Of a stretch of 64,000 nucleotides of DNA, positions 1 to 64,000 are shown piece by piece. A program made the translations under genes and the position numbers. The notes beneath the pieces are model-generated. The model was not told the DNA's origin and did not search any database. It saw only the letters and a program-made list of their open reading frames with translations. The first letter of the stretch is position 1. Each line of letters starts with the position of its first letter. The stretch is from Tribonema minus (Eukaryota; Sar; Xanthophyceae; Tribonematales; Tribonemataceae), in assembly GCA_017506865.1 (NCBI GenBank), contig JAFCMP010000115.1, forward strand, positions 124,001 through 188,000, read 5' to 3'.

Positions 1-647
1 CCGGTCGATGTCATGGTCTGAGTTCAATCATTTCAGCGACAGCCACCTCGCGGGCATGAACATGCGCGAGTGCCGACATTGCGCCGCTAGCTTTGGCGGC
101 AATTGATCATCGCATGCCCCACTAAAGAGAGTGAATATGGACAGCATTTACACATTTCGTGACCTGTTGCTCTCAATGTACCCTAATGTCATGATGATGC
201 AACTGAACGCTCATCGTCAAGCATGCTTCCGCGCCTAAGTGTGAAATGTGCACCACCAGGTGCATGCATCTGCAACAGCCTGTGCCGTCCATGCATGCTT
301 GTTCTGCACATGCTTGTTATACACCTATTCGAAGAGGTGTGCACACCACACCTATATGAAGGCGATGCGCTTGAGGGGTAGGGTTAGCATGCACCGACAT
401 TGCGCCGCCAACTTTTGGGGCAGTTGATGCTAGAGCACCAGTCACTGAAGAAAAAGTGCAAAAAATCTCAGAACGAGATCTATCCGTCACAATTCATTTG
501 CAGGCGGCCACTCTGGCGTTTTTGTGCCTTGCAATGTTGTTGTTTGACGCGCCATGCACTGCCAATGCGGGCATGCAATGCGGACATGGCATGTAATACA
601 GTCATGCAACAGCGACCCGCATTACCACAATGCAACGTCGCCATGCA
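1..647. other. No gene recognised; short dispersed repeat
   Basis: No convincing coding frame is visible. The 15-mer CCGACATTGCGCCGC occurs twice in the same orientation (73-87 and 394-408) with related flanks (GC-rich left side, then a GGCAxTTGAT-like right side), so a short diverged repeat of about 40 bp is present in two copies. From about 550 the sequence drifts into ATGC/GCCATGC-rich DNA leading to the tandem array that follows. Confidence 0.5.
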
Positions 648-751
648 ATGCAGCCATGCAACAATGCCATGCGATGCAGCCATGCAGCAATGCCATGCGA
701 TGCAGCCATGCAACACAGCCATGCGATGCAGCCATGCAACACAGCCATGCG
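648..751. repeat. 26-bp tandem repeat, four units
   Basis: Four consecutive 26-bp units begin at 648, 674, 700 and 726, each of the form ATGCAGCCATGCARCA followed by a GCCATGCG tail. A degenerate fifth unit follows to about 768, and irregular GCATGC-rich sequence precedes it from about 551. Because 26 is not a multiple of 3, the Met/Cys/His-rich open frames across it on both strands are repeat artefacts. Confidence 0.85.
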
Positions 752-1203
752 ATGCAGTAATGCAATGCATTCAACAAACGCAACGCAACGCAGCAGTCAA
801 CCCGGCGTCAATGAAATTCAATACATAGGCGCACGATGCACATGCACGAAAATTACTCCACCGGGGCCTCGGCGTGCGCAGACGGTTGTACCTCTTATGG
901 TATGACAAACTCCTCAGATATACAGGCAAGGACATGGCAAGGTCGGCTGGCTTCCAAGCTATCATAGTGGCACCTGCAATGCATACATGTATTGATTGCC
1001 AACTACATTGATTGCCAACTACACCATCATAGCGGCTCTCGAGCGCGGGTCTTCTCTGCCGCGATTCAACCGCGCGCTGTTCGAGGCGTGGCTGTCGTGC
1101 GTCAAGGGCACCTGTCGGTGCCGGCGCGGGATTTCGGTTATCGGCATATCGGCCAATCGAATCAAGATTAAATCAAGATTAAAACCAACACCTGAGATTG
1201 CGG

Positions 1204-1416
1204 ATGGCGGCGCATCCTGCGGACCAGCTGGACACACTGCTCAAGGCCGCCGCGAAGAAGAACCGGGGCAATGGTCTTAACCCAGCCACGGCATGCCGCG
1301 ATGCCCTGACTGATCACCCATGGCTAGAGTTCAACGCGGTGAAAACTGGCCCTCAGCACTTCACGGTTCGTGTCAACACAAAGAAGAGGATCCGCTCCGC
1401 TCATCCGCGACCCTGA
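1204..1416 (+). CDS. Hypothetical short open frame, possible gene fragment
   Basis: A 70-residue frame starts at ATG 1204 (MAAHPADQLDTLL...) and ends with KKRIRSAHPRP before a stop. Its composition is balanced and mildly basic at the C-terminus, unlike the repeat-derived frames around it, so it may be a remnant exon. No family is recognised. It runs into the left arm of an inverted repeat at about 1386, so its 3' part is shared with other DNA and may not be genuine coding sequence. Confidence 0.2.
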   Translation: MAAHPADQLDTLLKAAAKKNRGNGLNPATACRDALTDHPWLEFNAVKTGPQHFTVRVNTKKRIRSAHPRP

Positions 1417-1817
1417 AAGCCAAGAAGCAACCGAGGCCCTTGTCCAGTAGTAAAGTCTCCAGGGCAGAACTGATATTGAAGTTGGGTTATGGCATGCTGT
1501 AGCCCTATGTCAGGGGCATCTGCTGACTACTCACTTGTTGAAGTTGATATTGATCCTGATGTAATATTGAACTTCAACGGTGATATTCAAACTTCAACTT
1601 CATGCCAACTTCAACTGTCATGTCACTGCTCAACGTGCAACAGCACGGCTCCACCCATCTCAACTTCAACAACCAAGAGCTCTTCTGGTGCGTCTGAGTG
1701 AGGCCAACAAACTACTATTATCTAACTTCAACAGTTTGAGGGTCTTGACTGACCTCACTATAGCATAAGTGCTCGGTTGCTTTTTGGGTTTCAGGGTCGC
1801 GGATGGGCAGAGCGGAT
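1386..1817. repeat. Fold-back (inverted) repeat with TTGAAGTT-rich spacer
   Basis: Left arm about 1386-1432 and right arm about 1767-1817 are inverted copies. Both carry GGATCCGCTC, then CCATCCGCGACCCTGAAA (left arm has CTCATCCGCGACCC), then a GCAACCGAG end, and identity looks near 85% by eye. Weaker similarity continues inward until both arms meet TTGAAGTT-type words. The 330-bp spacer is rich in CAACTTCAA/TTGAAGTTG. It may be a fold-back element or a decayed inverted duplication. Confidence 0.6.
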
Positions 1818-2089
1818 CCTGAAGCTGCCGCATGGAGTGGCGAAGCCCGATCGCCTGGCTTCCGTCAAGAGTCTGCTGTGCTTTCTGTGGGACGCCGGAG
1901 AACACCGAGTGATCGAAAAGGTGAGGTCGATGAACATTCATGCCGCACATGCATGCAGTCGCATTTTAGCGCTGCGACTGTCTGCGATGCCTACATACAT
2001 GTTTTCCTGCCGATATTGCCCACGCGTTCGCAGATCCTCGCGACGTACGAGATTCGAGTCCCTGATGATGTGCGGGGGCAAATGCGAGC

Positions 2090-2195
2090 GCAGGCGACCA
2101 AGCAAGCGCGGGGGCAGCAGCCAGCGCGGGGGCAGCAGGCGCGGGATCAGGCGCGGGAACAGGCGCGGGAACAGGAGAGGCAGAGACTGCGCAGC
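2090..2195 (+). repeat. Low-complexity GCGCGGGAACAGG repeat
   Basis: A run of imperfect GCGCGGG(A/G)(A/G)CAGG units would encode Gln/Ala/Arg/Gly repeats such as ARGQQARDQAREQAREQ. It lies just upstream of the LRR relic and may belong to its N-terminal part, but no continuous frame joins them. Confidence 0.5.
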
Positions 2196-2479
2196 GATGG
2201 CGCACACATTCCAGCAGTCACAGGGCATCATGCATGACCCCACAATCATATCTGCACCCAACGGCGGCCAGCTGCTGCCAGCAGCTGCCTCAGCGATGGG
2301 GGCGATGGATTCAGAAGCCGAGAATCGGGGATATGAGAACGAATTTGCTGGCGGGAGCATTACTCGAAGCAGTGCTGGCGTCCAGCCGCTCAGGAGGCTT
2401 CACCAAAACCTAAACGGCTCCAGGCTGCGGATGCCTACTACGTCAGCCACCTTCTGACGCTCGCGCTCACGGTGGTGGC

Positions 2480-4164
2480 GCAGAACCACATGCCTAAGGG
2501 CGCCTGGAGTCTATGCAAGCTCATGCACCAGAAGGTGAAGCCGTGTGCGCGCATGGTCCTCAAAGGACCGCTGCCTCCTTGCAGCCGCCCAGGCCTTCAT
2601 CAGCAAGACCGTTGTCCACGTTGAGCTGCGCGGATCATTCAACATGGATCCACTGCAGGCACTGGCTCGGAGCCCTGCCTCACGCCGCTGCCGACACCGC
2701 AGACAACTTCAACGCGTTCAGGGATGTCACGGTCATCACCTTGCGGTACTACGCAGGGGCGTGCACGCACATTCCACACACGCTGCAGGCGCTGCGGATC
2801 GTGGAGTGCGACCTCACAGCCACGATACCGATGCTGCGTGCGGTCGTCCGCGCCCAGCACTCAACAAACCTGCACACAAATGCGCTGACGCTCGTCAAGT
2901 CAGTGTCTTGTGGGGCTGGCACCGAGTGGTTGCCAGGCTGCATCGCCGACCTGGCGGCACTGACGGAGCTCACTCTGAGGGAGTGCTCTGAGCTAGTTCA
3001 GCTGCCTCACAGCATCGGTGATCTGGCTGCCCTGATGAGGCTTGAAATCCGGGACTGCAGCAACCTGCAATATCTGCCGCACAGCATCAGCAACCTAGCT
3101 GCATTAAAGGATCTTTGCTGTTTGGCAGTCAGCAAATTTCAAGTCTGCCCACTACAGTCGGCAATCTAGCTTCGCTGGAAAAGCTGAAGTTGGCATGGTG
3201 CCCTGAGCTGACGGGTGTGCCAGAGTGCCTTGGTGACCTAACAGGTCTGACAGAGCTATGGGCTGGGGGGTGCGATGTCCTGTCCACCGTGCCTGACTCC
3301 AATGGCAACCTATTTCGCTTGCAGACACTCGTCCTTGACTACCTGCCAATCGAAGGCCTGCCAATGAGCATCGGCAGCCTGGCAGCGCTGACAGCCTTGA
3401 TCTGTCGAGCTGTTGCGCATTCCACCGCCTGCCCGATACCATCGGCGAGCTACAGGCGCTGACCTCCCTGGAGATCACTCCATGCGGGGAGCTCGTTGGC
3501 CTTGCATCCAGTACACTTCAACTGGGTGCACCGTATGCTTCACTTCAACTCTGCAACTTCAGCAGGGCAGCTACAATCTCGCGCAGCGCGTTGCCTTCTG
3601 GCGCCGCCGCACCTCCCTCGCGCTACAGCGCGCGCTCACACGTGTCGTGATCGACAACTGGAACGCAGTCATCGCCCCTGATGGCGACGTCAGCGCTTAC
3701 CGCCGCATCGCACTGTTGCAAGTGCCGCGGCCCTCGCCGGCCAGCGCCGAACCGCCGGCCCCTCCGTAGATTTAGTTATTGCAAGCCCGATTTATCGTGC
3801 GCGCAGCCCATGCGGTCCAGGACATAATATACAACTTCAGCTTCTGTGCCTGTCAGCGCTCACGACGCTGGACGTCAGCGACTGCGTGTGGCTTGAGACG
3901 CTACCGAACAACATCGGCGATATGCAGGCGCTGACGTACTTCAACCTCAAAGCGCGCAAGCAGTTGACGGCACTGCCAGACAGCATCGGCAACCTGCAAT
4001 CACTCAGCCGGCTCGATCTGCAGGGCTGCGTGCAGTTGCCGGGCCTGCCGGAAGCGCTGTGGCAATTGAACCAGCTCATATCCATTGAAGCGGAGGGCTG
4101 TTGTGAGTCTGTAGAACAAAGTGCAGAGGCTCTTGCGGAAAGAAACTGCGCTCAGGGTCAGTGA
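2480..4164 (+). pseudogene. Leucine-rich-repeat protein relic, multiply frameshifted
   Basis: LRR units of the type LPxSIGxLxxLxxLxLxxCxxL are spread over three frames. In order: a lead-in with VVHVELRGSFNMDPLQAL (about 2545-2690); repeats with ADLAALTELTLRECSELVQL (about 2700-3120); a shift to a frame with TTVGNLASLEKLKLAWCPEL (about 3127-3400); a third frame with LPDTIGELQALTSLEI (about 3400-3500); and terminal repeats with LPDSIGNLQSLSRLDLQGC (about 3845-4164, ending in TGA). The repeat type resembles plant disease-resistance LRRs and the LRR proteins numerous in heterokont algae. No kinase, NB-ARC or GTPase domain is visible upstream. The breaks fall inside conserved repeats without GT-AG borders, so frameshift decay is more likely than introns. 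The stretch 3500-3840 holds a different frame (ending SAEPPAPP) that may be inserted sequence. Confidence 0.7.
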
Positions 4165-5070
4165 CTGCTGACAGTGTCTGGTCAAAGGCGCATCGCCAAT
4201 ATGCTGGAATGCAAGTGGATGCACATTGACATCATTTGAAACCTCTGCTGAGTTTTGACACCTGTTATCTGTACTAGTATGCATGAAGTGCTCTGCTCTC
4301 CCAGATTGTTGCTTCTACAAGTTGATCTTGTGGGTGCTCAAGTCGTTCACAAATAATGCAGCGTAACGCATTCATATGCCAATGCACTTGTGATAGCACA
4401 CACGTGTGGAACTCGCAGCAGCACACGTGCAGACAGAAGCAAGAGGGCTGCACGCACACGTGCAGACAGAAGCAAGAGGGCTGCACGCTTATGCGTCTCC
4501 GGTCCGCTAGCACCTCAGGCATGTGTGGGAAGCAGCGCTTTTCTGCTTGCGCATTGCGTTTGGCATTAGCACCGTGCTGCCGCTTGCAGGTCTTCTGAGG
4601 CACTGTGCCGGTAATTAATGCGTGCACAAGTAATTTGAATTTGTGTGCTGCATGTAGCGAGCTGCGAAGCCCGCAGGCGCATACTTGTTGCAGAGAGGGT
4701 CTTCAGGTATACAGACACCTCAGCTGCAGTTCTAGTACTGCTTTAATTTGCGTGAGGGGCGAAAAACCCTGTATGACAGAGCGTGTAAAGCATGTGCAGC
4801 ATAAACACCATACCGTTAACGACTGGCTCCCAGTGCACACAGGGTGCGGCTAAGCGCGTCCCCTTCCCACCTATCTGCAGCTACCACAAGCGTTGCCCAG
4901 TTACACTCACTGACTGCCAGCCAAACTACAGACGGACCCCCAGGAGGACTTCGTCCGCCTCAAAACCCGCGTCTGTCCCTATATATACCGTATGTAGGCT
5001 ATACGAGTTTGCCAGGTACACCATCACTCGCTATGACAATGCCATATGCAGCGCAGTGGAAAGCGCAGCC
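4165..5070. other. Gene-poor stretch
   Basis: Apart from the 33-bp tandem duplication at 4421-4486, I see only short, compositionally weak open frames on both strands and no splice-bounded exons. Confidence 0.4.
4421..4486. repeat. Perfect 33-bp tandem duplication
   Basis: Two identical 33-bp units, 4421-4453 and 4454-4486, each beginning GCACACGTGCAGACAG. There is no mismatch between the units, so the duplication is recent. Confidence 0.95.
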
Positions 5071-5211
5071 CTAATCCTTACAACCACGTTTATTTAGCGC
5101 TGCTTCCGCCGGGCCGAAGTCGCTCTGCTCTCGCGCTGCATACTCCTCAGGCATGGCGTCAATGAGTGCGCTGGCTTCACCGCCCACCACACCAAAGGCG
5201 CCAAAACGCCG
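5071..5211 (-). CDS. Probable last exon of an unidentified minus-strand gene
   Basis: On the minus strand a TTGCCACAG acceptor (5212-5220) is followed by 47 in-phase codons ending in a stop at 5071. The peptide reads RRFGAFGVVGGEASALIDA..., then EEYAAREQSDFGPAEAALNK, with high third-position GC, and looks like a real C-terminus. Upstream coding is unresolved: open minus-strand frames continue to about 5550 and one starts MADDTNELTSM near 5641. The gene would be divergent from the importin gene starting at 5874, so the roughly 230-bp gap may be a shared promoter region. No family recognised. Confidence 0.4.
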   Translation of the reverse strand, partial: RRFGAFGVVGGEASALIDAMPEEYAAREQSDFGPAEAALNKRGCKD

Positions 5212-5873
5212 CTGTGGCAAGTGTGTTGCAATATGCGCCAGGGTGGTGTGGGCAGTGGTTCTTCTTGGCATTCTGGCGCGCTGAGCGCAGCGCTGCAGGA
5301 CCTTTGGCTGCCCGCTCCACGTGGCTGGTGCCCTGCACTTTAATACAGGTGAATTCGACCATGCTGCAGCCATGGCACAATGCACATCAACACAGATGAC
5401 ATCGACATGCGCAGCAGGTAGCTCGCGGGGTCGCTGAGGGCAGCCAGCCGCAAAGGCTGTCGGGCAGGACCAGGTCCCCATCCGCAGCAACTCAGCGCCG
5501 GGTTGTGGCGCGCGCAGGAGGGCACTCGAGAGCTCATGTCTCCACCGCAACCGGCACGCGCGGGTGCGGATGCGCCCTCACCAGCGTACCGCGCATACTG
5601 GTGAGCTCATTTGTGTCATCCGCCATGATGGAGGGTGCTCGGCATAAGCGTCCGGCAGGGAGTGGGGGTGCTGCCGCATGTGAGCTCCCAACTGGATCTG
5701 CAACTCGAGACTCGCCTCTGCAATGTGAAGTTCCATGACCTCTGGAGCCTCTGAGACTCACTTGCTCACACCTGTCCGCAGCCCCTCTAGCCGGCTTTCC
5801 TCTCTAGCAAGGGCTGCAGATGGGCGGTGTGGCGCGCATTTGCAGATGCTTCCAATAGCACGGTGGAAATAAA

Positions 5874-8800
5874 ATGGCGATGACATTGCAAAGCGCGCTG
5901 GCTGCTGTGCTGCATCAGCAGCACGGTCTGCATCCCAAGGCCGTCCTTCAAGCAAGCGAGTATCTGCAGAGCTTCAGAAGGTCCAATGACTTGGATACAT
6001 GGCAAGCATGCATCGCCATGCTGACGCAACAGCAGGGCGGGGCTGAATGGGAGCCAGTTCTGGTCTTTGCTAGCCAGGCGCTGCTTTTCAAGTGCAGGTA
6101 TCACTCACCCTATTCTACGTTCAACATCACTCAGATACAAACATAAGCTGGTGTGATCTATCAATGCTAGCTCTTCACTGCTTTTGGCCATAAGCTGTTT
6201 TTTGGATGTGCTTCAACAGCCTTGTCGTTTCGTTCGTGTGAGCATTGTGCTATTGTGTCTGATCAGAGGCGCCACATTGCTACGATACAGGCTGCCAGTG
6301 TCGCCGCGCACACCGTCATGCCGCGTGCGCGACGCTGCTGCTGACCACTGCCGCGACCGATTTGCCATAGGCGCTGCACGAGCACACAACCTAACCTCGC
6401 AGTAGCGCCCTCACTTCATCCTCATTCACACGCGCCATGCCTCGCACGCACAACACCACGCAGGCGGCGGCGCGCAGCCTTCGAGCCCGCGGACGTGCAG
6501 CTGCTGCTGAGCATCGCCGCGGCGCACGCGGCGCGCGGCGGCAGGCGCGCCGTCGTCGTCCACGTGTGCCTCGGCGTCTGCGCGGTGGCGCTGCGCTGCG
6601 GCGCGTGGGCCGCGGAGCGCGTGCTGCCGGACCTCGCTGGCGCGTGCGGTGCGGGGGGAGAGGGGGGGGGGGAGGGGGGGGTGCGCGCGGAGGTGCTGCT
6701 GGAGCTGCTCGCGGCGTTCGCGGACGAGGTAGGTGAGCAAGAGCGGCGGCGGCGCGCGTGTGTGCTGCTGGCAGAACGGTGCGCTAGCATCATTGTTTCT
6801 CGCGCCCAGCATTTGGTGCATCAATTCCGCAGACGAATGCGCGGCGGCGTTCGAGAATCGTCTGTTGCGAGATTGCTGCCACGTGTTACACATGGCGGCG
6901 ACGACTTCGTGGTGCCCCTCTGGACCATCACAGTGCTATGTGCGTGCCGCAGGCGCCACCCCGCGTGCGCTCAGCGCCCGACTGTCGTCACCCTGTGGGC
7001 GCACCGCAACACCACCTTCTCGCCGATATGGTGGTGGTGCTCTGTCAAGTCGCGCTTGTGGAGTCGTCAGATGCCTTGTGCCCACTCCTGATACACTATT
7101 GCGTGGATCGGACACCGCATACCTTACATGCATCGCACCCCACTGCGCGCCGCAAGTGGCTGAGTCTTCCCGCACTCTGGTGCGCCATCAGCACGTCAGT
7201 TGCTCATCTAAGATTGTGAAACTGTGGTGTGTGCGCAGATTGAGTGCAAAAGCATCAGCGTGGCGCCGCAGCGCCGCGCAGCAGTGCTCAGCCACCTGCG
7301 CGCCCCCGGCGGCGGCATGTCCTTCGCGCTCTCTCTCCTGCACTCCCTCTTGGCGGGCGGCGCGCTGCAGCAGCCGCAGCACGCGCAGCGCGCGCTGGGC
7401 GCCTTCACAGCATGGCTCAACGTCGGCAGCAGCGGCGCCACCTGGCACTCCGACGTGGCGACACACGGCGCACTGCCGCTGGCGCTGGCGTGCCTGCGCT
7501 GCGGCAGCGGCGGCGATGCTGCCGCGGCGGCAGCGCAGGCCGTGTCCGCGGCGGCGGCTGCATTCTGCGGCAGCGCTGCCGCTGCCGCCGCGCTGCTGCC
7601 CGCCGCCGCCGCCGCCGCGTCGCAGGCGCTGGCGGCGGCAGCGCAGGGCACGGACACAGGCGAGGCAGCGGCGGCGGTGCGCGCGCTCGCGGCTTGTGCG
7701 GTGGCGTTCGCGCCGCTCATCTGCAGCGCTCAGCGATCAGATGCCGCCACTTCAACTTCAACAACAAGCACACTCGAAGGCCCACACAACGGGCTGCAGC
7801 CGAGCGTCGTTGATCCGGGCTTGGCGGCGGCGTGGGACGCAGCGGTGTCAGTGCTCACGGCGGCGCTGGCGCACGCGAGCGCTGCCGTGGCGTGCGAGGC
7901 GCTGGAGTGCTGGGGGAGTTTGGGGGCGCGCGCGGGGAGCGTTGAGGGGACGGAAGCGGAAGTTGACGTGTTTCTGCGGGCGGTGGGAGTGGTGCTGAGC
8001 CGGCCCGGGCTGACGCTGGAAAACGTGAGTCATTCAGGCCCCCCTCTGCCTGGTGTGAGGCACACATGGTTTTGCTTGGTGTAGTACGTAGAGCTGCGTC
8101 CATCGCAAGCGCCGCTCTGCTTTGACCACATGTTCATTTCGCTGCGCGGTATGAGAGATGCGTGTGCATGACCAGCGTCTGCAACGCATGACGCTGCCGC
8201 AATGGCAATGTGAGCGAGTGATACTGTACGCCGAATATCTGCGTGCGCATGCGAGAAGCACAGCATCTTCACTCGAACGACGCCGTTCGTTGGCGTGCGC
8301 GCCGCCGCCGCCGCCGCAGCCATCCGCGTGCGCCTACGGCCACGACGACCCCGACACCGGCGACGCCGCCGCCCTAGCCGACCAGCTCGCAGACGTCCTT
8401 GAAACCGTCGTCACGCCGTCACCATGCCTGAAGGCGCGCTTCATCGCCTCGTGCATGACCGCCTTCGAATCCTCCACCAAGGGCCAGTCACAGCCGTGTC
8501 ACCACGGCCCAGCGCCGCAAGTGCTGCCGCAAGTGCTGCTGCGAGCGCTCGCCGCCGTCGCCGCCGCTGATGCGGACCTGGCGGGCGCCGGCGGCAACTG
8601 GCTGGCGCGTGTGCTGACGGCTGCGCAGCCGCTGCTGCTGGCGGGCGACGGCGGCGGCAGCGCAGCAGCGGCCGCAGCGTTAGTGGCGGCGGCGGCGCCA
8701 TGGCTCGCTGCGAACGGCGGCGCAGCGGCTGCAGCCACGGCGCTGCTGCTGGGGCCGCTGAGAGGCGGGCCCGAGTGCGGCAGCGGTAGCAGCGGCGGCG

Positions 8801-11800
8801 GCGGTAGCAGCAGCGATCCTGGCAGCGGAGGCAGCGGAGGCGGCGGGGGCGGCAGTGCTGAGACTCTCGCGCAGGCGTGCGCTGCGGCATTGGAGCGCGT
8901 GTGCGCCGCGTGCGCGCCGCTGCTGCTGCCCGCTGCCGCCGCGCTGTCAGACGCGTACCTGCAGTGGACGGCGGCGCCGCCGCCAGAGATGGCGGCAGAC
9001 GCGGCGGCGGCCGTGCGGCGCTGCCTGCTGCGCGCGTCGTGTTCCGTATTGGCTGCTTGTGGCGGCGGCGACATCGGCGGCAGCGGCAGCAGCGGCAGTG
9101 GCGGCGGCAGCAGGGGCAGCGATGCCTGTTTTGTCGTTTGCAGTCTAGTCCAACATCTGGTGGAGCGCTCGGTTTGCGCGGCAGCGCGGATTGCGGCGCA
9201 CGGCGGAGAGGCGGCAGCAGCAGCGGCGGAGGCCATTGATGTGGCGGCTGTGCTTTCCGATCTGGCGCAGCTGTTACGCCTGGTGAGCAGTGCTGCAGTT
9301 GCATATAAGGTAGCTTCGCGCAGGTGCAACGCAGCGACTGCAGCTCTCACAGGACTGTCGTACTGCTGATGTTGTCGCAGCGTGTGATGCAAGTGCATTG
9401 TGGGCACTGGGCTTGCTTTTGTAGCAGGGCACGCCGCACACCAGCCAATTCTTCACAGAGATATTTGGCATGATGCGCTGCTACATATGGTGAGCGGTGC
9501 TGCATCTGCATTGGGAGTCGGCTCCACACAGGCGCAGCGTGATGCTAACGTAGCAGCATTCATCCGTCGTCAAGTTACAACCAAGCGACTTTGCACTGTT
9601 TCAACAGTAATTGTGCTGGTTCAAAAGGGGATATGCTGGTCAAAGCATGCCTCAAAAGTGCTTCATGTGTAGGATGATACACCATGTTCAAACTCATGCG
9701 GTTAGGGTTGCCAAAATCGTACCTTTTTTTACAGATATACTCCGTAAATCGTACCGTAATTTGACCGTAAACTCCTGCCTATTGAGGTTTTGGAGAACTT
9801 CGATACCATTTTTGCGTCTGGCACAGTAAGCCCGAATATAAATCTCAGGGCACCCGAAGCTGTGGTCAAGATCAGCATGGTTTACGCTACAATACCGTTG
9901 ACCGTATTTTTTCAATAATACCGTTTTGGCAACCCTGAGTCATGCCATATGCAGTACGGTTCCTTCAGCCATCTGAGGTCAAGAATGCATGCACAAGAGC
10001 TATGACTAGGGGTTGATGGCCAGACTTCCCATGTCCAACCGAATTTGCTCGCTTGCGACGCTTTCGCACTAAACGCTCATACTGAGGTGCACCACTGACA
10101 TCGAAAACAGTTGATGATGGCCAACCATTGACGCTGCCGCCACCACCCTACTGCCACGCAATGCTCGACGATCCCAACCTGCAGGGGTCATAGCCCTCTC
10201 GGCCGCTGGGATTGTGTTGAAATTGCATGTGCCTCAAGTACACAAGTCACTTAATTCAAGATTGCAGTACAGGCGCACCAGCTGCAGCAGCAGCGGGGGC
10301 ACGCCCAGTGCTCCTCAGGCATGGTGCCCGCTTCGTGATACAACCACCTGCCCCCATGTGTGCCTTCTTTTTCCTGCGTATTGCAGCCGCCGACAGTGCT
10401 TCTCAATGGCGGCGATGCTTATACATACATCAAAGAAGCAGTGGCGCCGGCGGCGGAGGCGCGCCGCTGCTGCAGCAGCGCTCAAGCGCAGCAGCTGCTG
10501 CTGCTCGCCCAGTGCGAAGTGATGCGCGCTGCTGCTGCCGCCGCCGCTGCCGCTGCACAGCAGTCAGGGGTGAGTCAGTATCGCTTTTACTCAAACATTA
10601 TTGGTGTCAGTGCAATATTGGAAGAATCAAATGTCAATAGCGGCAGCAGCTCTCAGCCACCATTGATACTCGATTATGGTATATTTCAGATGTATGCTGA
10701 CTGCATTTTGTTGCCATTGAAGAAATGGCAACGCTGCTGCTGCACCTGAGTGGCTGACACTGGCGCACGCAGAACCCCTATACGCTGCAATCAACATGCG
10801 GTGATATGATGGCATTTTATCCCATGGAGAGTAATTGGCAAATGTAGCACAACCTACTATTAGCAAGCCGATGCACCTGCAATGTACACACACCTTCAAT
10901 GCGACCATTCGGAAGCTTAGCAAACCGCGCAGCCATCACAGCATAAAATCACGACCCCTGCGCCAGTTCCTGACAACAGAGTGGTGTGTACGAAGCATGC
11001 CTTCACGCAAGGCACTATGACTTGTTCATGTCGTCTTGCAGAACCTGTGCAACCTCCGCACTGGAGTGTCGGCGGTGCCGCAAACGCCCGTGAGCGTGCA
11101 GATGCCACACAATCGTGCATATACTCACACCCACTGCTGTGGTGAAGCTCCGCCCTCTTCATGCTGCAGCCGCAAGTCTCACACGCAGCACGCAGCATTC
11201 ACACGCGGAGCGTCCCAGCGCGATCCAGGCTCATCATCCAGCCTCTGCTGGCCTCCTTCCCCCTCAACCCCCCCACAAAACGAGTGCTATGCAGCAGACT
11301 GCACGAGCTCACGTGCGATGCCCCCCCCCACACATGTGCTAATCGCCAGATTGCACAAGCTCACGTGCGATCCCCACGTGTGCTATGCGCCAGATTGCAC
11401 AAGTTCACATGCGATCCCCCCCCACTCCCCCCCCCACCCAAAAAAACAATTAAATTTTGGGACCCCGCAGAGCGGCGGCGGCGCAACGGCATCGGCAGTC
11501 ACGCTGCTGAGCGCTGCGGCAGACGCGTGCGTGGCCGCGCACGCGCAGCGCGCGCACGAATGCGCGCTGCGCTCTCTGGCGGCGGCGGCGCCGGACCTGC
11601 GCACGGTCCTTGGCTGCGTCCCTGCAGACCAGCGGCAGTGGCTGCACGCCAAGGCCGTGGGGTGAGTCGAGCGCTGTCTGGCGGAGCGTACTTTAAGTTT
11701 GTACTTGAAATTGAAGTGTCTATGCAGCTTTGCTCTGTGTACCTGTACTGTCAAGGCCGTGGGGTAAGTTGTGAAGTTACTTGGTGGAGCGTACGTTTGG

Positions 11801-14800
11801 AAGTTGAAGTATCTACGTAGCAGTGCTCTCTGTGCCTATCTTGTTTCGTAGTTTGGGGCGGCGACAGCTGCGCCAAGGGCGTGGGTGAGTCGAGCGGTAG
11901 GTTGGCGGAGCGTACTTCAAGTATGCCTCAAACGTGACAAAGTTTGCACACAGAAAGTATTTTGACTACTGTGGATATGGTGGCAAAGTTTGGCTCGTGG
12001 CCGATTGCCGCAGCAGCAGCGACCATGATGATTGGTGAAAGGCAATTAATTTTAACAGCTGACCACACTTTGTCACCCATGTAGAGCTCTACGATCTTTT
12101 TATCTGTTTTCATGTGTCTACATAGCAGCGCTCTGTGTACCTATACTATTGCGTAGGTTGGTGCGGCCATGGCTGCAGGCGCTCTGACATGCTCATTCTG
12201 CGTGCACGGCGAGCGCCATGAGCTGTGTTGGCGGCAGCTGTGCCTCGGATCAGCAGCTAGAGTGGCAGTGAGAGGTGCCAGTGTTGAGGCGTGCGCACTG
12301 TCGTTGGTGGACTAATGACATTGCCGTCACCTGTGCATCTGGATATGTGCTACGAATTCGTCCATTGTGAAGGCACTGATACGCGCGCAACACATCCTTT
12401 CACTGTTCACAACCATACTCCCCGCTTCCCCTCATTTCCGGAGCTGTTCACTGCACACTGTGAAGCAGATCATGCTCATCATCGCGCCGCGCTCCTTTCG
12501 TGTGCCGTCCTCTCGCGCGCGCCTCCGCGCAGCTGGGTGCGCGCGTGCCGCATCCACGCGTGCCTGCTGAGCACTGCTGTGCAGCAGCAGCACCAGCAGC
12601 GACAGCAGCACCAGCACCAGCACCAGCAGCAGCAACAACAGCAGCAGCAGCACCAGCACCAGCACCAGCACCAGCTGCAGCAGCAGCAGCAGTGGCAGCA
12701 GCAGCGCTTAGACTGGGCCCTCGTCGACGCGGCCTTCAGCCTGCGCCTGGCGTGGGTGGACGCCCTGCCTTCCTTGTGCGCATCGTTGATTGGCGACTGG
12801 CTCGAGGAGACTTTGGCACTGCTGTGGGGTATGGGGGGCGCGGAGGCGAGGGCGGGGGCCCGAACGGGCCTGCTGTTTCTGCGCCACAGCTTCGAGCAGG
12901 CAAGCGGTCGCTCGTGTGCTCGTTCGTGATTTTTTTGAGGGGGGGGGGGGGGGAGGGGGCATGGGGCGTGATGTTGGGTGTCAGAGCGTCAGTCGTGGGG
13001 AAGGCCTTGGTCAAAGGCTGTCACGTCATATTTAGGTACGTCAAATAGACAACAGTGTGCCTGATACCCAGGCTGACTTTTGCATTATAGGTACTCAAGA
13101 AGTAGGTAAAAGTGTGCCTGATGTACCCAGGCTGACTGTTGACCTGCACGCATCGTTATGAAATGATTTAACGGCATCTGCGGGCTGTTGGAATATGGTG
13201 CATTCCTGTTAGTTCAGGAAGGGCTCTGGAACTTGCGCAGGTTGTTTAAAGCAAGTTGCTCTAATAAGGTTCTTTGCAACTTCTGGGCAGATTCTGTGAA
13301 GTTATGAGAAAAGGAATGCCTTGTGGCCATCTGTTTGAGTAAGTACTTGGTCAATGTCACACCCCGTGAGGTGCGAGCATCCTTCCCCTTGCTTGTAGAC
13401 ATCCCAGTGTGATGATTGCGCTCCACGCAGTGATGCATTCATGAGCTGCTCGCTTAGAGTGGTACACACGCACTACATCACAACAAGTGTAAGTACTGTG
13501 CATGTTGCCTTGAGACGCAAATATGTTTATCAGCAGTGCGAAATACCCAAGCGAGGTGTGCTGATCACATTAGGTGCCTCCGCCTCTGGCATGCTGATGA
13601 TATCAGGCAGTAGCTGCCCCGGTTTTGTGCCTGCACTGCTTTTAGCTGCCCTCTTGCTCATACTCATTTGAGTGAGATCGGCCTCTGGAGTCCATTCTCT
13701 GCATGCTTCTTTGCTGAGCTCAGGTTCATGCCAACCCATGTATATCTGCATACAAGCGATGCCCCATATCCTATCAGCGCACCAGGTTTTTCCTCGCAAA
13801 ATTTCCTTTTGCAGTTTGCACTTACAGTATGATAAAAAGGCAACCAATCTGCATCGCATCGTGCTTTGCCGCATCTCCCCTCGCACCCAGGTCGGCGACG
13901 CCGCCTTCGCGTCCGCGGTGGCGGCCGCCGCAACCTGCGCTACAGCCAACCCACATTTCCAATTGGACAGCGCGCAAGACGGCTGCTTAGGCGCCAGGGT
14001 GCTTGCGCTGGTGCTCTTTGGCCTGCGGGGCGGCTACGCCAGCACCATGCTGGACGCTCTCGTGGCCTGTGCGCTGGGAGTATACGTGAGATTCGGTTCA
14101 GCCGCAGCCGGAAGGTGAGACACGCTGCTTCATCGGCACTGGCGATATGTGTTGACTACATACTGTCGATATGGTGGCAGTGTTTGACTCGTCGCCAATT
14201 GCCGCAGCAGCGGCGACCACGGTCATTGGTGGAAGGTATTCAACCTGACGGCAAACCACACTTTTTCACCTAGAGCGCTATGATCTTTTGATTAGGTTTC
14301 ATGTTTGCTGTCAATGTCAGGGTTGGGTGGGATTCATGCCGAGGGCTGATGGTACTGTTTCTGTACGCATGGTGTGCGCTGCACTGCTACAACGATGCGC
14401 TTCTGCATTTGCCATCACGATTCAGGTGACAACAACCATTGGCCGATGATGCGTTGCGCCTGCACTGAAGGGTTGAACAAATCCCGGTGGATAGGGCGGG
14501 GCGATGCATCGATGAACTGATCTCATCGTGGGCTCGTGCGTTCAACTATGAATTGGCTCAACATGGGAGCTATTCTTGCACCAAGCAGCCTTCAAGACCC
14601 GTTCTGCACAGCCAGTTTGCGCCGTGAATCCAGGCGTGAATGCTAAACCGCGTTCTGTACAGCGCCCTAGGGTTCCACGTGCGTGGCCAACGCGACGTCA
14701 CTCGCAGCGCTAGCGACCAGCGCAGATACGGCCCTTCAGCACACCGCTCATGGCGCAGGCAGCAGCGGCTTGGTATCTAGTAGTCACGACGCAGCACAGC

Positions 14801-15646
14801 CACTCTCGCCAAGCTGGGCGTGCTGAGCAACGCACAGCCAGCGACCCTCATCACAAGCTGCGTGCGATCTGATTGGCTGGTTTTCAATTCATTCACTTCA
14901 TTGTTCTTCACGGCCCTCCAAAGGGCGCTGTGAATCCATCTGCAATATGCCACAACATTCACGTGTTTGTCATCCACATTCACGCAAAAAGCCTCAGCGC
15001 AGAACGGCCCTAACAGTCTCTGAGCAGCTCTTTGAAATAGTCTGCCACTGAATGCCAGGGTCCATCTGTATGCCATTTCCTCAAGCTTCACTTTCTACCA
15101 TTGCATCTCATCAGCTGCGCCCCAGTGACTCAACAGTGCGCATGGGACAGCGAATTGGTCGACCACCGGCAACAGCTTCAGCACCATCCGCACCTGCCAT
15201 TTGGCACAATCCGTGCAACAAGGATACATGATCAGCAATGCAATACATCAGCTGCACGTGTCCCACGCGCATGGAAACATCGTCTGAGCCATGACTAAAT
15301 CTTCTCAGCATCGTTCACCAATGTTCAAACAACGTACCATCTGGACCTGTTCGTGACGAAAATATGAGTCCACCGTCACGCACAAACTTCAAGAGGACCA
15401 GTTCACCACTTCAGACTTAATTGCGAGAGAACGCGTCACGTTCGTTGCCCATTCCGCCGCAGCTGGCTGGAGCGCGCAGCGGCAGCGGTAATGGGGTCGC
15501 ACGACAGAGCCGCCGCCGCGGCGCAGGCGGTGCGTGCGCAGCTCGCAGCAGCGCTCGCCGACGGCGACAAGCGCGCGTTCAAGGCAGCGCTCAAGGCGTA
15601 CTGCGGCGGCAAGCGCAAGGGCGAGGGGTTTCTGAACCCGTCATGA
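5874..15646 (+). CDS. Importin-beta family nuclear transport receptor (transportin-3/importin-13-like)
   Basis: Nuclear transport receptor made of HEAT-like helical repeats, expected to carry cargo through nuclear pores under RanGTP control. Exons that close in phase: 5874-6097, 6464-6728, 7239-8024, 8320-9282, 9428-9489, a tentative 10268-10334, 10387-10569, 11042-11089, 11471-11661, 12533-12899, 13891-14114 and 15463-15646; about 1187 aa. Family support: ATG 5874 opens MAMTLQSALAAVLHQQ, exon 1 ends VFASQALLFKC, the exon 2-3 join gives FADEIECKSISVAPQRR (compare the EEV-R-SLRIGANRR region of transportin-3), and the last exon opens GSWLERAAAAV near the stop, as in that family. It is longer than the usual 920-960 aa because of poly-Ala and Gly/Ser runs in exons 3-4 and a Gln/His tract at 12580-12705. 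The intron after 12899 would use a GC donor. Exon 5 and the tentative exon are the weakest parts. Which of TNPO3 or IPO13 it matches is not settled. Confidence 0.65.
9704..9936. mobile_element. Small TIR element (MITE), hAT-like termini
   Basis: Perfect 13-bp inverted termini AGGGTTGCCAAAA (9704-9716) and its complement (9924-9936) bound a 233-bp AT-rich, non-coding segment with subterminal ACCGTA/TACGGT words on both sides. The CAGGGTTGCC-type end resembles many hAT superfamily elements, which make 8-bp target duplications. Only a shared TCATGC (9694-9699 and 9940-9945) is seen near the ends, so the duplication is not proven. It lies in the importin intron after exon 5. Confidence 0.7.
11284..11430. 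repeat. Intronic tandem repeat, three copies
   Basis: Three imperfect copies of a CAGAYTGCACRAGYTCACRTGCGAT-type unit (about 45-55 bp each), separated by C-rich tracts, sit in the importin intron just before the 11471 exon. Confidence 0.7.
11650..11935 (+). repeat. Echoed donor junction of the importin exon ending at 11661
   Basis: The real exon end and donor (CCAAGGCCGTGGGGTGAGT at about 11649) recur at about 11751 (GTCAAGGCCGTGGGGTAAGT) and about 11871 (GCCAAGGGCGTGGGTGAGT). Each is followed by a TGGYGGAGCGTAC-type stretch, and CTCTGTGTACCTGTACT-like sequence lies between copies. These are tandem copies of an exon-intron boundary lying inside the intron. Confidence 0.75.
11950..12113 (+). 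repeat. 165-bp dispersed repeat, copy 1
   Basis: Similar over its length to 14143-14302: GAT ATG GTG GCA-type start, CGATTGCCGCAGCAG core, GGTGAAAGGCAATT, ACCACACTTTGTCACC, and an end near ATCTTTTTATCTGTTTTCATG. Both copies are in importin introns. Confidence 0.65.
13030..13145. repeat. Short tandem duplication in importin intron
   Basis: The string AGTGTGCCTGATACCCAGGC (about 13053) recurs, slightly changed, at about 13110 (AGTGTGCCTGATGTACCCAG), each followed by TGACT-T, giving a unit of roughly 57 bp. Confidence 0.6.
14143..14302 (+). repeat. 165-bp dispersed repeat, copy 2
   Basis: Partner of 11950-12113. It has CGATATGGTGGCAG, CAATTGCCGCAGCAG, GGTGGAAGGTATTCAA, ACCACACTTTTTCACC and an end near TGATTAGGTTTCATG. 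It sits just after the donor at 14115. Identity looks near 75% by eye; no terminal inverted repeat is evident. Confidence 0.65.
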
Positions 15647-16921
15647 CGCGCGCTCCGCGTTTGTATTGGTTCCCTGTGACTTTCCGAAGGTCGTCGTGTG
15701 CGCGCCACACCGTACTTGCACAGACGATACGCTCGCAGTGCCCGGCGGCAGTCGTGTGCACTCGCCACAACGTACGTGCGCACAGACGCGCGCGCAGGCG
15801 GATGGGGTGCCTGGTGGCGGCTGACGGGGCAGAAATTCGCCATTGATGAACGGCACTGGCAGGTGTTCATACAAGCACAACATCAGGGCACTGCCGGAAA
15901 CACCCGACCTGCTGATGCAAGCGCGAAGAATCTGCTTTTCAAGGCAATGCGCAGCCGCGCCCGTGCTCAATGTAGCCACCACACGGTGGTTCTGTAGCCT
16001 TCAAGTGCAGCGACGCTGCCATGAGCAGCCGCAACAAGACTGCTCTATATTGAAGCCACAATCTTGAGTGCAAACCGAACCAAATTTGTGATGAGGTACG
16101 GAGCATGCACTCTGCATTCTGCACCGAGCTTCAAATCATCATGAATTGAGTTTGATGGCGCATGTGTGAGCGAGCGGCAGCGTTTTTTGTTGTGTGAATG
16201 CCCGTGAATGCTCTCTACGCTCTGCACTGGTGCTTGCTTCTAAGTTGCAGTTGGCATGGAATGTTTTCTGACATGGCGAACTTGCAGCAAGCAAAGCTTG
16301 AGGTGCCTCTATATACACAGTATGATGGGAAAAACTAAACGCCATCCATGGCGTTTTGCAGTGCTCAACAAGGTGTAGTTCTTGGGGCTTCAACATTCGC
16401 TACCACGCCGGCAGGTGTGGCGACTGGCGTCACTGGTTAGGTGTTGTCACTTTATTACACTTAGACGCTGTGATACAGTGCTCAGCAAAAAGCCAACGTA
16501 TTTTTTTTAGGTTGTTCTACGTTGTTCAGGTGAGTGCACCGCACCATTTGGACAGGAGTTTATGCTGTGTTGGGGTTTCTGTGCAGCTGTTGCACATATA
16601 TGTCGCAAACGTTCACCCCTATCACATAATGGAAAGCAGTTGTCGCAAGACAACAGTTTCTGCTTGGGCTGGTGGTAGGTTTTGTAGCAAATTGAATGTA
16701 CAAGTCAAGCTAAACATGGCGCAGCTGGTTCAACCTATGCGGGTGGCAGGAAAAGGGTGTACAATAGGGTGATGATTGCTCAAGCCATAATGTTTTTTGG
16801 TATGCGTGCACTGTGTTTGCGTGCATTATTTCCCCTTCCGCTGAGAGGCGGATGAATCTTCACTCAGCGTATCTATCCTAATGTGCGCTGTGGAGATGCA
16901 AATGGGCTCCTTGCTGGAGAC
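15647..16921. other. Intergenic stretch
   Basis: Between the importin stop and the first copy of repeat family A. I see no splice-bounded exon or recognisable protein on either strand; longer open frames at 15640-16000 overlap on both strands without codon bias. Confidence 0.4.
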
Positions 16922-17037
16922 AGTACTTTTTATTAATTCTCGCTCAGGGCGCGAAAAAGCCCAGATGATGGTCTAACTTGATGCTGCTGTACGGAATCTG
17001 CATGTCGTGTGACTTCTGAAAGTGTCTCAACGACAAC
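16922..17037 (-). repeat. Repeat family A, copy 1 (minus)
   Basis: Near-full copy in reverse orientation: GTACTTTTTATTAATT, the GGGCGCGAAAAAGCCC hairpin core, then the ACATG-AGATTCCGTACAGC block and the CACTTTCAGA block. In forward sense it reads CACTTTCAGA ... GGGCTTTTTCGCGCCC ... AATTAATAAAAAGTAC. Confidence 0.85.
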
Positions 17038-17118
17038 CACTCAACGCCGCCGCCGCCAAATGGAGACAGCACTAGTGCAAAATGTAACACATGGTGCTGC
17101 TACATCACGTGAGCGATC

Positions 17119-18040
17119 GTGAACAAAAGCGTTAAAGAATGCGTACGCACAAGTGAGAATGTCCACTTAGTCATGGTAGCGACTCGCCTTTCATGGGCGC
17201 TGCGGGCCCCCAAACCAAACAACGCAGCTGCGGCGTCGGCACAAACGAACTTCGATGCCGACTGGACGGAGGCTGACTCCAGGCAGCAAACAGCATGCGC
17301 TGCCCTCTCAGGCAAGCGACGGGGGGTAGGCCTGGCTGCCGCACGACTAGAGGCGCGTGAAGCATGCGCCCCAGCAGACGAGGTCACGGCACAGGTGCTG
17401 GCAGCAAAGCACCCTGAAACTGGCACCCGGCCCGGGGTAGTCGATACGCCAATGGAGCAAGTGCGCGGCCTGGTACGCGACGCCCGGCGGCACTGCTTGC
17501 ACGGCGCAGGGGTGGCAACGACCGCCGGGCCCGCTGGCAGCGGCAGTCCCGTCTTCGAATCGGGTCAGGCGCATGATCGCAGTGATAGGCCTGAGGATGC
17601 TGCCAGCGCAGCCGGACTGCGCCTCGAGGTGGAGGCAACAGACATACTGTCGACCTTGTCCGCAGCAGGGGCGGGGAAGGCAGGAGGGCTGGACGGCCTA
17701 CGCTATGAACACCTCTTGATGGCCGCTGGGCCTGGTGCACCAGTGAAAGCAGCCACCCGCCCCGTGGGCAGCGCCTCGCCAGGACTAGCTGGTGATTCAG
17801 AATCGGATGTGATGGAACCGGCATTCGCCCATCACCTGGCCAAGGTGTTCACGACGCTGCTTGTTGAGCCCGAACTGCTGCCGGAGCAATCGCAACGGCT
17901 TCTCCGCGCCGCGGCCCTCTCAGGCATAGGACAGAAGCGGCGTCCGATCGCCTGCTCCAGTGTCTGGCGCAGACTCCTCGGGTCCACAGCGGCACGGAGT
18001 GTCAAGGGCAAAATATCGGGGCTTGCTGGCCTCCATGTCG
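17119..18040 (+). pseudogene. Retrotransposon ORF, 5' segment (RT N-terminal part)
   Basis: First in-frame segment, starting at ATG 17119 with MNKSVKECVRTSENVHLVMV and carrying the early RT blocks GGLDGLRYEHLL and GQKRRPIACSSVWRR. Coding similarity leaves this frame after SVKGKISGL (about 18025), where the expected QFGVG block appears one frame over. No zinc finger or Myb-like DNA-binding domain is visible N-terminally. Confidence 0.75.
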
Positions 18041-18300
18041 CAGTTTGGCGTAGGATACCGGTCTGGCGTCGAGCATGTGGCAGCGCGCGCGCACGTGTGG
18101 CACGAGCTGTATGGCACCACAATCCAGCTGGACTGTGAGAACGCATTTAACAGTGTGGATCGCGCCGCCATTGTGCGGGGACTTATGCTCTTCTGTCCGG
18201 AGCTGCTCCCGCACTTTGAGTCCGTATACTGTGGTGACACTGCCCCAGAGATGCGAGTGGAGGTGAACGGTGAAGCTCGCATTATCTGCTCCCCACCTAG
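18030..18300 (+). pseudogene. Retrotransposon ORF, middle segment (RT motif A)
   Basis: Second segment, in a different frame: LLASMSQFGVGYRSGVEHVA, then LDCENAFNSVDRAAIVRGL with the first catalytic Asp, then EMRVEVNGEARIICS. Similarity moves to the third frame near 18290, just before the QGDPLGP block. Confidence 0.75.
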
Positions 18301-20762
18301 GGTGCCAGCAAGGGGACCCTCTAGGGCCGCTGTACTTTGCAGTGGCAGCGGCCTTCCTACTCTTCTACCCTGATGGAGTGAATGCGACGCCCGGCAGTAT
18401 GCCGGCCTACGGCCACAGCACAGCGGAACCACCAGCCCCGCACTGCGCTTTCCTGGATGACCTCAACGTGCTGCAAGCTGCCTACTTCGACGATGCAGCG
18501 GCCGCTGGGGTGGCAGAGGTGATCCGTCGGCTTGCGGCAGGGGGCCTACGCGTTCGACCAGACAAGTCGCTGGCCATCGCCATGCGCGGCACAGTGTTTG
18601 ATGAAGCGGCCAGAGCACGCCTGCGCGCCCTTGACATACCGTTTGTGGACGCCACCATGCCAGAATCCAGTCAGGGCTTTACGTCGGTCGGGGTACCGGT
18701 GGGGCACCCAGCCTATGTGCATGCTGCCATGAGCAAGCATCTCGTTGACGCAGGGACATGGCGATTGTCGTGGCAGCTAGCTGGAATGGCGCGGCATCAC
18801 CTACAGGCAGCACAGTTCATTCTGCGCAGGTCACTGACGAAGCGCATGGGCTTCTTAGCTCGGGTCGTTGACACGGCTTTGAGTGAGACATGGCTGCACG
18901 CATTTGACGGGTTCTGTGCATGGACGCTTGAACGCATGCTGCACCTGCACGGCTGCGCTACCGCGGCAGTCATGAAGTCACACCTGCTGGCCGCCTGCAC
19001 TGCTGGTGACAATGAGGAAGCCAGCAGTGGCAGCGTGCTGGTATTGCCGCGCTTGGGCCCGCCAGAACTCACGGACATCGCAGTGCCACTGCGGGCGTCA
19101 CGGTTGCCGGAGCGACGAGGCGGTCTGGGCATGCCGCTTTTGGGGCTACTGGCACCAGCCGCATACACGGCCCAGGCATGCACAACACTGCGGCCTGCAA
19201 TAATTCATGCCACTGTGGCAGCAGAGGCCCTGAGGCTCGGCACTGACGAACACGGCGCAGTCACCTGGTTCGCGCAGCACTCATGCGCAATACGCGAGGA
19301 CCAGGGACTGCCGCCAATCATCGAGGCCGTGCGACGCTCTACGCGAGCGCTGACAGCTGATGGCGGCGAAAAATCACGCACAGCTGTGGCCGAGCAGCTC
19401 CCAGCATCGTTGCTACGGTGGGCAGCAGATACGACGGCCGCAGCGTCGACGCTCCCCACTGCGGTGCAAGCGATCTACGCCGCAACTGCCGTCACGGAGA
19501 CGGGGACCACTGAGCCAGCCCCACACACCCACGGCATTGTGCCTGGCGCCGAGGCGGCCGCTGCGGCGGCGACCGTACCTGGCCCTCAAGCCGCTGCCGC
19601 GGCTGCCTCTTCCACGCCCGCTAAAACACAAACTAGCGCGGAAGAAAGCAGCTGCAGCGGCGGGCAGGAGGACGACGACGACGACTGGGAGGCCTATGCT
19701 GACGAGATCTGCAGGAAGGTAGTGCCCCGCCGCCGGCGCGGTCACTTCACGCACGGACTACAAGCCGGCCTTTCAAATGTTCTTCGACGTCAATACGAGG
19801 ACTGCCTGGTGGAGGACCTAGAGGCTGCCTCGGCTGGTGCCGTGGGCAAGCCGACGCAGGCTACACTTATTGGTGACTCGCGTGACACCAGCCGCCGCCG
19901 CCAACAGGCTAGCGCGCGGGTCCTGGCGCAGCTGCGCAGCCAGCGTGCGTCCGGGGCAATGGCGTGGATGAGCGTGCCGCCCGCTGCCAATGACCGCCCG
20001 GGTGCGGCGCCCATGTCCAGTATGGCAGCAGCCACGATGATTTTGGTTGCGATCTTTATAGACGGGTGGGGCATACAGGGCGAGGTGTGCCCATGGCGGT
20101 GCAGTGACGTGAGCCCCACCTCCACGCATGCGATCAGCTGCCCCAGCCAGCACATACGGGGGCACAACGCGACACACACTGCCCAAAAGCGGTGCCGACA
20201 GCGCATCTTGAGACAGCACCATGTCTCTATTGTCCGCAATGAGGACGCTAGCGTCTTCAAGGTACCGGGGTATCGGGCGGACACAGTCATTGACCCAGGG
20301 TGTCTGCACTTTAGCAGTGCATACCGTAACAAGGGGATAGTGCTAGACACAAGTGTGCGCGCGCCCACAGCGAGCTCGTACCTGACAGGCAAAACAAATG
20401 CCTCGAACACGGACGGCTATGCTGCTGGGGTGGGGGAGGACGCGAAGGTCAAGCACCACACCGGCACCTTGACGTCATCTTGGGCTTTCGTGCCATTCGT
20501 GCAGGAGTCGTACGGAGGGCTGGGCAAGCAGACAAGCCTTTTTGTTAAGGAGTTGGCAATGCACTCAGCACTGTGCTCAGGGGGGGGGAAGGCAGATGTG
20601 TTACGCAAGGCCGGGTTAGCTAAGCGTCAGATCCACGTTGAGCTGAGCATATCGCTGGCGCGGGAGTTGGCGGAGCGCGTCATGGCATACACACGTGGAG
20701 CGCGAATACTGGGCTGTGTTGCGGCGCCGGTATCCAAACTCCTAGGGCACAGCGCAGACTAG
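18285..20762 (+). pseudogene. Retrotransposon ORF, 3' segment (RT palm, knuckle, endonuclease)
   Basis: About 825 codons in one frame, TAG at 20760-20762. It holds motif B QGDPLGP, motif C FLDD, the KxLGVPVG-like motif E region (SVGVPVGHPAYV), an Ala-rich and acidic linker (EDDDDDWEAYADEICRKV), the CCHC knuckle and the RLE region, ending in VSKLLGHSAD. This segment alone is intact, so degradation is light. Confidence 0.8.
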
Positions 20763-20841
20763 GCTGCTGCGTTGACGCAAGCTTTTCGATTGCATAGGCA
20801 ACCGGCCTCCCTTGGGCCTTTATAAATACAAGTCCATACGT

Positions 20842-21121
20842 GCATCACACACTCACAATCCGGAATTTTCCGAAGGCCCCGGCCCCAGGAGAAACCGTTG
20901 AACCGTTCAACGGTTAGGTGGCTGGTTGAAGCATCTTCGAAGGAGGCGCGTGTATGGTGAGTCGCCAGGGCGTACTGACCCGCCAGCCATGATTGAGTCA
21001 GAAGTAAGCCACGGCGTCAACCTGAAGCGACGGCAACATCGTCAGACGTTCGAGCGTGAAGCTGCCTCCAGTCTTGGCTCCCGGCTCTGCCTCAGCGCCA
21101 CACAGCTACCTCCAAAACACT
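20842..21121. other. Region upstream of the secreted-protein gene
   Basis: Lies between the retrotransposon 3' end and ATG 21122. It contains an imperfect direct repeat AACCGTTGAACCGTTCAACGGTTAG-like palindromic stretch near 20892-20916 (GAACCGTTCAACGGTT). It presumably holds the 5' UTR and promoter of the downstream gene; no TATA box can be assigned with confidence. Confidence 0.35.
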
Positions 21122-22484
21122 ATGAAGCTCGTCCTGCTCGCATTGGCGATCGTGGCGCTATGCGTCTCCAATGGCGCATCGGCCGCTAGTGCCCCACACC
21201 GTCGCAGGACTACCAACGAGGTGGACAACAAGAAGGCTCGCGACCTATGGGGTTGGGGTTGGGGAGGTGAGAAGAAAGAAGTGATGCGAATGCTTCGAAG
21301 GTGATGCTCCTATGTAATCATGGTAAGTTGATTGCCATCCACTGCGCGCTGGTAACTTGGCACGTGGGGAGCCAGCAACTGCAGAGCTATGCCGTATGCC
21401 GTTGTTCTTGCTGTGGTTTGTTCTTGGGGGTTTGTTGACTGTTTCGATTTGGGCTGGAGCCAGTCACTGAAAACCGAATTTGAGCGAAAACGAAAGTCTT
21501 TGTTGCGCACATGCAGCCATTCTTTGAGATCAACATGCCATCATGGGTCGAACTGCGCCTGCCAGTCATGCGTCAAGTTTGCGCTGAGATCTGCATATAC
21601 GGGCAACGTGCGTCCGGCCTGTGCAGCTGTTGCAGCTGCCCAATCTCACCCGCAGCATCTGCAAAAAACGTAGTCATGGCAGTCATGCACGCTCTTCTTG
21701 ACAATACGATTATAATAAATGTCACAAAGAGTCAAGTTGAAGTCTAACACAGCACTGTACGCCTGCATGACGATGCCACTGCGCCCACCACCAGGCGTGA
21801 CCACACAAAACATTCCTTGCCTTCGCTCTCAGCCACGTCATGCACCTCAACGTACAGTATGCATATTTTGTACGCAGCGACGGTGGTACTCTTTGCGCTT
21901 GCATCTTCTGAGCGTCCGATGCACTCCTTTCAGTTCATATGCGGCGGTTCCGGTGCAGCACCTGCATCAGAGCCACCACAGCCCACGCCATCACTGATGG
22001 CAGCATCAACGACAGTCCGCCATGGGCTTGTATCTACTACCACGAGCAGATGCACAGAGCTCCGACCACAAAACACTGCTTCTCTTGATGTTCAGGCTAT
22101 CCGTGGGGGGGCTGGTGGGGCGGCGGATGGGGGGGCTACTGGGGCGGTTGGCCCTACTGGTACGATACTCAGTCTGCAACAGCCGCAGGGTCTGGCCGCC
22201 GCGATGGGCTACAGACGGGCGCCACCGCCATCGAGCGCCATGACGGCGGCAGCAACTACGGCAGCAACTATGGCAGCGGCGGCGGCAGCAGCGGCGTCGG
22301 CAGCAACTACAGCGGCGGCGGCGGCAACTATGGCGGCGGCAACTATGGCGGCGGCAACTATGGCGGCGGCGGCAGCAACTACGGCGGCAGCAGCTACGGA
22401 GGCAGAAGCCGCGGCGGCGGCTACCGCGGGGGCGGCTCTCGCGGCGGCGGGCGCAACCGTGGACGTGGCAGCGGGGGCTACTAG
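21122..22484 (+). CDS. Secreted Gly/Trp/Tyr/Asn-rich protein with C-terminal RGG-like tail
   Basis: Two exons, 21122-21266 and 22096-22484, joined in phase 1 (G|GC) for a 177-residue protein. The start is the ATG giving MKLVLLALAIVALCVSNGAS, a clear signal peptide; a longer in-frame start upstream would bury it. A short basic stretch (HRRRTTNEVDNKKARDLW) precedes GWGWGG. Exon 2 gives YPWGGWWGGGWGGYWGGW, then a linker, then repeated NYGGG units and a tail with RGGGYRGGGSRGGGRNRGRG. It is probably a structural extracellular or wall protein; RGG tails usually bind RNA, but the signal peptide argues against a nuclear role. Paralogue of the gene at 63107: same signal, same RDLWG junction, same phase-1 intron before G|GCTAYCC. 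Function inferred only from composition. Confidence 0.75.
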
Positions 22485-25046
22485 TAGGCGGCAGTAGCTG
22501 AGCAGCAAGTCCAGGGATGAGCGCTGAGTCGTGTCGCCTATAGCAGCCTGAGCAGTGCTGCTCGAACGCCTGCACGCTGCTCGTGACTCTATCTGCTTTG
22601 ACCACCAGAGTTTGTGCACAAGTGTTGCAGGGAGTCGCAGGGGCGCTGTCGCGGCTGTGCGTGCGCGTTTGGTTCGGCTGCGCATGCGCTTCCGTGTGCT
22701 CTGCCCCGGACGTCATGCTTTTTCCAGCGCCACACCAGGCATGCAGTGCATGAAGTATACTACATTCCTTCGAGGGCAAAGTGGGCCGTGCACATGCTGC
22801 CTGGAGCGGGCAGCGCAGCAGCATGTCTCAGCTAGCTTGTCATTCTCTGTGCGCAGCAACGTGCAGCTTGATGCAAGGACAGCCTGCGGCATGTATTCTT
22901 GTACTGGCTGCATGTCTCTACAGTACACGCTCAGTCACCTGCACATCGCGCTGCTGCATGTGGACGGGAATCAAACATCAAGCTTCAGCCGCAGAGTCTG
23001 TTGGTGGATGTGCTGCGTTGCTGTCACTAAGTGGGGGCACCTGCGCCCCGTGGCTTTCATGTTCAGCACTTTGCATGGCCGTGCACAGAGCATAATACAC
23101 ATGCATGAACTTGAAATCTACATGACATTTGAGGTATCTGCTTGATGCTGCTTGCTGTTGAGTATCATTTGCCTAAGCTCTCGCTGCACACACACTGCCT
23201 AATGCAATGACATGCTGACTATGTGTCAAATGGTTGCACATAGCTTTGTGATGCATGGTGTTGCCTTGCTTGCCGGTGTGCGGCCTCTATCAAGCACCAA
23301 ATTGCATGCTGCAGTGCTCGCATGGGCGCCATGACACGACTCACCTCATTGTCACACCTGCTCCTATGGGGCTTGCCACACTGGTCAAGTGGTCGTCCAT
23401 TGCGCAGGCGCACCAAATGCAATGTCTAGACGCTTGATTCAGCGGACATGATACTTCAAGTGGTAAGTTGGCTGCACTGTGAAATCGATAAAAAAATTGC
23501 AAATAATTAAACTATACCATCAAGTCGTATGGATACAAGCCGGGATCGTGGCTGAGGTAGCTTTAAAAAGCAGAGTGCTGACTCATGGCAAGGACCAGTG
23601 CCCATGCAATCAGCCTCGGTCAGGCCATAGCCTGCATCATGCTTGTGTCCGCAGCATACAGCTACTGTTCCTTGGAAGAGGCTGCTGTTGCAAGCAACTT
23701 ATGTTCAGGAGCTCCTAAACTATGTCTGAAGTGTGTGCGAGGCACTTGTCCGCCGCTTCCCACATATTTACAGCCGATGCAGTACACTGGCGTCACCCGT
23801 CTTGAACTTTACAGTGAAAGGTGGGTGTGCGCCTACAGGCCTCTCAGACCTCCCTGCATTCTTATGACAAAATAAAGCAACGTAGGGCGCCGGTCCCACG
23901 AATGAGAGCAATGCAATGCGTGTGACCAGCACATCCAAAAAGGCATGTGCGCCACTACGTTACAGAGGCTGCAAAGCTGGCGATGACAGTGCTCGCAGTG
24001 TCACATTGTCCAGCACCACCTACTACAACAACAACGTGAGGCCAGCCACCGCTGGTGATGCAGACTAATCTCAGTGCAGCCCTCACAAGCATGAGCTGTT
24101 GAATTTGGCCTCGAATTACATTTTGGGCAAGTACTGCTCCCCATCACGCAAACAGTGAAAGCGTAGAGCGCGGAAACAGCCTGGCGCAGCAGCTCGGCAG
24201 GTGCAAAGCTTTCGCATCGATGCGCCTAGTAGCACACATTTTGCGGCAGCGTGCATGCGCATCCTATCGGTTGCAGCACACTCCTGGCAAGCACCGGTCC
24301 TGTCCGGCGCGCGGCGCCCTGGACTCACCTACTGCGTCAACATAAAGTCTTTGCAGCCTGAAAATTGAATGAGGAGTCATGTACGTATGCATACTCCGGA
24401 AGGTATGTATGCATCTTCACTGGGCACCGGAGGCCGCTCAAGAATGGCCATGCAGGCCAGCAGCGGCGCGCAGTGGCAGCGGTGCAGTGCTCGCGAGTGC
24501 GCCGTTGTGTGTCCAGCTGACAGTGCGGTTTGTGGGCGGCCGGTGCCGAATGTTGAAGCATGAAAACCGTGTGCGCTGGCTTTAACAGAGCCAGAGGATC
24601 AAGGTGTTTCCAATAGATACAAAACATCAAGGCATACACACGTACTCAGATGAGCAGCGCCCGCATTCGGCCTCAGTACAGTCAACCACCTCTGCAATGG
24701 CTGAACAATAAATGACAAAGACCAATGTTTTGATGCTTTCTTTTTAAAGTCAAATTTCAAGGTGCGACTGCCGCCAGGCCTGCAGCGCCATCACTAATGC
24801 TGCTGCTGCGCTGCATTACGCATCCAACTAGCTAGCTTATGCGCCCGCACTGGACACTGCGAGTAGCGGACTACACGCGCGGCGACTGCGCAAACTCAGT
24901 CTGCTTGCCTCCAGCATGTTCTGCCTGCACCGCGTGTGCTCTTATGTACCATTTTGCCAGATCATCATTCTGCACATGTGTGCACAATGTACGCTGGCCG
25001 CAAGGACAAGGTGAGAATGTTCCCCGAGTACAAGCGTCCTATAGTA
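22485..25046. other. Gene-poor stretch with one weak small ORF
   Basis: No recognisable domain on either strand. One small open frame at 23585-23875 is listed separately. The GC-rich open frames antisense to the Gly-rich exon (to about 22690) are repeat shadows. Confidence 0.35.
23585..23875 (+). CDS. Small Cys-rich open frame, possibly secreted
   Basis: A 96-residue frame starts MARTSAHAISLGQAIACIML and continues hydrophobic to YSYCSLEEA, like a signal peptide. Further Cys residues follow (NLCSG, KLCLKC, GTCPP, WVCAY, RPPCIL). An AATAAA overlaps the stop codon, a possible poly(A) signal. No family recognised and GC content is ordinary, so chance is a real possibility. Confidence 0.2.
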   Translation: MARTSAHAISLGQAIACIMLVSAAYSYCSLEEAAVASNLCSGAPKLCLKCVRGTCPPLPTYLQPMQYTGVTRLELYSERWVCAYRPLRPPCILMTK

Positions 25047-25144
25047 ACTGTCACACGACATGTAGATTCCGTACAGCAAGCTTCAAAGTTAGATGCCATT
25101 CATCTGGGCTTTTTCGCGCCCTGAGCGAGAATTAATAAAAAGTA
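25047..25144 (+). repeat. Repeat family A, copy 2
   Basis: Contains CGACATGTAGATTCCGTACA, ATCTGGGCTTTTTCGCGCCC, TGAGCGAG and the AATTAATAAAAAGTAC end. The open frame crossing it ends in the peptide SSGLFRALSEN, which is also seen at the 30117 copy; that shared end reflects the repeat and not a protein family. Confidence 0.85.
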
Positions 25145-25839
25145 CCTTACTTCTCTACAATTCACCAACCAAGAAATACTTGACAGCATGAGTATTTCCG
25201 TCTCGTGCCAGCCGCCAGGACTTCCACCAGGGCGTTGCATTAAAGATGCGGTATGATACTGCATTGCTCATCAAGCGCGCTGCACTGCTTGCCTTAGGTG
25301 AGAGATGTTGTTGTTGAAAGCACGCCACGATGACAGATATTCGGTGTGGTGCAGAGCTGACCATCGCCTTGTGGCACTGGCCAAGGGACGCACTTGAACA
25401 TTGCCCGGAGTTTTATTGCTGTGAAGTGAGGTAATTGTCCGTTGTTGCGCTGGATAATACCTTGACTGCTAGCCTCACTCCGATACAAGCGAGCTCAGCG
25501 AATGTACCATGGTCGATGCATTGTGTGTTCCCTCGTGAAAGCAACGCAACGCAACCCTACAAGCTGAGCAGCGACGCGTCCATCTGTCTGTGCAACACTT
25601 ATCTGCTGACATGTGCTGTATCAGCAGTAGCAGCAGCAGCGGCGGCAACAGCAGAAGCACCAGTAGCAGGCAGCATGACACAAATCAAACAATCCGTACA
25701 GGACGAGCTGCATGCGATGACGCGTATATATTGACCGCGAACAACAAGCAAGCATGCCTGCGTCAGTCGGTGCAGGCGCGCGCACACAGACGTGCATGCT
25801 ATGACACTGAACCTGCAACTGCAACCATGCAACCGCCGC
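25145..25839. other. Intergenic stretch before ankyrin relic
   Basis: No supported gene. A short CAG/CGG-rich run near 25620-25670 gives Ser/Ala repeats in several frames. Confidence 0.35.
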
Positions 25840-27395
25840 TCACCGGAGACCTAGCCATGCGACTCGACATGTCGAAGCCGTGGTCGCTCTCTTCAACGCC
25901 GTCAGAGTCCTGATCATCGCTAGAAGAGTCTTCCTTAAGCTCCTGTGGCTCGGGCACCTGTTGGCGCGCGCCCAATCCGCCACGCGCCGGTGCCCCTGCC
26001 TCTCAGCGGACCGTATGGTCTTGCCGTCCCAGGGGCACCCGTTGGCCCGTGCCCACTGCAGCATGTCGAGACGGCCGCTGTTTGCGGCAGAGCTGCAGGT
26101 CTCCTCGTCCCAGGGGCACCCGTTGGCGCGCGCCCACTGCAGCACTTCGAGGTGCCCGCGGTCGGCGGCAGTGCTGCACACCGCAGCATCCCAAGGGCAG
26201 CCGTTGGCACGGGCCCATTGCAGCACGTGCAGGGCCCCCTTGCGCGCAGCGCATGTGCACGTCATCGCGTCCCAGGGGCAGCCGTTAGCGCGCGCCCACT
26301 GCAGCACCTCGAGGTGCCCACCGCTTGCGCTAGCGGAGCACGTGCTTTCCCTGACCACGCACCCGTTTGCCTTCGCCCACTGCAGCACCTCCAGGTGCCC
26401 CCGTAGCGCAGCTCGGCTGCATGTGCGGTCATTCCATGGGCATCCGTTGGCGCGCGCCCACTGCAGCACCGCGACGTGGCCGTTGCACGCCGCGTGCAGG
26501 CACGTTTCGGTGTCCCAGGGGCAGCCGTTTGTGCGCGCCCACTGAAGCATGTCGAGACGGCCGCTGCTCGCAGCGTCTCGGCACGTGCGCGAGTCCCAGG
26601 GGCAGCCGTTGGCTCGCAGCCACTGCAGCACGTCGAGACGCCCCCCCCTGACGACGTCTCTGCACGTTCTCGCGTCCCACGGGCACCCGTTGGCGTGCGC
26701 CCACTGCAACACGTCTAGGTGCGCGTTCTTGGCGGCATATCTGCACGTCTCCTCGGTCCACGGGCAGCGGTGTGCATGAGCCCACTGCAGCACCGCGAGG
26801 TGCCCGCCCTTCGCCGTGTGTGAGCATGCGTCTTCATGCCACGGGCAACCCTGTGCACGAGCTCACTGCAGCACCGCAACGTGCCCGCCTGCGGCGGCAG
26901 CGATGGGCGTGAGCATGTCCCAGTCGCAGCCGACCCCGCGCAGCCACTGCAGCACCTCCTGCTGACCGCCCCCTGCAGCGCATCTGCACATCGACATTCC
27001 TTCTTTGCCATTGCCAAAACGCCAAGGGTGACACTGACGCAGCCACTTCAACAGCTGCAGATGTCCCCTCTCGATGGCGATGAATGCGTGCCGTGGCAGC
27101 AGCTCTGTCGCGTGTGTGCTGCGGAGCAGTAGCAATGCCTTCATATCGCTCTGCGGATGCATGAGTCCTGCGCCATGGCGGCATCCATGCCGTTCTGCAC
27201 CGCCCAGGTGATCAGGCTGGTGCTGCCGACAGCATCCGCCGCCACGGTTTGGTGCCTCCTTAGGGGTGGAATGAGCTCCAGCACATCGTGGAAGGCGTGG
27301 CAGGTGCTCCTGGTCATCAGCGATGGAGGCAAGAACGCCAGGACACGGGGAGCGGCACTCAGGATCGTCTGCCATAATTGCGTGGGAGTCGTCAC
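25840..27395 (-). pseudogene. Ankyrin-like repeat protein, recently broken
   Basis: Reads from ATG 27395 with MTTPTQLWQTILSAAPRVLA and an F-box-like helical lead-in, then AVQNGMDAAMAQDSCIRRAI before a +1 frame change near 27150. The second frame carries FIAIERGHLQLLKWLRQCHP and the first repeats, ending at a TGA (26863-26865) exactly where LQWARAQGCPW would continue (TGG to TGA). Beyond the stop the frame stays open to 25840 with 11 tandem 27-residue (81-bp) units of the form VLQWARANGCPWDxxTCxxAAxxGHLE. These are degenerate ankyrin helices, a style common in heterokont algae and large DNA viruses; ankyrin arrays bind proteins. One frameshift and one nonsense codon in otherwise clean repeats suggest recent loss, or a shorter product starting after the stop (MLQWAHAHRCPW at 26793). 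Confidence 0.7.
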
Positions 27396-27589
27396 TCAAG
27401 TGGAAGGCCAACTTCAAGTCAACGTTGAAGTTGATGGAAGTTCTCCTTAAAAAAAATTCTGAGCCGCAGCGGGGTAGATATGCCACGCCATGTTGCTGTG
27501 GCTGCCGCGCCTCGCCCTCTTTGTTAGCCACCCTGCACCTGCTGGCGAGCCCGGTTTGCATCAAGACACTCCGCCTCCAGTTGATGGGA

Positions 27590-27800
27590 GCCGAGACGGT
27601 CACATGTTACCCTCCAATATCCGGGCTTGTCTGCTCTCTACGTTGTCCAACAGGAGCACCTGCGGGAGCATGTGCCCGCCCCAGGAAGCATCAAATCGTG
27701 GCGGCGGATGCTGTCAGTAGCATCAGCCTGATCAGGAGGGCGCTGCAGAAACGGCATGGCGCGCAGGACTTGTGCATCCGCAGGGGCGATAGCAAACGAC
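27590..27800 (+). pseudogene. Fragment of ankyrin-gene N-terminal region
   Basis: Opposite-strand copy of the N-terminal part of the ankyrin gene. HQIVAADAVSSISLIRRALQ, then LCIRRGD, matches HQTVAADAVGSTSLITWAVQ and SCIRRAI of the minus-strand gene. The match covers about 70 codons and has no repeats following. Confidence 0.65.
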
Positions 27801-28039
27801 ATTCCGCAGTTTTACGTGCAACAGTAATTGCGATCATGTATGCCCTTGGCTCATGCCCAGAGCAGGCGACTATGTAGAAGACATGCATAGCAGCAGCAGG
27901 CACATCAAGGTTTGAGCACAGATTATCACAGTGATTATCACACCGGCTTAGGCGCTGCATCAGGCGACGCTGCTCATTTGCTATATGCTGCGAAGGCTCC
28001 AAGCATCTCCATAGACTACTTGGTCTCCTCTAACAATTG

Positions 28040-28480
28040 GTCGTCATTTGTATGCAACGCCTTAACATGTTGATCCATGCTCTGCTTTTGCGTGAATTTT
28101 TCGTTGCAGTCTGGCCATACATACACAGGGCACGTCCATGCTGCACTCATGAGCGGCCTTCACGTGTCCTTGCATGACTTGTGCCATGGAGAACATTGAG
28201 TCACAGTCTGGCGATGTTTAGGACATCCTTGGTGCCTTCATGCACGACCTTGAAAAGGTTTTGCATACTTTTTTTGGTTGAGATAATTGACTGCAGACCG
28301 ACAACGTGCATGCCACCTCCGTGACGCTGTGATGAATTGCTTCCGCGTGGACCTGCATGGTGGACATTTGTGTGAATATGCAATTGCAGTCTGGCCACAT
28401 ACAAACTATATATCCTTCGTGCCCTCGTGAACCACCTTCATGCTGCTGCACATTCTGCTTTGTTGAAAATCGAGACAACA
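28040..28480 (-). pseudogene. C2H2-type zinc-finger array relic
   Basis: Three related finger-like units lie on the minus strand in shifting frames. Unit 1 (about 28410-28335): CMWPDCNCIFTQMSTMQVH then AEAIH. Unit 2 (about 28211-28148): PDCDSMFSMAQVMQGHVKAAH. Unit 3 (about 28127-28053): VWPDCNEKFTQKQSMDQHVK then ALH. Consensus is C-x4-C-x12-H-x4-H with WPDC and F-T-Q. Unit 3 lacks the first Cys and unit 2 is one frame off unit 3. A possible fourth (FSTKQNVQQHEGG, about 28470) lacks its Cys pair. It is a decayed DNA-binding or transposon-associated finger array. Confidence 0.5.
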
Positions 28481-30116
28481 GACCGAGCGGTAGCTCAGCG
28501 GGCATCAGCAGTACTGGGTTGCAGCATGCGTGTTGCAAGTGAAAAGCATACATCATGACTTGAATTGGAGCTAAATCTGAGGCTGCTGGTGGTATAGCAG
28601 TATCCTCGGTCATGACGCAATACTGAAGGTGGGAAAGCAATTCATGTCAAAGCATGCACCGCGCATGAGCTGCGTCTCACCTGTATCGTTTGTTTCTCTT
28701 TTGATGATGATGACGTCTTGAAGCACTAGTACTCGTGACGGAGGAACGTACTACAGGTGTGTGAAGTAAAAACGCTCTTCAGGTGCACGCGTTGGTGTGT
28801 ACTGTGACGATGTGTGAGCCTCTTGATGCGCTGTTAGGTGGGTGAGCTTTTTGTCTGATCTTACGGTGCACACGGTGCCCAGTTTTGTTGGAGCAACATC
28901 TGCTTCAAATACCATAGCGAGTGTTGCTGACTGTTTCGGTCATCCCACGCGCGCCTACTGCCATCCGCCAAGTACTGCTAACTGCAACATTGATGACGAT
29001 GATAGTGCAGTGATTCAAAAACAAGCTTCAGCGACACTGCTGCTCTGTTTGCGTGCACATGACCGAGCTTGCTTGACATAGATATCACTTGCAAAACACT
29101 ACTCAAAAGCGCTTGTATGTTGCCAAACTTCTGCCTGTTGCAGCAATATGGAGCTGCAATATGGGCACAGCACACAGCTCACACACACTTTGCCGGTTTC
29201 CACGTTGCTGCTATGGCCTGTATCTCTTTGCACGCAACGATTGGGGTCACACACACCTGTTGGCATCGCGGGCACAACGCACAAGATGCTGTGAGATGCC
29301 ACACCAAGCATATGGCTTGGCATGTCGTGCCAGTTGGTGCGCTAGTAGCACGATAGCATCAGACTCAAATAGTGCTCAACGCCCTTTGCAGCGTATCACC
29401 TGCAGATGACACAGGCAGCCATAGATGCGAGTCTTACATGATGTACTACTCTCATTGACATCAAGTGCTTCGGTTGTCCACGCATGCCGCCCTCCGTTCG
29501 TACAGCCTACCAGGTCGGCGCCGCTTCCCTTGGCACGAGCGCGCATTGGTAGTTTCAAAACACAATGGGGGGTGAGTCGGACGTTCTGCGTGTACTGGGT
29601 TGAAGCGCGTAGTCCACGCTCTACAACAGATTTGGCGTGCCAGAACAACAGCGCGGCATTGCTACAGACCGACGCTTCTGCCACAAGTAAGGCCCTGGCA
29701 CCGCCCCTTGCCTGATTTTGCAGACTAGAAGTATGCCGATGATCTGTTGAAATACAAGCTCAAGCGGTGTTACAATGCTTCACCGGCGGCTGCCACGCTT
29801 TTTCCAAAAGTCTGAATGCCGTGATGCCATTCATATCTGCCTGTGCTTGCAAGAATTGCTGCACAGCTCAAAGCAGCAAAGCACACATGAATCAACAACA
29901 AGTGGCTTCATTTGACATGTTCAGTTTGCAAGCAACACAGTGAGCAAGGTATGCATGACTCTTGCAGTTGAGCAATTCAGATCAAGAAACATCGTGTAGC
30001 TCATGGGAAAGGCAAGCATGAATCGTTCATTCGCCGCGTGCACTGGACTCTTGTGTTTGTGGCGGGTCTGTGTGCGCGCACTATGTGTGGCTATTGCCAC
30101 GGTGCATAGGTACATT
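28481..30116. other. Gene-poor stretch
   Basis: Short overlapping open frames on both strands without bias, domain or splice support. No structure noticed beyond single-copy AT/GC-balanced DNA. Confidence 0.35.
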
Positions 30117-30216
30117 GCGACACTTTCAGACTGTCATACGACATGTAGATTCCTTACAGCTAGATGCCAATCATCTGGGCTTTTTCGCGCCCTGAGCGAG
30201 AATTAATAAAAAGTAC
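30117..30216 (+). repeat. Repeat family A, copy 3
   Basis: Near-full copy: GCGACACTTTCAGACTGTCA, CGACATGTAGATTCCTTACA, GGGCTTTTTCGCGCCC and the AATTAATAAAAAGTAC end, immediately followed by ATGGGGTCCACGTGG. Confidence 0.9.
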
Positions 30217-30284
30217 ATGGGGTCCACGTGGCATGTTTGTACATGTGGATCTTCACCTGAGCAGATCTGACGGGCTAATAAGCC

Positions 30285-30734
30285 TCAGCACGCAACACCC
30301 ATGAAAGTCAGCACCAGGCCAATAACGAGTGCACTGAGAACCCCAAAGCTGCCGCTCATGGCCATGACGTTGCCGTCCATGACTGCGAGCTTTCTGACCA
30401 GGGTAGTCTCAAGTGTGGTAATTGATGCGGCCATCTTTGCCTCCAGCGTGTTCACCCTCTTGACCAGCGTGGCAATGTCCTCAGCCGCCTTCGCCTGCTC
30501 CTGACGAATTTTGAGAAGCAGTACATTGGCCGCTGTTTGGAGGCGCACACCACCTGGCGTCGTTTCGCCGACTCGGAACGCCTGCGAGGCATCAGGCTGC
30601 TCTTGGTTGGAGGCTCTCCTGTCGCAGCAGCACGATGAAAGGCATGTGACGGCACAGCCACGGATGAAGCCGGCCAGGCTCTTGCATGCATCAAGCTTTA
30701 TGCGGTGTTGATAAATGGCAAAAGCAACCGTAAT
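30285..30734 (-). CDS. 3' exon of a coiled-coil protein with C-terminal membrane anchor
   Basis: On the minus strand a frame is open from after a TAG (30735-30737) to a stop at 30285. It encodes, in order: LDACKSLAGFIRGCAVTC with a Cys cluster (SSCCCDRR, possible palmitoylation or metal site), a linker, a heptad-like helix (EDIATLVKRVNTLEAKM, then TTLETTLVRKLAVMDG) and a C-terminal hydrophobic segment (FGVLSALVIGLVLTFMG). There is no ATG in the open part, so it is probably a terminal exon with its acceptor between 30700 and 30734; earlier exons should lie above 30740. The coiled coil plus short C-terminal TM resembles DUF1640/CCDC90-type proteins of mitochondria, but that is a tentative architectural comparison. 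Confidence 0.45.
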   Translation of the reverse strand: MTVAFAIYQHRIKLDACKSLAGFIRGCAVTCLSSCCCDRRASNQEQPDASQAFRVGETTPGGVRLQTAANVLLLKIRQEQAKAAEDIATLVKRVNTLEAKMAASITTLETTLVRKLAVMDGNVMAMSGSFGVLSALVIGLVLTFMGVAC

Positions 30735-30970
30735 CTAATCCAAGTCTTCTGCCTCTTGCAGGTTTAAGCACACGCATTCGCGCGTGGAGTAGTGTGAAGG
30801 AGACACCAAGAAAACAGGGTGCTTGCCGCTGCCCACGAGAAGCTGCGCTGGAAAACTCGTCATGCGACGCCAAATTAGCGTCATGTGCGACAGAGGCGCT
30901 GCTGCTGCTGCTTCAGAACTCTGTCAGAAGCGCAAACAATAAAGTATTTGTAGCCCGAAGTGCCGCAGGA

Positions 30971-30992
30971 TTAGGGTTAGGGTTAGGGTTAG
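30971..30992 (+). repeat. Interstitial telomere-type array (TTAGGG)
   Basis: Three and a half TTAGGG units, in the G-rich sense on the plus strand. Confidence 0.9.
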
Positions 30993-31450
30993 CCCGCCTC
31001 GGAGACCAAGCACCACTGTGCTGCTCGCTGCTGCAGTCAGCGGCTGTACACAGCCTCAGCAAGCAGCAAAAACAGGCGAAGAAAGTCAACAAGTCATCGT
31101 CGTCAACTACTTTGCAGTGGCTCACCATCGACCCTACTGTCGCCTAACCGCGGCAATGCTGAGGGCGGCGGCTGAACCAGGCTAGCCACAGAGCCCATGC
31201 TGGACACCAGCACGATCAAACAGGCGGGCAGGTGCATGGCAAAGATGACCGCTTGCTGGATGCCTGGGCTGAGGTGGAGTGCGACTGCTGCCGGCAAAAA
31301 GAAAGTGCGTGTGTGCCGGTCCAAGAATAAACAACTTGAAGTTTTGTTCGCGAAAACAAAGGAGCGAGCGTTGCTGATGCTGCCGCGCGGCGACTTCTTT
31401 CGTAGCCAGCCTGCACATGCCGAGGCATCATTTGCAGCCATCATCGATAG

Positions 31451-31451
<1 letters not shown>

Positions 31452-31490
<39 letters not shown>
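31452..31490. repeat. (CA)n microsatellite
   Basis: About 19 uninterrupted CA dinucleotides. Confidence 0.98.
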
Positions 31491-31494
<4 letters not shown>

Positions 31495-31559
31495 TCACCC
31501 CGTGAAAGGGAATAAATTATCGACAAAGATGGCAGCCGACACGGTCATGCCCTCCTTAT

Positions 31560-32760
31560 CCTAGCTTTTCTGCCTTTGAAGCTTATATCCAGGAGCGCCT
31601 GCGAGAGCACGTGCCTACCTCAAGGAATGCATCAAATCGTGGCGGCGGATGCTGTCAGTAGCACCAGCTGATCAGGAGGGCGCTGCAGAACGGCATGGAC
31701 GCCACTTGTGCACTTGCAGGGGCGATATGAGCGTTGCTACCGCTCCATGGCACACACATGACAGCACTGCAAATATGGCACACGGAGATAGATCGCTGCC
31801 GAGATGATACATGTGCAGCTCGTGCAGTGGCTGCGACAGCATTGCTGCACTGCTGACAGGGGCGCCTAACTGTGCCGAGTCGCTGCCAAAGGCGGTCCGA
31901 TTGAGGTGCTGCAGCGGCTGCTCTGGGTCGGCAGAGCGTGGGACGCAACCATACTCAGAGTCGCCGTGGCAGGCGGACAGCGTTCGGTGTTGCAGTGGGC
32001 GCGTACAAACATGCGTCTCTTGGATGCACGCACGTGTTCAAGCGTGGCAGGCAGCGGGCACCTTGGGGGTACTGCAGTGGGCGCACGCTAACAGGTTTGC
32101 TGAACGTGAGGAGGTGCTTGCCTACGGTGGGCGGTGGGCACCTGGCAGTGCTGCGTTGGGCATAAGGCAATGGCTGCCCCTGAGAATCGAACACGTGCAG
32201 AGACGCTGCGGGCAGCAGGCGCCTTGCATTGCTGCAGTGGGCGCGCAACAACAGGTGCCCCTGGGATGGATGATTATGCAATTATGCAGCTATGCTGCAG
32301 GCGGATGGCACCTTCAGGTCCTGCAGTGGCCGCACGCAAATGGGTTTGTGATTAACATACGAGCTGTCGTTGCGAAACAGTCGGGATGCTCCAGTCGGCT
32401 CATGCAAATGGGTGCCCCTGGGACCGGTGCTCCATGGATGTGCACATATGCTGCAGAGGACAGGAAACTCGATATACTGCAGTGGGCGCGTGCCAACGGG
32501 TGCCCATGGGATAAGACATCGTGCACCTCTGCTGCAGCAAAGGGCATCTTCAGGTGCCGCAATGGGCGCGCAAAAATATCTGTCGCTAGGGTGAGGAGAC
32601 ATGCGATTGTGGTGCCCAGTTCAGACTAGTCACCTGGAGATGCTGCGATGGGCCCGTGCCAATGAGTGTCGGTGGACAGCGATATCATATCATGCCAAGG
32701 AAGCAGACGAGTTGCACATGGTTGAATGGGCATGTAGCAACGGGTGTCCTGAGCCCACAT
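31560..32760 (+). pseudogene. Second ankyrin-like gene relic, heavily decayed
   Basis: The lead-in (MHQIVAADAVSSTS, 31628 on) matches the N-terminal part of the minus-strand ankyrin gene. The array follows in several frames: GGQRSVLQWARTNMRLLDAR (about 31975), a GHLGGTAVGAR unit, LQVLQWPHANGFVINIRAVV (about 32315) and LDILQWARANGCPWDKTSC (about 32470). Unit spacing stays near 80 bp while the frame changes repeatedly. Loss is older than in the 25.8-27.4 kb copy. Confidence 0.65.
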
Positions 32761-33266
32761 GAGGCACCCTGATGCCGCCGTCATCGTGTCGCATGTTGAT
32801 AGCCAGGGCTTGCCCATGTGGACGGGGGCGAGAGGCTTGCTTCAGCTCCGTAGTGGGTGCTCTTGTGAGTGGCCATTGTAGGGATAGGTGGTGTTGCAGG
32901 TGACTTTGCAGTTGATGTTGCTCCAGCGCGCATAAACGCCGCGTCTGTGTGCGCTCGTTTGCTTGAGTGCCTATGGCGCACGCTCGCTTGCATGCAGTCA
33001 ATGGATGCTCATCGGCGCTTGCGGCTCGGTAAAGACGGACAGAGTTATGCTGCTGCCGCTGCTGCCGTTCTGGGCAATCTGTGCAGTGCTGTGTAGGCGT
33101 GTGTGTTGTGCATGTACACATATGCATACCTACCTGTACATCGACATGTGGAGGCAGTTTCCTTCCCAGTCTACGCAGCTGCCTGTGACTCAGACATCTC
33201 ATCGTAGAAAGGGATGACATGCAGACTTGCAATCTGCTGGTGCTGGTGCTGCTTTTTGATGCAGCA
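32761..33266. other. Gene-poor stretch
   Basis: No supported coding frame; a GCTGCTGCCGCTGCTGCCGTT run lies near 33048-33068. Confidence 0.35.
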
Positions 33267-33700
33267 GTACATATCAAAGGGGAGGACGCAAAGGTCAAGC
33301 ACCACACCGGCACCTTGAAGTCGTCTTGGGCTTTTGTGCCGTTCGTGCAGGAGTCGTACGGACGTCTGGGCAAGCAGACAAGCCTTTTTGTTAAGGAGTT
33401 GGCAATGCACTCAGCACTGTGCTCAGGGGGGGGTAGGCAGATGTGTTACGCAAGGCCGGGTTAGCTAAGCGTCAGATCCTCATTGAGCTGAGCATATCGC
33501 TGGCGCGGGAGTTGGCGGAGCGCGTCATGGCGTACACACGCGGAGCGCGAATGCTGGGCTGTGTTGCAGCGCCGGTATCCAAGCTCCTAGGGCACAGCGC
33601 AGACTAGGCTGCTGCGCTGACGTAAGCTTTTCGATTGCATAGGCAACCCGGCCTCCCTTGGGCCTTTATAAATACAAGTCCATACGTACATATCAAAGGG
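33267..33700 (+). mobile_element. 5'-truncated retrotransposon copy with 15-bp target-site duplication
   Basis: Segment 33282-33685 matches the last part of the ORF and the 3' tail of the element at 17.1-20.8 kb (from about 20434 to 20840, very high identity by eye, including the TAG stop and the tail GCCTTTATAAATACAAG). It is flanked by perfect direct repeats GTACATATCAAAGGG at 33267-33281 and 33686-33700. A 5'-truncated copy of a 3' end between long target duplications is the signature of target-primed reverse transcription. It fixes the element's 3' end and shows no poly(A) tail. Confidence 0.93.
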
Positions 33701-33716
33701 ATTGACAAAGCGCATT

Positions 33717-33822
33717 GAGGCACTTTCACGGTGTTCAGGCAGACACATGTAGATGCTGATTACAAGCTGGTTGTCCACCATCTGGGCTTTTTGCGCCCTG
33801 AGCGAGAATTAATGAAAAGTGC
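33717..33822 (+). repeat. Repeat family A, copy 4 (diverged)
   Basis: GAGGCACTTTCACGG, ACACATGTAGATGC, ATCTGGGCTTTTTGCGCCC (two bases lost in the core) and AATTAATGAAAAGTGC. It starts just 17 bp after the retrotransposon copy. Confidence 0.75.
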
Positions 33823-36120
33823 ACATCGCGTCTGTATGATGGCAGTATTGTTTGCGCTACCAGTAGCAGAGTGTTGTGCGTGTATGGATGCGAGGCAGCT
33901 GGTGTCTGCAAGTGCTGGCCACTGGTGAGTTTGCGTCGCATTGCAGTGTCTAGGTGAAATGCAATGCATTCCGCACCAATGCTTGACTGTGAGTGCCTTG
34001 CATCCTCATTGTGCTGCAGCATTTGCGGCTTTTGTCGCTCTTCGCATTGCTCTGTTCTGCGATCCTTGTCCTCAACTCCTTGAGAGTGCCCATGTAGGGT
34101 GTGCCATTGTACACAGTGTATGACCGAGTCCACAAAGATGTCTGTGACCAGTTCAGCAAGAAGTCCCCGGTTGGTTGGCTGGGAATGTGCTGAGCAAGGC
34201 TGCTGTACAAGCAACCACAAAGTCAGGTCATGCTACAGGAGAGCAAGCTGCCTCTTTGCGCACAACTGAATGCATCCCTACAAAGATCTTGACCGCAGTG
34301 AATCCATCATGAGGGCCTACACCGCCTGCACATGCTGTCAATGACCACATCTGGCCACTATGAAGGCCGCGGTTACTGCCCTCTGCTGCTGCAGTTTACC
34401 TTGAAAATTCAGCTTTTAATTGTTTCACTCACCAGCTTTCAAATAGCAAGCTGCGCCGATGGCTCCCAGGTTCTAATGACGAAAGTGTTGGGCATGCCAT
34501 TTACAGAAGCATGAGCTACACTTGTCTGGCGCATACAGTAGCAGATGCATGGTACGGCATCCTGTCATATCTAGCCGCCAGAATTGCATGACGAGGCACA
34601 AGCGCATGGCCTGAAGTGCTCCATATCTGCCAATGATAGCGAGCTGACCGTAATGCACCCAGAGCGTGAATGATGTCTACCTTGAGCCTGATGCAAATTC
34701 AAAACTCTTTGCATGGCTACACCGTTCGAGGCATCATTTGGCTTGTATTGCAGACATTTTTCCAGGTTTTGACAACTGGTCATGACTCACACAGAAAGAT
34801 GCATTGGCACTCGTGAGTTCATCAGCAATTGATTGCATCACATTGTTGGCCTGCGTCAGCCCCCCTCACTGAGCCTTCAGTGGCAACGTGCATTAAAAAA
34901 CCCAAGCCATCAACAACCTTCATCATCAGAGGCTGCCATCCCGACTCTTTGATCATTATGGCAGCCATACAGTCCTGACCGTTGCGCCCCGCATCCTTGC
35001 TTTCCAGTCTCCAACGCTGATGACCAGGAGCACCTGGCACGCCATCTGTTGTCATCGTACACCATTGAACGGATAACCTCCTACCTCTACCTGTCCTACG
35101 TGCTGCGAGTCATGTGAAACATGGCCATTCCTGTAGAACGTGCTCATCGTAATTCGACATACTTAGACTTTGTCACAACGGTTGTGGTATTGCCTTCATG
35201 GAAGAATGTGCCTACAGCGCTGCCCATTAAATGTTGCAAGCTGCCATACTCTCTGCAATCCACAAAGTCGTAGCCCTGCGTCCCTTGCTCACAGATCTGC
35301 GCTCGTTGCCTCGAGCGTGCCTGCGTAGCAGAAGGGTGGTGTTGACACGGTCATGATTACGTGTCTGACATCGGGTCTACTCATGGATGGCAGTGGCTAA
35401 GAAAACAACAACGTGGCATGTGACAGTTGACGAAGTGGCTGCATAGGCTGCAGTAGCCACTGCTGTCTTAATTATGACCTGAATTTCAAGCACATACAAT
35501 ATATAGAAGTAGGCATTAGCCAACCTGTCGTACAGCAAGCTTGATACTTGCCAAATGGCATGTTGCGAGCTGTGGCACGCGGCTGTGGCAGCCAGGATTT
35601 GAGCAGCAATAGTACAATGCGGCGCATGAAACTGACATACATACAGTGCTCAGAATGCTCACTGCGATAAACACATCCAAAACTAATTGGCTTGCGCAAA
35701 TGTACATTTATGCAGGCATTGGACGACGATAAAATTCTGAAGAAGAGTTAATGTGCTATGTGATTCTCGCTTAGGGCGCAAAAAGGCCCAGATGCTAGAT
35801 GTCCAGCTTGCCAAAAATCTACATGTGTCTTGTGAAAACTTACTTGACAAGTGTCTAGAGCGTATTGATCATTTCCTTCAGGCGGGCTCTACGCTTCACA
35901 ACAGCTGTCACGTCCTGGCATTGATCTCTTACCTAATCTGCTGTCACAGATATGGCTAACATGGGTGGCTCACCTCATCAGGGGAAGACCTGGTGCGGCT
36001 CAAACATGCTGGCACGCTGGCGTCCCAGTCCCTCTAAATGCAGGGCAAATGCCACCTTCCCACACAGCTCTGGAGACGTCGTCTACCGTTGTGGATGCAG
36101 TCATATTGCAGGCGGCACAT
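33823..36120. other. AT-richer gene-poor stretch
   Basis: Contains the family A copy at 35760-35838. Several minus-strand open frames (for example 34822-35055, with WQPLMMKVVDGLGFLMH) have peptide-like stretches but no recognised family; they could be decayed transposase. Confidence 0.35.
35760..35838 (-). repeat. Repeat family A, copy 5 (minus, diverged)
   Basis: ATTCTCGCTTAGGGCG, CAAAAAGGCCCAGATG and ATCTACATGTGTC in reverse orientation; the AATAAAAAGTAC end is missing. Confidence 0.7.
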
Positions 36121-36122
36121 GA

Positions 36123-36557
36123 ATGAGAGGTTGCACGAGTATGACATGGGATGACTGGGCAGCAATGAACGATGCGCTGCTTGAACGTTCAACCTTCACA
36201 AACAGCACCAGCGGCACCAGCAGGGATACGCTAGGCTGGGCTGCGAGCCTGTTGAGCTGGCGGCATTCAACGGGATTCATGTTCACACCAAACATGTTGA
36301 CACCATTACATGATGTCGCAATCATTATGATATACATGACGCCCACACATCAGGGTGTGGCAAGTGGACTAGCCCACATGCTATTTTTTTATGCACATCT
36401 GCCTCGCTACCCAGGGCGCCACAGGCATGCAGAAAAAGCCGCTGCAGCACAGCCAATCTCTACACAAATGACCAGTCTTTCCAGCTTCAACACCGCAAGA
36501 TTTCTGCCTGTGGGGCAGCGTGATCTTTTTCATTCAGTCGCCCTTGTAGTACAATGA
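36123..36557 (+). CDS. Hypothetical open frame
   Basis: A 144-residue frame, ATG context weak, with MTWDDWAAMNDALLERSTF and a hydrophobic HDVAIIMIYM stretch. No domain recognised, no codon bias and no splice evidence. Included only because its length exceeds local chance frames. Confidence 0.15.
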   Translation: MRGCTSMTWDDWAAMNDALLERSTFTNSTSGTSRDTLGWAASLLSWRHSTGFMFTPNMLTPLHDVAIIMIYMTPTHQGVASGLAHMLFFYAHLPRYPGRHRHAEKAAAAQPISTQMTSLSSFNTARFLPVGQRDLFHSVALVVQ

Positions 36558-36747
36558 TCCCTTTGAGGTTCCGAATCATCAAACTGTCCTTCGGCTAGTT
36601 TGACTTCCAGCAGAGCATGCACGTGACGCCTGGCTGCTTAGTGCTACAATTGTTGAGAATCAATCAGGTGTGCCGGAAGCATGACACCCAGCTGAACCTC
36701 CGCTAGCCGTCCCATGAGGATCAAGCCTGTGCGTCAATGGTACGCAG

Positions 36748-36846
36748 ATATGGAAGCCTTTGCTTGAGGCAAGCGGTCCTAGCAGTGCCCCTATTCCGCC
36801 TTTGCTGGAGGCAAGCGGCCCTAGAGGTGCCCATTTTCTGCTATAC
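36748..36846. repeat. Tandem duplication of about 48 bp
   Basis: CCTTTGCTTGAGGCAAGCGG then TCCTAGCAGTGCCC (about 36757-36790), repeated as CCTTTGCTGGAGGCAAGCGG then CCCTAGAGGTGCCC (about 36801-36834). Confidence 0.85.
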
Positions 36847-37212
36847 ATACATCAGCACTGCGTAAAGCATCACTGTGCACAACTCATGACCCACAGTTTC
36901 CACAATGGCGTCCTGGCCCTGCGCACACACCTGCTACAGTAGTAGTACCTCTACGTAAACATACTCTTGACCCAGCATTGCGGTTTCTAGCCTAAATTAG
37001 TGCTGCCGCTTAGCATTTCCATGAGTCTGCACCAGTGAGGTGTCGGTCTGAACTTGGATTGAAAGCTGAATTTGATGTTCACAAAGTTGCGCTTGAGATG
37101 ACATGCAATTCTGTGCTTCAGAGTATGCCGCTATTGCAAGCCCATTTTGTAGTAAAGCAGTACTTCAGATGAAAATCGATTCTAATGGCGGCGCATCAAC
37201 GCGGACTCACCT

Positions 37213-37617
37213 TCACCTCAAAAGCCCCATCCATCTGCCACCAGCGACCATGCAGGAGTTTGTTGATCATCTCCGGCGTCAGACCCGCCCAAGCTACTGC
37301 TGTCCCTTGCTGCTTCGGCGGCTGAGCCCCCGCTGCGCAGCTTCATCGATGAGCCACTTCATCAAATTGGTCACAGATTCCGCGTGTGTGGCGCCCTTGC
37401 TCGCAGGTGCACTCTCCAAACCGAGAGCCTCATGGACGGCGGCAGGATCCCCCACTTGCACTACCATGCCAAGGTTGTCCCTGCACAGGTTGCGCGCCAT
37501 CTCTTCCGCGAACTTGACAGCATCCGGAGACAGTTTCTGCACCACATCCGGGTTAAAACAGGCAACGCCCTCCACACCGCTGTTGGCACGCGTGCTGTGC
37601 TGTGCGGCGGCGGACAT
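37213..37617 (-). CDS. Unidentified minus-strand gene, two coding pieces
   Basis: From ATG 37617 the frame encodes MSAAAQHSTRANSGVEGVAC, then LSPDAVKFAEEMARNLCRDN, then AHAESVTNLMKWLIDEA-like helical sequence and SRRSSKGQQ before a stop at 37294. In another frame the next stretch reads AWAGLTPEMINKLLHGRWWQ then MDGAFEVK and ends exactly at a consensus donor GTGAGT (exon end 37213). Both pieces look genuinely coding with high GC3. A small undetected intron, an alternative acceptor (TGCGCAG) or a single indel would join them. A TTTTCAG lies just upstream of the ATG, so a 5' UTR intron is possible. No family recognised; further exons should lie below 37200. Confidence 0.4.
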
Positions 37618-38554
37618 GGCGCTGAAAAGAGGATGGACAGAATAAACAGAACTTCATCTTTGAAGTTGACGCATCTTCGGAAGTAACCTTGAAGTTGTGC
37701 CCTTTCGACAGGAAAAACGGTGTCGCACTTCGTTCATCAGCAAGCTTGACGTGCAGTGCAGAGAGCCTACGCAACGAGAGTGCGCGGGGCGTCTGGTCCC
37801 GCACAGCGTCGCCACGACCGCTCGGAGGAGAGCGCGAGGAGCCCCACGACGACTCATTCAGCAATATCACCTCAGAAAATAGAGCGGGTGTGAGCTCAGT
37901 CGTGGTGGCCGTGAGCACGATGGCACACGAATCAGGAGGCTCGGCGCACAGGGTCTTCTCCTTGTGATTGCTGGGGCCCACGACCAAGCCTGCCTTCTGC
38001 GAGCAGACGAGGTCGGTCGCTTTGTCTGAACGTGGTCTGCTTCAGAATCGGACCGAGGCAAGGCGTTCAACAGGCGACCGGTGGCGGCGGCTAGAGAGCC
38101 AGTAGCCTAGCGGTGCTTACACCCTCCCGTACGTGCAGGAGCGCGTGCCGGGGTCGTCAGCTGACTCGACTTCAGGCGTTTGCGTATGCCGGGAGGATAC
38201 CATCTAGCTGCCCTCGGCGGCTCCCCTGGCCCGGGCGATTATCCCGCCCAGAATCTGGGTGAGTGCCTTAGTACGCAGGATCACGTTCACTGACATAGAC
38301 TGCCAGGATTCAAGAGGCGTTCTTTTCTGCCTGCCAGCGGCCCCTACAGTTGAAAGGGCTGGGCGGGACGGTACTACGTGCGCTTCCCAGCTCTTCTGCA
38401 TCGCAGCGGGGCCTGTGCAGCCAGAGCCGAAACGACACCCCTCAGGGAGCTTTGCACTGGCAGTGGTCTGCAAACTTAGGGTGACAGTTTGCGAGGAAGA
38501 CACGTTCTACAGGCAGTGTCTCGGCTGCGTGTTTTCCTCCAGTGCGGTGGGGGC

Positions 38555-39370
38555 TTCGCGCCTGTCCCCTCTCCCCGTGCTGGGTCACTGATGGGTCCGC
38601 CGTGTATCCTTGCATACTTAGGCCGTTATTTTCCTCTGCGATGGTCTCACCTTGACGTGGTGCAGGGGCTTCAGCACTGAGTATTGCCAACTCTTGTGCT
38701 GACCAAGATAGACCTGAGTATGACCGCAGGTTATTGGTCATCAGTAATAAACTGTGAGGACTGTGCATCCATTTGAAGGGTAGCGATTTGGAGGCAGGTA
38801 CTGGTCGGTGATGAGGACTGATGCTCACGGTCACACTGCCTAGTGCTGGCACAAACATGGCGCTGCATCTTGCCAACCACAGCAGGACAAGCAAGGTGCG
38901 TACATGCTGGATTAGTCGTACACCTATGCTACATGACAGCTGCGTCATTTTCACCAATGCAGAAGGCGTCTTCATGTCCTACGGTACACAGGCGAAAGCG
39001 CAGACGATCTAACGCCTTGACGTATGTGTTGACGTCTTTGGTGCCGGTGAGTTTGAAGCAAGCAGGTTTCCTAGCGCAGGTATACGTCGGTCTGCTATCC
39101 TCTGCGCACGTTGCCTGTCCTGTGCGTTTGGCTGATGGTGTCTCGTTGTTGGTGCCGGCACCACACAGCGATGGCCCTGCATCTTGGTCATGTCTGTCGA
39201 CCATTTCCTGCCCTCAAATCGCCACGCTTTTAAGAATGCACGGTCCACACAGTTTTCTTTACCCATGACACATAATCAGCGGTTGCTCAATATAGTCTTT
39301 TGGTTCGTAAATAGAATTGTACTACACCCCGACCCTTGTCTCTTCTCCGTTGCAAGTGCCCGTATCTGAT
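38555..39370. repeat. Direct duplication of about 0.8 kb, copy 1
   Basis: Corresponds to 39385-40165 with an offset near 826 bp. Shared landmarks in order: CTCTCCCCGTGCTG, GGTCTCACCTTG, GTGCAGGGGCTTCAGCAC, GGTTATTGGTCATC, GAGGACTGTGCATCC, GTGCTGGCAC, a GACAGCTGC block, and GTTGCAAGTGCC at the end. Divergence looks like 25-30%. Confidence 0.8.
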
Positions 39371-39384
39371 GCCATGGACGCTGT

Positions 39385-40165
39385 CTGCATGTCCCCTCCC
39401 TCTCCCCGTGCTGACCCACTGATGTGTGTCTGTCACGTATCCCTGCCCACTGGGTAGGCCTTCTTTTCCCCTGCAAAGGTCTCACCTTGTCGCGGTGCAG
39501 GGGCTTCAGCACCGAGCCTTGCCAACTCGGTGCTGACCAAGCCAGACCTGACGATGACCGCCGGTTATTGGTCATCGCGAATGACTGCGAGGACTGTGCA
39601 TCCGCTGGAAGCGTCGCGATTCGGGGGTGGCAGGTAACTGGCAGTGACTGCTGAGGGTCACGGCCACTGCTGTGTAGTGCTGGCACGTACAGCAAGCCAC
39701 TCTCGACCAACCACACCAGGATGAGCATCTTGACCGGTGGGTCAATGTACACGTGCGCTGTGACAGCTGCATAGGACTCGCCAACGCAGGAGGCTTCAAC
39801 ACGGTTTACGGCACACAGGTGATAGCTCACGTGGTGCAGTCCAGGTTGAGCTCTGCCGCCTTGATGTGTGTATTGTTGAAGCCTTTTGTGTTGGTGGGTC
39901 CTTTGCAGCCGGCATAGCGCACATGTACGCTGATCCACTGCGCGCCGATGCTCATCCTGTGTAGTACGCTGAGTGTGGGTTGTGGTTGGTGTCAGCATTA
40001 CGCAGTGATGGCCCTGTGTCTTGGCTGTCTCCGCCATTCACCTGGCGCCTCCAAATCGCGTTTTTCACCGATGACGGATGACCAGCGGTTACTCAGTTTT
40101 CTGTTGGTTTCACAATGTACACTTGTTGTCTTTTGTTGTTGTTGCAAGTGCCTGTGTTCAATGTA
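39385..40165. repeat. Direct duplication of about 0.8 kb, copy 2
   Basis: Partner of 38555-39370. Both copies hold a long minus-strand open frame (177 and 253 codons) in which segments such as MTNNLRSYSGLSWSA and MTNNRRSSSGLAWSA align. Either a coding remnant or a non-coding repeat is possible; indels between copies are not multiples of three throughout, which argues against current coding. Confidence 0.75.
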
Positions 40166-40564
40166 TGCAGTTTGCAATTCGACTTGCGTGTGCCTGAAAT
40201 GGCCAAGCGTTCATTGAATTTCGTCTCTGACTGCGTCTCACTTGCTGATTGTCTTGAGGCGTGTGCTGGTTCTAGTCTACATACTCGAAGCCACCTGGTG
40301 TTTTTAAACACCACCCTTCTGCAAGAAGTTTGCCATCAGCTGCTATATGCAACGCGATTTTGTGTGCTTGACTTGCGCTCGTTGAGCACTGCCTTCACTT
40401 GTAAGTTTGTGAAACAAGATCTGATGTTATGCACGTACTTGCCAGTAGGCAATGAAGGGATTTGCTGCGCTGGTGGCTTCCATTTTCTAAATCGAGGAAG
40501 TTCGGACTCTCGCTGGTGCTGCACACTGTGCTTGGCTGCTGTTTGGAGGCGTTTTCCGTTGTGA
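40115..40564 (+). CDS. Hypothetical Cys/Leu-rich open frame
   Basis: A 149-codon frame; from MAKRSLNFVSDCVSLADCLE onward it looks peptide-like, with TAFTCKFVKQDLMLCTYLPV near the end. It begins inside the second copy of the 0.8-kb duplication. GC content is lower than for the supported exons. It might be an exon of the gene with the splice-bounded exon at 40666, 100 bp downstream; no family recognised. Confidence 0.25.
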   Translation: MYTCCLLLLLQVPVFNVCSLQFDLRVPEMAKRSLNFVSDCVSLADCLEACAGSSLHTRSHLVFLNTTLLQEVCHQLLYATRFCVLDLRSLSTAFTCKFVKQDLMLCTYLPVGNEGICCAGGFHFLNRGSSDSRWCCTLCLAAVWRRFPL

Positions 40565-40665
40565 ACGCCTTGGTGGTGTACTCAGTTATTGCACCATGTT
40601 TGACGTGATGATGTCAGCCGCACAACGGGTTTCGCCTTGTGATGACATTTTTTCTCTGTTTGCAG

Positions 40666-40772
40666 CCTGCAAAGTCCCGGCTGGAGTGGTCGTGCAAAGC
40701 CCTGGCTGAGTCCCTAGCCTCCTTCCGCTTAATGCGCATTTCGCTTAAGCTCCTGCAGTGGCTACATCAGAG
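40666..40772 (+). CDS. Splice-bounded internal exon of an unidentified gene
   Basis: A TTTGCAG acceptor and a consensus AG|GTAAGT donor bound 107 bp that are open only in the frame PAKSRLEWSCKALAESLASF then RLMRISLKLLQWLHQR, ending in phase 2. The peptide is an amphipathic-helix-like stretch. Neighbouring exons are not firmly identified. The donor runs straight into TTAGGG-type sequence (40778-40790), so the intron start carries a telomere-like word. Confidence 0.45.
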
Positions 40773-40967
40773 GTAAGTAGGGTTAGGGTTGAGCACTGAT
40801 CGCCTCCGCGCAGCACGTGCGCTTTGCATTGAGCTCGACTGCTGCTCCCACACTAAACTGTCGATTTGCTCACATGATGACCCGATCTGAGAATAATGCT
40901 GACATCGAGTGACTTGCTGGCTAAATCACATCAAATTTATGGTCGCTTCATTCTAAGAAAGCTCTGC

Positions 40968-40990
40968 AGTACTTTTTATTAATTCTCTGC
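40968..40990 (-). repeat. Repeat family A, copy 6 (end only)
   Basis: GTACTTTTTATTAATTCTC, the terminal 19 bases of the family in reverse orientation. Confidence 0.7.
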
Positions 40991-41225
40991 AGTACTTCAA
41001 TGATGCAGGGTGATGCGCTTGGGGTGAAACCTTGTCGTGCACCAGCTTTGCACTCACTCCACCCCTCTTTTGCTATTTGCACTCAACGATCCCCCCAGGT
41101 GCCGCGTATGATTGGCCAGCACACCGCGGGGGGGGACATGCCTCATCATGCACCAAGATCGCATCCAGAATCTACGTGGCAAGATCGCTAACTTCTTGGA
41201 TATTCAGCATGTACCATTCAGGTGC

Positions 41226-41270
41226 AAGGGCTTTTTCGCGCCCTCAGCGAGAATAAATAATAAAGTACAC
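41226..41270 (+). repeat. Repeat family A, copy 7 (3' part)
   Basis: GGGCTTTTTCGCGCCC, CAGCGAGAATAAATAA and TAAAGTACACA, followed directly by ATGGAG at 41272. The AATAAATAATAAA stretch differs from the other copies. Confidence 0.85.
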
Positions 41271-41271
41271 A

Positions 41272-41526
41272 ATGGAGCAGGGGCGGAAGCTGCTGGAAGC
41301 TGTGGCGACGGAGTATGCCAGCAGGATGTCAGTGCCCGGAGGAGCGCGCCCTAAAGCTCTCAAGGGCATCGCCCTGGCATGCTTACGCTCGGCACTGTCG
41401 GCAGCGCTCCACATGGCGTACTCTGGCCGTGTCATGACACACATGGCAGAATCCAGGGGGGGGGGGCACATGGAGGAGGACGTAGGGGAGGACCCCGAGA
41501 TGCCATTTGGCGGCGGCGGCGTTTGA
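41272..41526 (+). CDS. Small helical protein frame directly after a family A repeat
   Basis: An 84-residue frame, MEQGRKLLEAVATEYASRMS, a helical middle (LKGIALACLRSALSAAL) and an acidic, Gly-rich tail (EEDVGEDPEMPFGGGGV). GC3 is high and the frame is peptide-like. ATG 41272 is the first in frame and follows the repeat's AAAGTACACA end, as does another ATGGAG frame at 41643. Whether this is an autonomous gene or an exon of a longer one spanning 40.7-42.4 kb is open. No family recognised. Confidence 0.4.
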   Translation: MEQGRKLLEAVATEYASRMSVPGGARPKALKGIALACLRSALSAALHMAYSGRVMTHMAESRGGGHMEEDVGEDPEMPFGGGGV

Positions 41527-41539
41527 GTGGTTGTCGTTG

Positions 41540-41642
41540 CGACACTTTCAGACTGTCATACAACATGTAGATTCCTTACAGCTAGATGCCAATCATCTGG
41601 GCTTTTTCGCGCCCTGAGCGAGAATCAATAAAAAGTACACAA
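41540..41642 (+). repeat. Repeat family A, copy 8
   Basis: Near-full copy, almost identical to copy 3 (GCGACACTTTCAGACTGTCA, ACATGTAGATTCCTTACAGC, GGGCTTTTTCGCGCCC, AATCAATAAAAAGTAC), followed by ACAATGGAGTC. Confidence 0.9.
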
Positions 41643-42041
41643 TGGAGTCTGCGTGGAGCTGGGTGGCCCTAAGACGGGTCTGTCTGTGGAGGGACAGTCT
41701 TGTCGGCGGGCGTCAACGGTTCGCGAGCGAGCGCAAGCGAGCGCGCGCCGTGCGCACGCCTTCTACTTCGTGCGAGGCCTAAGGGAGGTGAACCAAGTTC
41801 AAGTATGTTTGTGCGCAAAAGTTGAACTTCGAAACTGAAACCACTTTTGCCCAGAAGCGAGCGCAATGTCGGCGACAGTGGCAGCAGCAGTACGAGCGAG
41901 GCGCAGTATCGGCGACAGTGGCAGCAGCAGTAGCAGTAACAGCTGCAGCGAGCAGCAGCAGCACTTCCGCATCCAGCAAGGTCGGGTTTTGGCGAGTATT
42001 TTTTGTGACAGGGCAGCTCCCGACAAGGATGAGCGATGTGA

Positions 42042-42377
42042 TTGAGCGATCTGAAGTGGATGCTGCTGGTGGCCACACACATCATGGACCAAGCTCGGGA
42101 GGAGCAGGCGATACTGCTGGACTTTGTGAATTGGGTCGTCTGGCTCAGCGTTTGTGTGGCGGTATGGCAATCGTGGGTGCTGTCTTGTGTGCTATTCAGC
42201 AAGTCCGTATTTCGCAGGTATCAACCATTCAGCAAAATGCCGTTCGTCAAGGTCGGATTCGATGCCTCAAACATGGAGCGTGTGATTCAACACATCACGG
42301 CCAAGAGGGACACGGGCTTCGCCGCCCCCAACAAGAACGCTCCCAAGCGCGTACGTGGCAACGTGTTTGACGGCTGA
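42042..42377 (+). CDS. C-terminal exon region of a protein with a hydrophobic segment
   Basis: Frame ending with TGA at 42375-42377: WMLLVATHIMDQAREEQAIL, hydrophobic VNWVVWLSVCVAVWQSWVL, then MPFVKVGFDASNMERVIQHI and a basic tail KNAPKRVRGNVFDG. GC3 is high in this frame and not in the overlapping 182-codon frame starting at 41822, whose Ser/Ala/Gln run comes from a (GCAGCA)n tract. The first in-frame ATG is 42060, but upstream splicing is likely. It may belong with the exons at 40666 and 41272. No family recognised. Confidence 0.35.
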   Translation: MSDLKWMLLVATHIMDQAREEQAILLDFVNWVVWLSVCVAVWQSWVLSCVLFSKSVFRRYQPFSKMPFVKVGFDASNMERVIQHITAKRDTGFAAPNKNAPKRVRGNVFDG

Positions 42378-42782
42378 GGCGTCCTTCATGTCAGCCGCGT
42401 TGCGCGTCTGTCACGGGCGTTGCATGGACTCACTGGCGGTAGCCCTGCCAACCAGCCGCAGCCAGTTGCGTGCCCTGCTGCATGGGCCTCAACCCACTAC
42501 ACCTGCAGCGTTTCTGCATATTTGTTGCGTTCCGCATGAATGTATGCTGTTGCCCATGGTCTGCGGTCCCCCTCTCTCTTTCGTATCCCCCTTCACCGTC
42601 ACAGTGCTGCGCCGTAACTTTACAGTCATGTTCTACGTCATCGTTGCTTGAACATCCGCATGCGCGCATCTCTGCCTGTTGGTGCTGTGCGTCGAGTCGC
42701 CGTACCCCGCTCGGTGCTATGCCCACAACCCACGAATATGCACTACCTCAAACCCTCGTTGATTGACCAAAGGTTATCACCC

Positions 42783-42905
42783 CTCATCTACACCCCGAAT
42801 TACCGCATGGCTGGCCCTACATGCATTTGAATTTCATGGTATCATCTACACCCCGAATGCGCATTCACCATGGCTTGCCCTACTTGCATTAGGGTTTCAT
42901 GGTAT
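42783..42905. repeat. Tandem duplication of about 62 bp
   Basis: Two units each starting CATCTACACCCCGAAT and ending TTTCATGGTAT (about 42783-42843 and 42844-42905), about 85% alike. Confidence 0.85.
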
Positions 42906-42961
42906 GACGCACGCCGCCGTAGATTCATTCCCTTGTAGCTTTGTTCAGTATCCCTGCTAGT

Positions 42962-43352
42962 GTGTGGGGGACAGTCGCTTGCGGGTGCTTTGTTGGGGGT
43001 GATGTGGGGGGCCGGGGTGTGGCGTGCAAGCTTTGCATGCTACATCCAAGAGTGAAAACAAGGCGACACACCTACAACATGGCATTTCCACAGCCACAAG
43101 TGGAATATAATAAAAGTACACACACAAAGAGTACACTTGCGAAGCGAAATTAATAAAAGTACACTCACGTGGGGGACAATCGCTTGCGGGTGCTTTGTTG
43201 GGGGTGATGTGGGGGGCGGGGTGTGGCGTGCAAGCTTTGCATGCTACATCCAAGAGTGAGAACAAGGCGACACACCTGCAACATGGCATTTCCACAGCCA
43301 CAAGTGGAATATAATAAGAGTACACCCTGAGCGAGAATTAATAAAAAGTACA
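42962..43352 (+). repeat. Two tandem units of about 205 bp upstream of SHMT, ending in family A-like tails
   Basis: Unit 1 begins about 42962 (GGGGGACAGTCGCTTGCGGG) and unit 2 at about 43171 (GGGGGACAATCGCTTGCGGG). Both contain GTGGCGTGCAAGCTTTGCAT, AACAAGGCGACACACC and CCACAAGTGGAATATAATAA, and then run into AATAAAAGTACAC-type ends. Unit 2 ends in a family A tail (CCTGAGCGAGAATTAATAAA then AAGTAC, 43327-43351), copy 9 of that family. CACAAGTGG/CCAC-type palindromes and TATAATAA could act as promoter elements for the gene 230 bp downstream, but this is inference. Confidence 0.8.
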
Positions 43353-43582
43353 CTCACACCTATCCATCCACCTCCACCCTGCTCCTCACTGACCAACTTC
43401 AATGAATTCATCGCTAATAGCAGTCCATCCCCCTCGACGTTGGTGATTGGCTGCATGGTGAGGAACGTGCCAGCGGTGTGGCCTGAAAAAACCTGATATT
43501 ACACTGCAGAGCGAGCAACCCGGTCACTCCACTGCTTCTGGAAGAGGTCACTCCACGTATCGCCAGCACCGACAGCTCGACC

Positions 43583-46500
43583 ATGTCCGCCATCCCGAAG
43601 ACGCTGCCCGGCAACATGAGCTTGGAGGAGCACGATCCAGTCATGGCAGACCTCATCGAGAAGGAGAAGACGCGGCAATGGTCCTGCCTCGAGCTGATCG
43701 CGTCAGAGAACTTCACGAGCAGAGCAGTCATGGAGTGCCTGGGCAGCGCGCTCACGAACAAGGTGTGTATTGAGTGCGTGGTGCCTAAGTAGGCGGTGCC
43801 TTTGAGCTTCAACTGTGGTCATCTCAACCATCTCGCAGGCTGTGCATAGCGACGCAGCGGTGTCGGAGGGTCGCGCAATCATCAGTATTAGTGCTGCTGT
43901 CTTCCACCAACTGCCCACGTGGTGTCGTGCATGCTGCGCGACGGCAGCGGCCAATGTGACTCAGATTCGTGCCGACTGAAGTTGGTATTTTTTAACTCAT
44001 ATGCGGGATGATGGCAGTATCACTCTGTGCCAACGAGCAATCGCAGCAATGCGCGAAGACGTCTTGCTTCATTAGATTTTACAGCTTTGATTTGTTCTCA
44101 TCAGCATGGTCTCAAATTTACTCTTTGGTGCGGGACAGAGTGAACATGGACTTCCTGATTGCTTGTGTTGCACAATTGTCAATGATCCTAGTTTGTACTA
44201 TGGCATAGCTATGTGAAATACGTCAAGGTACAATCACAGAGCTGGCAGGTGCGCGAGATCAGTCGTTAAATGCCGACATGACGCCCCAAGCACGTTGCTA
44301 TCCCATGCGCAAAGCTGTTGTTGCAGTCAGAAATGCACAATTAGTGTGCAAGTCATTTGGGTGGTTGTATTCTGGTACACCAGCAGCCTTTCACCGCAAG
44401 CATCTGTACCTGCGCGTTTTCTCCAATGTATTTGGCAGTGTTGATGCAAATTGGAAAGCACCCGGGGCAAGGTAAATCAAGCACTCGCATTTAAGGTGCT
44501 GGAAATACAGGCAATGAATTGCGACCGGCTTCTGTGTGAAGGTGTTGATTCGTCGGCAGTGGCATTTGCAGCTTAAGAGCCAAAAGCGCAGCTGCAAAGC
44601 TCAATTGCATGCACGGCCTTCGAAGTGCCCTCATGTAGGGTTTGATTTGAGTGGGGGGCAGCTGCGAAGTGCCTTCATCTAGGGTTTGATCAGAGTGCGC
44701 ACCTCTCATGACTACCGTGTCGTAATGCGCAAATGTTTACGTTGCAACTGAACAATAATGATTCTGCCCGGCTTAATGGGGTGCTGAAGGGTTGCGCTCG
44801 TTGTTGTACAGTTCAGGCTTTGGATGCAACCAAGTGGTTCAATACTCTCCGCTGCTGACCAATTGAATTGGCGCAATAATCTATGCGCAACCATGCGCAG
44901 CCGTCAAATAAGCAGATGCTCGTGTGCACCTGCTCCGCTGCTTGTCCCCTGCCCCCAAAGCAGCGTGCAAAACACGCGTGCTTGAGGCCAGGAGCCTGAA
45001 GCCAGAGGCGCAGAACATTGATTGCGCACTCTTCATTCTCAAGGCTCTATATCAATCGGGTGTTGAAGAAAGCATTGGAGGCCATGAACCTAAAGTTGAA
45101 GTCACAGAACGTAAATGTTTTTCACCTGGCTTTGGGTGTGACGAGCAATGCCCCCCCCCCCCCCCCCCTCCTCCCTTGCAGTATGCGGAGGGCCTGCCGC
45201 ACGCGCGCTACTACGGCGGCAATGAGATTGTGGACCAGATTGAGGACCTGTGCCGCAACCGCGCGCTGGAGGCGTACAGGCTGGACCCCAAGGAGTGGGG
45301 CGTCAATGTGCAGGTATGCATGTATGCATTGTTTAGTTGGGGTATGTATTGTGCCTCGTTACGCTAGGTACATGCGCTGGAGGCGTACAGGCTGGACCTA
45401 AGGAGTGGGGCGTCAATGTGCAGGTATGCATGTAATTCGTACTTTTGAAAAACAGAAGTAAACCTGCAAGTACAGCATACGCTACATTTGTGCTGGGGGC
45501 GCAGAGGCTGGGTTCCAATAAATGCTGCATCAACAGTGCAGGTGTCGTGTCAGCTCCGTCTACCTGGCAGAGCGGCGCACTGCTTCACAGTGCAACATGT
45601 TGTCACCAGCGCGATATTAGGAGTGGTGTTTGTGCTTGAGGGCCGGACCTGCGAATGCGCGCAGAAGCCCTTTTTACTCCTCAAAGAAGGCCTCGGGGAA
45701 GGGGCGTCAACTGCAAGCATGGAGGGTTGCGCTTTGCAAAGTACGCCATCGAAGTACTCACATGTCATTCTTCGTGGTCATCTGAGATGGCCTTCGATAA
45801 TCCAGGCTAGGAAACTGTGCCGCGATCGCATGTCAGCAGGCATGCAGAGATTCTGCCACCTGAGTAGCGATGCAGTCCGTGGGAGTTGAAGTTGAAGAGT
45901 AAACTGTTTCGTTTTTTCTTACAGTTGACCTGATTGGGGCAAAGGCGCCGCAAATGGTATGATCATCACACCATTTCACACCAACAACAGAGTGCTCTGC
46001 TCTCGCAGGTCTGAGAAATTGCAGTGCAGACAATGTGTGCTTACTGCTTTGAGCACAAGTTTGGTGAGCACGAAACGTATGGGCACAGCCACAGTCCCAA
46101 TCGCGGCCTGCTGTGATGTCCTGAGAGGATGGCAGGCATACACTCTAGTGTGACCAAGGAAGCATGCCGTCAGACAATACTTATGCACGGGGGGTTTGGG
46201 GGGAAACTGCGTTCATCCAGCTTGCATTTGCGGCATGGCTCAAGTGGTCAGTACCGGGCTCTCAAGGCATGGCACGGAATTTGCACAGCGTCGTCCCCCT
46301 GGTGGCAGCCTCGTGCAGCAGTGCGAGGTTGTGAATCAGCTGAGGAGCGATGCGATGCATTTGTCTGCATGCTGCGACGGCGCAGACCGATGCGCTGCGT
46401 GGCAAGTCCAGCAGTGGGACTCGGTATCCCGTTGGGCATATAATGCGGCTCTCCACTGCCCTCTGACGCCGCCGTTGGCGCTGCTGCAGCTGCACGCGCT

Positions 46501-49500
46501 CACTCACCGAGCGCTGCAATGTTACATGAGAACAAATCAAAAGACCGTAGAGCTCTAGGTGATGAAGAGTGGTTAACCGCGAGCGCCTTCCACCAGTCGC
46601 CGCTGCTGCAGTCATCCGCCATGAGTCAAACAGTTACATGCTGTCCCATGGTGCTGAGCGCTGCTGCTCTGACTGCGCTCGCACCGCGCATGCAGCCCTT
46701 CTCGCCGGGTCCCCTGCCACCTTGTCGTGCTCATTTCCTGAGCGTTGAGATGTTGCTGTGTAGCGTTGAGCATTTATTTGCTGCCCGCGCTCGCGTCCAT
46801 GTTGCAGCCCTACTTTGTGGCCAACTTCGCTCGCTGTGCTCATCTGTTGAAGGGCTGCCACAATACCACACAGCACTGAGCCCTGCTTCTCTGTGCACGC
46901 TTTCACTGTGTCTGCAGCCCCATTCCGGGCCCTCCGCCAACTGCGTTCATTTGCTGAGCGTTGAGATGCTGCCGCGCAGCGCTCAGCCCCTCTTTCTTTG
47001 CCCGCGCTTGCACCCGTGTTTGCAGCCCTACTCGGGGTCCCCCGCCAACTTTGCGGTGTACACGGGTCTGCTGCGCCCCCACGACCGCATCATGGGACTC
47101 GACCTGCCCTCCGGCGGCCACTTGACGCACGGGTGAGTCACTGCGCCTGTTGAAGTTGTTGTGTGCTTGAAAGTTTGATACACCTGAAGTTGTGATGCAC
47201 TTGAAGTTGGGATGCACGTGATGGAGAGTGAGGGCTGGACCTGCCCTCCGTTTGACACATGGGTGAGTCGCAGCCCGTTGAAGTTGTGGTGCACTTGAAG
47301 AAGAACGGTCTCCGGGGGCGGGGGTGGGGTCAACTGGCTGGCGCCCGTTGCGCGTCAGCTCATGGCGGACCTGCATCGCGCTACATACATACATGCAATG
47401 AAGGGGTGAGGTGTGTGTTGTCGTTCAGTCGACAAAGGGTACCATGTCACAGTTGACGCACGAGCGTGCTTCTCATTACCTACAAGCGTGGAATGATATC
47501 TACAGTAGCTATATAAATAAATAGAATGAGTCCACAACGACAGTGTTCTCTACAGCCATGGTCACCGTCAGGCAGCCCTGCGTCATCTACATTCTCACGT
47601 TGCTTGCCTTCTGGTGAGGATTAGGTTCTGATGTTCTGATTTCTGGTGTTATTTGCCTTCTCTGCATTTCTGATCTCTCAACTGATTGCTCCCACTGCCG
47701 CTGTGTGATGTTTCTGCCAACAGGTTCTACACATACTCCAAGGCGGAGAACACGCGCAAGGCCGTCTCCGCCACCTCCGTCTACTTTGAGTCCCTCCCGT
47801 ACCGGTAAGGCAATGATCACCCGTCTCGCCTTGTTGTGACATCATCTTCTGCAAGCCTGCTTTGCCAGTTTCTTGAAGCATGATACTGAGCAAAACAACA
47901 CAATATATATAGCTTTGACAGCTGAGACCTGGCGGCGCGTGCAAGCACCCCCATCATCTTGCAATGGTGCGGTCATCCTCGGTCAATGTCTCAGTGCTCT
48001 GCGACTGCGCAACTGCTGCTGCGTGGCGCCATCCTGCGCCACTCTAGATCGGGAAGAAATGACTTTGGAGACCTTGGACGCGGCCCTACCAACAACAGCC
48101 TTTTTTCATGCACAGCACACTGCAACAGTTCACTCCAACCACTCGCACCTGACCCCTGTCCCTCCCCCACATTTTTAACGCACATGCTCTTTTGCCGCTG
48201 CAGCGTCAACCCGGAGACGGGCCTGATTGACTTTGACGAGCTCATACATTCCGTGTCTGTCACAGGTCTCTACTGCAAGTGCAGTGAGTGCACCATGCTG
48301 CTGCACCCATAATCGCATACAGCCAACCGCATCTGACCCCCGCCCCCCCCCTCCCGATTCGTACGTACACTCTGCGCTGCCGCCGCAGCGTCAACCCCGA
48401 GACGGGCCTGATTGACTTTGACGAGCTGCGCAAGCTGGCTGCGCTCTTCAAGCCCGCCATGATTGTGTGCGGCGGATCCGCGTACCCCCGTGACTGGTGA
48501 GTTGAAGCGTGACTGTACAGTGTAACTGTAGAGTGTAATTGTAGCACGAAGGCAGACTCTTGCACAGCATCGCCCCGTTATGTGCGGCGGCTCTCAGCAT
48601 ACCCCCGCAACTGGTGAGTTGAAGTAGTAACTGTACAGTGTAACTGATGCACGAGGGCAGACCCTTGCTCATCATCGCCCCACCTTCGATTTGCCTTTCG
48701 GATGCTGCGAAGGGTGCCTCCAGATGCAGCTCAGTTCGCGAAACAATGCGGTCTTCGTGCGAGTCGTCAAGCACTGCGCCCTCGTTTCATTGAGCCCACC
48801 ACTTTGCACTGTTGATATGCACGACATTGCATGCACGCTGCAACATGCTTTCACAGGTGCCGCGCCATCGTCGACAAGAACGGCGCGCTGCTGCTGTGCG
48901 ACTGCTTCAAGTTCACATCTTCGAGTAAACTCAGCAGCTTTTCTGCCGCATGGCCCAGCATTCCGCAGCGCGCTGCACATCGAAGCTTGCAGAAACGCGC
49001 ATTCCCCCTCAAATCGCATGTCTGTTGGCATCTTGTGCGCAGGGACTACACGCAGTTCCGCGCCATTGTGGACGAGAATGGCGCGCTGCTGCTGTGCGAC
49101 TACTTCAAGTTGACATACTTGACTAACCTCAGCAGCAATTGTGCGGCATCACCCAGCGCTCTGCAGCGCGCTGCCCATCGAAGCGCCCGTGGCTGAAGCG
49201 CATGTTTCACACCACTTTTGTGCAGGGACTACACGCAGTTCCGTGTCATCGCGGAAAGGAACGGCGCGCTGCTGCTGTGCATGTTTGCTTTACCACGCTT
49301 ACCAGCATCATCGAGCAATCAGCATTACTTTGCTACCGAAGCATGTGTGCGTGACTGAGTCGTTATCTCTCGTGTCGTGCCCCGCGGCGGCGCAGGGACT
49401 ACACGCAGTTCCGGGCGATTGCGGACGAGAACGGCGCACTGCTGCTGTGCGACATGGCGCACATCAGCGGCCTCGTGCTCACGCAGGAGGCCAACAACCC

Positions 49501-52500
49501 ATTTGACTACTGCGACGTCGTCACCACCACGTGCCACAAGTCCATGAGGGGGCCGCGCGCGGGCATGATCTTCTTCAAGAAGGTGAGCGTCGTTGTTGCA
49601 GTTGTTGAAGTTGAACACAGTTTGAGGTGTTGTTGGAGCGTCATCACCACGTGCCACAAGTCCATGAGGGGGCCGCGCGCGGGCATGATCTTCTTCAAGA
49701 AGGTGAGCGTTGTTGTTGCAGTTGCAGTGTTTGTTGAAGTTGAAGTTGGTGTAGTTGTTGTTGATGTTGAGCGTGTCGTCACCCACGTGCCACAAGTCCA
49801 TGAGGGGGCCTTGCGCGGGCATGATCTTCGTAAAGATGGTGAGTGTCGCTGTTGCAGTTGCAGTGTTGTTGCAGTTGAACTTGAAGTTGGTGTCGTTGCA
49901 GCGTCGTCACCTGAAGTTCGTGCGCAGCGCACTTGCGAGGAGCGGAGCGGCGCGTTTGTCACCTCTTTGAGAAGGTGAATGTGCGCGAGTGTGCGCTCGC
50001 ATTTGATGAGGACTGCCGCAGGCTGCTCACGCCTTTTGATGGTGAATGTATTCGCGGCTGCTGTGCACATGACGCAGCTACTTGGACGCCTTTGTTGTGG
50101 TCATGGGTTGGGAGCTGCTGATGTTGCTTCTTCAAAGCTTCAACATATTGTTGCGCCTGATGCCGCCCTCTACTGCACGACTCGTGCAGCTTTGAGCCGC
50201 GCATCAACAGCGCCTCCTTGTGAACCAGTCACAGCACTCTCTGCCCACCGTACCTTTGCGAAGTCTCAATCCCGTTGCTGCACTTTTTCTCACAACGCAG
50301 GACTCGCGCAACTATGAGCCGCGCATCAACAGCGCCGTCTCTTGACATGATGCAACACCTGCCTGATGTTGTTGTACCGAAGCTTTCAATCCTTTTGCTG
50401 CGCCTTCTCTTGATTTACGCCGCAGGACTCGCGCAACTTTGAGCCGCGCATCAACAACGCCGTCTTCCCGGCCCTCCAGGGCGGCCCCCACGAGCACCAG
50501 ATTGCGGGCATCGCCACGCAGCTCAAGGAGTGCATGTCGCCCGTCTTCAAGACCTACATCCAGCAGGTACAGCAGAAGCTCTCATTTCTGCTAGAGGCTG
50601 CGCTGTTGGCACTGCTTGAAATTGCAGTCCGCGCCGGATCTTCATCAACGTGCGCTCTCTCTGCTGGCACCCAGGCTGTTGTCGTCTGCCCCCCGCCAGA
50701 GCGTTGAGCGGACCTGTGCATACGTAGGGTTAGGGTTAGGGTTACGGTTAGCCCTGTTGCTGCCCTAACACACAGACACACAAGATGCGCATCACACACA
50801 CAGACACACACACACATGCTGCTGCAGCCGGAACGCTGAAACAGCACGGCATTCACCCACATCTCGCCCGTGCGCGCTCGCCTGCAGTGCTGTCCACTGA
50901 GCACTGCCGGTGAGCACACTCCCGTCGCTGAGCGGCCCTTCTCCCATTGCTGCGCTCTCACGCCGAATCCGCAACTGAGACACGTGCCTGCTGCTCAGTG
51001 CTGTGGAGCGCTGCTGCCAAGAAGCTGTGCTGTTTTCCCACACCGCCGCACGACGCCTGTGCCTGCTGCACACTGCCGTGGAGCGCCGGTGTCAAGAAGC
51101 TGTGCCGCGCTCCCGTGCCGCTGCGCGCCTCCCCCTTGTATGAGTGCCGGTGCGCTCTCACATTCCGTCCGTGACTGCGCGCCCGCGCTCCGCAGGTGAA
51201 GACCAACGCCGCCGCCTGCGCGGCGCGCCTGGTGGAGCACGGCTACACGCTGTGCACCGGCGGCACGGAGAACCACCTGCTGCTGTGGGACCTGCGGCCC
51301 CAGGTGAGGAGCGCTGCTGCAGATCACGACTCATTTACCTGTTATTCATGACTCTCTGCACAGACGCACACACGCACAGTTGACGCGCTTGGGCGCATAC
51401 GTTGCACGTGGGCTCCGCACGTTAGGTATCTGTTGCAGTACGGTAGTTGCTTGAAGTACCCTGGAGTGGCGCGCGCCAGCTTTGTCAGGTCCTCTGTGCA
51501 TTGTGCACTGCAGAGGAGCGCTGCTGCAGAGCACGCGTTCAAGCCACACTTACTTGTTTCACCACCCAACCACCCTCTGCGAACTTCAAGTACAGTACAT
51601 TGTTGTTGTGGAGTCAGCTGCCAAGCGCTGTTGCAGAGAGGTGCTGTCGGGCGCACCGCATCCGCCAGGCTCGTGCGTGCGCCCCCACCCTGCCAGCTCG
51701 CAGACGCAGCAGTGCTCAGCGGCCGCACTCTGCAGCAGTGCTCTGCAGCTGTGCTGTGCCCCGCGTTGCGCATGTGCAGTCTATGCTGGTCTACCGCAAT
51801 GACCAAATTGTCAATCGACGGCCTGTGCTTCATGCTCCGTGTCACGGCGCCGCTGTGCCGGTCGCGTCATGCACGCTCACTCACGTTGCCGTCGCTGCTG
51901 TGCACCCCCATGTCGCTCTTCCCCCTCTCGCAGGGCCTCACCGGCAGCAAGATGGAGAAGATCTGCGACGCGGTGCACATCACGCTCAACAAGAACGCCG
52001 TGCAGGGCGACCGCAGCGCCGTCTCTCCGGGTATGTATGGGCATGTAGCCGTGCTATGATGGCATGTACAGGAGATGCTGTAATTGGGATTGCGTAGGTC
52101 TTTGTTGCTGATAACCGTGCCACTACGCGTGAAGGCCAAAGTGGCAGCCCGGAACACATTGGGGAAAGTGCAGCGGCCAGCCTGCAGTGCGGTTTGATAA
52201 GCACGCAAGCTGAGACTGCACTGGTGCACTCAGCCACGCCTTCGCTGTCGGACTTCGCTTTCAGTGCGGGCAGCATCCTCACGCGAACAACCGCTGCATT
52301 GCTCATTGGTCAGCATGACAGCTCTGCGCCCGACGCTGCATGCGGCTTGTCACAAGCGTTGGCGATGAGTGCTGCTGCCCTGCGTTTTGTTCAGGCGGCG
52401 GTGGTCTGCTGCTTCGATGCATGCAGCATGCTCGCCAAGAGCTGCCGCGCGCCAGGCTTACGCACACGTTACTTGCGCTTCGCTACAATCACTGATGAGC

Positions 52501-54608
52501 GCTGCTGCTCTCTGTGTCGTCAGGCGGCGTCAGTCTGCCGCTTCAATGCACGCAGCACGCTTACCAAAAGCAGCTGCGCAATAGGCTTGGCTGAGCACGG
52601 CGGCCCCGCGCACACACACGTTACCCGCCTGCAATACAAATTCTGATGAGCGTTGCTGCCTTGTGTGTTGTCAGGCGGCGTGCGCATCGGCGCCCCCGCG
52701 CTCACCACGCGCGGCATGGGCGCGGCCGACTTCCAGGCGATTGCCGACTTCCTGCACCGCGCCGCGCAGATTGCGCTCAAGATACAGGTGCGCGGAACAG
52801 TCCGCAAGTTCTTGTCACCCACGTATGCGCAACGTGCCACATACTGTCACCCAAGTGTGCGCTACCTGCGTGCAGATACAGGTGCGCGGCACAGCCACGT
52901 GAGTTGTTGTCCCAGAAGCATGCGCAGAGTGCAAACTTACGCCATCGTACGGCTGTAGCAGCTAGCAAATGCGCGTGCGCCTGAAGGCTGTCCCTCTTGC
53001 GGCGCTTCCCCGCGCTGTGGGCCGTCTGAGCGTACTGGCTGTGTGTGAGCTCGGCAGCAGCTCCAGCGTGTTTGATGCCTCAAAGGAAAGTCGGCCATTC
53101 ATTAACAGGTGCCGCGTGCGCTGCGCAGCCCGAACTTCAACCGCAAAGACGCGAGGATCATCGCACGCGGCGGCGACGCTGTGCGCGCGCTGTTTTGAAA
53201 AGTTCATTTTCGTTCGCTGAGCACGAGGGCGCGCATCCGAGCGGCGGACCCTCTCGCGCTTCTGTTGCGTGCACGCGGATGTGCATGGCGCCATGGTGTA
53301 CGCGTGGCTAACCCTAACCCTAACCTAACTGAACCCTAACCCTAAATCTAGCTCTGCAGAAGCATCTAGGAAGAGGGATTCGGGTCAGCGCGCGCAAGGA
53401 GCTTCACCTGCCGCACTAGCTGCGCCCCGCTGTGTTAGAGCGGCGATGACGTGGGTTAACGTTAGTGTTCTGAGCCGATGCCATCGGCCGGCTTTTCGGC
53501 TTTCCGGACATGGATCAGCCGGCTTTTTCGGCCTAATCGGCTGTCATAGGCTTTTCGGCTATTTGGCCGGCTTTCGCCACAACCGGCTTCTGTCAGGGTC
53601 TCTTTTTTTGCTGATGTGATTGATGACACGTCGTCGGCGAGCACTCTTGTCTCAATACTGTTGGAACAGTACTGTAACCGGCAAACCAAGCAGACTGCTC
53701 AGCATCCTCAAGCACATTCCGGTGTTTGGCGAAAGTTGTTTTAAAAAAATTGTTGATGCCTAACCGTGCTGCTCAACCACGCACCAACAACAACAGATCG
53801 ACTGCCCACCACCGCAGAGAAGAGAATGTATACTCTCTGCTGCGCCATATCCGAAACCATTCCACTCGTCATGCTTTGCTTCTCAAGCTCAAGCGTGCTG
53901 GCACGACAACCCAACGTCAAGTCAAGCTATGGATCCGTTGGTGCCGCAACAGCTAGCTTCGAAGTAGCTACCATCTGGCATTGCTTGCAGGCACACTGAG
54001 GCGTGGTAAGGCTGAGAAAGGCCTCACAACTACTTGATTAGGCCTAATAGGCACATTTAAGAAAAAGCAGAAAGCCGACGTGAGCGATCGGCCGGCTTTC
54101 TGTTCTCGCCGAAGCCGATCGGCTTAGCCGACTTCGGCTCAGAAAACTAGTCGACGCCTGTCGTGTGCTGTGCCCGTGCCTCGTCGTGTTTTCTGAACCT
54201 TAAGTTGATAATTCTCCACACTACATGGCCCCCCTGCGGCGGCTTCTCAATCACGGTTCCATGCGTCGCACGTCGGCTCATGCAGGAGACCAGCGGTAAG
54301 CAGCTCAAGCAGTTCGTGGAGGCACTCGCCAACAACGCCGACATCAAGGCGCTCGGCGACGAAGTGACGGCGTTCGCACAGCGCTTCCCCATGCCGGTGA
54401 GCGTCCTCTTGAACGCGAGCGCCTGTGCCTTGGTGAATTATGCAGGGCTTGAGCTTGTGAGCACTTGTGAGGAAACGCTGTACACGCATGAGCCTTGCGT
54501 CTGACTTGTTTCGCTGTTCTCAGCAAACTCGGTGCGCTGTTATCATTGCATCTCGCGCCGCAGGGATTCAACGTGTCGGAGCTCAAGTATAAGACCCTGC
54601 AGGCATAG
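43583..54608 (+). CDS. SHMT: Serine hydroxymethyltransferase, complete 12-exon gene
   Basis: PLP enzyme converting serine and tetrahydrofolate to glycine and 5,10-methylene-THF; 469 aa, a normal length for the cytosolic-type enzyme, with no targeting extension. Exons: 43583-43762, 45182-45313, 47026-47132, 47724-47804, 48389-48496, 49396-49582, 50426-50566, 51196-51303, 51934-52030, 52675-52787, 54286-54396, 54564-54608. All joins keep phase and all use GT-AG. Landmarks: [11 protein letters not shown] near the N-terminus, HARYYGGNE (67-75), HLTHG (about 136-140), [11 protein letters not shown] with Asp222 and His225, [19 protein letters not shown] with the Schiff-base Lys251 (TTTCHK instead of the usual TTTTHK), [12 protein letters not shown], and [11 protein letters not shown] with Arg393 for the substrate carboxylate. 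The ORF ends [10 protein letters not shown]. Introns make up 87% of the locus and are filled with junction copies, telomere-type arrays and a TIR element. Confidence 0.95.
44590..44700. repeat. Tandem duplication of about 45 bp in SHMT intron 1
   Basis: CGAAGTGCCCTCATGTAGGG then TTTGAT (about 44618), repeated as CGAAGTGCCTTCATCTAGGG then TTTGAT (about 44666). Confidence 0.8.
45374..45432 (+). repeat. Echo of SHMT exon 2 end and donor
   Basis: Copies 45263-45325 (GCGCTGGAGGCGTACAGGCT ... GTCAATGTGCAGGTATGCAT) 110 bp downstream. The copy lost two C residues (GACCTAAG for GACCCCAAG), so it would shift the frame. The donor is intact. Confidence 0.9.
46737..47025 (+). repeat. Echoes of the SHMT exon 3 acceptor
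   Basis: The block CTGAGCGTTGAGATG ... TTGCAGCCCTAC occurs from 46737 (acceptor copy at 46801-46830, CCCTACTTTGTGGCCAACTT) and from 46954 (leading to the real acceptor at 47025). Another acceptor copy is at 46911-46945 (CTGCAGCCCCATTCCGGGCC). The copies are not open in the SHMT frame beyond about ten codons. Confidence 0.85.
47226..47290 (+). repeat. Echo of SHMT exon 3 end and donor
   Basis: GGACCTGCCCTCCGTTTGAC then ACATGGGTGAGTC, then a CGTTGAAGTTGTGGTGCACTT-type intron start, matching the real junction at 47100-47170. Nine bases of the exon end are missing. Confidence 0.85.
48135..48388 (+). repeat. Echo of SHMT exon 5 acceptor
   Basis: CTGCAGCGTCAACCCGGAGA then CGGGCCTGATTGACTTTGAC (48200-48239) repeats, 186 bp upstream, the start of the real exon 5 (48389). 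The preceding intron (CRCMTCTGACCCC, C-rich tract) is also shared. After GACGAGCTC the copy diverges. Confidence 0.9.
48579..48690 (+). repeat. Echo of SHMT exon 5 end and donor
   Basis: About 112 bp matching 48465-48578: TGTGCGGCGG, TACCCCCGYRACTGGTGAGT, TGAAG, ACTGTACAGTGTAACTG, GCAGACYCTTGC and CATCGCCCC. Tandem, unit 114 bp. Confidence 0.9.
48854..49393 (+). repeat. Three echoes of the SHMT exon 6 acceptor
   Basis: Copies with acceptor near 48855, 49042 and 49227 precede the real acceptor at 49395 (spacing about 187, 185 and 168 bp). Each carries CGCGYCATYG..., then AACGGCGCGCTGCTGCTGTG. Copies 2 and 3 also carry GGACTACACGCAGTTCCG. After about 70 bp each copy leaves the SHMT reading; between copies the CAGCGCGCTGC-CATCGAAGC intron segments are repeated as well. 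Confidence 0.92.
49636..49845 (+). repeat. Two echoes of SHMT exon 6 end and donor
   Basis: The end of exon 6 with the PLP-lysine block (ACGTGCCACAAGTCCATGAG, GGCATGATCTTC) and donor recur at 49640-49707 and 49776-49842. Copy 1 is nearly identical to the real one (49524-49590). Copy 2 has CCTTGCGCGGGC and an altered end. Intron starts (GTTGTTGCAGTTG, TTGAAGTTG) are part of the unit. Confidence 0.92.
50186..50425 (+). repeat. Two echoes of the SHMT exon 7 acceptor
   Basis: ACTCGTGCAGCTTTGAGCCG then CGCATCAACAGCGCC (about 50180) and GCAGGACTCGCGCAACTATG then AGCCGCGCATCAACAGCGCC (about 50298) precede the real exon start (50426) at about 120-bp steps. Confidence 0.9.
50724..50751 (+). repeat. 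Interstitial telomere-type array in SHMT intron 7
   Basis: TAGGGTTAGGGTTAGGGTTA then CGGTTAG; followed by a CACACAGACACACA-rich stretch to 50817. Confidence 0.9.
50993..51120. repeat. Tandem repeat in SHMT intron 7
   Basis: Two units of about 74 bp with TGTGGAGCGCTGCTGCCAAG / CGTGGAGCGCCGGTGTCAAG then AAGCTGTGC, directly upstream of exon 8. Confidence 0.75.
52366..52674 (+). repeat. Two echoes of the SHMT exon 10 acceptor
   Basis: GATGAGYGCTGCTGC followed by a TCAGGCGGCG acceptor junction occurs at about 52366 and 52494, and again as the real junction (52645-52680). In the copies the exon part is replaced after GGCGGCG by TGGTCTGCTGCTTCGATGCA / TCAGTCTGCCGCTTCAATGC. Confidence 0.88.
52869..52925 (+). 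repeat. Echo of SHMT exon 10 end and donor
   Basis: CAGATACAGGTGCGCGGCAC repeats AAGATACAGGTGCGCGGAAC of the real exon 10 end (52781-52800); the GTCACCCAMGTRTGCGC intron block is duplicated between them. Confidence 0.85.
53308..53346 (-). repeat. Interstitial telomere-type array in SHMT intron 10
   Basis: CTAACCCTAACCCTAACC, then TAACTGAACCCTAACCCTAA, the C-rich sense on the plus strand, opposite to the other arrays in this window. Confidence 0.9.
53468..54144. mobile_element. Non-autonomous TIR element in SHMT intron 10
   Basis: Inverted ends TTCTGAGCCGA (53468-53478) and TCGGCTCAGAA (54134-54144) bound about 677 bp. Subterminal regions on both sides are packed with GCCGGCTTTTCGGCT / AGCCGATCGGC-type palindromic words. 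The interior (53740-54060) is non-coding by eye. No convincing target duplication is found (flanks TTAGTG and CTAGTC are only similar). It is probably a MITE or fold-back-like DNA transposon derivative; SHMT exons on both sides stay intact. Confidence 0.7.
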
Positions 54609-55686
54609 AGTTGCACCTTGGCCGCCTGCTACCTGTAGTAGCAAGTGGAGCTGCGGACGGCGTTGAAGAACACACACATCACACCAGGGGGCGCCATGAA
54701 TTCATCACGTGGCATTCACAGTAAACCGCCACGCAGTGCATCTGCAGCAAGGGCATCATGCTCGTGGATGATTGGTTCGCTTCGGTGAATGAACGACTCT
54801 CGCTGTGCGGCCAGCATGTTACGTGAATGGATTTTGCTTTCATAAACATTTCCTCAGGAACGTTCTCCGCTGTGTTGGAATGATCATGGTTTTGCTCGCC
54901 TTGCTGAGCGCCCTTGGATGCATGCTGTTGCTGGGCGTTGCTTAATGCTGCAAGAAGCTCACGTTATCTCGTGAAATCTTGCACGCGTGTAGCGTTTTTG
55001 CAACTGCTGAGTAGCAAAGCAGAAACAACTACATCGAAACAAAAGCATCCACATTGCCCGGCTGCAGTACTTCTGCTGATGACCACCACGCTCGGAGGTT
55101 GTGTTTACCACAGGGTGGTGGCTACCAACTGACCTTGATCTTCACACAATTTGACTTTGATGATGTTGAACTTTGCTGCTCATTCCGCACACGCAAAAGA
55201 TGAATAGCGTGGACCATTCTGTAGGACAACAGGTTTGTGAGGGAGGGTCTCAGGGAGTGAGCTTGCCATAATTGACTGTAGCTGCAGCTATTGAGCCCAC
55301 CGAAAGCATGCACCATAAACAGCGAAGACATGCAATTATTAAACCATCTGTACTCTACCCGCCCTTGCCGCCTTCTGGTTTAGCTGAAGTTGGCTGGCTT
55401 TTACAGAGTTCTGCGCAGGCGTCAGCGCACCAGATAGGTAGGGGGGAGGGTGTTCACCTCAGTGTTCCATGCGCCGCTTCCCCTCACCACAATGTGACCA
55501 CATACATGTTGTGCAGATGAATATTTTGGTGTGCACTAATTGCAGCCTTCTTCCTTCCCCAAAAGTAACGGAATAACAGTGTGTCAACAATTAAAGCGCT
55601 AGCTGATGAGATACGTTGGAACGGAAAGCATAGCACCCGGATAGCTAGTGTCGAGAGTTGTGCAGCACAGCAATCTTGGCACACGC
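54609..55686. other. Intergenic region between SHMT and the TPR gene
   Basis: Contains the SHMT 3' UTR and the promoter of the next gene, both in the same direction. No further coding is supported. Confidence 0.4.
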
Positions 55687-57974
55687 ATGTCGGAAGCAAT
55701 ATGGTTAGAGCTGCTGCAGGCATTAGCAGATCTGGAAAAGTTATTGAACGATGCAGATGCCATCTACGAGGACGCCGGTGGCTTCTCTCTGGCTGGCGCA
55801 TCTACAACAGCCGCTTTGACGCGAGTTGCCAAGGTGCGAAGGGTGACAAGCCACCGACCGTGCATGCAGCAGGTTTGCTTGGGTCTTCACACAACTGAAC
55901 AACTCCGGCACGGATCTTCACGATCTTCTTTCGTGGCGCACTGATGCTGTACCCTTGGAGTACGTGCTTGTTTCAGCGGCGCTCGTTGACGCTAGGTTTA
56001 TGCATTTGCAAGAAGGACAACACCCATAGGTGTGCGGCATAGCAAATGATATGACATGATACCAGAGTGATTCGCGGGTGCCCAAAGACCGGGGTTCAAC
56101 ATAGCTTGACCGGAGACAATGGTCGCTGAGCCGGCCTCCCACCATGCAGAATCAAGTGCCCTCTGCACAATGAAGCGTTTCGCAGCAGCATTCAGCACGT
56201 CTACCACTTTGACTGGCCCGCGCATCATCGCACCGCATGCTCCCGCTGCCCCCCCCCCCCCCACCGCGTGCGCAAGGTCACGGGTGTCTGCCAACAACGG
56301 AATCTGGCCGCACTGCGCGCGCTGCTCGATCCCGCACGCGCCAAGGTGCTGGCGGCGGCGTTCGCGGCGGAGGGGGGGCACATTGGGGCACGCGCGCTGC
56401 TTGAGCGGGCGAAGGGCGAGGCGCTGCCTGCTATAGAGGGGCTGGTGCAGCGGCTGCACGTGGGCACTCTGACGTGAGTCACCACAACACACATAAATGC
56501 ATTGCGAAAACTTCCAAATATATCTGATAAACACGAACGCAAACCCAAGGAAACCTCAGTAGGGACGAATGATCAAGACAATTAAATAGAAAATAAATTG
56601 GCTAGACCGCAGTTTCTCATGGTGGTGCAGGGCTTCACACGCGTTTTGTGCGGCGTTAGCACAGGCACGCAGCTTGCATATCTGCTCTGCTGCTGGCGCT
56701 GCAGATGCACGTGCTGATGTTGTCTGGCTGCAGCCTTGGCGCTGACAAATGACAGGTGTTGGTGTACGTGGTACTGCAGCAGCTGGTCACGTTTCATTAT
56801 TCCTGGCTGCATTGATGCTAGAGTCGTGGATCCGGTCTTGCTTGAATGCAGAATGCTGCCGGTCCGCGCTGGCCTCTGGAATGCATCGTATTGCCCTGCA
56901 GTTACATTTCAGCTGCGCCTGGCAGGCATCGTGAGCACAAATGACCATGCCAGAGTTGTTGGGCTCGCCAACGCCTTAAAGAGTGGCGATGGTGGCGAGT
57001 ACACTTAAGAGTGTGCTATTGAACGCCGATACTGCCGGCCATGTACTTCACGCCTCACTGTGGCAGGCATCAAGCTGCTGCCAATCATGGTGCTTTCTAC
57101 AAGCAAGTCCCTAGGAAGTGGCAGTCATCGACAACAGCAGTGCCTGCAGTACATATTTAGCGTTTAATGAGGTGAGGTACCTACAGTGTGATAGATACTG
57201 TATGGCACCTCCCTCATGCAAAAGAGCAGCGCACCAGACTAAGCAGCGATGCCACAGTCTACACCAGTCTATGACAGGATGCTAAACCGCAAGCTTTACT
57301 GCACATCCGCTGCTGCCTTGCTTGCGCTCTGGCTGTGTAAGCAGTGTCCATGGTGGTCTCGTTGAGACCGTTGCAGCCTACATGCCCCCTAACAATCAAA
57401 GGCGGTATGACGTGGCTTCAGCTTGCAGCTTCCCAATCATTGCACATTGACACGTAGCAGCTATCACACATGAAAGTCAACGGCAAGCATGCGGTTTCGC
57501 TACAATCACATTTTGTGTGCTGCTCATGGCTTGCACAGGGGCGCTGAGCTGGAGGCGTACCAAGCACAATTGGCTGAGGTATGTATGTGTTTGTTTGAAG
57601 TTTAACCTGCAGTGCTCCACGGCGCTGGGGGGTGCCCTACTGGGTGACGGGTTTTGAAGTGCATTTGAAGTTGAAGTACACGGCGCTCTGGCGCCACGCG
57701 CCGCCATTTCACCGGCGTTGCCTCTGCAGAAGTAAAAAAGTAGCAGTAGAAAGAGTAAGATGAAGGCTTTCTGTGGGGATAGAAAAGCATACTCGAACAC
57801 GTGCGCGTTGGGAGTGAATCAACGTGTCAAGCGTGTGAATTGCGGCAATCGCGTGCGTTCACCGCATGTATCTGCAAAACAGGCTCGCCCACGGCGCAAT
57901 GGTCTGACGTTCCTTTTAAAAAACCAGGATCTTTCTGTTCATTGCTTGCATTGGTTTAGATATATATATATATA

Positions 57975-58055
<81 letters not shown>

Positions 58056-61000
58056 ACGTGTGTGTTTACGTGTAAAAGTTAATCTAAAGTCAAACAAAGG
58101 CGCATATAGTGAAAGCTATCAAAGTCCAACCTCAAATGCATGAAGCGGGCACGTCACCAGTTGAAGAGTTGAAACGCTCTCCGGGCCTGACGACATGTAC
58201 GCTTCTCAGGCCGCAGGAGCTGGCAAGCGCGGGATGTCACACTATACACCACTACAGCCCGCCTTCTCATGCGCCTTCAACTGTGATTGATGGACGTTGT
58301 TGCAGAAAACGCGCGGGTCTCATACCTCAAGCAATGCTCAGCTAGAGCCCGTTGCAGAAGATGCAGGCGACGATGATGCCGGCGAAGAAGTGCTGCCGGT
58401 CGTGCGCGTCATTGAGGATCTGCAGGTGTTGGAGCCTGATGAGACCTGGGAGGTGGAGGGCATTGCGCCCAGCAGCATCAGGCCGGAGATGCCGACTGTC
58501 GCTGAGATAAGGCAAGCCGAACTACATGTACATCATACTTCAAAGTATCATACACTTTCAAGTATAAAAGTGGCTGATCAGACAGCAATAAAGTGTTGGT
58601 AAAATCTACTTCAGAATGCCATCAGGGCAGCAAATGGCTTGAGTTGGCTTTCCTGATGCACAACCGTAGCTTCTGCCGACAGTGCATGCCTGCGATATGT
58701 ATTCTTGCCTGCGAATATGCATCCTTCTGCTGGCGTGAATGTAGCTCCGCTGTGTCATGCAGTGAGGCCAGTGTCGGCCTTTCAAGCTTGGCCAGTATAG
58801 AATGACCGGGCACCGCTGCTTGCGCGAGGCTTCTTGCTGCAAGCGGCGCCGCCTCCGCTGCAGTGTCATTCCTCGTCTGCCTACAACACTTCAGTAGCAC
58901 TAGATGAGGGTCAGACGCTGCATTCGCCAATGGATTGAAATTTGTAGCTACATTGCTCAGCACTCTACCGCTGACGCAATCGATGTCGTCGCCACGCGCC
59001 GCTCTTTCAGCGCCGCCCGGCCGCGTCACGCGGCGCTGCAGCTGTGCCTGGGGTGGGACTGTCACGCGCCCGCTGCATGCGCGCTGCGCTATCGCCACTT
59101 GCATCCTCAAGATATAGCACTGTGCGCCGCTACTGCAAGCGGCGTTGCAGCGTCGAGAGGGGCGAGTGAGGGCGCATTGGGGGCCTTGGATCGGGCGTTG
59201 GCAGCTCTTGAGGCGCAAGAGGGCGCCCCTGAGTTGGCGTCTGCGCGGGCAGCGGAGGGTATCGTCGGTACCGCAGCGAAGACGCCAGTCAAGTCAGTGT
59301 TGGTGAGTGTGGGGGGAGGGGGGGGGGTCTCACGATCGAGGCTTCATGACCCACTCTGTGAATCGTGTCATGGAGCTTGTTGTCATGCAGGATGTTCTTG
59401 AGGCCGCTGACAGTGTCAGCGTACTGGTCCTGCGTGTGCATCTAGGTCAACTGGCTGTGCTGTGGGAAGCTCGCCAAGTACTCATTGCCGCATGTGATTG
59501 TCCGCAGATTACTGGTCCCCTTGAGCCACAGCCAGCACTTACAGTGGTCCATGCCTTGGTTGCACCGTCTCAGCGTTGTTTCGCTTTCCACGGCAGCAAT
59601 AGCGTCCATCCCGCGCCGCGCGTCTCACATGCATCATGCCACAACACAGTGCCGCTCAGCTCATCGCCCCCCCCCCCCCCCCCCCCCTTCTGTACAGGCG
59701 TTCGAAGACACGCTCGCACAGGCCAAGCAGGAGGCAGCGGCCCCCAGTGCCAGCCCTTGGGCGCACTACCGCCTGGCCATCATCCTGGAGGGTCTAGGCC
59801 TATGGGGCAGCGCCTGCGAGGCGTACTGCACTGCCAGGAGGGGGCTGGGGGGGGGAGAGGGGGCTGCGGCGCTGGGGGAGTGGCGCTGCCGGCAGGAGTG
59901 CGCCGCTGCCATGCAGTCACTGGTGAGCGTCACCAGTGCAACTTCAACTTGTACTTCAAATTGGTGCCAACGATGGCGGTCTGCTGGCGTGCGCCCGTCG
60001 TTTCAGCAGTCGCCGACTGGGGAGCCCTTGCAACAGTGTTATTAAAGTACCCGAGTGTAGCAGTGTTGAGACAAGCGTCCTCAGTCGCATCGCGGCGGCC
60101 GCGGTGCGAACTTCTATTTCTGGCATTGTGATGTTGTTGCGATTATCAGCACCGCATGCAGATAGCTCTGCAAGGCTAGACCAAGGCAGCAGTCGGTCTG
60201 TGTCGTTCCGCATGATTTTAAAAGTAAGTCATAGCCGACACCTCGCACACTCACTGGGTCCAACACACATGGCGTTGGCATACATGATCGCTTGTCGTTT
60301 TATTCATGCCTCTTGTCCGATGCACGGATGCCCGTGCAGATGTGACCCACTGCAGCCACACAGACAATACGCAATTGCGCATCAATATGCTCCCGCTGCT
60401 CCTAACGTGCACCTGCAGCGCGTCGGATCCGCTCCGCATGGCAGCGCGCAACAGTACGCCTCCGTCACCGAGGACGAGCTTCAACAAGAGCGCCGCCTGC
60501 TGGCCCAGTACGGGTACGGAGAGACCCCGCTAGAGCTGCTGTTATACTGCGCGGCCGCCGGCAATTGTGACGGGGAATCGTGCAGAGGCCTCCACGTGGC
60601 ACTGGCAGAGGTCAGAACCAGTGTTAGGGTCAGGGATACCTCTAATACTACTAGGGTTGAGATTTGGTAAGGGTTAGGACGTGGTGGTGCGGTCATCGTT
60701 GTATGCGGTGACAAGCCCGAGAGAGGTTGTGCTGGTTGGCCCAGCCAATGTACGAGGCGAGACACAGCAGCGGTGCTGTACCCAACACAGCCGGGGGGAT
60801 ACCGGCGGCGCAACCACACCTACGCCAGTGGCCCCATAATGCCAATCAGTGAAGTCGCCAATGACCCAATGAGCCATTCACCCGCGCCTGACACGATGCC
60901 GGCTTCCCGCTTCAGGCTTGGGCCCGCTCAACCCCTGCACCTGTCAAGAAGAATCTGCTAATATATCTATTGCAAACTGCCTCGCCATATAAGGCTCCAG

Positions 61001-61577
61001 CACCAGAATGTGTCGGTTGTGCTGGAGCGCGGCTGACAAAGACATTTGACGTTCGGACTGCGGCATCTTGTCCAAGCAGAGACCCGTCGCTGAGGAATGC
61101 CGTATGCCCGCTTGTGTGCGCCATGCATGCATGTCCCGTGGGCCGCCCCCAGTGCTCCGCGCATCTGTGCATACTGCGAGCACATACCCATTCCGTCGGT
61201 GCACATCAAGTCTCTCAGCACTTGCCCTCTGATCCCCCCCCTCCTCCAGAAATCACGCTGCGACGGTGTCGCGCGCCGTTGTCCAGGCCCGTGTCGCCTA
61301 AGACGACGGTGCTGCGCACCGCTCGCAGAGTACATGTCGTTGTATACGACCACGTTGCGCAATGTAACGCCCCCCTCCACTGCTGCGCGCGCAGGCCCGC
61401 CTGCAGCGCGGCGATGGCGAAGCAGCGCTCAGCGCCTGCGAGCACGTCCTGCAGCAGCACGGCTCAGGCGATGCGGAGGCGCTCGCGCTGTCGGGGCAGG
61501 CGTTGGCAGCGCTCGGCAGGCTTGCAGAAGCAGCAGCAGTGCTCCGTACGCTGCGCTGCTCCGCAGTAGCTCCGTGA
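55687..61577 (+). CDS. TPR-containing protein, about nine exons
   Basis: Exons that join in phase: 55687-55833 (ATG; MSEAIWLELLQALADLEKLL), 56277-56473 (LAALRALLDPARAKVLAAAF), 57539-57578, 58306-58511 (acidic, then VIEDLQVLEPDETWEVEGIA), 59140-59302 (acceptor uncertain), 59391 to about 59450 (3' border unresolved), 59698-59922, 60419-60610 and 61395-61577 (TGA 61575-61577). Roughly 470 aa. The C-terminal half has TPR-like helical pairs: PWAHYRLAIILEGLGLWGSA then CEAYCTARRGL, and QRGDGEAALSACEHVLQQHG then DAEALALSGQALAALGRLAE. TPRs mediate protein binding. A DELQQERRLLAQYGYG segment lies in the 60419 exon. The intron after 58511 would use a GC donor. Exons 1-4 and 5-9 could belong to two adjacent genes; continuous phase favours one. 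Exact orthologue not recognised. Confidence 0.55.
57960..58069. repeat. (TA)n then (GT)n microsatellite
   Basis: About 8 TA, then about 38 GT dinucleotides (57976-58053), ending in two GTGTTTACGT steps. Lies in an intron of the TPR gene. Confidence 0.97.
60634..60681 (+). repeat. Degenerate telomere-type words
   Basis: GTTAGGGTCAGGGAT, TAGGGTTGAG and AAGGGTTAGG within 48 bp, in the intron after the 60610 donor. Confidence 0.6.
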
Positions 61578-63106
61578 CACTGCCTTTCCTGATGTGCTCA
61601 CCCAAGAGCGTATTGTTTCTGAAGTGTAGAAGGCGGTGCATGCAGCGAGAGGGCGCGCAAGAACGCACGGCACTCGCCTTTGGGCGTGCCGCGCGCATAC
61701 TGATGCATCATACTTCCGTGAAGCCGTTTGATGCGTGGCCACAACACCCTTCTCTGCGCAGCGTTGTGAGTAAGCCGACAAACCCCGCGCTGGCATTCAG
61801 TTCTGTGCGAACGCTCTGAAGCCTACATGCCAGGATGAGCTGCCTGAGCTCTGCCGTAAACCATGCGGGTGATTTGTGTGTGCACAGCGTGCACGTAATG
61901 AGTATACGCACTTGGTCCAAGTTGAACCGTGCCGCGCCGCGCGCCGCCAATGCGGCTGCCTGTGTCCTCAATGAACTGGTGCTTGCGGCGTTGCCAGCGA
62001 AGTCAGTGCTCAATAGAGCTGCGCGCAGCCCTCCCCGCGCTGCCATTCATGATGCAACAACGAATTGGCACCATGTGCAATGCTGCTCTCAATCGCGTGT
62101 GCTGACTGGCACTCCAGTCTACATTGCGCCTACAGTGGCGCCCGCAACAAATTATTACAATATGAGCATCACCTACGCCGACTGAGCACTGTTTCTTCCG
62201 TGTACAGGTCACATTCCTACAGGAACACACAGGCGTAATACTCAAAAGTCACTCTCAGCATCACTGCGCAATTTATAGTTGGTTGCTGGCCGGTTCTGCA
62301 CAGCACAGCAGATGCATGCAGTGCCGCCACTGCGACAGCAATTGACACCATCCTGACTTGCACTGCTTCGCAGTAACAGTCAATGCATTGGCCATTCATG
62401 CATAGTCTTAGCTCCAACCACCAACAATACATTTAAAAAGCTTGGGAAGGCATCGACGGCCATCAATCAATAATTACTATAGTAAACATAGCACGCACGC
62501 GTGTATGCGTTAATATCATGGTGTGCTACGTTTGCCCCTTGCAATGGCCCCTCCCACGCTGGCAAGCCAAAGCCTCCCCTTCATCAGCAGGAAACGATGT
62601 TTTGCACACAACAACACTCACGCATCTGACCGTACTGTTGAGGCCGAAATGGCACAGCACAGTCTCTAAGGCGACCAGTAAGTTGCAGTTGCAGCAGACG
62701 AGTCTGCTTTTCAAGGCAGCTTTTTGTGACATGGCAACAACACCTGCCTTTAGAAACAGTCACTCGTCACACTTGAGCCCCCAGGTAATTTCCTCTCCAG
62801 GCAGTGTGTCTGCTGTATCCTGAAAATATGATGGGGGTTACATGCAGCCGTACGATGCTAGTGCCTTGTATTAATTGTTAAGACTGCAACGCCTGTCACA
62901 CAGCGCGCGGACCGCCTACTGGGTATCACGAGAACGCACAGTTTTGATGATGGTTGTGTCCGTCAGGCTGCTGGCAGATCAAGTTCAACGTCAAATTGAT
63001 GCGTGTCACCTCCCTGAGGCGTGTCACCAAAATGTCCGCCTGCGCCAGGCGCGCTGTGCAGCACTCATACACGCAAAGTCCTGGGAAGACAGAGACAGCA
63101 AGCGTC
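61578..63106. other. Intergenic region with one exon-like minus-strand frame
   Basis: Between the TPR stop and the second Gly/Trp-rich gene. Apart from 61912-62046 (listed separately) no coding is supported; 62180-62900 is AT-richer and featureless by eye. Confidence 0.4.
61912..62046 (-). CDS. Possible first exon of a minus-strand gene
   Basis: ATG at 62046 opens 45 codons, MAARGGLRAALLSTDFAGNA, then AAALAARGAARFNLDQ, which end at a GTGCGT donor. Basic, Ala/Ser-rich and lacking acidic residues at first, it could be an organelle-targeting presequence. Downstream exons are not found: only about 330 bp separate it from the oppositely oriented TPR gene, so it would overlap that gene or be very short. 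Low certainty. Confidence 0.25.
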
Positions 63107-63920
63107 ATGAAGGCCGTTTTCCTGTTCGCCATCGTGGCCATGTGCCTGGCCAGCGTCATGGGCGCGACCACGCCCCTGCCGAGGCACCGCCGTCGTGCGC
63201 TCGCGGAAGGCGAGGTTGCTCACCATGGCGGGCCTCCTCGTCACCTGCGGGGCGCCGACACTCCCGCGCAGCGCGACCTATGTAAGTATCCTATTTGTCA
63301 TCCTCTATCTTGCAACATCGCCGCCATCCTGTCGCCGATCTGTAACGCATTGTCAAGTCCGCAGCACTGAAAGTCCGTGACCGTTTCTGCCGCCGTCTGA
63401 TCGCTGTCAGGGGGTGGTTGGGGAGGAGGCTGGGGCGGCTACGGCTGGGGCGGCGGCTGGGGCGGCTGGGGCGGCTACGGCTGGGGCGGCTGGGGCGGTA
63501 CGTCGCACTACGCAAGCGTGCGTTGAATGGCTCAACCCTGTTCGTGTACATTTCGTGTCGGCCTGATTTGCCCGCTTTCCTGTAGCTGCTTGATATTGAC
63601 AATTGGCTCCACACTTGTTGCCACTACCAGCTTAGAATACCTGCTTGCAGACCCGTTTGAAGTTTGCCATCCAGATCCTACATGCGACGAGCACTGCTCT
63701 TGTGGACTTGATCGTTCTACGCAGGCCACCAGACCCCAGCAGTTTGTTGCACAGATGCATTGAACAACGTGCACATGCCCTGCTTACTACCCTTCCCCCC
63801 TCTTGACATATTCAACAGCACACGCATCAGCTCCCATCTGCGACTGACACACCTTTTTTTCTTTTCATTCCCGCCCCCTCAGGCTACCCCTGGGGCGGCT
63901 GGTACGGCGGCTGGTGGTAA
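63107..63920 (+). CDS. Secreted Gly/Trp/Tyr-rich small protein
   Basis: Three exons, 63107-63281, 63411-63497 and 63883-63920, with phase-1 introns throughout; 99 aa. The signal peptide MKAVFLFAIVAMCLASVMGA is followed by a basic propeptide-like stretch (PRHRRRALAEGE), RHLRGADTPAQRDLW, then GGWGGGWGGYGWGGGW-type repeats and the C-terminal YPWGGWYGGWW. It is a paralogue of the gene at 21122: same signal type, same RDLW-G junction, same final intron position before G|GCTACCC. It probably contributes to an extracellular matrix or wall. The RHLR at residues 45-48 resembles an oomycete RxLR element but may be coincidence. Family function not established. Confidence 0.8.
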
Positions 63921-64000
63921 ACACCAAGACCCCCCGCCCCCCCTACCCCCCTTTCCAACGGGGGTCGACGGTCGCACCGGCGCCGAGGGCAGCCATCACG

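Follow-up and report, generated by a model that had tools for sequence, protein, structure and literature searches.

Serial tandem echoes of splice junctions in the introns of an SHMT gene of Tribonema minus

Why should the introns of a gene carry, next to its exons, serial copies of the ends of these same exons? This question is raised by an SHMT gene of the xanthophyte stramenopile Tribonema minus, which lies in a 64-kb stretch of DNA (hereafter the window) from which all the counts given below come. An initial annotation of this stretch had reported that at least nine junctions of the gene are echoed in the adjacent intron and had proposed two readings, namely decoy, regulatory or poison exons, or the record of a recurrent local duplication process.

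The SHMT gene and its echoed junctions

The gene was delimited by tblastn with the T. minus SHMT2 protein (P0001), which set its ends, followed by a check of the reading frame and of the GT-AG borders, and its model is as follows.

43583..54608, + strand: SHMT gene, 12 exons
43583-43762, 45182-45313, 47026-47132, 47724-47804, 48389-48496, 49396-49582, + strand: SHMT exons 1-6
50426-50566, 51196-51303, 51934-52030, 52675-52787, 54286-54396, 54564-54608, + strand: SHMT exons 7-12

The model comprises 470 codons including the stop, without internal stops, and its introns are all GT-AG; with such an uninterrupted frame the gene does not look like a pseudogene. Exons measure 45-187 bp and ten of the 11 introns 584-1712 bp, the final one being of about 167 bp. 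A last exon at 53109-53198 was rejected, since tblastn with P0001 and the frame check give 54286-54396 and 54564-54608. Pfam PF00464 was matched (E = 1.8e-147) by a preliminary splice that lacked exon 1 and ended in an erroneous exon. The gene adds a second copy to the annotated T. minus SHMT2 (P0001), which is located on a 630-kb contig and is 96% identical over 93% of a query that likewise lacked exon 1 and had a wrong final exon. Both T. minus copies carry derived residues when compared by eye with three other fetched relatives, for instance RQAS and RGFD in P0001, and DYTQ, LLLC and AYRL in the window copy. No near-identical annotated product of this locus appeared among the matches listed (at least 120, of about 213-677 aa), the final exon of the query being wrong. 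Just upstream of the SHMT start codon, a tandem pair of about 158 bp, 97% identical with an offset of 205 bp, occupies 42964-43325. A motif around GAGCGAGAATTAATAAAAAGTAC is found at 25129, 30200, 41251, 41622 and 43335 (+ strand), preceded at three of these places by TCGCGCCCTGA, and its short core recurs at 16939 and 40985 (- strand); it is perhaps a mobile-element end or a processing signal.

Each junction, represented by up to 90 bp of exon and 40 bp of intron, was compared with the remainder of its own intron and with 200 shuffles. Echoes containing exon sequence were found at ten of the 22 junctions, 18 in total, each scoring above the highest of the 200 shuffles, and the ten arrays are listed here.

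45263..45543, + strand: E2 donor array, parent 45263-45324, echoes 45374-45434 and 45492-45543
46667..47051, + strand: E3 acceptor array, echo exon starts 46696, 46808 and 46918, parent 47026
47095..47299, + strand: E3 donor array, parent 47095-47171, echo 47232-47299
48136..48427, + strand: E5 acceptor array, echo exon start 48204, parent 48389
48463..48681, + strand: E5 donor array, parent donor 48496, echo donor 48613
48857..49453, + strand: E6 acceptor array, echoes D1 48857, D2 49043 and D3 49226, parent 49396
49517..49911, + strand: E6 donor array, parent donor 49582, echo donors 49702 and 49838
50175..50465, + strand: E7 acceptor array, echoes 50179 (AG lost) and 50301, parent 50426
52364..52681, + strand: E10 acceptor array, echoes 52395 and 52524, parent 52675
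52780..52940, + strand: E10 donor array, parent donor 52787, echo donor 52881

These are exactly the junctions named beforehand (donors of exons 2, 3, 5, 6 and 10; acceptors of exons 3, 5, 6, 7 and 10), and the predicted one to three copies per series were also recovered, with three echoes at the E3 and E6 acceptors, two at the E2 and E6 donors and at the E7 and E10 acceptors, and one at the E3, E5 and E10 donors and at the E5 acceptor. On the contrary, no echo was detected by the same test, with 200 shuffles each, at the remaining 12 junctions, so that the wording "nearly every junction" was too strong. Copies hold 6-66 bp of exon instead of the announced 20-90 bp, and the announced spacing of 110-220 bp needs adjusting: neighbouring copies lie 94-198 bp apart, the offsets of 216-222 bp at the E3 acceptor corresponding to two units. 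The 18 do not include two hits devoid of exon sequence, one located at the E8 donor and the other being the third hit of the E6 donor. The borders of exons 1, 11 and 12 were 1-3 bases off in the junction, substitution, placement and introns-only tests, which leaves the echoes unaffected. The tandem echoes of the SHMT splice junctions are thus real and well above chance.

Tandem units and their concentration at junctions

Within the arrays, copies follow each other head to tail in one orientation, and their units hold both exon and intron sequence. Of 13 comparisons between neighbouring intron parts, 11 reveal homology at p ≤ 0.014, ten of them at p = 0.002. The intron part aligns over just 11 bp at the E2 donor (p = 0.014) and barely exceeds shuffles at the E5 acceptor, and that of the outer pair at the E7 acceptor is unalignable (p = 0.87). 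At the E6 acceptor, adjacent echo units reach a z of 18.4 and the intron parts of D3 and of the parent a p of 0.042. The echoes are true tandem duplications with units of 94-198 bp, rather than exon scraps.

They are also homegrown. Searched within the window, 11 units gave 32 matches, a single one of which lay beyond 2.5 kb (27 bp, 89%), a distribution that does not resemble the dispersal of introners. The origin of the copies from this gene or from its paralog could be told for the E6 acceptor and the first E2 donor echoes. The four fetched relatives have Met at a position where all three E6 acceptor echoes have Leu, and three of these four have Ala where D2 and D3 have Thr; as the Leu and Thr residues are derived in the window copy, the echoes arose from it after its split from SHMT2 and are young. 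At the E6 acceptor, as well as for the first E2 donor echo, such lineage-specific residues led to the rejection of SHMT2 as a source. The recurrent local duplication that had been proposed is accordingly supported by head-to-tail copies, by the inclusion of intron parts and by the window-copy residues.

Microhomology at the outer edge is significant at two of the ten arrays: an exact 10-bp repeat of the exon breakpoint, CGTCGTCACC, lies at 49902 in the E6 donor array, whose outer edge is predicted at 49905 (p = 0.003), and an 8-bp repeat, TGACTTTG, at 48060, close to the predicted outer edge of the E5 acceptor array (p = 0.028). The other eight are not significant, including a possible 7-bp repeat at 47368 for the E3 donor (p = 0.08), and the Fisher-combined p is 0.03. 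Ageing of the copies with distance from the exon fits the E2 and E6 donors; the E6 and E3 acceptors are out of order, and a regular outward ageing was rejected as a rule for all arrays.

The explanation that we favour with good confidence is that local tandem duplications recurred in this gene and were tolerated thanks to exon definition. Their units, of roughly 44-200 bp, would have struck the gene repeatedly, possibly by slippage or by microhomology-mediated duplication, of which the two arrays mentioned above bear signs. When located inside an exon or covering a whole exon, a unit would alter the protein and be removed by selection; no exon-only or whole-exon tandem row was found in SHMT by the window-wide scan described below. 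A unit that crosses exactly one splice site would be tolerated, as the parent exon is left intact and forms, in every case, the innermost acceptor-donor pair. Exon definition would keep choosing this parent pair, as the short exons and mostly long introns suggest; introns longer than their flanking exons were taken, in the excerpt of a Drosophila study, as possibly favouring exon definition (PMC5762160). The outer copy would turn into intron and decay neutrally, so that each event would lengthen the intron and leave behind a defunct exon end whose splice site is still young.

The distribution of the duplications was approached with a window-wide tandem scan, in which 90-bp pieces were compared with the next 300 bp, simple repeats being masked, at a score of at least 50. 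It retrieved 28 rows, as compared to 0 in each of three shuffles. Thirteen rows, which make 12 series, fall in the 11.0-kb SHMT gene and 15 in the other 53 kb, i.e., 1.09 series per kb vs. 0.28 rows per kb (p = 0.0009). A coarser scan, counting windows with a score of at least 42, was positive for 15 of 32 windows at SHMT junctions, 36 of 140 in its introns (mostly the echoes themselves) and three of seven in its exons, vs. 13 of 163 in a second gene and 50 of 690 in the rest. Some rows outside SHMT are protein repeats, e.g., of the ankyrin type. Ankyrin-type repeats with a Pfam match and an 81-bp period are present at 25843-26862 (- strand), and others, judged from similar translation alone, at 31808-32629 (+ strand). 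Two stretches of about 620 bp repeat each other directly at 38567-40024 (70% identity, offset 831 bp) and resemble diverged copies of a single element.

Inside SHMT, the duplications crowd at the junctions. When units of the lengths found were placed with exon-only and whole-exon placements forbidden, 2.6 of 13 series were expected to cross a junction and ten did (p = 1.3e-5). This test, in which the E8 donor hit, absent from the introns-only and window-wide scans, counts as intron-only, carries no correction for detection, and about 18 undetected intron-only series would be needed for p to exceed 0.05. The introns-only scan, designed to remove the easier recognition of conserved exon, gave 12 rows or 11 series, nine of which lie within junction arrays (that of the E3 donor was missed) vs. 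about 21% expected (p = 2.9e-5), echo exon fragments, which lie in introns, being part of the match at four of these nine (E2 donor, E6 acceptor, E6 donor and E7 acceptor). This result argues against detection bias as the sole cause of the excess. The p-values of the excess are post hoc, since the gene was chosen for its pattern. Two of the 12 SHMT series of the window-wide scan are intron-only:

44618..44697, + strand: intron-only tandem pair in intron 1, offset 44 bp
50956..51132, + strand: intron-only tandem pair in intron 7, offset 75 bp

Their density in the available intron, about 0.25 per kb, is near that of the rest of the window (15 rows in 53 kb), and the excess therefore consists of junction series. 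Short duplications equally common away from junctions, which would have spoken against the pattern, are not what the gene displays, with 10 of 13 and 9 of 11 series at junctions.

A uniform process followed by selection filters does not predict such an excess, for which exon-anchored renewal, mutation directed at junctions and chance concentration in one gene may all be considered. Its likeliest reason would be renewal anchored on the constrained exon copy, which would keep supplying homology for new events, whereas intron-only pairs would drift apart. As a generalization that we offer only tentatively, the junctions of some genes could be hot spots of tandem duplication, or duplications could persist there through re-seeding by the constrained exon, with introns growing outward and keeping series of fossil exon ends.

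A second gene of the window offers a comparison. The T. minus protein JKP88DRAFT_310588 (929 aa) matches nine blocks at 5.4-15.6 kb, six of them at 99.6-100%; for the other three, tblastn extended into the intron and the agreement was followed by eye as far as the exon end. These matches identify the window as T. minus DNA. Echoes were found at two of its 16 annotated junctions, several borders of which are approximate:

11632..11925, + strand: strong donor echo series, donor at about 11662, echoes at about 11764 and 11886
9270-9304 and 9477-9511, + strand: weak donor echo, donor near 9282, score 35 vs. a shuffle maximum of 28

Three extra candidate junctions of this gene have no echoes, and a third hit of its donor X7, to a CAG-rich repeat, was dropped (score 29 vs. 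28). Its other arrays, at 11331, 11804/12109 and 13027, lie away from known junctions. The duplication process extends beyond SHMT, and the concentration at junctions is seen in SHMT only. The annotated exon 11042-11662 of the second gene may read through an intron end, as it contains a tandem repeat of 44 bp and a CAG that resembles an acceptor site, with its end at 11470, and an open stretch between two blocks at 12531-12898, absent from the annotated protein, appears by eye to be a possible extra exon. For a candidate control gene at 59-61 kb, no homolog was found.

Duplication might instead be directed at splice junctions, for example through transcription, nucleosome position on exons or repair near junctions. 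The excess beyond detection bias, with nine of the 11 series found in introns lying within junction arrays, would fit such targeting, as would the background-like density of intron-only series and the shortness of the exon parts. However, the pattern is strong in a single gene selected after the fact, as opposed to one strong and one weak case at the 16 junctions of the second gene, and 12 SHMT junctions escaped it, which makes targeting rather unlikely. Slightly less probable still is the insertion of copies of nearby DNA at breaks by synthesis-dependent repair, rather than slippage. The first E2 donor echo has such an appearance, being 98% identical over 61 bp (11 of them intronic), then abruptly unrelated, with a spacer of 49 bp, and repair insertions with splice sites among the duplicated features are described in the excerpt of a primate study (PMC2671141). 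However, most SHMT arrays have their intron and exon parts duplicated together, and the primate study, as excerpted, excluded copies at most 50 bp apart as tandem (PMC2671141).

Divergence of the echoes and fate of their splice sites

Substitutions were counted in the 14 of 18 echoes having at least 25 exon bases each, four with at most 8 being left out. Compared with their parents, their exon parts accumulated 64 substitutions and 10 indels over 615 sites, the substitutions being 29 synonymous, 34 nonsynonymous and one stop. The synonymous fraction of 0.45 agrees with the 0.42 predicted when a neutral echo diverges from a constrained parent (p = 0.61) and departs from the 0.27 expected under random change in the echo alone (p = 0.0016); coding constraint on the echoes, for which an expectation of 0.9 was taken with both copies constrained, was rejected (p = 7e-19). 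The exon parts of the echoes thus diverge neutrally. Intron parts are about 0.21 diverged (summed over the ten comparisons at p = 0.002) vs. 0.10 for exon parts, somewhat above a simple neutral ratio.

The implied divergence of 0.08 per site on the echo branch means that 84% of GT/AG pairs should survive. They are intact in 16 of the 17 echoes that include a junction (p = 0.50; E6 D1 left out, the lost E7 AG counted), the splice site announced beforehand for each copy being present in these with one exception, the E7 acceptor echo 50179, which lost its AG. At the modelled echo positions, GT or AG is present in 17 of 18; E6 D1, which starts within the exon copy, has an AG at a shifted place. 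Donor consensus scores are 6-8 of 9 for echoes and 7-8 of 9 for parents, as young copies would have. Use of 14 of the 17 echo sites is predicted to produce an early stop or a shifted frame, and these sites are presumably mostly ignored. It was suggested beforehand that only one member per series is open in the correct frame, which mostly agrees with these predictions, apart from three in-frame insertions, at the E6 donor echo 49702 (+40 codons) and the E3 acceptor echoes 46918 (+36) and 46696 (+110).

These figures bear on the possibility that echoes are functional, acting as decoy splice sites or poison exons and adjusting SHMT expression by way of splicing and nonsense-mediated decay. Intact GT/AG, parent-like donor scores and the disruptive outcome predicted for most sites would all fit such a role. 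However, the retention of GT/AG equals the neutral expectation, the exon parts drift as free sequence, and none of the echoes is a complete exon with both sites, each being a partial exon with at most one splice site. Neither the coding sequence nor the GT/AG dinucleotides reveal, in this one genome, the constraint expected of a poison or regulatory exon. No Rfam family matched at E ≤ 1 in the 41-55 kb region and no tRNA was found within the window, and a riboswitch or other RNA was on these grounds rejected as an explanation. Regulatory exons, as initially suggested, consequently find no support and a function is very unlikely; judging from the sequence, the SHMT echoes are probably dead, decaying copies of splice sites. 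An assembly artefact (unmerged haplotypes, contig ends or collapsed paralogs) is hardly credible: mis-joins are conceivable because another T. minus SHMT exists, but the echoes differ from their parents by about 2-27%, several with indels and as many as four copies in register, those tested share residues with the window copy and not with SHMT2, and their intron parts diverged independently.

The lengthening of introns is rarely caught in the act, and the SHMT arrays take up 2,777 of 9,616 intron bases (29%) when each is counted from the exon edge through its outermost echo. Recurrent tandem duplication across junctions is a likely way for introns to grow while the protein remains unchanged. 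If common, it would offer a direct route to longer introns and ready splice sites for alternative splicing or new introns. Since outer sites of similar strength seem to be ignored, such arrays would then also form a natural test of exon definition, and they may mislead gene finders.

Comparison with known systems

Poison and decoy exons are whole exons that are often conserved. Similarly to these, the SHMT echoes are intronic and bear splice sites able to compete; in contrast, they are one-sided fragments that diverge neutrally.

The initial annotation knew of no described system with this pattern, which has to be qualified. A tandem duplication crossing an intron-exon boundary is published for the potato RdRp gene (PMC4974935), according to the excerpt of that paper as a single event that formed a new intron via a cryptic donor, whereas SHMT harbors ten arrays in one gene, on both donor and acceptor sides, and its protein-supported model contains no new intron. 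The models of Rogers (1989) and of Gao and Lynch (2009) for internal gene duplication and the gain of introns by tandem duplication, as cited in other papers, likewise involve short internal tandem duplications with splice sites derived from the copied sequence. However, they duplicate exonic AGGT segments or whole introns and thereby create or multiply introns, whereas in SHMT it is the existing introns that lengthen, with no change required in the modelled number of introns. Tandem duplications were also proposed, in the excerpts of two studies, as the origin of some novel Drosophila introns (PMC2891723, PMC2809761), and mechanisms of intron gain are the subject of a review (PMC3443670, as excerpted). 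The repair-mediated local duplications of primates are also short and may carry exon parts and splice sites; beside the exclusion of close copies noted above, the excerpt of that study lists four partial exon/intron donors among 824 intra-chromosomal cases, and two duplicated exons without constraint (PMC2671141). About ten serial junction echoes in one gene were not found among the titles and abstract beginnings of the matches listed, and the excerpt of the Chlamydomonas genome paper (PMC8226300) contains nothing on junction echoes. The individual events in SHMT are hence of a known kind; their number, their presence on both sides of exons and their concentration at the junctions of one gene appear to be new.
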